This document shows, in pieces, positions 1 to 24,944 of a stretch of DNA of 24,944 bases; positions within the stretch are counted from its first letter, which is position 1; each line of letters begins with the position of its first letter. The DNA lies in the IMG/VR virus record IMGVR_UViG_3300031857_011472, positions 1 to 24,944 of that record. One strand, given 5' to 3'. The position numbers were made by a program, and so were the translations under genes. The DNA comes from a virus. Under the pieces are notes generated by a model. It searched no databases. It saw only the letters and a program-made list of their open reading frames with translations, and was not told the origin of the DNA.

Positions 1-629
1 GGTGATACAGTTCCACCAAAGAATTCAAATGCATCATCGTTAGCATAGATAGTTTGAACATTCTCAATGATTGTTCCACTACCAACACCACCTAATGTTA
101 GTGCGTTTATTTCCGAGTTTGGCATTGCTGCAATTCCTGCATATTCAATTCTTACAAAACGAAGAACACCACTATTATCTAAATCGTTTGTTCCACCAAA
201 TGGTCTACCTATACCACCTTCGATTGTTGGTTCTGATGTTCTATTGGTTTTTGCTCTACCCAATATAACAATACCACCCCAATCACCAGGTGCCTTTTCA
301 CCATTTGCTCTACCTGATGTAAATACAATTGGTTTTGTTGCAGTTCCTTCCGCAATTAATTGTGCTCCTCTTTCGATGCACAATGCTCCCTTTTCAGCTA
401 TATCAGATACGATTGTTGTACCCGGTTGAATGATAAGTTTTGCTCCATCGGTTACATATACATAACCTTTCAATGTCCAAACTTTATCCGCAGTTAAAGT
501 TGTTGTTGTATTAATGTTGCCGGTAAGTGTAGTTGATGTTGGAATGTTAATCGGTCCATCACCACCACCTAATTCTTTTTCGCAACTCAATAATCCAAAT
601 GCTAAAATAGCTACTAATAGTTTTCTCAT
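1..629 (-). CDS. Surface lipoprotein with right-handed beta-helix type repeats (3' end outside window)
   Basis: The translation starts with a lipoprotein signal peptide (MRKLLVAILAFGLLSC, lipobox LLSC, then EKE). A short Gly/Thr linker and a repeat-rich region follow, with phrases such as LTADKVWTLKGYVYV, IIQPGTTIVSD, PGDWGGIVILG, VLRFVRIEYAG and ALTLGGVGSGTIIENVQ. This pattern is typical of a Bacteroidetes lipoprotein family with parallel beta-helix repeats, often encoded beside TonB-dependent receptors. About 209 residues are visible and the rest lies beyond the left edge. The start codon overlaps the stop of the TonB receptor gene in an ATGA junction, so the two are probably co-translated. 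A role as the surface partner of the receptor (substrate capture) is inference; the ligand is unknown. Confidence 0.8.
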   Translation of the reverse strand, partial: MRKLLVAILAFGLLSCEKELGGGDGPINIPTSTTLTGNINTTTTLTADKVWTLKGYVYVTDGAKLIIQPGTTIVSDIAEKGALCIERGAQLIAEGTATKPIVFTSGRANGEKAPGDWGGIVILGRAKTNRTSEPTIEGGIGRPFGGTNDLDNSGVLRFVRIEYAGIAAMPNSEINALTLGGVGSGTIIENVQTIYANDDAFEFFGGTVS

Positions 630-2875
630 AAATTCAAATTTAATGTTAATGAAATTGTTTGTTCGTTGTTTGTTTTTATCAAATTTCGGTTTTGTAACTT
701 TTGATAATAGATTGATGGTTGCGCAAGTACATCACCTATTGCCAATTTTATTTCACCTTTATTCAATTTGTGTAAAAGAGTTATATCCAATACATCTCTA
801 CTATTTTCAAAGATGTTTGGGTAACCCTGAAATCCTACTGCTGATATTCTATCTCCAACTCTATTGTAAGTTATGTTGATAGTATTTTTCTTTTTGTGTA
901 TATTCACTCCACCATTTAACACATAGTTTGATTGTCCCTGCAATTGTCTTTTCATACCATTCACTTCTACTTCGGAATTCATTACCGAAAGATTTGTGTA
1001 GAAATCAAACCAACCATTTATTTTTTTACGAACTTCCAACTCAACACCATATAGGATAGCTGAATTGGGATTTGTATAAGTTAATAATAAGTTTGATGGA
1101 ACTGAACCATCTGCTACAATTTGTTCAATTGGTTTAATGAAGTTCTTACCAAATAAGGAAAGTGAAATATTCTCACCTGCCTTTGGATACCATTCGTATT
1201 TAAGGTCTACATTATATATGTCAGATTTTTCTAACTTTGAGTTTCCTAATATTTGTGCGTTTCTTACAAAATCATAATAAGCAAAATTAGCTACTTCTCT
1301 AAACTCTGGTCTTGCTAATGTTTTACTTAATGAAAATCTATACTTTGTTTTTTCTTCGTTGTATGAAAGATTTAGGGATGGTAGTATATCCAAATACTCT
1401 CTATCTACATTTACCTTCTGTCCACTAAAATCTGCGGTTGATACATCAAATAAATTATACTCACCTCTTAATCCGGTGTTTAATTTCCATTTACCGAATT
1501 CAGTATCATACATTGTGTAAAGAGAACCCAAATCAAAATCGGCTGTGTATTTATCCGTATTGTTTGTAATTTCATCCATCAAATCAGTTGACTGATATCT
1601 AAATACTCTAGCATTGAATCCTCTAATCTTTTTTAAGTATCCACCACCTACTTTTACTTTACCAAATTCTTTATTGATATTACCATTAAAAGAGTTCTCA
1701 TCCATTACACTCCAAAAACGATATGTATCTCTCCATGCGGTTTGGTATGGTTCGTTTACTCCTAATGATTTTGTAATTGGATTAACTCTATAATCGGGTT
1801 GCTCTCTAAAGATGTAATTGTATCCTAAATTAAAATCTAATGTTTTAATCTTACCATCGAATTGTGAATTAATTACAACGTTATTAATATGATTTGACGA
1901 TGTACTTCTTACGTTCTGAATATTATCAAAATTATCACCATTACGGGTTAGATATGTATCATCGGACTGATAGTTTACTAATGTTTTCCAACTATATCGA
2001 TTTTTACCTAAATAAGTTAAATTTAATAAACCATTTGCAGAAAATCTTTTTGTAAATAAAGTATCTTTATAATCGTATGCTAATTCGGTAGATGATTGAT
2101 AATCTTTTCTATCAATATAGTTTAAAACAAATGAGTTTCTAATTGTAGAACTTAATAATGCATTCCATTTACCTTTTTTATATCCAGCTGATAATCCACC
2201 ATTTAAATTTGGCAATGAAGTAAATCCTTCTACCATTGGGTTACCAAATTGTTTCGTAAATAATCTTTTATCACCATTTCCGCTAATTCTGTATTTGTAA
2301 GTAGATGGGAAGGTGGAAGGGAAATCAGTAGGTTGAACTAACTTGAAATCTTTCGAAGTTGAAACCGAGCCCCAACCACTTCCCAATGAGATATTAAAAA
2401 AGTTATCGGATACTTCTTTTGTTGAAACTTGCACCAAACCACCGGCCCAATCACCTGGTTGATTTGCGGATGCCGATTTAGCAACTATAATATTATCAAT
2501 TAAAGATGTTGGAATTATATCAAATGAAAATGCTCTTCTGTCAGGTTCAGTTGATGGTAATAGGGTTTTGTTTAATAAAGCCGAATTGTATCTATCCGCT
2601 AATCCTCTTACTAATACAAACTTATCGTTTTGTATTGTTACGCCACTTACTCTTTTAAGTGCATCACCCACATTTCTGTCAGGTGTTTTTTTAATAAAAT
2701 CAATAGATACTCCGTCCGAAACTACGGATGAATTACGAATTGTAGTTATTACAGCTGCTTCGGTGGATTTCTTGCCTGCCGAACGGACTGTTACCGTTGA
2801 TAATTGTTTGGAAAATAGGGTGTCTTGCGAATACGTTACAAATGGAAGTAACAATAATAAAAGAAACGATTTCAT
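626..2875 (-). CDS. TonB-dependent outer-membrane receptor
   Basis: 749 residues. The signal peptide MKSFLLLLLLPFVTYSQ leads directly into a plug domain (about residues 25-150) with the landmarks VGDALKRVSGVTIQ, FVLVRGLADRYN, IPTSLIDNIIVAKSASANQPGDWAGGLVQVSTK. A long region of alternating polar/aromatic beta-strands follows, with barrel-like phrases such as YRFSLSKTLARPEFRE and a beta-strand C terminus (ISLTLNLNL). In the family such proteins import siderophores, vitamins, glycans or peptides across the outer membrane using TonB energy. Most Bacteroidetes relatives carry an N-terminal carboxypeptidase-regulatory-like domain before the plug; here it is absent, so the gene is compact. The gene is intact and is followed by an overlapping lipoprotein gene. 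A TonB receptor in a phage is unusual. The substrate cannot be told from sequence. Confidence 0.88.
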   Translation of the reverse strand: MKSFLLLLLLPFVTYSQDTLFSKQLSTVTVRSAGKKSTEAAVITTIRNSSVVSDGVSIDFIKKTPDRNVGDALKRVSGVTIQNDKFVLVRGLADRYNSALLNKTLLPSTEPDRRAFSFDIIPTSLIDNIIVAKSASANQPGDWAGGLVQVSTKEVSDNFFNISLGSGWGSVSTSKDFKLVQPTDFPSTFPSTYKYRISGNGDKRLFTKQFGNPMVEGFTSLPNLNGGLSAGYKKGKWNALLSSTIRNSFVLNYIDRKDYQSSTELAYDYKDTLFTKRFSANGLLNLTYLGKNRYSWKTLVNYQSDDTYLTRNGDNFDNIQNVRSTSSNHINNVVINSQFDGKIKTLDFNLGYNYIFREQPDYRVNPITKSLGVNEPYQTAWRDTYRFWSVMDENSFNGNINKEFGKVKVGGGYLKKIRGFNARVFRYQSTDLMDEITNNTDKYTADFDLGSLYTMYDTEFGKWKLNTGLRGEYNLFDVSTADFSGQKVNVDREYLDILPSLNLSYNEEKTKYRFSLSKTLARPEFREVANFAYYDFVRNAQILGNSKLEKSDIYNVDLKYEWYPKAGENISLSLFGKNFIKPIEQIVADGSVPSNLLLTYTNPNSAILYGVELEVRKKINGWFDFYTNLSVMNSEVEVNGMKRQLQGQSNYVLNGGVNIHKKKNTINITYNRVGDRISAVGFQGYPNIFENSRDVLDITLLHKLNKGEIKLAIGDVLAQPSIYYQKLQNRNLIKTNNEQTISLTLNLNL

Positions 2876-2947
2876 AAAGTCATTTAAGTTAGTTCCTCAA
2901 TAACTATGTAATCGTTTCTCTAAATAGGGTATTTCAATATTAAGAAA

Positions 2948-3283
2948 TTATGAAGAAATTCCACAAAGTGTTAAGAATTCAGATGCATTATGTATTACAT
3001 CTTCTGATTTGAATTTTCTTAACATAGCCTCTGCTATTTCCTTTCTATTGTTCATATCATCTACCATACGAATAATTTCAGCAACACCTACAACCATATC
3101 TCTATCGTTTTCATGACCTGGCGCAACTTCTACTTCTTTGATTGGAGTATTATCGTTTCCACATTTGTGACAAGTATATGGATGTTTCCTACCTTCGGAT
3201 ATTTTCCAAGTCCAATCACACTTATCGCAAATTACTTTACCATTAGAAACTTTTTCTTTTAATAAACTACTTAATCTTATCAT
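2948..3283 (-). CDS. Zinc-ribbon protein with N-terminal capsid-targeting-like tag
   Basis: 111 residues. It begins MIRLSSLLKE, almost the same as the next gene upstream, with an L-x-E motif whose Glu is residue 10. A four-cysteine zinc ribbon follows (C19-x2-C22, then C38-x2-C41, in the context ICDKCDWTW and YTCHKCGND). The C-terminal ~60 residues look helical (VVGVAEIIRMVDDMNNRKEIAEAML). The start overlaps the stop of the preceding gene in a TAATG junction. Inference: the first ten residues target the protein to the phage prohead and are removed by the prohead protease, leaving a small internal head protein. The function of the ribbon is unknown. Confidence 0.75.
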   Translation of the reverse strand: MIRLSSLLKEKVSNGKVICDKCDWTWKISEGRKHPYTCHKCGNDNTPIKEVEVAPGHENDRDMVVGVAEIIRMVDDMNNRKEIAEAMLRKFKSEDVIHNASEFLTLCGISS

Positions 3284-3567
3284 TATTTTAATTTATTATA
3301 AAATTTATCGTATATAGTTTGCTTAATTTGTATAGGTAATTTTAATTTTCTATCTTTAATATAATCATCTAACTTGACCGATTTTACGGAATACTTATAA
3401 TCAAATTTAGCCATTGGTTTTGATTTTAAAGTTATGTCTACCAATGTATCTCCATTTTTATCCCAGCCCTTAGATGGATAAGATAAAACGGTATCTTTTA
3501 AAAATTCTTCAAAAGAAACTTTTTTTGATTTTTTTACTTCTTTTAATAAACTACTTAATTTTATCAT
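3254..3567. repeat. Direct DNA repeat encoding the N-terminal tag (copies 3254-3283 and 3538-3567)
   Basis: Two 30-base copies on the plus strand (3254-3283 and 3538-3567) differ at one position and contain the block TTTTAATAAACTACTTAAT. On the minus strand each is the first ten codons of a gene, from ATG to the L-K-E codons. The third tagged gene (start 4177) shares the peptide pattern (MIELKSILNE) but its DNA has diverged more. Identity confined to the 5' ends of unrelated genes points to duplication or copying of the tag as a module. Confidence 0.75.
3283..3567 (-). CDS. Small basic protein with N-terminal capsid-targeting-like tag
   Basis: 94 residues, lysine-rich, with no recognised domain. 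I chose the internal ATG giving MIKLSSLLKE rather than an upstream in-frame start that would run back into the 202-aa gene. This choice matches the start of the two neighbouring tagged genes and leaves a 1-base gap after the upstream stop. The remainder (KKSKKVSFEEFLKD, WDKNGDTLVDITLKSKPMA) predicts mixed alpha/beta. The TAATG junction with the next gene suggests coupled translation. The tag ends in L-K-E at residue 10. A head-internal role is inferred from the tag alone. Confidence 0.72.
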   Translation of the reverse strand: MIKLSSLLKEVKKSKKVSFEEFLKDTVLSYPSKGWDKNGDTLVDITLKSKPMAKFDYKYSVKSVKLDDYIKDRKLKLPIQIKQTIYDKFYNKLK

Positions 3568-3568
3568 A

Positions 3569-4177
3569 TTATTTACATTTTTTCCAACCACCACCTTTTG
3601 ATTTGTAGTTCTTTGCAGCCCATCCGTTTGCATACGCAGATGGATATACATCGAATTTCTTTTTAGCGGCAGATTTAGATGCTGACCATTTACCTGGGTC
3701 AGTTGGACAATTCTTTTCCAAGAATAATTCCAGTTTTTCTTCTATTGTCATGATTTCGTTTTTCTTTTTACCAGCACAATGTGCTTTTTGTGAGAATCCT
3801 TTTGGGTTAGAACAATTGATTGAGTTCTTATATTTTGTACTCCACTTTTCTTCCAATCCTTCACTAGCTCCTGTCTTTACAAATGTTGGTTTTTGACCTT
3901 TTGATTTTTCACCACCTTTCTTAGCATCTCCTGCTTTGGATTGTGCAGCTCTTTTTCTTTTTACAAATGTAGCAATACCATCTTTACCTAACTTAGCTGC
4001 TTTTTCTTTTGATAAACAAGCTGCATATGAATCTCCTTTCTCACTATCTCCACATTTACCAGCTTTCTCTCCTTTAGTATTATATCTATCCCAGCCACCA
4101 CCAGTAGTAGAGCCTTCACCACCTTTACCAAACCATTTGCGGAGGTCTTCGTTTAATATTGATTTTAATTCAATCAC
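3569..4177 (-). CDS. Basic mosaic protein, DUF5872-like N-terminal domain, with capsid-targeting-like tag
   Basis: 202 residues with a GTG start. The tag MIELKSILNE comes first, with L-N-E ending at residue 10. A domain with DLRKWFGKGGEG, GGGWDRYNTKGEKAGKCGD and SYAACLSKEKAAKLG, then FVKRKRAAQSKAG, resembles the DUF5872-type domain known from viral proteins. A second motif block reads KYKNSINCSNPKGFSQKAHC, and a third C-terminal module reads KKKFDVYPSAYANGWAAK then GGGWKKC. All three blocks recur in large-phage proteins. The protein is very rich in Lys and Gly, which suggests nucleic-acid contact. The GTG overlaps the stop of the 35-aa gene by one base (TAGTG). A packaged DNA-associated head protein is my inference. 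Confidence 0.75.
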   Translation of the reverse strand: MIELKSILNEDLRKWFGKGGEGSTTGGGWDRYNTKGEKAGKCGDSEKGDSYAACLSKEKAAKLGKDGIATFVKRKRAAQSKAGDAKKGGEKSKGQKPTFVKTGASEGLEEKWSTKYKNSINCSNPKGFSQKAHCAGKKKNEIMTIEEKLELFLEKNCPTDPGKWSASKSAAKKKFDVYPSAYANGWAAKNYKSKGGGWKKCK

Positions 4178-4284
4178 TATTTTAATTTATTTAATATTGC
4201 TAAATTTGCATCTATTAATTTCTTTTTCTTCAAACCACTTCTTCTACTTCTCATTGGTTTTGGTTTTTTTGCTGCACTTCCCAT
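4177..4284 (-). CDS. 35-aa highly basic microprotein
   Basis: Begins MGSAAKKPKPMRSRRSGLKK and ends in a short helix-like tail (LIDANLAILNKLK); about a third of the residues are Lys or Arg. It fills exactly the space between the CsgG-like gene stop (4 bases away) and the GTG of the 202-aa gene, with which its TAG stop shares one base. This fit and the bias toward small basic residues support a real gene. It has no known family. A nucleic-acid-binding or head-internal role is possible but unproven. Confidence 0.55.
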   Translation of the reverse strand: MGSAAKKPKPMRSRRSGLKKKKLIDANLAILNKLK

Positions 4285-4288
4285 ATTA

Positions 4289-5017
4289 TTACTTAGCGAA
4301 TACGCCCTTTTTAATTAATTTATCTAAAATGTTTGCACATGCTACATCCAATGCTTTCTTAGTTGAAATACTAATTGTTGATTGGTTAAACTTAATTGGG
4401 TCTATTGAAGCATCCGAAACTAATGTTAATTGTCTAGTTGTTTTTGCTTCACCCAAACCAGATGCTGCTATAATTGCTCCAGTTTCTGCATTTGTGAATC
4501 TAACCTGTAAACCTAAACGAGTTACCATATTATCTTTAATACCATCCTTTAGGTTGATAGTTTCATCTTCCGATACTGAATAATCATACACCTCAATTTC
4601 TACAAAGTAGTGTGCTAATTTAATATTTCCTCTACCATTAATTTTGTTTTCAGAAATTCCAGCGTTTGATGCTTTGAATTGTTGCACCATTCTGTTTTTG
4701 ATTTCAGTTTTATCTTCGGTGAATTCGAATCTATTAAGATTATCCAAATATTCTAATACGATGTTTGCAACACCCAATCCAACTCTCTTTTCTTTTAGTT
4801 CAGGATACATTTCGTACACTTCTTCACCAATACCACACTTTAGAATTTGTATGTACTTTTTAGGTCCTTCATAATCCATATAAGCAGATATATCTCTTTT
4901 CTTTTCAAAATCCGCCTTAAATTCTTCCGTCTTTGTACTTCCTATTGTTTGCGCAGTTACTACACTTACACCACTCGTAATCAACAATATACCTAATAAT
5001 ACTAATAATTTTTTCAT
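4289..5017 (-). CDS. Secreted CsgG-like protein
   Basis: 242 residues. A signal peptide (MKKLLVLLGILLITSGVSVV, probably cleaved after TAQ) is followed by a CsgG-type fold: KRVGLGVANIVLEYLDN, KLAHYFVEIEVYDYS, VTRLGLQVRFTNAETGAIIAA and a C-terminal helix with FNQSTISISTKKALD and ANILDKLIKK. CsgG forms the outer-membrane curli secretion pore, and CsgG-like proteins are known in several marine T4-like phages. Unlike bacterial CsgG there is no lipobox cysteine. It shares several landmarks with the 218-aa protein starting at 14516, so the two are probably paralogs. It sits directly after an outer-membrane-barrel candidate. Whether it makes a pore is not shown by the sequence. Confidence 0.68.
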   Translation of the reverse strand: MKKLLVLLGILLITSGVSVVTAQTIGSTKTEEFKADFEKKRDISAYMDYEGPKKYIQILKCGIGEEVYEMYPELKEKRVGLGVANIVLEYLDNLNRFEFTEDKTEIKNRMVQQFKASNAGISENKINGRGNIKLAHYFVEIEVYDYSVSEDETINLKDGIKDNMVTRLGLQVRFTNAETGAIIAASGLGEAKTTRQLTLVSDASIDPIKFNQSTISISTKKALDVACANILDKLIKKGVFAK

Positions 5018-5033
5018 ACATATCTATTTTTTA

Positions 5034-5042
5034 TATAAATAT
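5034..5042 (-). promoter_or_regulatory. Candidate class 2 (late-type) promoter element
   Basis: The coding strand reads GATATTTATATAA about 18-25 bases upstream of the CsgG-like start, in the gap after the previous gene. It matches the ATATTTAT(A/G) motif found in seven gaps of this window, with no TTTG box 20 bases upstream. Confidence 0.35.
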
Positions 5043-5043
5043 C

Positions 5044-5943
5044 TTAAAATTGAAAGTTCGTACCAATCATAAACATAATTGGATTAGATTTCTTATAACC
5101 TACCGATTCTGATAATTTATCCCAAGTTGTGTTATATCTGATATTGGTGTTTAATATAAACCTTTTAGTTATTTTCCAATCCATAGATGTACCATAATAT
5201 AAGTCCAAATTGAAATCATTCAAATATGCTAAATCTGATTCAGTACCATCTTTGAATACTTTGTAGATATCACTCATAGCAAATATTTGTGGTGATATAT
5301 TAACTCTTTTTGTTTTAAGTGTATATGTGTACATTAACATTCCTTTGTAAGTAGTTTGTGATGATGCTGGCATTTGTGGATAAATCAAATCTAAAAAATC
5401 ACCATTGATATCAATCGTATATTTTCCTTCCCACTCACCTTGATATGAATCCCAATATGTTTTTGATGCCGTTAAACTATATCCAAATGTTCCAAACTTT
5501 TTAGTTCTGAATACATCTATAAATGAAATGTTAATATCTTTTTGGAAATCAAAATCCGTTGAATAAAATGTTTGTATCGTTGTTGTTCTCTTATCGGTAT
5601 TTCTACTAAAACCATAACCTACTCCATAATAATTCCATATAGGATTTATTGATGCGGCAAATGAGTGTCCCCATTTACCATTCATTGATGATTTGCTATA
5701 CCCTAAATTTAAAGTAGTTGATACCTGCTTTCCTATTATACCAACTGATAAGTTTGATGATGAAAGAACATCTTTTGAAAAATCAATATAAGATTGTAAT
5801 ATACCCACATCATTCCAGTCATCGCTCTCTCCAAATAATTCTTTTGCAGATAATTGTAATGTATCAGGTTTTACAATTTGTGCGTTTGAAACAAAACCTA
5901 TACAAAATAAGAATACTATGATTATTAGTTTTTTCATATTCAT
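5044..5943 (-). CDS. Outer-membrane beta-barrel candidate
   Basis: 299 residues. The signal peptide is KKLIIIVFLFCIGFVSNAQ. Long amphipathic beta-strands follow (VSTTLNLGYSKSS, WNYYGVGYGFSRN, TFGYSLTASKTYW, MLMYTYTLKTKRVNISPQIF, FILNTNIRYNTTW), and the chain ends in a strand with a C-terminal phenylalanine (MIGTNFQF), the usual barrel-assembly signature. No family is recognised. Two starts are possible, MNMKK here or the second Met six bases downstream (5937); the class 2 promoter motif overlaps the first, which slightly favours the second. It directly precedes the secreted CsgG-like gene and may act with it at the outer membrane (inference). Confidence 0.7.
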   Translation of the reverse strand: MNMKKLIIIVFLFCIGFVSNAQIVKPDTLQLSAKELFGESDDWNDVGILQSYIDFSKDVLSSSNLSVGIIGKQVSTTLNLGYSKSSMNGKWGHSFAASINPIWNYYGVGYGFSRNTDKRTTTIQTFYSTDFDFQKDINISFIDVFRTKKFGTFGYSLTASKTYWDSYQGEWEGKYTIDINGDFLDLIYPQMPASSQTTYKGMLMYTYTLKTKRVNISPQIFAMSDIYKVFKDGTESDLAYLNDFNLDLYYGTSMDWKITKRFILNTNIRYNTTWDKLSESVGYKKSNPIMFMIGTNFQF

Positions 5944-5949
5944 AAATAT
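5942..5949 (-). promoter_or_regulatory. Candidate class 2 (late-type) promoter element
   Basis: The coding strand reads TTTATATTTATGAATATG immediately after the terminator hairpin and overlapping the first possible ATG of the 299-aa gene. If used, the message would be nearly leaderless. Same ATATTTAT(A/G) core as in six other gaps. Confidence 0.28.
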
Positions 5950-5952
5950 AAA

Positions 5953-5978
5953 AAAGGGAGAAACGATGTTCTCCCTTT
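5953..5978 (-). terminator. Rho-independent terminator after the DUF2589 pair
   Basis: A ten-base-pair stem (AAAGGGAGAA with TTCTCCCTTT) encloses a six-base loop. On the coding strand it is followed by a T run (CCCTTTTTTATATTT). It lies 3 bases after the stop of the 158-aa gene. It is nearly identical in sequence to the hairpin at 7384-7411. Confidence 0.85.
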
Positions 5979-5981
5979 AAT

Positions 5982-6458
5982 TTACTTTACATTTGGGTCT
6001 TCTAGATTTTTGATATATTCATCAATTAATCTACTTACGGCTTCAGGTTTATCATCCGCCTTAAACTTAACCTTTATTTTAGCCATACCTGTTTCATGTG
6101 GATTAAATCCAGAATCAACCTCAATACCTTTGATATTGTGTTCATATCCTTTTTTCTTAAATAACCCTAATAGAGATTTTTTAAGACTGGATACTTCTTT
6201 ATCTTCATCACCAAATATAAGTCTACAAGAGAACTCAATATCTAGTTCATCCAATCCAATAGATGAGTGGTCTGCTAAAATATAAAGAGGTACAACCAAA
6301 TCCTTACCACCTATATTAAAAGTGTGAGTTTTGGGTGTACCATCTTCATTGAAATAGTTTCGGAGAGCATTAATATGCTGTCTTTCACTTATACCTTGAG
6401 AAACCATGGCGGCCTCTAAAAGACCGCCAACTAGTTCCTCTACATTTAATCTTGCCAT
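5982..6458 (-). CDS. DUF2589-like protein, short paralog
   Basis: 158 residues, no signal peptide. The N terminus MARLNVEELVGGLLEAAMVS is helical. A beta-rich part follows with FNIGGKDLVVPLYILADHSS, LDELDIEFSCRLIF and MAKIKVKFKADDKPEAVSRLIDEYI. The order (VPL segment, a beta strand pattern x-x-D-I-E-F, a final VKVKFK strand and an amphipathic helix) follows the DUF2589 family, whose function is unknown. The larger DUF2589 protein lies 24 bases upstream and the two probably interact (inference). The gene ends in a strong terminator. Confidence 0.6.
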   Translation of the reverse strand: MARLNVEELVGGLLEAAMVSQGISERQHINALRNYFNEDGTPKTHTFNIGGKDLVVPLYILADHSSIGLDELDIEFSCRLIFGDEDKEVSSLKKSLLGLFKKKGYEHNIKGIEVDSGFNPHETGMAKIKVKFKADDKPEAVSRLIDEYIKNLEDPNVK

Positions 6459-6482
6459 AATATAACCTTTATTATTTAATTA

Positions 6483-7079
6483 TTACTTTCTTTCTTCAGT
6501 AAGTGGAATTAAAGATGGTTCTAACATTTGAGTTAGGTAATCTGATAATTTCAACATACCTTCAGTTGCTGGTAATTGTTCAGCGTGTACTTTTACATTG
6601 TATTTTGCTGAGTTGTCAGTACTTCTAGTGTTTTCTTTGTTGGTTGCAACTTTACCTGCTACTTTAGCGCTAAAGCTCATACCCCACCATCTTCCGCTTG
6701 CAGATGCTTCATAGCTGTTTTCAGTAGCTACCGTATCTTTTGATGCTTCTGATGTTTTTACTTCCATAGAGAATTCAATATCTGCTGAAGTAATTGCTAA
6801 TGAAGGTAATGGTACTAATGGTAACATCGGAACTTTGTTATACAATTTTTGTATTTCTTGTTCTCCAGTTTGACCGTTTGTAACAACACGATTCATTTCT
6901 ACATCTAATGAACGAGCAGATGTTTTACCTGTCTTTTCATCTTTTACGAAAGCTACTTCAGAAATGTATTTCCAAGTTACTTCGTTTAATTTTGCCTGTC
7001 CTTTAGCCATTCCAACGATAGGGGAAACAATTAGTTCCTCTATTGGAAGTCCTGCGAATTGGTCTGCGATTCCTGCCAT
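6483..7079 (-). CDS. DUF2589 family protein
   Basis: 198 residues, cytoplasmic by prediction. It begins MAGIADQFAGLPIEELIVSP and continues with IVGMAKGQAKLNEVTWKYI, VPMLPLVPLPSLAITSADIE and FSMEVKTSEASKD. A long Ala/Ser/Lys region (FSAKVAGKVATNKENT, YNVKVHAEQLPATEGMLKLS) and the end LTQMLEPSLIPLTEE follow. The N-terminal helix, the VPL(V)PLPSL segment and the IEF-type strand are the marks of DUF2589 proteins, found in many Bacteroidetes and some phages. Biochemistry is unknown; the repeated beta structure would suit a self-assembling structural protein (inference). It lies between a zinc-ribbon gene and the second DUF2589-like gene. Confidence 0.75.
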   Translation of the reverse strand: MAGIADQFAGLPIEELIVSPIVGMAKGQAKLNEVTWKYISEVAFVKDEKTGKTSARSLDVEMNRVVTNGQTGEQEIQKLYNKVPMLPLVPLPSLAITSADIEFSMEVKTSEASKDTVATENSYEASASGRWWGMSFSAKVAGKVATNKENTRSTDNSAKYNVKVHAEQLPATEGMLKLSDYLTQMLEPSLIPLTEERK

Positions 7080-7121
7080 AAAATTTTATTTTTTGAATTA
7101 AATTAGTATAACTTGTTCTTC

Positions 7122-7130
7122 ATAAATATC
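7122..7130 (-). promoter_or_regulatory. Candidate class 2 (late-type) promoter element
   Basis: The coding strand reads CTGATATTTATGAAGA, 43-50 bases upstream of the DUF2589 gene start in a 75-base gap. ATATTTAT(A/G) core without a -33 TTTG box at 20 bases. Confidence 0.33.
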
Positions 7131-7154
7131 AGAAATTATCAAAACACCATATGG

Positions 7155-7358
7155 TTATGAAAACTTAACCATTCCTTTATATTGTTTTTTTATCTTATCT
7201 ATTTCTGAAATAGCTTCATTAAAACTCTTTTTAATCTCCTCATTTACAGTAAAATCCATAATAACTTGACAATGTGGACAAGCAGAAACCGGATGTTTTA
7301 TGATAAATTCTAAAGTTAAACCGATTGGTTTTTTACAAGCCGGACAAGGTAAAGCCAT
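7155..7358 (-). CDS. Small zinc-ribbon protein
   Basis: 67 residues. The first half holds two CPxC knuckles (CPAC at residues 5-8 and CPHC near residues 32-35) separated by a hydrophobic stretch (KPIGLTLEFIIKHPVSA). The second half is a charged helix (INKSF-like segment NEAISEIDKIKKQYKG). This is a treble-clef or rubredoxin-like zinc ribbon. It is the first gene of the short unit that also carries the two DUF2589-type proteins, so it may assist them; this is inference. Confidence 0.68.
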   Translation of the reverse strand: MALPCPACKKPIGLTLEFIIKHPVSACPHCQVIMDFTVNEEIKKSFNEAISEIDKIKKQYKGMVKFS

Positions 7359-7373
7359 AACATTTTATTTAGT

Positions 7374-7382
7374 ATAAATATA
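7374..7382 (-). promoter_or_regulatory. Candidate class 2 (late-type) promoter element
   Basis: The coding strand reads TTTATATTTATACTAA, 16-23 bases upstream of the zinc-ribbon start and directly downstream of the T run of the preceding terminator. This is the position expected of a promoter opening a new unit. Confidence 0.42.
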
Positions 7383-7383
7383 A

Positions 7384-7411
7384 AAAAGGGAGAAACTATG
7401 TTCTCCCTTTT
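7384..7411 (-). terminator. Rho-independent terminator ending the surface-protein operon
   Basis: An eleven-base-pair stem (AAAAGGGAGAA with TTCTCCCTTTT) encloses the loop ACTATG. The coding strand continues into CCCTTTTTTATATTTA. It lies 39 bases after the stop of the 92-aa membrane protein gene. Stem and loop are almost the same as at 5953-5978. Confidence 0.85.
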
Positions 7412-7450
7412 AAATATATCCGCCCTTCCTACAGTTAAAGGACATATTTA

Positions 7451-7729
7451 CTATCCTAATTCTTCGTCAGCTCCAGCATCCAATTTGTTCTTATCGTGCT
7501 CAGCTTTTCTATTGATGTACTTATCAACCGAAGCGATACCGAATGAACCTAATGTGATAACCAAGAAACCATTGAAGATATATTCATTGATTAATAGTTC
7601 TTTACCCATCCAACCTGTGATAAGGTCTACGAATAAAGCAATTACCATCATTGCGAATGACAAGAAACCAACTACTGATTTTTCGTTGATATCGTTGTTG
7701 TCTTTAAAAAGTTCTTTAATGAATCCCAT
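7451..7729 (-). CDS. Small two-TM membrane protein (holin-like topology)
   Basis: 92 residues. It starts MGFIKELFKDNNDINEKS, followed by a TM segment (VVGFLSFAMMVIALFVDLIT) at about residues 19-38 and a second (FNGFLVITLGSFGIASVDKYI) at about 53-73. The tail is charged (RKAEHDKNKLDAGADEELG). The size and topology suit a holin or a small accessory membrane protein, but no lysis enzyme is nearby, so the holin label is only a possibility. It is the last gene of the operon that carries secreted and lipoprotein genes. Confidence 0.65.
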   Translation of the reverse strand: MGFIKELFKDNNDINEKSVVGFLSFAMMVIALFVDLITGWMGKELLINEYIFNGFLVITLGSFGIASVDKYINRKAEHDKNKLDAGADEELG

Positions 7730-7773
7730 AATTTTACATTTTAATTAATTAATGTAACAAATACATAACTAAT

Positions 7774-8436
7774 TTATCCTGCCATTTCAGCATCTTCATC
7801 TTTTATTTTTCCACACTTCAAGCATTCTTCATCACCATCACCATCTACATCACCCCAAATATGTTCACATTGTCTGTGTGCGAAATATGCATCAATCTTA
7901 CCATCACCATCAAAATCAATACCATCCATTACACCATCACCATCTTCATCCACTTCAACACCGGTTCTACCTGCTTTTGGAGTTGTTACAACATCATTAA
8001 TTTGTGGTTCTACTTTTTCTTCTTTTGGTTTGTTAGCTTCAATCAAATTAATTTCATGTGCGTTATTTGCCGCTTGAACAAATGCATCAGGAATTAATGG
8101 AGTATTGTTTGGTGGAGTTACAGGCATATCAGCAGTGTTGCTTAATGATGTACCATCTTCTTCATCCATTTTTTGAACTAGCATTTTATCCTTATCGGTA
8201 TCACTAAACCAATAGTCAATGATTTTACCATAAGAACCAATGAAAGCTCCTAACAACAATAAAAGAAGTTCTTTCCATTCTCCTTCTATTGCAGATTTAT
8301 TAAAAATCGCAAAGAACATCCCTGCCATTATAAACATAAAGCCACCCAATACCATAGCGGTAATATACCATCTACGGCTCATCATTTTATTTAATAATTC
8401 TTTAAATCCGCTTGGCGGTTGTTGATTGTTACTCAT
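7774..8436 (-). CDS. Two-TM membrane protein with calcium-binding-type DxDxDG loops
   Basis: 220 residues from the ATG giving MSNNQQPPSGFKE. An upstream in-frame start exists, but this one forms an eight-base overlap (ATGAGTAA) with the stop of the 32-aa gene. TM segments are at about 23-44 (WYITAMVLGGFMFIMAGMFF) and 54-75 (EWKELLLLLLGAFIGSYG). A linker rich in Pro, Asn and Glu leads to acidic loops at 163-182 (DEDGDGVMDGIDFDGDGKID) and near 196 (GDVDGDGDEE). These loops resemble thrombospondin type 3 or EF-hand calcium loops and are followed by CLKCG. The paired TM and GAFIGSYGKIIDYWF phrase recall phage holin-like proteins. The same loop type occurs in the 442-aa membrane protein. Confidence 0.68.
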   Translation of the reverse strand: MSNNQQPPSGFKELLNKMMSRRWYITAMVLGGFMFIMAGMFFAIFNKSAIEGEWKELLLLLLGAFIGSYGKIIDYWFSDTDKDKMLVQKMDEEDGTSLSNTADMPVTPPNNTPLIPDAFVQAANNAHEINLIEANKPKEEKVEPQINDVVTTPKAGRTGVEVDEDGDGVMDGIDFDGDGKIDAYFAHRQCEHIWGDVDGDGDEECLKCGKIKDEDAEMAG

Positions 8437-8527
8437 TTTCTTTTCGTATTCTTTCGTTATTTGCATGATTCATAGCCCACATTAAGAAAGCTATAAAAAA
8501 TAATGTAACACCTATTTTATATCCCAT
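8429..8527 (-). CDS. 32-aa single-TM microprotein
   Basis: Starts MGYKIGVTLFFIAFLMWAMN and ends in a charged tail (HANNERIRKENE). One TM helix is obvious. The gene sits 3 bases after the stop of the 105-aa gene, and its TAA overlaps the next start by eight bases, filling the gap exactly as an operon member should. Its function is unknown. It may be a small subunit for the neighbouring membrane proteins. Confidence 0.55.
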   Translation of the reverse strand: MGYKIGVTLFFIAFLMWAMNHANNERIRKENE

Positions 8528-8530
8528 AGA

Positions 8531-8848
8531 TTACCATTCAGCTGGCTTCTCTTTGAATTCATCACCTTCTTTCTTCTTTGGTGCTGCCGCTGGAGCTGCT
8601 GGTTTAGCCGTTCCACCGCTATTTCCACCGCCACCATTAACAATTACAGTTTTACCTGCTGATTGTTGTTGTGTGTTTTGGATGTTGATTACCGGTGCAG
8701 CTTGTTGAACTGCTGGTTTTTCTTCATCACCACCTGTTAATTTTGTTGTTACCCATCCACCTACACCTAAAGTTATAGTTGAGATAAATCCGATGATTAC
8801 ATTCTTAATCGATGAACCACCACCTTGTTGTTCTTGTTCGTCTGCCAT
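8531..8848 (-). CDS. Small one-TM protein with low-complexity Ala/Pro/Gly tail
   Basis: 105 residues: an acidic, Gln/Gly-rich start (MADEQEQQGGGSSIKN), one TM or buried glycine-rich helix (VIIGFISTITLGVGGWVTTK), then a disordered tail with VINIQNTQQQSAGKTVIVNG, a run of Gly/Asn and AAPAAAPKKKEGDEFKEK. There is no signal peptide and no known family. Together with the 32-aa, 220-aa and 92-aa genes it forms a cluster of four small membrane proteins at the end of the surface operon. A scaffolding or membrane-tethering role is a guess. Confidence 0.62.
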   Translation of the reverse strand: MADEQEQQGGGSSIKNVIIGFISTITLGVGGWVTTKLTGGDEEKPAVQQAAPVINIQNTQQQSAGKTVIVNGGGGNSGGTAKPAAPAAAPKKKEGDEFKEKPAEW

Positions 8849-8874
8849 TTTATGTTACTTTTTCTTGTTTAAAT

Positions 8875-9246
8875 TTATAACTTATTAAAATCGGTAATAC
8901 CAATCATTTTACCACTTGCATCATATACAGCTACTCTATATGCCGATGCGGGTAATGCGGTAGTATATACCTTTAATATATTATCTCCAGAATTTGCGTA
9001 CATTGTTTCTTTTGATACCACTCTATTTGCAATATCTAAAATTTTAACTGTCACATTTCCTGCAGTTTCTAACTTAACGTTCATCGCCACTTCTGAAGTG
9101 ACAAATTGTGATTGTAACTTAATACCAGCGGATGCTGACATATTTAATTCTGCATTTGGATTTACAGGTTGAATTATATCAATTGGAGATTTTCTACATC
9201 CAACCAAGATGATAGCTCCAAATAATACTAATAATACTTTTTTCAT
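8875..9246 (-). CDS. Mini-lipoprotein with sorting-domain-like fold (second copy)
   Basis: 123 residues. The lipoprotein signal is MKKVLLVLFGAIILVGC, followed by RKSPIDIIQPVNPNAEL. The rest is one beta-sandwich-like module with NVTVKILDIANRVVSKETMY, GDNILKVYTTALPASAYRVA and VYDASGKMIGITDFNK. The layout (strand, I-x-D/N-x-x-G/N-x-x-V turn, N-x-L-x-V..L-P-x-x-x-Y-x-V-x-V) resembles the type A C-terminal sorting domain of Bacteroidetes type IX secretion substrates, here with no cargo in front. It is homologous in layout to the 117-aa lipoprotein next to it, likely a tandem duplication. Confidence 0.68.
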   Translation of the reverse strand: MKKVLLVLFGAIILVGCRKSPIDIIQPVNPNAELNMSASAGIKLQSQFVTSEVAMNVKLETAGNVTVKILDIANRVVSKETMYANSGDNILKVYTTALPASAYRVAVYDASGKMIGITDFNKL

Positions 9247-9258
9247 TTTAATACCTTT

Positions 9259-9612
9259 TTAGTTTATTATCAGTAACGTCTTACCTATTTGGACACTATT
9301 CTCATCTTCCAAAGATAAATATAAATATCTAACAGGTAACGATTTTGTATATAACTTTAAGGAATTTATTCCATTTTTACCAATTATTCTTTCTCTCGCT
9401 ACAACATTTTGACCTATTGAATCAAAAAGAGTAAGTGTAAACACTCCCTCTGATTTTAGGTTGAAGTTAATTTCACCTTCATTTACAATACTTACTTCTT
9501 TCACAGAAAATATATCGGTTGGAGTTGGTGGCGGAGTTGGTTCTACATATACCTTGCGGCATCCGATTATAAAAATCACACAACATAATATTATAATTTT
9601 AATCCATTTCAT
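9259..9612 (-). CDS. Mini-lipoprotein with sorting-domain-like fold (first copy)
   Basis: 117 residues. The lipoprotein signal is MKWIKIIILCCVIFIIGC followed by RKVYVEPTPPPTPTD, a proline linker. One beta module follows: VSIVNEGEINFNLKSEGVFT, LTLFDSIGQNVVARERII, GINSLKLYTKSLPVRYLYLS and VQIGKTLLIIN. This is the same design as the 123-aa neighbour, including GCRK at the acylation site. The start overlaps the stop of the lectin-protein gene (TAATG). An anchor or adaptor on the outer membrane for the secreted cohesin/dockerin-like proteins is a possible role (inference). Confidence 0.68.
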   Translation of the reverse strand: MKWIKIIILCCVIFIIGCRKVYVEPTPPPTPTDIFSVKEVSIVNEGEINFNLKSEGVFTLTLFDSIGQNVVARERIIGKNGINSLKLYTKSLPVRYLYLSLEDENSVQIGKTLLIIN

Positions 9613-12188
9613 TATTGTATCTTTATTTTTACACTAGTTCCATTCACATTCACAGCTTCATTAGTAGCTATGGATAGTAACCCTAATGAGTTAGGGATTT
9701 GTTTATTTAATTTGAAACCCAATCGGTATTCGGTAGACCCATCCAGAAGTTCACCAGAGGTGTTTATAGAACCCAAATTAATAAATGAACCTTTATCTGT
9801 CCCAAAGTTTATAGGGGAACCTGTGGTTCTAAAATTGGTTCCTGTGTACTTTAGAATGGTGTTATCATAGTTTATCTGAAATTGAGTTCCTACTATTTGA
9901 TTTAAATTTGGATTGAACTTAATGTATGCAATTAGGCTATCACCTTTTATTTCCGAAATGATGTATGCGGTTGGTTGAAGTGTTACCGATTTCAAACCAA
10001 AGTTTGCTGACATTGTGGTGATTCCGTTTGAAGGTGGTGTTGCTGAGTGAGATAAGTTTACATCTCCTTTCCAAGTTACTGCCAAATTGTATGTATAATT
10101 CGTTACACCATCTAATAAACTAAATCCATATTCTTTTCCTAAATAATTTGGAAATTGTGCCCAATTAGATTTACCAATCGTTGAGTATGTAGAATCGGAT
10201 ATAATCTTCATTGTATTATCCAAAGTGTAACTACTAATCAAATCTTTTGCACCAGTTAGGTTTTGTAATAATCTAAAACAATCTGCTTCATTAAAAATAC
10301 CATTATCATCTACATCTGCATTTTTGAATTGAATACCATATGTAAATTCGTTTCCACTTTGATTACCGAATATCCCACCATTAGATACTTCTTTGAATGC
10401 CAAATAAACATCGGATACCGTTACAATACTATTATAAAGGGTTTTTAATTGAACAGAATCATATTGTTGAAATTCTAATTTGTGTTGTTTGTATGCACCA
10501 TTTTGTGCAAAATTTATATTAGAAGTAAAGGCCCAATTATTGTAATTAGCATTTCGTATATTAGCAGCAAATGCCGAAGTTCCATCAGTTACTTTTGGCA
10601 ATGATGATGGAACAATATAGTGTGCCCAATATGTAGATGTTTGTTGATAAGTTACAGGTCCATCATACACATCTAATATTTTTACTTTAGAAATTGTTGA
10701 AGGTTGGGTATTTCCAAATCTTGTCAAATCAATGTAAAGAGTTGTAGTTCCATTTGATATATTAACATAAGAAAATTCCGCTTGACCGGCTGAAATTGTT
10801 GCTTTATATGAAGATGGTTCGTTTACAAATTGATAACTCAATCCCCATGCTCCCCATTCGGAAGTTGTGATACCATTACGAGTTGAACCAGGATAATTAT
10901 TTTTTCCTTCAACTACTTTAATGTAAACTTCTTTTGTTTGCCCAATTGTTATAACTCCAGCATGCACTGCCATAGCAGGAATGTAAGAGTCATTGGTGTA
11001 TATATCAGTTCCCCAACCACCACCACCTGCTCCTGTGATTGTCATTTTATATATCTTACCAATATCAGTTTCACTATATGCAGTCATATCGTTTTGGGTT
11101 GCGGCTTGGATTGCAGATGAATATAGTTTTGCGGTATCTAATTGATTTGAAAGATAAACTTTACCCAAACCATTTAGTGCTTTGTAATCACCACCAGATG
11201 TCCAAACTGATGTGGCATCGTTTCTTTTGAATAGTTTTGATGAAAAATTACTTTCAGTTATATTAGAACCAAAATTAAAATTAAATACCGCTTTTAAAGT
11301 TTCTCCATTTGAGTGAACAACACTATTAGAATAAAATTCAGTAAATGTTGCATCATCAGGATTAGTCCAAGTTCCAAATTCAACTACATAAGCACAACTA
11401 AAATTATTAGGTAAATCGTTCCATTGGTTTCCACCACCCCATTTAGTTACTGCATAATCTTCATTACCACTATTGTTTGGTTCACCACCTGCCCAGTTAT
11501 TATATTGTCCAACTATGTTTCCGGCAGTTTGTCCGTTTGATGTTTTGATTAGAGTTCCAGCTTCAGGCCCTGCATCAATTCTCCATTGTCCTTCAACAAC
11601 TTCATCGGTAAGAGCAAACCAAATACTAGATTGCGGAACATTGGCGAATATAAAAGCATCTTCCGAAGCAGATGTTATTGTTACCAAATATCCCGTCTGT
11701 CCTTTGAATGTTTGTTGAGATGATAGTGTTCTTGCATTTATATAAGTTGCTCCTGTTGATATAGGTCTATAAAAGTGTCCATTAACTCCATTGTAAAAAT
11801 ATCCAACAGGATTTACAGTTGCAGCTACTGAAATATTAATATCACCCGTTACCGAACCTGTATTTATTTTTAGAGATGTTAATGCCGTATTAATACTAGC
11901 CATTGTTCCCGTTACAACTAAACGAGTTTTATTACCACTTAAAGTAAATCCACTTGCTGCCGTTAAACCTGTTGTTGTGTTGAGATAGAATGTAGTACCT
12001 GAAGGTGGATTAACTAAACTAATTGATGCCAATAAAGTTGCAGTTGAACTAAACCCACTTAAAGAGAATCCACTTGCATCCTGTGCCGATGTATTTACCG
12101 TAAATGATTTAGGGTCTGGTGCATTTACTGCTTGCCCAAACCCAAAAATCGTTACAAAAGATAATAAAATTGTTAATAATATTCTCAT
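9612..12188 (-). CDS. Large secreted protein with C-type lectin, dockerin-like and cohesin-like modules
   Basis: 858 residues. The signal peptide MRILLTILLSFVTIFGFGQA is followed by an Ig/cadherin-like Ser/Thr-rich module to about residue 125. A C-type lectin domain spans about 126-272 with the canonical calcium/sugar motifs EPN (YNNWAGGEPNNSGNEDYA) and WND (GGGNQWNDLP) and the closing strand CAYVVEFG; EPN is the mannose-type signature. After a long beta-rich middle comes a dockerin-like stretch (TVSDVYLAFKE near 590, then DVDDNGIFNEADCFRLLQNL near 625-646). A C-terminal cohesin-like beta module (about 740-858) includes GTQFQINYDNTILKYTG. Probably exported and displayed on the cell surface or released. 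It is TAATG-coupled to both neighbours. The lectin ligand is unknown. Confidence 0.8.
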   Translation of the reverse strand: MRILLTILLSFVTIFGFGQAVNAPDPKSFTVNTSAQDASGFSLSGFSSTATLLASISLVNPPSGTTFYLNTTTGLTAASGFTLSGNKTRLVVTGTMASINTALTSLKINTGSVTGDINISVAATVNPVGYFYNGVNGHFYRPISTGATYINARTLSSQQTFKGQTGYLVTITSASEDAFIFANVPQSSIWFALTDEVVEGQWRIDAGPEAGTLIKTSNGQTAGNIVGQYNNWAGGEPNNSGNEDYAVTKWGGGNQWNDLPNNFSCAYVVEFGTWTNPDDATFTEFYSNSVVHSNGETLKAVFNFNFGSNITESNFSSKLFKRNDATSVWTSGGDYKALNGLGKVYLSNQLDTAKLYSSAIQAATQNDMTAYSETDIGKIYKMTITGAGGGGWGTDIYTNDSYIPAMAVHAGVITIGQTKEVYIKVVEGKNNYPGSTRNGITTSEWGAWGLSYQFVNEPSSYKATISAGQAEFSYVNISNGTTTLYIDLTRFGNTQPSTISKVKILDVYDGPVTYQQTSTYWAHYIVPSSLPKVTDGTSAFAANIRNANYNNWAFTSNINFAQNGAYKQHKLEFQQYDSVQLKTLYNSIVTVSDVYLAFKEVSNGGIFGNQSGNEFTYGIQFKNADVDDNGIFNEADCFRLLQNLTGAKDLISSYTLDNTMKIISDSTYSTIGKSNWAQFPNYLGKEYGFSLLDGVTNYTYNLAVTWKGDVNLSHSATPPSNGITTMSANFGLKSVTLQPTAYIISEIKGDSLIAYIKFNPNLNQIVGTQFQINYDNTILKYTGTNFRTTGSPINFGTDKGSFINLGSINTSGELLDGSTEYRLGFKLNKQIPNSLGLLSIATNEAVNVNGTSVKIKIQ

Positions 12189-13858
12189 TATTCAATTACT
12201 AGTTCTACCTTCTTACCATTCGCATCAACTGCATCGGCTAATACAAAGAAGAATAAACCAGCGGTGTTGCTTAATGGAACTTTAGGTGTGAAAATTAATT
12301 TATATGGAGTACCTGTCTTAATTTTAGCTGTCTTTAATTGGTCGATAGAACCAAAAGTCAATCTACCATTATCATGTGTAGAGAAGTTTGTTATTGTACT
12401 ACCAGCATCAAATATTACATTATCCAAAGTTAGTTTTGTTGAATCATAATTCATAATAATCTGCAAACCAGCTAAACCTTCTTTTGTCAATCCACTGGTA
12501 AGAACAACTTTACCACTCTCTAATGTAGAAGTAATACTTAAAGTTGCACTTTCAGCTGTTTTATTTGAATAAGTGTTTGTTTGATATGAGGTCATTGCCA
12601 TTGATTTTATATTTTCACTTGTCAAACTTGATTTATCCATATTTGCCGAATTTGTGAATATCCCCTGTGTTATTCTTGTTGCAATTGTATCAGGATGTGA
12701 TGAGTGTGACCAATCTAAATCACCACCCCATGCAAATACCGCGTCTACAGTTTGTGCAGGTTGAGTTACATATACTCTATATTTTGCAGTTCCATCTAAC
12801 CAACTCTGATTTAATAAACCACTATTCCATCTAAAAGTTGTTGCCGTATTTGATGGTATGAATGCAAGCGATGATACGTTTTGTCCCATCACATGCGCAA
12901 ATAGATAGTAAGAATCTTTTTCGGTAAATATATCATCATCTTTAGATACATTACCAATTTTCTTTTCTAAATTAGGTCTTGTAAAAAACGTTGCATTACC
13001 AGTAATATCGGTTTGTGAATGTCCTAAAAATGCTTTATAAGCATCCGATATAGTGATAACGTTATTCATCCATGTTTTTTGTGTTGCAACGCCAACAAAA
13101 ACACCCAAACTATCACCAACTTTAACACCAGATGTGAATATAGCTTCACCTGCTGCATCAAGTACTTTACTTTGAAGTGGCTGTTGTGTCCAATCTATAT
13201 CTCCACTACCATCGGTTTTTAATTTCATTAATTGAACATTATGGTCACCAATGTTATAGCCTTGTGGAAATAGAACTCTTACCTTAAAGAAAGATGTATT
13301 ACCAGTTACACCAGTTATTGTAGTTTGACCAGCAGTAGTTCTAATATAAGGAATATTAGCACCACTTGCACTATCAATTGCATATGCGTGATTTAATTTA
13401 AAAATTGCATTGTAAGTGTTCTGGTCTTTAATAATATATTTTTGAGTTGCCATTACACCATTAACGGACTGGTCGGCTCTTTGAACTGCCAATTGTCCTA
13501 CATTCCAATCATTGTTTGTATTATATCCCCAAGGTGTAGCAGTGTATTGTGCATAAAGCGCAGTATCCGGTGATGCCGCTGATGGAGTAAATGAATAGTT
13601 ATTCCAACCGGTATAATATGTTTGCGATTGACTACCCTGATTCCAACTTGTAGAAACATAGGTTAAGGCTTTGTTATTAAAAGAATATCTTAACCAAAAA
13701 TATCTTGGTTTAGTGTTTCCTTTATCAACCGTATAAGTTACGGTTATAGTATCACCAACTTTATATGGTCCAGAAGATATTGATTGGTTTACAATTATTT
13801 GCGCTTGAGAAATAAAGCTAACCAATACAAACGTTGCTAATAGTATAATTCTTTTCAT
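12188..13858 (-). CDS. Secreted protein with dockerin-like and cohesin-like modules
   Basis: 556 residues. The signal peptide MKRIILLATFVLVSFISQAQ precedes an N-terminal beta-sandwich (YKVGDTITVTYTVDKG, PRYFWLRYSFNNKALTYVS). A middle domain contains FKVRVLFPQGYNIGDHNVQL. A dockerin-like pair lies at about 267-325 (TISDAYKAFLGHS; KDDDIFTEKDSYYLFAHVMG), and a segment GGDLDWSHSSHPD follows. The C-terminal cohesin-like module (about 435-556) contains LAGLQIIMNYDSTKLTLDNV and ends VELVIE. The C-terminal half parallels the 858-aa neighbour (VTVSDVYLAFKE, GDVNLSHSATPP, QFQINYDNTILKY), so the two are distant paralogs. Probable surface or extracellular protein; possible binding to the partner through cohesin-dockerin-type contacts is inference. 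Confidence 0.78.
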   Translation of the reverse strand: MKRIILLATFVLVSFISQAQIIVNQSISSGPYKVGDTITVTYTVDKGNTKPRYFWLRYSFNNKALTYVSTSWNQGSQSQTYYTGWNNYSFTPSAASPDTALYAQYTATPWGYNTNNDWNVGQLAVQRADQSVNGVMATQKYIIKDQNTYNAIFKLNHAYAIDSASGANIPYIRTTAGQTTITGVTGNTSFFKVRVLFPQGYNIGDHNVQLMKLKTDGSGDIDWTQQPLQSKVLDAAGEAIFTSGVKVGDSLGVFVGVATQKTWMNNVITISDAYKAFLGHSQTDITGNATFFTRPNLEKKIGNVSKDDDIFTEKDSYYLFAHVMGQNVSSLAFIPSNTATTFRWNSGLLNQSWLDGTAKYRVYVTQPAQTVDAVFAWGGDLDWSHSSHPDTIATRITQGIFTNSANMDKSSLTSENIKSMAMTSYQTNTYSNKTAESATLSITSTLESGKVVLTSGLTKEGLAGLQIIMNYDSTKLTLDNVIFDAGSTITNFSTHDNGRLTFGSIDQLKTAKIKTGTPYKLIFTPKVPLSNTAGLFFFVLADAVDANGKKVELVIE

Positions 13859-13859
13859 T

Positions 13860-14516
13860 TTACTTTGCGTTTTTACCGAATAGTTTTTTAATTAGACTAT
13901 CCGATGCTTTTTTTAGAGCGTTACTTAAAGATGTTTGATTGAATTTTCCACCTTCATCCACAATGAGTGTGGACATTGATATTTCAGATGAACCTTCTTC
14001 AACAACAACTTCTTTTACCTTTTTTCCTTCTTTGTAAAGTATTCCCTGTAATCTTACCACAGTTTCATCTTCTCCTTTATGGAAGACTGAAATGTTTGTT
14101 TTCGTAGATAATACATCTAAATAAACTATATTTACTTTTAGTTTATATACCGCATCCTTTGATAAGTCATATCCAGCTTCTTGCAGATATTCCTCTAATA
14201 TATTTTTAACACCAAAAGCCAGATTTCTATTACCGGCTAATTTTCCAATTTTAACTTGATTCTCTACGGTCTCAACCCAAATATGGTCTTCTTCTTGATA
14301 CCAAATGTTTTCTGGGTTATTTTTGAATGTACCATCGATTCTATGGGTAATGTCATTAGCGATTTGTGTAGCCCATTGTTCTCTACCGCTAATTTGTAAG
14401 AACACAAAGAACAATTGAAAGATAAGTGCAAGTCCTATGAATAGACCAACACCTAATAAAAACATTTTGAACAACAACTCTTTAAAGTTCAAAACTGCTG
14501 ATTTAATGTATTGCAT
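13860..14516 (-). CDS. Membrane-anchored CsgG-like protein
   Basis: 218 residues. One N-terminal TM anchor (LLGVGLFIGLALIFQLFFVF, about 20-40) replaces a signal peptide. The soluble part has NLAFGVKNILEEYLQE, VYKLKVNIVYLDVLS, ETVVRLQGILYKEGKKVKEV and FNQTSLSNALKKASDSLIKK. These line up with VGLGVANIVLEYL, FVEIEVYDYS, VTRLGLQVRFTNAETG and FNQSTISISTKKALD of the 242-aa secreted protein, so I call it a divergent CsgG-like paralog. It is the first gene of the surface operon, directly behind a host-type promoter, and precedes the 556-aa gene by one base. A role in exporting the following proteins is plausible but unproven. Confidence 0.6.
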   Translation of the reverse strand: MQYIKSAVLNFKELLFKMFLLGVGLFIGLALIFQLFFVFLQISGREQWATQIANDITHRIDGTFKNNPENIWYQEEDHIWVETVENQVKIGKLAGNRNLAFGVKNILEEYLQEAGYDLSKDAVYKLKVNIVYLDVLSTKTNISVFHKGEDETVVRLQGILYKEGKKVKEVVVEEGSSEISMSTLIVDEGGKFNQTSLSNALKKASDSLIKKLFGKNAK

Positions 14517-14579
14517 GATTTTTCCTGCTTATTATATTATCATAACAAGTTACGGAACACTTCAGGAAACTTTACTTTA

Positions 14580-14611
14580 TAAAACTATTGCAAAAACTAA
14601 TTGGATACAAA
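14580..14611 (-). promoter_or_regulatory. Host-type (Bacteroidetes) promoter of the surface operon
   Basis: The coding strand has TTTG, 20 bases, then TAGTTTTA, which fits the Bacteroidetes TTTG / TAnnTTTG promoter with one change in the last base. It lies just after a terminator and leaves a leader of about 60 bases before the CsgG-like start. The rest of the 159-base gap holds the terminator and no gene that I can see. Confidence 0.55.
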
Positions 14612-14616
14612 TAAAA

Positions 14617-14649
14617 AAGAGTATCCAAACATAAATATTGGATACTCTT
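14617..14649 (-). terminator. Rho-independent terminator after the DUF5856-like gene
   Basis: A twelve-base-pair stem (AAGAGTATCCAA with TTGGATACTCTT) encloses a nine-base loop. The coding strand continues with CTTTTTTATTTG. It closes the metabolism/sigma-factor unit, 27 bases after the last stop. Confidence 0.88.
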
Positions 14650-14675
14650 AAAATAGTATTAATTTTAATATTAAA

Positions 14676-15041
14676 TTATAAATTTCTTAATTTATAAAGG
14701 GTAGAATATAATAATTTTTCAACATTATCAACTTCATTTTGAATCCAACTGGCAGATAATTCTTCTGATTTTCTTTCAGTTTGTACAAATTTTAGTAAAT
14801 CTTCAAAATAAGTTACGATATTTTCAACCGATGCATCGTTATCGATACCCTTTACTGGTTTGAATTCAATTAAGCCACTCATTCCTTGATAACCCTCTAC
14901 TAAACCATCTATCAAACCTACAACACCATCATAGTATGCTTCTAATGCTAAATGTGGTGCTAATCCTTTCGGAGATACTCTTAAATGAAATACATGAGCC
15001 TGTGTGCGGCTGTGTAGTAACATTGATGCTAAATCTGTCAT
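14676..15041 (-). CDS. DUF5856-type phage protein, Dps/ferritin-like pattern
   Basis: 121 residues, predicted all-helical. The N-terminal half MLLHSRTQAHVFHLRVSPKG then HLALEAYYDGVVGLIDGLVE resembles the first helices of Dps/ferritin-like proteins: H16 and H19 before a short loop, H30, then acidic residues on one face (E34, D38, D45, E49). The C-terminal half continues with VENIVTYFEDLLKFVQTE and VDNVEKLLYSTLYKLRNL. I recall the DUF5856 family from phage genomes. The Dps-like reading is my inference from the spacing, not an established function. It is the last gene before a terminator and has a candidate promoter motif of its own. Confidence 0.68.
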   Translation of the reverse strand: MTDLASMLLHSRTQAHVFHLRVSPKGLAPHLALEAYYDGVVGLIDGLVEGYQGMSGLIEFKPVKGIDNDASVENIVTYFEDLLKFVQTERKSEELSASWIQNEVDNVEKLLYSTLYKLRNL

Positions 15042-15059
15042 ATTATAATCCTTTATAGA

Positions 15060-15782
15060 TTATAAATATTCCTCTTCCCAAAAATCGTTACTTGGAGATG
15101 TAATCATACCGTGGTCTAAATAATCGTTTAACATTTTTACTTGATGTTTTTTCATTTCATTTACCACTTTTGTAATATAATGGGTCTTACAATCTGTCAT
15201 TTCTCTAATTAGAAGATATAAGTGTTTCTTATTAAAGTTTTCTATAAATCTACTTCTACGGAATAATTCTAATACAGCATCTGCTATTTGTATATCTCTT
15301 TTCTTTGTAAATACTTTAGTAAGATTTTGGTCCCAATATTTAAGCATCAATTCTTTAAACTCTACAAACTCATTACCTTGTTCCACTTCTCTAAAATCAT
15401 CTTCTGGATTCCAGCTTTCAGGCATTTCAGAAAGAAGTGATGTTTTTTTGAAACGTTTGTAGTTCCCATTATTTTTTAAGATTAGATGGTTTTTTGCCAC
15501 AATGGAAAAATAAGAAAAAGCCTTACCCTTTCCTTCTTGAAACATATGTATTTTTTCAATAAGAGTAGATACCACTTCCATTTGAACGTCATCTTTACTG
15601 ACATCAAAGTATGAAAATTTAAAAGTATTAAGAATATTTTCCGCTAATTTTTCAAACGGGTATTTAATTCTTTCCTCGTATAATTTATTTCTAATTTTTT
15701 GGTCTTTAGTTTTATTATATTCTATAATCGCTTCTTCGGTATCTAATGTAAAATACTGTTTACTTTTCTTTTTTCTAGGCAT
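15060..15782 (-). CDS. gp55-like sigma factor for phage late transcription
   Basis: 240 residues. It has a basic N terminus (MPRKKKSKQYF). A region-2-like segment follows: NTFKFSYFDVSKDDVQMEVV, then TLIEKIHMFQEGKGKAFSYF and SIVAKNHLILKNNGNYKRFK, with the aromatic AFSYF-x-IxxxN pattern of phage and bacterial sigma factors. An acidic linker (ESWNPEDDFREVEQGNEFVE) leads to helices that may act as a region-4 or clamp-binding tail. T4 gp55 directs host RNA polymerase to late promoters that have only a -10-like element. This gene matches gp55-like proteins of T4-like phages in size and layout. It follows the 95-aa gene by 2 bases. It is the likely reader of the class 2 motif noted here (inference). 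Confidence 0.72.
   Translation of the reverse strand: MPRKKKSKQYFTLDTEEAIIEYNKTKDQKIRNKLYEERIKYPFEKLAENILNTFKFSYFDVSKDDVQMEVVSTLIEKIHMFQEGKGKAFSYFSIVAKNHLILKNNGNYKRFKKTSLLSEMPESWNPEDDFREVEQGNEFVEFKELMLKYWDQNLTKVFTKKRDIQIADAVLELFRRSRFIENFNKKHLYLLIREMTDCKTHYITKVVNEMKKHQVKMLNDYLDHGMITSPSNDFWEEEYL
15061..15069 (-). promoter_or_regulatory. Candidate class 2 (late-type) promoter element
   Basis: The coding strand reads GGAATATTTATAATCT, 21-28 bases before the DUF5856-like start and overlapping the last codons of the sigma-factor gene. ATATTTAT(A/G) core, no -33 box. Confidence 0.3.
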
Positions 15783-15784
15783 GT

Positions 15785-16072
15785 TTAGATTTCATTTTTG
15801 TACGTTTCTATTGTTTCCTTTAATTCGGTAAACACAGCTCCCACTTCATCATCCGATTCAAATGAACCTCTAATATCAATCTCTTTCATTTTTTGAAGCA
15901 TTTCTTCTAAACTTTGTTGTGTTTGAAATTGTCTACTATCATATTCTCTAATAGCATCGGTTAGTTGTTCATTTTGTTTAATGAAATTAATTCCTCTAAT
16001 TAAAAGAAGAACATTAAATATTATTGAAGCTGGTAATAATATTATTAATAAGAATCCAATTAAATAATCCAT
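15785..16072 (-). CDS. Conserved phage protein: N-terminal TM plus coiled coil
   Basis: 95 residues. A TM helix (YLIGFLLIILLPASIIFNVL) is followed by a charged coiled-coil region with REYDSRQFQTQQSLEEMLQK and an acidic end (SFESDDEVGAVFTELKETIE). The ESDDEVGAVF phrase recurs in small proteins of large phages. Function is unknown; a membrane-tethered regulator is possible. It is the first gene behind a strong host-type promoter and precedes the sigma factor. Confidence 0.68.
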   Translation of the reverse strand: MDYLIGFLLIILLPASIIFNVLLLIRGINFIKQNEQLTDAIREYDSRQFQTQQSLEEMLQKMKEIDIRGSFESDDEVGAVFTELKETIETYKNEI

Positions 16073-16090
16073 AAAATTTTAATTAATATA

Positions 16091-16122
16091 CAAATATACA
16101 ATTTTTTATTGAAACTACCAAA
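16091..16122 (-). promoter_or_regulatory. Host-type (Bacteroidetes) promoter upstream of the 95-aa and sigma-factor genes
   Basis: The coding strand has ATTTGG, then GTATATTTGT, with exactly 20 bases between TTTG and TATATTTG. This is a full match to the Bacteroidetes -33/-7 consensus. The predicted leader is about 14 bases. Confidence 0.8.
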
Positions 16123-16123
16123 T

Positions 16124-16363
16124 TTAAGCTTCACCCATTTTACCACCAAATAAAGAAGTGTTAATATACTCTATTTCCATTTCGTTTCTTGCTTTATCTA
16201 ATTGTTCCTGAGCCCACTCCATTTTAGCACGAAATCTATCATCAAGTTTTTCTTCTTTTACTTTTTTAGTTTCAATCAATTCATCCACCAAAGATTCTAC
16301 TAACAATTGTAAGGTTAGTATTCTTTCATTTTGTGCTTTTATTATTTCGTTCATATTATCCAT
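16124..16363 (-). CDS. Small helical protein
   Basis: About 79 residues from MDNMNEIIKAQNERILTLQL, then LVESLVDELIETKKVKEEKL, a coiled-coil-like body and the end EYINTSLFGGKMGEA. The longest reading would start 15 bases further up, inside the previous gene. The start chosen overlaps the upstream stop by eight bases (ATGGATAA); a third possible start, MNEII, lies one base after that stop. No family is recognised. It is the last gene before the host-type promoter of the next unit. Confidence 0.6.
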   Translation of the reverse strand: MDNMNEIIKAQNERILTLQLLVESLVDELIETKKVKEEKLDDRFRAKMEWAQEQLDKARNEMEIEYINTSLFGGKMGEA

Positions 16364-16601
16364 GTACCAATGAACCACTAAATACCGTATTATATAGTTC
16401 GTTTAATTCGTTATCTAAATCTTTTTTGTATTCTATTCCAAAGGCTTTTCTAACTGAAAGCGAAGTGTATCCCATAGCTCCTGCCATTCTCATACACATT
16501 CTTTTATATTCCCAAACGTCCATATCATTTGGTACTTCGAATTCTATTTTGGAAGCTTCTCTATTTTCTTCTTCATCGATGATAAATATTAATTTTGCCA
16601 T
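16356..16601 (-). CDS. Conserved small phage-type protein of unknown function
   Basis: 81 residues: a beta strand with acidic turn (MAKLIFIIDEEENREASKIE), then VPNDMDVWEYKRMCMRMAGA, MGYTSLSVRKAFGIEY and a helical end. The order strand-acidic-strand-helix-helix is compact and soluble. I do not recognise a named domain. It overlaps the next gene by a few bases and lies 9 bases after the deformylase-like gene. Confidence 0.6.
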   Translation of the reverse strand: MAKLIFIIDEEENREASKIEFEVPNDMDVWEYKRMCMRMAGAMGYTSLSVRKAFGIEYKKDLDNELNELYNTVFSGSLVHG

Positions 16602-16610
16602 TGTATATGT

Positions 16611-17183
16611 TTAAATTAAGTTCCATCCTTTTTGTAGGTAAGAATCAACCTTTTTGCTTTTTACAAATTCCATTTCTCCATTTGGTCCTTGCAACATTAC
16701 TCTTTCATTTCTACCAGGTTTTTTATCCTTTGTAATAGTTTCTGAATATTGTCTTGTTGGGTGGGTGATGTCAATGCCATCGATTGCATCAATTGCTCTT
16801 TGTACCAAAACGGCTTCCAATAATCCGGCATCACCAAAAAATTCATCCGCATCTTTCCATTCGGTTTTATCTGCTTTAAATTCAACTTTACCCAAATTAT
16901 CAGTTTCCACAACAAACCAAGGATAACGTATTGTTTTACGAACTTTATTTTTTAATGTATCTTTTTCAAAGTACACTACTGGTGCATCTGTTTTTGATAT
17001 AGGTTTAGGATTTACTAATACGAGTTCATCTTCTTTATTACCTATTCTAACTGTTATAATTCTCTTATCTATATTAACATCCGCTGCATTAAATACAATA
17101 CCTTCTAATTTAGAGGTGGCTTGTTTATAGGAGAATACATCGTCTGCCGTTATCGTACTACTTTCAATTTTTTGTACTTTCAT
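16611..17183 (-). CDS. Peptide-deformylase-like protein lacking catalytic residues
   Basis: 190 residues from the ATG giving MKVQKIESSTITADD; this start overlaps the upstream gene by 20 bases, and longer readings would lie mostly inside it. The layout follows peptide deformylase. LEGIVFNAADVNIDKRIITV stands where GLAAPQ-x-G-x-x-K-R-I/V lies. LVNPKPISKTDAPVVYFEKD stands where the INPxI...VVYEEGCLS strand lies. VRKTIRYPWFVVETDNLGKV resembles VRRPxxxxV..D..G. QRAIDAIDGIDI (128-139) stands at the QHExDHLxGxxF helix. The metal ligands are missing: no Cys in the second motif, and HExxH is replaced by R-A-I-D-A. A C-terminal addition reads LQGPNGEMEFVKSKKVDSYL. Cyanophages carry active deformylases; this one looks repurposed. 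Confidence 0.55.
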   Translation of the reverse strand: MKVQKIESSTITADDVFSYKQATSKLEGIVFNAADVNIDKRIITVRIGNKEDELVLVNPKPISKTDAPVVYFEKDTLKNKVRKTIRYPWFVVETDNLGKVEFKADKTEWKDADEFFGDAGLLEAVLVQRAIDAIDGIDITHPTRQYSETITKDKKPGRNERVMLQGPNGEMEFVKSKKVDSYLQKGWNLI

Positions 17184-17352
17184 TTTGTTTATTTTTATGT
17201 TCTTGTATTTTTTCGTTAATAAAATCAATTGAGCCTTCATGTAGAGATTCATACCCCATATAGCCCATATAGTATTTTATATTTTCTGGATGTTCTTCTA
17301 ATTCTTTTTTTATTTCGTCTACACTTCGTAGATGTTTTGTTATTTTTGTCAT
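17164..17352 (-). CDS. 62-aa helical protein
   Basis: It begins MTKITKHLRSVDEIKKELEE, followed by HPENIKYYMGYMGYESLHEG and a Lys/Glu/Asn-rich end. Predicted helical and soluble, with no known family. Its start overlaps the stop of the cupin gene (TAATG), and its end overlaps the deformylase-like start by 20 bases, which supports operon membership. The tail is low complexity. Confidence 0.55.
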   Translation of the reverse strand: MTKITKHLRSVDEIKKELEEHPENIKYYMGYMGYESLHEGSIDFINEKIQEHKNKQNESTKN

Positions 17353-17741
17353 TATTCTAAATCTTGTGGTCCATTTCTGTAAACTCTATATGAATCTTCG
17401 TCAAAATGTTCGGTACTAACTTCAAATACAACTGAATTATCAGTTAATGCCGTTAATTGATGTGGTAATCCTTTTTCAATATAAACCACGTCTCCTTTTT
17501 GTAATTGAGTATAACATCTTTCTGCTTTTTCTCCATCAATCCAATCAAATTGAAATGCTCCTTCTTGAACATACCAAGTTTCATTTTTCAACATATGATA
17601 ATGCATTGAAAATTTATTTCCAGAGTTTGTGAATACTAAAAGTTTTCCACAATATTGAGAATCATTATGAATCCAAAGTTCATAACCCCATTGCTTTTCT
17701 ACCCGTTTTGGGTGTTGAATTTTTACGTCTATTGTTGCCAT
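17352..17741 (-). CDS. Cupin protein, mannose-6-phosphate isomerase type
   Basis: 129 residues, a single cupin barrel: VEKQWGYELWIHNDSQYCGK, then FSMHYHMLKNETWYVQEGAF with metal ligands H47, H49 and E54, then GDVVYIEKGLPHQLTALTDN with H94 and FEVSTEHFDEDSYRVYR. This matches the C-terminal cupin of mannose-6-phosphate isomerase and the GDP-mannose pyrophosphorylase fusion family. It may act in nucleotide-sugar or surface-polysaccharide metabolism or bind a sugar phosphate; the short single-domain form makes enzyme activity uncertain. It lies 6 bases after thymidylate synthase. Confidence 0.8.
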   Translation of the reverse strand: MATIDVKIQHPKRVEKQWGYELWIHNDSQYCGKLLVFTNSGNKFSMHYHMLKNETWYVQEGAFQFDWIDGEKAERCYTQLQKGDVVYIEKGLPHQLTALTDNSVVFEVSTEHFDEDSYRVYRNGPQDLE

Positions 17742-17747
17742 AATATT

Positions 17748-18680
17748 TTAGTTTGATAAAGGTGCTTTAATTGTTGGATGGTATTGATAACCCTCTAATA
17801 TAAAATCATCAGGTGTTGCACAACAAATACCATCAATCTTTATATTCGTTTTTAATTTTGGTAAATCGAATGAACTTCTACTGATTTGTTCTTTTGCTTG
17901 TTGGATGTGATTGGAGTATAAATGAGTATCACCCAAATTACCAATCAATTCATCAGGCACCATATTAACCTCATTTCCTATAATGTGTAAAAGTAATCCA
18001 TAAGAAGCGATATTAAATGGTAATCCTAAAAATGTATCAACACTTCGTTGATTCCACATTAGAGAAATTGCTCTTGTTGGGGTTGGTTCATAATATGTGT
18101 TATCAAAATCAGGAACGTTATCTTCATAATATTCCATACCCGTTTCGTAATTATTATTGAACCATATCTTATATCGTTCTGAATATGTCAACTCTCTTGT
18201 CCAAACTTGGAATCCATAATGACAAGGTGGTAGAACCATTTGGTCTAACTCACCTACGTTCCAAGCCGAAACCATTAATCTTCTACTATCAGGATTTGTT
18301 TTTAGTTCTCTTACTAAATCATCAATCTGGTCAATCCTTCCATTTTTACCATCCCACTTTCTCCATTGCTTTCCATAAATAGGTCCTAAATCACCATCAG
18401 TTCTTCCACTCTTTTCATAATCACCATCCCAAATATGATTGTTATGTTTATGTAAAAAAGCAATATTAGTTTGGCCTGTTAGAAACCAAAGTAGTTCACT
18501 AACGATTTGTTTCCATGCCATCTTCTTTGTTGTAAGTAATGGAAATCCTTCGCTCATTTTATGTCTGATTTGATGTCCGAATTCAGATATTGTACCTGTT
18601 CCGGTTCTATCTTTTTTTTCTACTCCAAATTCTATAATATCGGAAAGTAGTTGTTGGTATTTTTTATCTAATGTATTCAT
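17748..18680 (-). CDS. thyA: Thymidylate synthase
   Basis: 310 residues. It makes dTMP from dUMP using methylenetetrahydrofolate, supplying thymidine for phage DNA. Clear motifs: DRTGTGTISEFGHQIRH near the N terminus (phosphate-binding Arg), the active site LPPCHYGFQVW with the nucleophile C153, WNQRSVDTFLGLPFNIASYG (Arg212 for phosphate), GDTHLYSNHIQQ and LEGYQYHPTIKAPLS at the end. It is longer than the ~264-residue E. coli enzyme because of an insertion of about 40 residues between the active site and the QRSVD motif. A similar insertion occurs in other phage and Bacteroidetes enzymes as far as I recall. All catalytic residues are present, so it should be active. Confidence 0.96.
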   Translation of the reverse strand: MNTLDKKYQQLLSDIIEFGVEKKDRTGTGTISEFGHQIRHKMSEGFPLLTTKKMAWKQIVSELLWFLTGQTNIAFLHKHNNHIWDGDYEKSGRTDGDLGPIYGKQWRKWDGKNGRIDQIDDLVRELKTNPDSRRLMVSAWNVGELDQMVLPPCHYGFQVWTRELTYSERYKIWFNNNYETGMEYYEDNVPDFDNTYYEPTPTRAISLMWNQRSVDTFLGLPFNIASYGLLLHIIGNEVNMVPDELIGNLGDTHLYSNHIQQAKEQISRSSFDLPKLKTNIKIDGICCATPDDFILEGYQYHPTIKAPLSN

Positions 18681-18683
18681 TTA

Positions 18684-18929
18684 TTAATGTATTAAATCAT
18701 CTAATTTGATATTGTGTTCTTCCAATATTTCATATATCTTTTCATATACCATATCTAACGCATCATACTTATCAATTTCTTTACCTTCCATTGTCCATTC
18801 TAAAGCCTTCTTTGTGTTATGTGTTATATCCCACAATGCTAATGCCATATCCAATGATTTAACGGCTCTCTTATGTGCCATATTATCATCTGCATCATTA
18901 AGGTCGAACTCTAGTATTCCTTTTGCCAT
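18684..18929 (-). CDS. Conserved small phage-type protein (helical)
   Basis: 81 residues: MAKGILEFDLNDADDNMAHK, then RAVKSLDMALALWDITHNTK and an acidic helical end (YEKIYEILEEHNIKLDDLIH). The AHxRAVKSxDMALALW phrase recurs in small proteins encoded near replication genes of large phages. Function is unknown. It overlaps the upstream 106-aa gene by 32 bases and precedes thyA by 3. Confidence 0.65.
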   Translation of the reverse strand: MAKGILEFDLNDADDNMAHKRAVKSLDMALALWDITHNTKKALEWTMEGKEIDKYDALDMVYEKIYEILEEHNIKLDDLIH

Positions 18930-19218
18930 TTTCTTTTGATTTAAAGAATGAAAATAATTTTGATTCTAAATTTTCCATTTGTGTCATCGCTATCCACTTT
19001 CCCAATACACTACCACCAATATAAAATGGTAGTACCCACATATCTCCTTTCAATAAACTATCCAATGAAAAATAAACCGAAGCAAGTGATACTAAATTAA
19101 TCCATACTGAATTAATAAGTAACCTATTGATTTGATTCTCATAGGTAAATTTAATTTCCAATACCTTAAAGATATTGAACATTATTTGAAAGGTTAATAT
19201 TGCTATATAATTCATCAT
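18898..19218 (-). CDS. Small integral membrane protein
   Basis: 106 residues with about three TM segments: YIAILTFQIMFNIFKVLEI, LLINSVWINLVSLASVYFSL and WVLPFYIGGSVLGKWIAMTQ. A basic tail (FFKSKENGKRNTRVRP) follows. No family is named with confidence. Its start overlaps the UvdE-type gene stop (TAATG), and its end overlaps the next gene by 32 bases. Confidence 0.62.
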   Translation of the reverse strand: MMNYIAILTFQIMFNIFKVLEIKFTYENQINRLLINSVWINLVSLASVYFSLDSLLKGDMWVLPFYIGGSVLGKWIAMTQMENLESKLFSFFKSKENGKRNTRVRP

Positions 19219-20138
19219 TAATACGCCGCTACTGCTTTTAATCCACTATACTCACATATAGTTTGTTCGTTAATAAAAGGTAATATTGCTAATTCTTTTG
19301 CTTTTGCCTCAACCATAACATCTATATCTAAACCATATGTTTCAGGTAATTGTTTTATATAATCGGCATGTGCTTGTGGTTTGTTACCTTCTCTCGCTTC
19401 GGAGTAATGTACTTCTTGCTTTATACCAGCAGGCCAAGTTGTAGCTGCTAATTTAAGTGCTTCTTCTTCGGTTAAACCACCTGTGCAAAAGTTGTGATGG
19501 TGATAATCAAATACAATTGGAATACCTATCTCTTGGTGAATGTACATAAGGTCTAATACCGAATACATCGATGCCTTATCATCGTTCTCAACTGTCAATC
19601 TACTTTGTACTGATTTAGATAATCGTTTGAAGTTCTTACAAAATCTATCCATAGCAGATTTCTTATCTCCATAAACTCCGTTACAATGAATATTGATATT
19701 ATTGAAATGTGATTTAGATAATCCCATCATATCAAATATCTTACCATGTAATTCTAAATCAGCGATAGCATTTTTAACTACTTCTTCTTTCGGTGATGTT
19801 AGTACAACAAATGGACCGGGATGTGAATTTATGCGCATGTTCCAAAACTTAGCGAAATCACCGGCTTTCTTTAACTCACTTTTAATTTCTTTATAATCTT
19901 TTAATTGTGTCAAATCTAAATGGTCACCCCAAGGCACGATTGTGGATGATAATCTAAATAAAGATATACCATTTAATCTATTCCATTCTAGTATTTTGAT
20001 AATATCCTTTGCATTGGCTAATGCAAGGTCAGATACATAATCCAATCCTTTGGTTTGAAAGGTACGTTTAACCATAGCTCGATTGGTAGTAACTTTCTTA
20101 CCCATTGTCATATTAATACACGCGTATCCTAAATTCAT
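19218..20138 (-). CDS. uvsE: UV damage endonuclease (UvdE/UvsE type)
   Basis: 306 residues from the ATG giving MNLGYACINMTMGKKVTTNR, which matches the usual family start (LGYxCxN); a GTG 24 bases upstream lies inside the promoter and is rejected. A TIM-barrel enzyme that nicks 5' of UV photoproducts. Visible landmarks are LFRLSSTIVPWGDH, MRINSHPGPFVVLTSP, NINIHCNGVYGDK, SRLTVENDDKASMYSV, IPIVFDYHHHNF, KQEVHYSEAREG and HADYIKQLPE, which hold the metal-binding His, Glu and Asp residues of the family. It would let the phage repair its DNA after sunlight exposure. First gene of the block behind a host-type promoter. Confidence 0.9.
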   Translation of the reverse strand: MNLGYACINMTMGKKVTTNRAMVKRTFQTKGLDYVSDLALANAKDIIKILEWNRLNGISLFRLSSTIVPWGDHLDLTQLKDYKEIKSELKKAGDFAKFWNMRINSHPGPFVVLTSPKEEVVKNAIADLELHGKIFDMMGLSKSHFNNINIHCNGVYGDKKSAMDRFCKNFKRLSKSVQSRLTVENDDKASMYSVLDLMYIHQEIGIPIVFDYHHHNFCTGGLTEEEALKLAATTWPAGIKQEVHYSEAREGNKPQAHADYIKQLPETYGLDIDVMVEAKAKELAILPFINEQTICEYSGLKAVAAY

Positions 20139-20161
20139 TTTTGGTATAATTTGTTGATACA

Positions 20162-20193
20162 CAAATATACGAAAAAATTTTTAGTTTACCAAA
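20162..20193 (-). promoter_or_regulatory. Host-type (Bacteroidetes) promoter of the uvsE unit
   Basis: The coding strand has ATTTGG, then CGTATATTTGT with exactly 20 bases between TTTG and TATATTTG. Full consensus match. The leader to the uvsE ATG is about 20 bases. The -33 box lies 2 bases from the right-hand end of the gap after the previous gene. Confidence 0.82.
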
Positions 20194-20195
20194 TA

Positions 20196-21524
20196 TTAAT
20201 ACGATTTAGTTGTAAAATCTTCTGGATATTGGGATGGTTTGATGTTTTTTATCCAATAATTTACCGCATTTTGGTCATTTATCCAATTCCTACGGTCTGA
20301 CCAATTGAATTCTGGTCTAGCATAGTATGGTAGTTTTCCATTTTTTTGCATTATAACTCCGGTGTACGTCCATTTATCAGGCATACCATCACCGTTTGTA
20401 TCATACCCATCGATAGTACCATCTCCATCTATATCAATAGGTCTTTTAGAATAATCGGGTTGAAGTTTTAGTAGTTCTTCATCTGTTATTGTATCTTCTT
20501 CCACAATCGTTGGAGTGGAATTAGTTTCGTTTTTTTTTACTTCTTCTTCATCTGTCGATGGAAGTTCACTATTATCAAAACTTGTATTTTTTACATCTTT
20601 TGATAATTCTGTTGGTTCATCATATAAGCCCAATTCCTCATCTCCTTCCATTATTTCAACTATGGCTTCTTTTTGTTTTTCTTTATCACCATATACTTCG
20701 TATTCTTTTTTCTTTTCTGAAATATATTCCGATATACCACCATCATCTATAATTACATCAATACCATCTTCCTCTTTACGTTTCATTATTAATCCATTGA
20801 ATGCAATAATCAATGCTACCGCTAACGGGTCAAACACAATTACTATAATGAATATAAAGAATTTAACAACTGTATTAAGTGGAACATTAAATGCTTCCGC
20901 TACGAAACGGAATCCGCCAACTTCTCTTTCTAATTCAATGTTGTTATTTTTGATTGCGTTAATTGAATCTAATGCAACATTGTTTTGTTTTGTAAGTTCA
21001 TCAATACGTTTTGAAACTGATGCGATTTCTTTATCGGCAGTTCTAATCATTTGTGAAACTCTTGAAGTAGATTTATCCTTATCAATTTGTTTAGATAAGT
21101 TAGCCTCTTGAGAATTACGAATGTTTTGTTGATTGTTTAATTGAGTTGTATAACGGGATATCTCTCCATCATTTTTAGTGATTTGAGTTTGATATACTGC
21201 AATATCTCTTTCAATTTTTTGTAATCCTAAATTTTGTTGTTGGAATGCGTTTGATAGATATCCAAAGATACCAGCTGATGTGATAAGCATTAAAGTAGCA
21301 ACTGATATAGTTAAATACCATTTGTTAAATCCTTTTAACGTATCCCATTCTTGCTTTAGGTATGTTGCTGCAACTAATTTAGCTAACTCCAATGAACCGG
21401 CCATTACCATCACCGAAACTGATGCTCCAGCGAATAGTACTCCCAATCCAGTTACGGAGAAATAAGCCGCACATCCGGCAACAAGGATTGCTGAAAGTCC
21501 AACTAATACTTTTAACCAATTCAT
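20196..21524 (-). CDS. Four-TM coiled-coil membrane protein with DxDxDG loops
   Basis: 442 residues. TM segments are at about 5-22, 26-54 (FAGASVSVMVMAGSLELAKL), 69-91 (WYLTISVATLMLITSAGIFG) and 219-246 (FFIFIIVIVFDPLAVALIIA). Between the third and fourth lies a long coiled coil (about 95-205; LQKIERDIAVYQTQITKNDG ... SKRIDELTKQ). An acidic C-terminal region has two calcium-type loops (DIDGDGTIDGYDTNGDGMPD, about 364-383) and an aromatic end. Proteins with the same TM/coil layout and the AGxLELxKLV and DPLAVxLxIAFN phrases occur in T4-like phages of aquatic bacteria. Role unknown: membrane remodelling, exclusion or lysis control are options. Confidence 0.72.
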   Translation of the reverse strand: MNWLKVLVGLSAILVAGCAAYFSVTGLGVLFAGASVSVMVMAGSLELAKLVAATYLKQEWDTLKGFNKWYLTISVATLMLITSAGIFGYLSNAFQQQNLGLQKIERDIAVYQTQITKNDGEISRYTTQLNNQQNIRNSQEANLSKQIDKDKSTSRVSQMIRTADKEIASVSKRIDELTKQNNVALDSINAIKNNNIELEREVGGFRFVAEAFNVPLNTVVKFFIFIIVIVFDPLAVALIIAFNGLIMKRKEEDGIDVIIDDGGISEYISEKKKEYEVYGDKEKQKEAIVEIMEGDEELGLYDEPTELSKDVKNTSFDNSELPSTDEEEVKKNETNSTPTIVEEDTITDEELLKLQPDYSKRPIDIDGDGTIDGYDTNGDGMPDKWTYTGVIMQKNGKLPYYARPEFNWSDRRNWINDQNAVNYWIKNIKPSQYPEDFTTKSY

Positions 21525-21528
21525 TTGC

Positions 21529-21708
21529 TTACGATAAGTCTACGATGTTCGTTGTTAATTCAACCAATCTTTCAATTTCCTTTGATGCTTTTTTTGCTTC
21601 CTCTTGATTAACTGGTCTTTCTCCATTTAACATTTCGGAAATAACTTTAGCTCTTTTTGCAATTGCTTCTAAATGCTCCTGAGCTCTCATTTTGTATTCA
21701 GCTTTCAT
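21529..21708 (-). CDS. 59-aa helical protein
   Basis: MKAEYKMRAQEHLEAIAKRA, then KVISEMLNGERPVNQEEAKK and a final helix ending in TTNIVDLS. Two amphipathic helices joined by a GERP(V) turn. It lies 4 bases before the four-TM protein gene and has a class 2 promoter motif 22 bases upstream, directly after a terminator, so it probably opens a unit with that gene. No family is named. Confidence 0.62.
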   Translation of the reverse strand: MKAEYKMRAQEHLEAIAKRAKVISEMLNGERPVNQEEAKKASKEIERLVELTTNIVDLS

Positions 21709-21728
21709 AAAACTATTATTTGTTTCTA

Positions 21729-21738
21729 TATAAATATA
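21729..21738 (-). promoter_or_regulatory. Candidate class 2 (late-type) promoter element
   Basis: The coding strand reads CTTATATTTATATAGA, 22-29 bases before the 59-aa gene and a few bases after the terminator T run. ATATTTAT(A/G) core, no TTTG at -33. Confidence 0.42.
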
Positions 21739-21751
21739 AGTAAAAATAAAA

Positions 21752-21775
21752 AGGGTGGATTTTGATACCCACCCT
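21752..21775 (-). terminator. Rho-independent terminator after hsp20
   Basis: A seven-base-pair GC-rich stem (AGGGTGG with CCACCCT) encloses a ten-base loop. The coding strand continues CCCTTTTTATTTTTAC. It lies 19 bases after the Hsp20 stop. Confidence 0.85.
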
Positions 21776-21794
21776 CTTTTGTATTTTGATATGA

Positions 21795-22274
21795 TTAACC
21801 TATTGAAATTGTTCTTTTCTTTGGTTTTTCAGGTTCTCTTTTTGGTATTTGTAACTCCAATACACCATCTTCAAATGATGCTTTAATACCATCTAAATCA
21901 AAAATTTTAGAATCTGCTGTGAAGCTTCTTAAAAATGATGAACGTTTAACTTCTCTACGAAGATATGTACCACCCTCTTTTTCATTTGATTTAGTTGATT
22001 TTTCTCCTTTCAATGTAATAACATCACCATCCACATCGATTGTAATTTGTTCTTTGGTTAGACCAGGAACTTCTGCTACAATCTCAATACGGTCATCAAA
22101 GTTAATGATGTCACATTTTGGATAAGCATTGTTTTGAAATGGATTGATACCGATTTCCTTTGTTAATTCAGGAAATGATTCTGAAAATACTTTATCAAAT
22201 AAAGTATCTAATGGAGTGAAAAACTCGTCCCTATATTGAGGGATAGGGAATCCCTTTTGAAATTGATTTTTCAT
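21795..22274 (-). CDS. hsp20: Small heat-shock protein, Hsp20 family
   Basis: 159 residues. The variable N-terminal arm (FFTPLDTLFDKVFSESFPEL) is followed by an alpha-crystallin domain from about residue 50: PKCDIINFDDRIEIVAEVPG, LTKEQITIDVDGDVITLKGE, YLRREVKRSSFLRSF and the signature DGVLELQIPKREPEKPKKRT. A C-terminal I-S-I motif, the usual inter-dimer anchor, is present (RTISIG). Such holdases keep unfolded proteins soluble. Hsp20 genes are common in T4-like cyanophages and are thought to help virion assembly or host stress. The leader of about 75 bases has dyad symmetry, see that entry. The gene ends in its own terminator. Confidence 0.95.
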   Translation of the reverse strand: MKNQFQKGFPIPQYRDEFFTPLDTLFDKVFSESFPELTKEIGINPFQNNAYPKCDIINFDDRIEIVAEVPGLTKEQITIDVDGDVITLKGEKSTKSNEKEGGTYLRREVKRSSFLRSFTADSKIFDLDGIKASFEDGVLELQIPKREPEKPKKRTISIG

Positions 22275-22287
22275 TTTTACCTTTTTT

Positions 22288-22348
22288 TAAGCGTTAAGTT
22301 TGTATCTCCTTTTGGATGATACTCCGATATGCTGGCCAGCCCTATCGG
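22288..22348 (-). promoter_or_regulatory. Structured leader/operator of hsp20
   Basis: Three dyads lie between the class 2 motif and the hsp20 start. The first, 22324-22348, has CCGATA and TATCGG arms around the palindrome GCTGGCCAGC, strikingly GC-rich here. The second, 22302-22322, pairs GTATC+TCC with GGA+GATAC around a four-base loop; on the transcript it places AAAAGGAG across loop and stem. The third is TTAAGCGTTAA at 22288-22298. It could be a repressor operator or an RNA thermometer; it is not the CIRCE element. No gene fits in this 100-base gap. Confidence 0.5.
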
Positions 22349-22350
22349 TT

Positions 22351-22360
22351 TATAAATATA
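22351..22360 (-). promoter_or_regulatory. Candidate class 2 (late-type) promoter element upstream of hsp20
   Basis: The coding strand reads GCTATATTTATAAACC, 78 bases upstream of the Hsp20 ATG and directly before the GC-rich dyad. ATATTTAT(A/G) core; no -33 TTTG box 20 bases upstream. Confidence 0.38.
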
Positions 22361-22374
22361 GCCGTAGCTAAATT

Positions 22375-23022
22375 TTATGCATTTTGTCTTTCAATGATGG
22401 TACTCATATGGTCAGCCCAATGTAGTATGTATTGAATTTTAGAACGAAGGTATTTTGAAGTGTCATATACTTTGAAATACTTTTCATTATCCTCATCATA
22501 CAATCCATCGGTAAGTTTAATACCAAAATATTCATTTTCAGAATATTGTACACCGTAATGGTTTAATGTGAAAAACGTTCTATCGGTAATTGTCATAAAA
22601 GGAATGTTTTCATTTCTCTTATAAACCTCACCTCTATTTTCAATATGCCACTTTGAATCGTTTGGTACATAATGTAACTCATCTTTAATACCCAACTTAC
22701 CCAAATCATGATGAAGTGCTGCAAATAATAATTGCTCATCGGTGAAATCAATTGAACCACCAGCTTCTTCATATAATTTTTTCATACGAAGTGCGTTTTT
22801 GCAAACATTCATAACGTGGTCAATATAACCACCTTCATATGCATTGTGGTAGTTAAGATTACCACTTGCAGGTGATATAATCAAATTTGGACCTAATTCA
22901 TCCATTGAATACATCTTTAATAACTTTTCTAATCTTTCAGGATTAGAACTACATGCCTTACGAACAAGGTTTAAAAACTTTTCGTAATTTTCTTCTAATT
23001 GTTTTTCTGTGTAACTTTTCAT
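22375..23022 (-). CDS. HD-domain phosphohydrolase
   Basis: 215 residues. Metal-binding HD residues are visible in order: H69 in AYEGGYIDHV, H105 and D106 in AALHHDLGKLG, and D204 in HWADHMSTII. Intervening strands include FMTITDRTFFTLNHYGVQYS. HD enzymes hydrolyse nucleotides, nucleotide second messengers or nucleic-acid phosphate esters; the lack of an extra domain leaves the substrate open. Given the adjacent HAD nucleotidase and the distant ThyA, nucleotide metabolism is the simplest guess. A consensus host-type promoter ends only 4 bases before the ATG, suggesting a very short or absent leader. Confidence 0.82.
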   Translation of the reverse strand: MKSYTEKQLEENYEKFLNLVRKACSSNPERLEKLLKMYSMDELGPNLIISPASGNLNYHNAYEGGYIDHVMNVCKNALRMKKLYEEAGGSIDFTDEQLLFAALHHDLGKLGIKDELHYVPNDSKWHIENRGEVYKRNENIPFMTITDRTFFTLNHYGVQYSENEYFGIKLTDGLYDEDNEKYFKVYDTSKYLRSKIQYILHWADHMSTIIERQNA

Positions 23023-23026
23023 AATA

Positions 23027-23058
23027 CAAATATACGTTTTTATTCTTGAATTTCCAAA
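23027..23058 (-). promoter_or_regulatory. Host-type (Bacteroidetes) promoter of the HD gene
   Basis: The coding strand has ATTTGG, then CGTATATTTGT with 20 bases between TTTG and TATATTTG; full consensus. It overlaps the 3' end of the upstream 121-aa gene, and the ATG follows the -7 box by 4 bases, so the message may be leaderless. Confidence 0.75.
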
Positions 23059-23405
23059 TTTTCTTCAATATCTTCTCCACAAAGGGCTGAATAGAGTATA
23101 TCTAATTCTTCTTCACTACTACAAAATCCTAGCCCATCCATATCACCTAATTCTATAAAAAATTGTCCTGGTTTTAATCCTATTTCTTTTAGTATCAATT
23201 GTTCATCGGAAGAATTGGATATTAATACGGGAGCAAATTCATCATCTCTATATTTTGGAATAGAAATAGCCCAATAATAATGCCCATCTTCATCATTTCC
23301 ACTTTCATCCATACCATCGCCTGCTTCAATTTTTTTCCAACCCTGCCTTATAAACGTATCTTCGGTTATAGGTGTCATTGGTAGTTTAACTTCTTTCTTT
23401 CTCAT
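23040..23405 (-). CDS. Acidic phage-type protein of unknown function
   Basis: 121 residues, strongly acidic. It starts MRKKEVKLPMTPITEDTFIR, then QGWKKIEAGDGMDESGNDED, HYYWAISIPKYRDDEFAPVL and a Glu/Asp-rich end. The pattern 'TEDTFxxQGWxKI...YYWxxxxPKxxD' recalls small proteins of Bacteroidetes mobile elements and phages. No catalytic motif is seen. It is TAATG-coupled to the lipoprotein gene upstream. Confidence 0.6.
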   Translation of the reverse strand: MRKKEVKLPMTPITEDTFIRQGWKKIEAGDGMDESGNDEDGHYYWAISIPKYRDDEFAPVLISNSSDEQLILKEIGLKPGQFFIELGDMDGLGFCSSEEELDILYSALCGEDIEENLEIQE

Positions 23406-23950
23406 TATTCTAATACTATTTTTGTAATAAAAAATTTATTGGATTCGAAATTACGTGCCCTTACAATCATCGTATCACCTACCATCTCTTTTATAGGAGC
23501 AATAATTGTATTTATCTCTCCACCTTTACCACTATAAGATGCTTTATTAATTGTTGTTACCAATTCATCTTTTGATGAAATAAGTGGTGGTAGATTTACA
23601 ATTGTGAACTGACCTGTAAAATAATTTACATAGGCTTGTGTAATTGTTGCAACGGTATCACCTCTCCTTAAAATCCAATACATATTACTTTCCCAATCTA
23701 CTTTTTGATTCGGTATTGGTTCTTTACCATTCACCAATATTTTACCAGTTATTCTATGGAATTGTTGAGCTCCATTTACAGTCATTTTTAAATGATAAAA
23801 TCCGTTACTATCTTTATACAAAGAACGAGTTCCATCCTGTGTAAGAACGGAATCAATAGTAAGTTCATAACTTTTTGGTATCTCCGTTACAACGGTCTTT
23901 TCACACGCAATAAATAATAAACAAACGATAGGGGTTAATAGTTTTTTCAT
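23405..23950 (-). CDS. Predicted lipoprotein
   Basis: 181 residues. The lipoprotein signal MKKLLTPIVCLLFIAC is followed by EKTVVTEIPKSYELTIDSVL and a beta-rich body (FYHLKMTVNGAQQFHRITGK, ILVNGKEPIPNQKVDW, DTVATITQAYVNYFTGQFTI, DTMIVRARNFESNKFFITKI). The middle may be an Ig-like fold with a repeat of VNGKxPxxNQKV type seen in surface proteins. Function unknown; outer-membrane location is likely. It sits between a nucleotidase-like gene and the acidic gene with TAATG overlaps at both ends, so it is an unexpected envelope protein inside a metabolic unit. Confidence 0.7.
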   Translation of the reverse strand: MKKLLTPIVCLLFIACEKTVVTEIPKSYELTIDSVLTQDGTRSLYKDSNGFYHLKMTVNGAQQFHRITGKILVNGKEPIPNQKVDWESNMYWILRRGDTVATITQAYVNYFTGQFTIVNLPPLISSKDELVTTINKASYSGKGGEINTIIAPIKEMVGDTMIVRARNFESNKFFITKIVLE

Positions 23951-24432
23951 TATAGAAGTTTTTTAAGTATAGAATCCCAATTCGGGTATTCATTCCAAGT
24001 TTTAGTTTCGTACGCCCATCCAAATCTTAATAATTCACCTTTGAATTCGCCGGCACCATTTGCTGTTCTATCATCGATAAGGTAATCACCAATTAACATT
24101 CCTTTAAGGTGAGTGATTGCCATTTTTTTATGGAACAATCTACCGAAGTGTTCTTCAATCCAAAATCGTTTATCCATAGCCGCCATCGGGTTACCCCAAG
24201 GTGCCGCGGTAGCGATATACAATTGATACTTACCACTTTCTGCTAATTTGTTAATAGCTTCAATAGCTCCTTCAACTGGTTTTGGGTTTCTGAATATACC
24301 AGGTATATGGTCATACCTACCTTTGTATATATTTTTGAGAAATTCATTCTTTGATATAGTTTCTTCAACGTGTCCGGCAAAATCTACCAATACACCGTCC
24401 ATATCAATCCATACAATCTTTTTTTGTGACAT
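23950..24432 (-). CDS. HAD-family 5'-nucleotidase-like phosphatase
   Basis: 160 residues. HAD motif I is WIDMDGVLVDFAGHVEE (nucleophile D10, acid/base D12), motif II YIATAAPWG and motif IV LIGDYLIDDRTANGAGEF. It belongs to the 5'(3')-deoxyribonucleotidase (NT5C-like) group that strips phosphate from nucleoside monophosphates. In a phage it would adjust deoxynucleotide pools beside ThyA. Context: first gene behind a host-type promoter, then the lipoprotein gene by TAATG overlap. Confidence 0.82.
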   Translation of the reverse strand: MSQKKIVWIDMDGVLVDFAGHVEETISKNEFLKNIYKGRYDHIPGIFRNPKPVEGAIEAINKLAESGKYQLYIATAAPWGNPMAAMDKRFWIEEHFGRLFHKKMAITHLKGMLIGDYLIDDRTANGAGEFKGELLRFGWAYETKTWNEYPNWDSILKKLL

Positions 24433-24453
24433 ATCTTATGTTTCTTTATATAG

Positions 24454-24485
24454 TAAAGATACGAAAAATACCTGATATTACCAAA
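24454..24485 (-). promoter_or_regulatory. Host-type (Bacteroidetes) promoter of the nucleotidase unit
   Basis: The coding strand has ATTTGG, then CGTATCTTTA with 20 bases between TTTG and TATCTTTA; one base off the consensus in the -7 box. The leader is about 17 bases. It starts where the PhoH terminator T run ends. Confidence 0.72.
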
Positions 24486-24492
24486 TAAAAAA

Positions 24493-24532
24493 AGGGGAAT
24501 AACTCATTGAAAATCAACAAGTTACGTCCCCT
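24493..24532 (-). terminator. Rho-independent terminator after phoH
   Basis: A compound stem: AGGGGA pairs with TCCCCT and, after a bulge, TAACT with AGTTA, closing a loop of about 15 bases. The coding strand then reads CCCCTTTTTTTATTTGG. It lies 19 bases after the PhoH stop. Confidence 0.82.
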
Positions 24533-24551
24533 ATTTATAAGTCATTAAAAA

Positions 24552-24944
24552 TCAATTAGTTATAACTACCTCATTTTCAACCACTTCCTCATCCGGAAAC
24601 GGGTTGAAGCTGAAATCTAGCTCATATTGGTTATTTTCACCTAATAAAATCTGCTCCTCTAATTCATATCTTTCTAATACTCTTTTAACGATACCAGAAC
24701 GAATACAATCTTCTTTTGTAAATTCTATCTGATAAACTCCTTTTAGTTTACCTAATCGTTTCCACACATCAAAGAATCCACTTTTTGTATAAGCAGGTGA
24801 CCCATTGTTTTTGTATTTATCACATTGAGAAAGGTCACCTTCAATGATTAATTTAGCATCATCTGAAATACGAGTAATTAGTGTTTTCAATTGTTGTGGT
24901 GATGCGTTTTGTGCTTCATCTAAAATAATATAACTCTTTTCAAA
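24552..24944 (-). CDS. phoH: PhoH-like ATPase (5' end outside window)
   Basis: 130 C-terminal residues are visible; the reading frame is open to the right edge. The first residues are FEKSYIILDEAQNASPQQLK, the Walker B / DEAQN motif of PhoH, followed by TLITRISDDAKLIIEGDLSQ (sensor-like GDxxQ) and YQIEFTKEDCIRSGIVKRVL, the conserved end of the ATPase core. An acidic tail follows. PhoH-like genes are widespread in phages of aquatic bacteria; the function is an RNA-helicase-like ATPase of uncertain role. The P-loop lies outside the window. Confidence 0.88.
   Translation of the reverse strand, partial: FEKSYIILDEAQNASPQQLKTLITRISDDAKLIIEGDLSQCDKYKNNGSPAYTKSGFFDVWKRLGKLKGVYQIEFTKEDCIRSGIVKRVLERYELEEQILLGENNQYELDFSFNPFPDEEVVENEVVITN

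Follow-up and report, generated by a model that had tools for sequence, protein, structure and literature searches.

At one end of a viral DNA stretch of 24,944 bases (IMG/VR record IMGVR_UViG_3300031857_011472, positions 1 to 24,944; this whole stretch is called the window below), a gene for a TonB-dependent receptor overlaps the gene for a surface-type lipoprotein. We put at roughly 0.73 the probability that this pair began as a phosphate-starvation operon of Bacteroidota, was captured by a T4-like phage lineage and now serves it as an auxiliary gene pair for phosphorus acquisition, predicted to be under the control of the host PhoB. The pair is no oddity of a single record; T4-like viruses of a large family, with presumed Bacteroidota hosts, carry it.

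The Receptor and Its Lipoprotein Partner

The receptor gene occupies positions 626..2875 of the minus strand, which bears nearly all of the window genes, and encodes 749 amino acids from an ATG start in a short form that lacks the N-terminal CarboxypepD_reg domain. Pfam recognizes a Plug domain (2e-8) followed by OMP_b-brl_3 (2e-25), the plug-then-barrel order of a TonB-dependent transporter, and the AlphaFold2 model built from the family alignment is a plugged barrel (mean pLDDT 85.6) whose top Foldseek matches in the PDB are TonB-dependent transporters, with E-values down to 2e-24. Within the phage clade to which this receptor belongs (see below), the mean share of the majority residue is 0.90 for the plug (residues 50-155; the Pfam domain PF07715 itself covers residues 51-145, positions 2441..2725 on the minus strand) and 0.81 for the barrel. 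A signal-peptide-like N-terminus and a tentative TonB-box-like segment, LSTVTVRS (residues 25-32, positions 2780..2803, minus strand), were read by eye in a region that is just moderately conserved (0.60); the segment aligns with EVVVxx of the bacterial relatives. The phage receptors, at 747-756 or ~825 amino acids, are smaller than their bacterial relatives (~930-960), with trimmed loops: insertions of ~12 and ~27 residues are absent after window residues 181 and 431, along with several shorter ones.

The first-pass annotation of this sequence had taken the missing N-terminal domain for an adaptation to the phage. This does not hold for the lineage as a whole, since 44 of the 65 complete phage receptors, judged by length, keep CarboxypepD_reg (pf13715; confirmed by Pfam in one of them, L012) and its gain or loss accounts for at least six changes on the receptor tree.

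The lipoprotein gene (positions 1..629, minus strand; ORF 3-629, 209 amino acids) has its 3' end outside the window, and its start codon and the receptor stop codon share an ATGA overlap (positions 626..629, minus strand), an arrangement indicative of translational coupling. A complete copy of 398 amino acids, with a lipobox cysteine at C16, lies at positions 5825-7021 of a second IMG/VR record of 62.9 kb (L003). The AlphaFold2 model is a confident beta-helix (pLDDT 91.1), predicted to be right-handed; a fold search against the PDB returned weak matches, every one of them a beta-helix protein, while a sequence search against solved structures found nothing and a Pfam search assigned no family. 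The lipoprotein lies next to the receptor in all 68 viral contigs that extend beyond the receptor, and the junction is a 4-nt overlap in 64 of these and a 2-nt gap in the other 4. Straight after the lipoprotein in L003 come two further secreted ORFs (7082-7909 and 7910-9340) that belong to no family, one of them with a long middle part rich in Ser, Lys and Glu.

The combination of a TonB-dependent transporter with a surface lipoprotein recalls the SusCD glycan importers, but the phage lipoprotein is a predicted beta-helix without a SusD domain (pf07980/pf14322) and without any Pfam family, and membership in the SusCD group was therefore ruled out.

The Surrounding Phage Genome

The first 6,453 nt of L003 are 100% identical to positions 1-6453 of the window, and a record from another IMG/VR metagenome (L002) is identical over 3,028 nt (window 1-3028). 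L003, the twin assembly of the window, encodes a T4-type portal (E 1e-71) and continues past the lipoprotein with more secreted-protein ORFs and then other phage genes; in a further contig (L004), homologues of the window genes between position 14676 and the lipoprotein follow an almost unchanged order. The window itself encodes a thymidylate synthase, an Hsp20 protein, a PhoH-like protein and a phage endonuclease-family protein, all consistent with a T4-like genome, and a DNA search of annotated phage records found no close phage match to it. The identical assemblies, the portal on L003 and the colinearity of L004 together indicate a genuine join and a T4-like genome, and exclude a chimera or a piece of bacterial chromosome. 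The first-pass annotation had described an intact 749-residue TonB-type receptor and an ATGA-overlapping lipoprotein in a T4-like context, and had named a chimeric join or a bacterial flank at this end of the window as what would overturn it; the ORFs, Pfam matches, identical assemblies and portal agree with the description, and neither a chimera nor a bacterial flank was encountered in L002, L003 or L004.

Two other features of the window deserve mention in their own right. Proteins that are secreted or resemble lipoproteins or barrels are encoded as a block at positions 4289-14516 (minus strand), and their order is the same in more than 20 phage contigs bearing the receptor pair. Domain searches within this region found LCCL (2e-12) and C-type lectin domains in one protein (9612-12188), a weak cohesin match in another (12188-13858) and DUF2589 in two adjacent proteins (5982-6458 and 6483-7079; Pfam 6e-13 and 2e-30), all on the minus strand. 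In addition, otherwise unrelated small proteins, both in the window (2948-3283; 3283-3651, from an internal start; and 3569-4177, all minus strand) and in many other loci (L002-L081), have in common a MIKLSSLLKE-like N-terminal peptide that ends in LxE or IxE. In the phage loci (1.38 Mb) such peptides begin 72 ORFs, of which 48 are distinct; in the bacterial loci (1.01 Mb) they begin 3. The capsid-targeting peptide of T4 is cut by the prohead protease, and we take the MIKLSSLLKE-like peptide to resemble it; by this likeness, the small proteins that bear it may be packaged in the capsid.

Distribution Among Viruses

Searches of IMG/VR returned 93 confirmed relatives of the receptor, the best 80 of which are 66-100% identical to it, and 140 relatives of the lipoprotein. 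Counted by eye from the best 80 receptor and best 80 lipoprotein loci, more than 100 distinct contigs carry genes of the pair, although some are near-copies of one another, so that contig counts are not counts of independent events. Among 50 records tested, T4 gp23 was present on 13, the T4 portal on 17 and either of them on 18, including contigs of 326, 274 and 209 kb. Both genes are under purifying selection: the median dN/dS from pairwise codon comparisons is 0.14 for the receptor and 0.18 for the lipoprotein, and the pairwise values for the receptor give no sign of positive selection.

The structure prediction and the family and viral metagenome searches proposed in the first-pass annotation have thus yielded a TonB-dependent transporter fold and a sizeable set of viral relatives, and its statement that such receptors are rarely phage-encoded proved wrong for this lineage. 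TonB-dependent receptors (SusC-like) had also been reported already in two megaphages, Mar_Mega_1 and LR745206, where they were read as serving carbohydrate uptake (PMC9723777); this report is the sole precedent that we found in the literature on phage-encoded TonB-dependent receptors. The 635-kb megaphage LR745206 (LR745206.1, about 13413-17253) resembles the present phages in encoding a TonB-dependent receptor and a neighboring beta-helix-type lipoprotein of the same family, but the proteins are ~28% identical and the order is lipoprotein, then receptor; judged from its sequence, this pair is a separate, independent capture. No convincing Pho box was found at the megaphage pair. One further candidate, MT838075.1 (GenBank “Bacteriophage sp.,” from human faeces), was rejected as evidence for phage carriage, because an AraC-like regulator adjoins a bacterial-type receptor/lipoprotein pair and the record looks like a bacterial fragment.

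A Probable Captured Phosphate-Starvation Operon

The nearest bacterial relatives of the phage pair are ~38-40% identical overall (among the matches listed, with one genome per species), and in 395 further Bacteroidota genomes identity reached 46-48% at most, over part of the sequence only. Maximum-likelihood analysis places the phage receptors in one clade (SH-aLRT 100) with a long branch; the phage lipoproteins likewise form a single clade on a long branch. This pattern fits either one capture or an unsampled donor lineage. A lipoprotein homologue lies near the receptor in 74 of 80 bacterial loci, directly downstream in nearly all, and we infer that the phage pair is a captured Bacteroidota operon.

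The bacterial neighborhoods point to phosphate. Of the bacterial loci, 58 span 13 kb or more, and phosphate-type genes (PHO4, DUF47, a response regulator or a kinase) lie within ~6 kb of the receptor in 26 of these; by family, PHO4 occurs in 18, DUF47 in 17, a response regulator in 15 and a kinase in 14, where a rough estimate from gene counts would have PHO4 by chance in well under one of the 58. Pfam analysis of example neighbors identified PHO4 (7e-95), PhoU_div (1e-25), Response_reg with Trans_reg_C (OmpR-type) and HisKA with HATPase. In Flavobacterium johnsoniae, Fjoh_0545 (pf07715, pf13715, pf14905) and Fjoh_0546 (a beta-helix lipoprotein, FII) come after phoR-phoB, and phosphate depletion raises them by 8.0 and 9.9, respectively (tabulated fold change, log2 scale; PMC8115612). 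By domain architecture and gene order, the bacterial homologues of the phage genes match this phosphate-starvation pair.

The likeness of the phage genes to this system (Fjoh_0545/0546; PUSIV, PhoBR operon; PMC8115612) extends to a Plug and OMP_b-brl_3 transporter followed by a surface lipoprotein of pectin-lyase (beta-helix) fold, and the long phage receptors share the full pf07715, pf13715, pf14905 architecture of Fjoh_0545. PhoBR-type genes also adjoin the bacterial relatives of these phage genes, and the relatives carry the promoter repeat described below; this repeat, with its 11-nt period, is present in the phages as well, although the site in the window is weaker than those of many relatives. 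Unlike the phage pair, the F. johnsoniae genes are chromosomal; the phage genes are joined by the ATGA overlap.

The Promoter Repeat

Matrix scans located a Pho-box-like direct repeat, TCTTCATAATTTCTTAATATTG, 60-81 nt before the receptor start (positions 2935..2956, minus strand), with half-sites CTTCATA and CTTAATA and an 11-nt period. The bacterial matrix gives the site a weak score (6.5 bits); phage-trained matrices score it better, and with a matrix built from the more distant phage copies alone it ranks third of the 49,846 window positions. Closer to the gene, 23-31 nt before its start, a conserved TAGTTATTG (positions 2898..2906, minus strand) may be a -7-like promoter element; its consensus, TAnT[AT]ATTG, occurs in 49 of 77 phage upstream regions at a median position of -28.

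The region before the receptor has exact 7-mer repeats at the 11-nt spacing of the Pho box layout in 25 of 75 bacteria (1.7 expected) and 18 of 77 phages (1.2 expected), while spacings of 9, 10, 12 and 13 were at or near chance. A matrix learned from bacterial promoters alone, with hits taken at 10 bits or more, gave 87 hits on both strands of 2.77 Mb of phage sequence, 27 of which fell in the 45-nt zone before the receptor (~0.1 expected by length); hits elsewhere were at or below the level of shuffled sequence, and on this ground a general phage promoter was rejected as the source of the repeat. At bacterial promoters, the same matrix and cut-off marked 52% of phoB-like regulators, 77% of porins, 73% of metallophosphoesterases and 5% of other genes, a preference that supports reading the repeat as a Pho box. 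The repeat lies 60-82 nt upstream of many phage receptor genes, and the phage upstream regions exceed the null threshold in 26 of 77 cases at 99% and 46 of 77 at 95%, leaving 31 of 77 under the 95% level; no convincing box was found upstream of the receptor in L039, L041, L044, L021 and L042. A predicted bacterial phosphate switch is apparently still attached to the phage pair.

A close parallel is the pstS gene of cyanophages, whose expression is controlled by the host PhoBR (PMC10976474). Like it, the present pair would be a phage-borne set of phosphate acquisition genes with a Pho-type promoter signal of the host, here a predicted one, and by this analogy the pair is probably under host PhoB control, bearing in mind that PhoB binding was not always found at predicted Pho boxes in phages (PMC10976474). 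Unlike PstS, which is a periplasmic phosphate-binding protein, the pair comprises an outer-membrane TonB-dependent transporter and a surface lipoprotein in phages of presumed Bacteroidota; the putative importer may be regarded as an outer-membrane counterpart of the cyanophage protein.

Alternative Explanations

The idea that the pair is not of phage origin at all, and entered the viral record as bacterial contamination or through a chimeric assembly, has in its favor only the fact that the pair is a common operon in Bacteroidota. Identical independent assemblies (L002 and L003), T4 gp23 and/or portal on 18 of the 50 records, with the twin of the window among them, a single phage clade apart from all sampled bacterial relatives, and phage neighbors that are colinear across many contigs rule it out, and we give it practically no weight. 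The proposal that the pair serves receptor replacement or superinfection exclusion, altering or masking the surface so that other phages cannot adsorb, draws on the general knowledge that TonB-dependent receptors are common phage receptors, yet no sequence feature or analysis result points in that direction. Such a role would need neither the plug, nor the lipoprotein partner, nor the Pho-box-like promoter, and the high conservation of plug and barrel among the phages, with a low pairwise dN/dS and no sign of positive selection, also speaks against it; we consider it improbable. The other suggestion of the first-pass annotation, that the infected cell gains a new uptake pair, has gained support and has been made specific by the PhoBR/PHO4 neighborhood of the homologues and the Pho-box-like repeat.

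What the pair takes up, and when it is expressed, could nevertheless differ from our preferred reading. A non-phosphorus nutrient (an iron complex, a glycan or a vitamin) would be the substrate if the phosphate neighborhood of the bacterial genes could not be transferred to the phage pair: phosphate genes are absent from the 6 kb around several bacterial copies, the phage clade stands on a long stem far from the sampled bacteria (38-40% identity among the matches listed), so that specificity could have shifted, and the solved structures closest by fold are siderophore and haem receptors, a likeness that reflects the shared fold only. The constant position of the Pho-box-like repeat ahead of many phage copies and the beta-helix partner retained in every contig that extends beyond the receptor make this unlikely, in our judgment. 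A somewhat stronger, still minority, possibility is that the pair does import phosphorus but that the repeat does not work as a PhoB site, being instead part of a phage promoter or an inherited leftover, and that the genes are expressed at all infections. The conserved TAnT[AT]ATTG element downstream of the repeat and the lack of a good box in several copies would suit this. A general phage promoter is hard to square with the chance-level frequency of the repeat in the rest of the phage loci, and a remnant with its persistence at a fixed place in diverged copies.

Implications

The capture of a phosphate-starvation operon for phosphorus acquisition remains the reading that we prefer, and the pair is, as auxiliary genes should be, phage-encoded (by the gp23 or portal records) and of host origin (by its bacterial homologues). 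Under this reading, when a phosphate-starved host is infected, the host PhoB would bind the repeat and the host RNA polymerase would transcribe the pair. The lipoprotein, set on the cell surface, would catch a phosphorus-containing ligand (phosphate itself or, with greater likelihood, an organic compound of phosphorus) and pass it to the receptor for import through the TonB system of the host; the imported phosphorus would then feed phage DNA synthesis at a time when the host has become too slow in making its own surface proteins. It seems reasonably likely that a widespread lineage of T4-like Bacteroidota phages re-equips the surface of the starved host in this way, with an outer-membrane phosphorus importer controlled by the host PhoB, and that an unrelated megaphage captured a like pair independently.

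Phage control of host phosphorus is best known from the cyanophages, where its sites of action are the periplasm and the inner membrane (PstS). The plant-associated Bacteroidetes that have been studied are without PstSABC, and scarce phosphate induces TonB-dependent transporters in them instead (PMC8115612). If our reading is true, phages of a phylum that is a major one in water and soil meet their phosphorus need at the outer membrane, and the presence of the pair in metagenomes and metatranscriptomes would mark phosphorus-limited infection. The compact, conserved phage versions could also help to reveal what the bacterial pair imports. It is probable, then, that a virus of this lineage can make its host take up phosphorus while the viral DNA is being copied.

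Follow-up and report, generated by a model that had tools for sequence, protein, structure and literature searches.

In bacteriophage T4 the capsid-targeting sequence (CTS) is a stretch of ten residues, of which positions 4 and 7 serve targeting and positions 8 and 10 serve processing, and the prohead protease gp21 cuts after L/I-x-E; Asp at residue 10 leaves targeting intact but prevents processing (PMC9026906). The letters of the T4 record give the N-terminus MKTYQEFIAE for both ipII and ipIII. Nothing but the CTS is conserved among the internal proteins of T4-like phages, and it has previously been suggested that these phages use the CTS to acquire varied cargo (PMC9026906). One tagged T4 protein, IPI, is an injected antirestriction protein that inhibits a restriction enzyme.

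Several other phage systems resemble the locus described here in part. Phage P1 loads its Dar defence proteins into the head by an N-terminal signal and some of them are cut by the prohead protease Pro, but the signal is a different one (30 residues were shown to be sufficient) and comparable modular polyproteins are not reported there (PMC9024508). The S80 proteases of phiKZ-type giant phages and SPN3US are distant relatives of gp21 that also cut head proteins after Glu, although the motif is A-x-E in SPN3US and S-x-E in phiKZ, and the cargo is different (PMC5694885). Polyvalent proteins (Iyer et al., 2017) are multidomain phage proteins that are thought to be injected along with the DNA; they join enzymatic domains and possibly process themselves via metallopeptidase domains (PMC5512222), whereas the small non-enzymatic modules of our locus would depend on the head protease acting in trans. 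For S-CREM2, a phage with a Synechococcus host, the virion proteome was determined by mass spectrometry and published with coordinates (PMC10665884, Table 3); the available portion of that paper gives presence in the virion without mention of a tag. Among the open-access papers searched, none was found to describe the tag for cyanophages or environmental phages, or to place prohead-protease sites at the borders of shuffled cargo modules. The CTS itself is known; the tag in environmental phages and the predicted protease sites between cargo modules would be the new part. We argue, with a probability of roughly 0.8, that the tags described below are T4-type cargo tags and that the internal sites mark cargo polyproteins processed by the prohead protease.

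Three tagged genes in a phage with T4-type head genes

The window, by which we mean the whole 24.9-kb virus record analysed, has three adjoining minus-strand genes that begin with a ten-residue N-terminus ending in L-x-E. Gene 1 (2948-3283) starts with ATG and encodes 111 residues beginning MIRLSSLLKE (tag 1, 3254..3283), with a predicted cut after Glu10; gene 2 (3283-3567) also starts with ATG and encodes 94 residues beginning MIKLSSLLKE (tag 2, 3538..3567); and gene 3 (3569-4177) starts with GTG and encodes 202 residues beginning MIELKSILNE (tag 3, 4148..4177). The genes are tightly packed: the stop of gene 2 overlaps the start of gene 1 (TAATG), and the stop of gene 3 lies 1-2 bases ahead of the gene 2 ATG. 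Because neighbouring stops and starts overlap or nearly touch, the start of gene 2 was placed at 3567; the alternative at 3651, which gives a longer open reading frame, is disfavoured. The homologues of gene 3 begin at the equivalent point, with ATG, GTG or TTG, and in 21 of them E10 of the tag is invariant and L4 nearly so. Tag 2 is kept as MIKLTNILNE in its homologue in L135.

All three tags agree with the T4 CTS in length (about ten N-terminal residues), in positions 4, 7 and 8 and in Glu at 10: position 4 is Leu, position 7 is Leu or Ile, position 8 is Leu and residue 10 is Glu throughout. The likeness to the propeptides of T4 IPI, IPII, IPIII and Alt thus extends over a ten-residue length, hydrophobic or aromatic residues at 4, 7 and 8, Glu10 and an S77 protease; the letters differ, being MIxLxxILxE in the window and MKTYQEFIAE in T4. 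Inside the proteins of this phage, away from their N-termini, the strict form of the tag pattern has a frequency of 4.4e-4 and the loose form one of 2.1e-3, so that by chance 2e-8 (strict) to 2e-6 (loose) runs of three tagged genes would be expected among 31 genes. The shared N-termini, with Glu at residue 10 in three adjacent genes, had been pointed out in an earlier note on this DNA and are confirmed as a real observation. The same note took the three proteins to be otherwise unrelated, which also holds: they are a Zn ribbon with an acidic domain, a basic protein of 84 residues and three Lys/Gly-rich modules.

Tags 1 and 2 are nearly identical in DNA, which together with the tight packing might mean that a stretch serving translation initiation or regulation, and not targeting, was copied recently. 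Tag 3, however, uses different codons and still has the same kinds of residue at positions 4, 7, 8 and 10, and distant phages have the same pattern in other letters (M..F..FL.E). Glu is residue 10 in 23 of the 25 ten-residue tags that are defined solely by where a module starts, the motif also occurs far from start codons, and tagged proteins are enriched in virions (see below). We consider a copied stretch very improbable, and reject copied regulatory DNA as the cause on the codon-different tags, the internal sites and the virion enrichment.

IMG/VR record G001 (62.9 kb) is 100% identical to window positions 1-6453, and because this identity extends over 6.4 kb we take it to be the same phage. 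Two further records, G009 (274 kb) and G018 (160 kb), have about 75-92% identity across the window. G001 and G009 have T4-type head genes (large terminase, portal and S77 prohead protease), and G009 additionally has a gp22-like scaffold and a gp23-like capsid protein. The gp21-like protease on which the earlier note's reading depended is present in the overlapping record G001 as a gp21-type S77 protease (PF03420, E = 1.6e-29). By this protease the nearest isolates are Microcystis phage Mel-JY01 and Flavobacterium phage immuto, the latter with the cultured host LMO8; immuto and the TonB-receptor-like gene of the window suggest a host in Bacteroidota. That gene (626-2875, minus strand), whose product of 749 residues combines a TonB-receptor plug domain with an outer-membrane beta-barrel domain, is unusual for a phage genome to carry. 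The window also has two adjoining paralogous DUF2589 proteins (5982-6458 and 6483-7079, minus strand) and a divergent peptide-deformylase-like protein (16611-17252, minus strand; E = 3.9e-7).

The protease and its expected substrates carry the cleavage motif themselves (a slash marks the predicted cut). The N-terminus of the G001 protease is MKGLLIE/T, and proteases of the window's clade begin M..LLIE/T; the gp22-like scaffolds of this clade have ..KLLKE/A. Since G001 ends before the genes concerned, the sites in the head proteins were read in the close relatives G009 and G023, where the capsid protein has LLDE/A and the scaffold KLLKE/A. Five related capsid proteins contain L/I/V-x-E and then Ala around position 60, close to the T4 cleavage site, and the mature T4 capsid protein aligns just downstream of this motif. 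The N-terminal sites of the protease and the scaffold are absent from Mel-JY01 and immuto.

Tagged proteins in related phages and in virions

In related records, MIxLxxILxE tags begin many proteins that are unrelated to each other. The tag described in the earlier note for the three adjacent genes is thus not special to them, being common in related phages; the recurrence of L-x-E at internal module junctions and the place of the Zn ribbon between two such sites, both described below, likewise go beyond that note. Strict-tagged genes number four in G001 (0.046 expected) and five in G009 (0.13 expected); the enrichment is weak in G018 (1 against 0.11). The window's phage type has many more cargo genes than T4. 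Two zeta-toxin-fold kinases carry the tag, L063:7053-7892 with MISLRSLLLE/V and L069:7821-8573 with MIKLSTLLKE/I, and are candidates for packaging in the head; an HAD-like protein in L003 is tagged in the same style. In L090 (the same record as G001), a 927-residue protein at 8674-11457 (minus strand) has the N-terminus MKGLEKFLVE/T, a cytidylyltransferase/NMNAT-like domain and DUF5661, and a 5'-nucleotidase of immuto is tagged in letters other than MIxLxxILxE. A tagged protein of 145 residues lies in the interval between terminase and portal (L090:5837-6274, minus strand; also in L289, L215 and L112), and in other phages the module at its C-terminus (AEYQGREVKLGK...YWSCRKW) is joined to the cargo polyproteins.

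A generic motif of two hydrophobic residues, any residue and Glu (PhiPhi-x-E) was also counted. In the region of immuto that was examined, where the tagged genes lie around 102-119 kb, it occurs within residues 4-16 of 15 of the 45 genes, against 6.7% of internal windows (p = 6e-6), and over all genes its N-terminal enrichment was significant in only one (G023) of seven related records, besides immuto. The generic motif being significant only in G023 and the immuto region, the analysis turned to specific patterns and to sites defined by modules.

Both tag rules, strict and loose, were fixed before any S-CREM2 sequence was read. The S-CREM2 sample comprises 152 genes in two stretches, six of which match the strict rule. 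Five of these six are virion proteins, against 21 of the 146 untagged genes (p = 5.5e-4): gp6, a SAM hydrolase (MKDFDSFLEE), gp13 (MKDLHSFLTE), gp14, a kinase (MKRFDAFLTE), gp136 (MQTFSMFFSE) and gp154, a cytidylyltransferase (MKNFSSFLTE). With the loose rule the enrichment in S-CREM2 was not significant (p = 0.12). The tags of S-CREM2 have the form M..F..FL.E (M..L..FL.E in gp13) with Glu10, and like the window's phage it has tagged NMNAT-like cargo and polyproteins with junctions at Glu. Two such module polyproteins are in the S-CREM2 virion, gp137 (MNE/DWQK.., with a DUF6321-like end) and gp160 (..NLEE/KKNCWPGY..ISE/GKKDACYHK). Another virion protein, the Cas9-like gp12 (L389:7704-10313, minus strand), has a T4-like site, RFASFMAE/A, at residues 18-25.

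For S-SZBM1 the locus numbers of the paper were paired with the record by length and order. In the region examined one of two tagged proteins is in the virion, namely a cytidylyltransferase (MRFRQFIIE/A); the tagged gp85 and the DUF6321 protein gp84, which has the T4-like tag MKTFKQYITE, were undetected. For S-CREM2 and S-SZBM1 combined, p = 4e-4 for the presence of tagged proteins in virions. The S77 protease, the tag positions and the S-CREM2 virions (five of six tagged proteins) together support well the earlier note's reading of the N-termini as capsid-targeting sequences cut by a prohead protease.

Modules and the motif at their borders

Behind their tags, genes 1 and 3 are built of modules, all coordinates being on the minus strand. 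Gene 1 has a Zn ribbon (residues 11-50, CxxC..CHKC; 3134..3253) that ends in NTPIKE, the second predicted cut site of the protein, and module G (VEVAPGHENDRDM...; 2951..3133), which is acidic (net charge -5) and is elsewhere either self-tagged or fused. Gene 3 has module A (DLRKWFGKG...; 3848..4147; net +9), ending in the predicted site GLEE; module B with a linker (KWSTKYKNSINC...; 3716..3847; net +4), ending in the predicted site ELFLE; and module C (KNCPTDPGKWS...; 3572..3715; net +10). The predicted mature product of gene 2 is an 84-residue basic protein (3286..3537; net +10) with no family match above the cut-off. These predicted mature proteins resemble the T4 internal proteins in being small, mostly basic and mutually unrelated, but the precursors in the window differ in having several modules with a cut motif at each border and a Zn ribbon between two sites.

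Genes 1-3 have no Pfam or PHROGs match to the T4 internal proteins IPI, IPII and IPIII, and no enzymatic family matched them above cut-off; DUF5872 (PF19197) scored 16.3 bits against gene 3, below its curated cut-off of 27.5. The AlphaFold model of gene 2 is uninformative (mean pLDDT 51), and that of gene 3 (pLDDT 60) was used only for the disorder of the tag and of the A/B linker.

Relatives have these modules either as single tagged genes or in fusions of different order, and [LIVMF]-x-E still precedes the module starts. Module G is self-tagged in L010 (MIKLSSLINE/VEVGQG), L014 and L135 (MIKLSSLINE/VEVGQGHEND or similar), and is fused behind module C as VMKE/VEVGQ in L020 and L133. Module B follows ..GLEE/KWSTKY in the window, as opposed to a separate tagged gene, MIKLTDIINE/KWSQKYK, in L007/L162. 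The Zn ribbon exits as ..NTPIKE/VEVAPG in the window and as ..NTPISE/DLRKWF in L135. The internal junctions of the window are thus NTPIKE/VEV in gene 1 and GLEE/KWS and LFLE/KNC in gene 3.

The set [LIVMF] is wider than the L/I of T4, and the motif has a background of 2.3% per residue. When similar upstream sequences were collapsed to give non-redundant contexts, it preceded module A in 34 of 48, module B in 7 of 7, module C in 37 of 42, module E (the DUF6321-like module of relatives, absent from the window) in 17 of 24 and module G in 6 of 8. The upstream sequences of these five unrelated modules are non-homologous, and the border motif is shared. Without collapsing, the residue preceding DLRKWF of module A is Glu in 93 of 100 distinct instances (80 with [LIVMF]xE), and [LIVMF]xE precedes module B in 15/15 and module C in 88/94 instances. 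Zn ribbons are preceded by the motif in 37 of 48 distinct instances and followed by it in 11 of 11 when the next module is A or G. Internal junctions of the T4-like form 'TFxxF..E' are not a main argument, because only three were matched by the fixed pattern.

It could be that only the N-terminal tags are cut and that the internal motif is a conserved module edge, the modules staying linked in one protein. Cleavage at the borders is an inference, depletion of the motif inside module A was not significant (24 against 29.9), and the B/C border (FLE) lies in a fairly confident helical stretch of the gene 3 model. The A/B border (residues 79-110), on the other hand, is predicted to be disordered, and a mere module edge does not sit easily with one motif before five unrelated modules whose upstream sequences share no homology, or with the finding that modules A, B and G are tagged genes in their own right in some cases and parts of fusions in others. 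Phages that lack the protease also carry the same modules without Glu at the border, which we turn to now; on this evidence we regard permanently linked modules as unlikely.

The S77 protease is present in 10 of 10 T4-like isolates and in none of 11 non-T4-like isolates. DUF6321 as a family is carried by 552 phage records. Module E, recognized as DUF6321 (PF19846) in S-BM3 with 87.5 bits against a curated cut-off of 28.5, has Glu at its border in all eight T4-like isolates that carry it, with a hydrophobic residue at P3 in six (RN05-S, S-SSM7, S-CAM7, MC09, Sf-CH5 and S-BM3); P-SSM4 and Syn19 have the junction Glu alone. Among the 11 phages that lack the protease, 10 encode the module as a separate gene whose start coincides with the module start or lies near it, with no site; in the other, S-B28, a truncated module is fused to other sequence. 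Module C likewise stands alone without a site in DSL-LC04 and C72C1, both of which lack the S77 protease. The comparison of S77-positive and S77-negative phages gives p = 2e-5, a value that overstates independence because lineage differs between the groups as well. Module E of T4-like cyanophages (e.g. L082) has an internal L-N-E (GGLNEKGRKS), a possible extra cut site, where several protease-lacking phages have L-N-A. In the podoviruses P-SCSP1i, HTVC201P and HTVC115P (L378, L381 and L376) a stand-alone DUF6321-like gene lies next to or near the capsid gene, a proximity that suggests a head role for this gene beyond T4-like phages.

Proposed packaging, processing and delivery

Under the reading of tags and internal sites as a T4-type packaging and processing system, the tags would, in the infected cell, direct the three proteins to the core of the prohead under assembly, where the S77 (gp21-type) protease would cut after [L/I/V]-x-E at residue 10 and free the mature proteins in the head. 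The internal [LIVMF]-x-E junctions of genes 1 and 3 would probably be cut by the same protease, so that one tagged precursor gives several products: the Zn ribbon and module G from gene 1, and modules A, B and C from gene 3. The mature pieces, which are mostly basic, would remain associated with the DNA and probably be ejected together with it. Packaging and cutting in this phage are predicted from its sequence and strongly supported by the comparisons above. Ejection into the host and an effector function of the three proteins, which the earlier note had also proposed, may be expected by analogy with T4.

The tagged products could instead be packaged and function solely within the head, condensing DNA or forming part of the core as basic proteins. 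This is the less probable course, though one to be taken seriously: each of modules A, B and C is basic, as is the product of gene 2, and several podoviruses encode the DUF6321-like module next to capsid genes. It accounts poorly for a tag that is also found on zeta-toxin-fold kinases, a nucleotidase and an NMNAT-like protein, which have no obvious head function, or for the tagged SAM hydrolase and kinase in S-CREM2 virions, and the tagged IPI of T4 is an injected inhibitor.

Beyond this phage, it seems fairly likely that environmental T4-superfamily phages encode shuffled cargo polyproteins of small modules, each beginning directly behind a prohead-protease site, and that these polyproteins bear a single tag and are cut apart in the prohead into separate virion proteins. 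The Zn ribbon would then be an excised module, and tag and site together a code for the packaged set. If true, this adds polyprotein-like precursors cut by the head protease, which were not found for T4 in the literature searched. Head cargo is delivered at the first moment of infection and is usually known only through mass spectrometry of purified virions. If the tag and the cut site prove readable, sequence would suffice to predict what many uncultured T4-like phages carry in their virions, including kinases, nucleotidases, NMNAT-like enzymes and families of 'unknown function' such as DUF6321 and its relatives.
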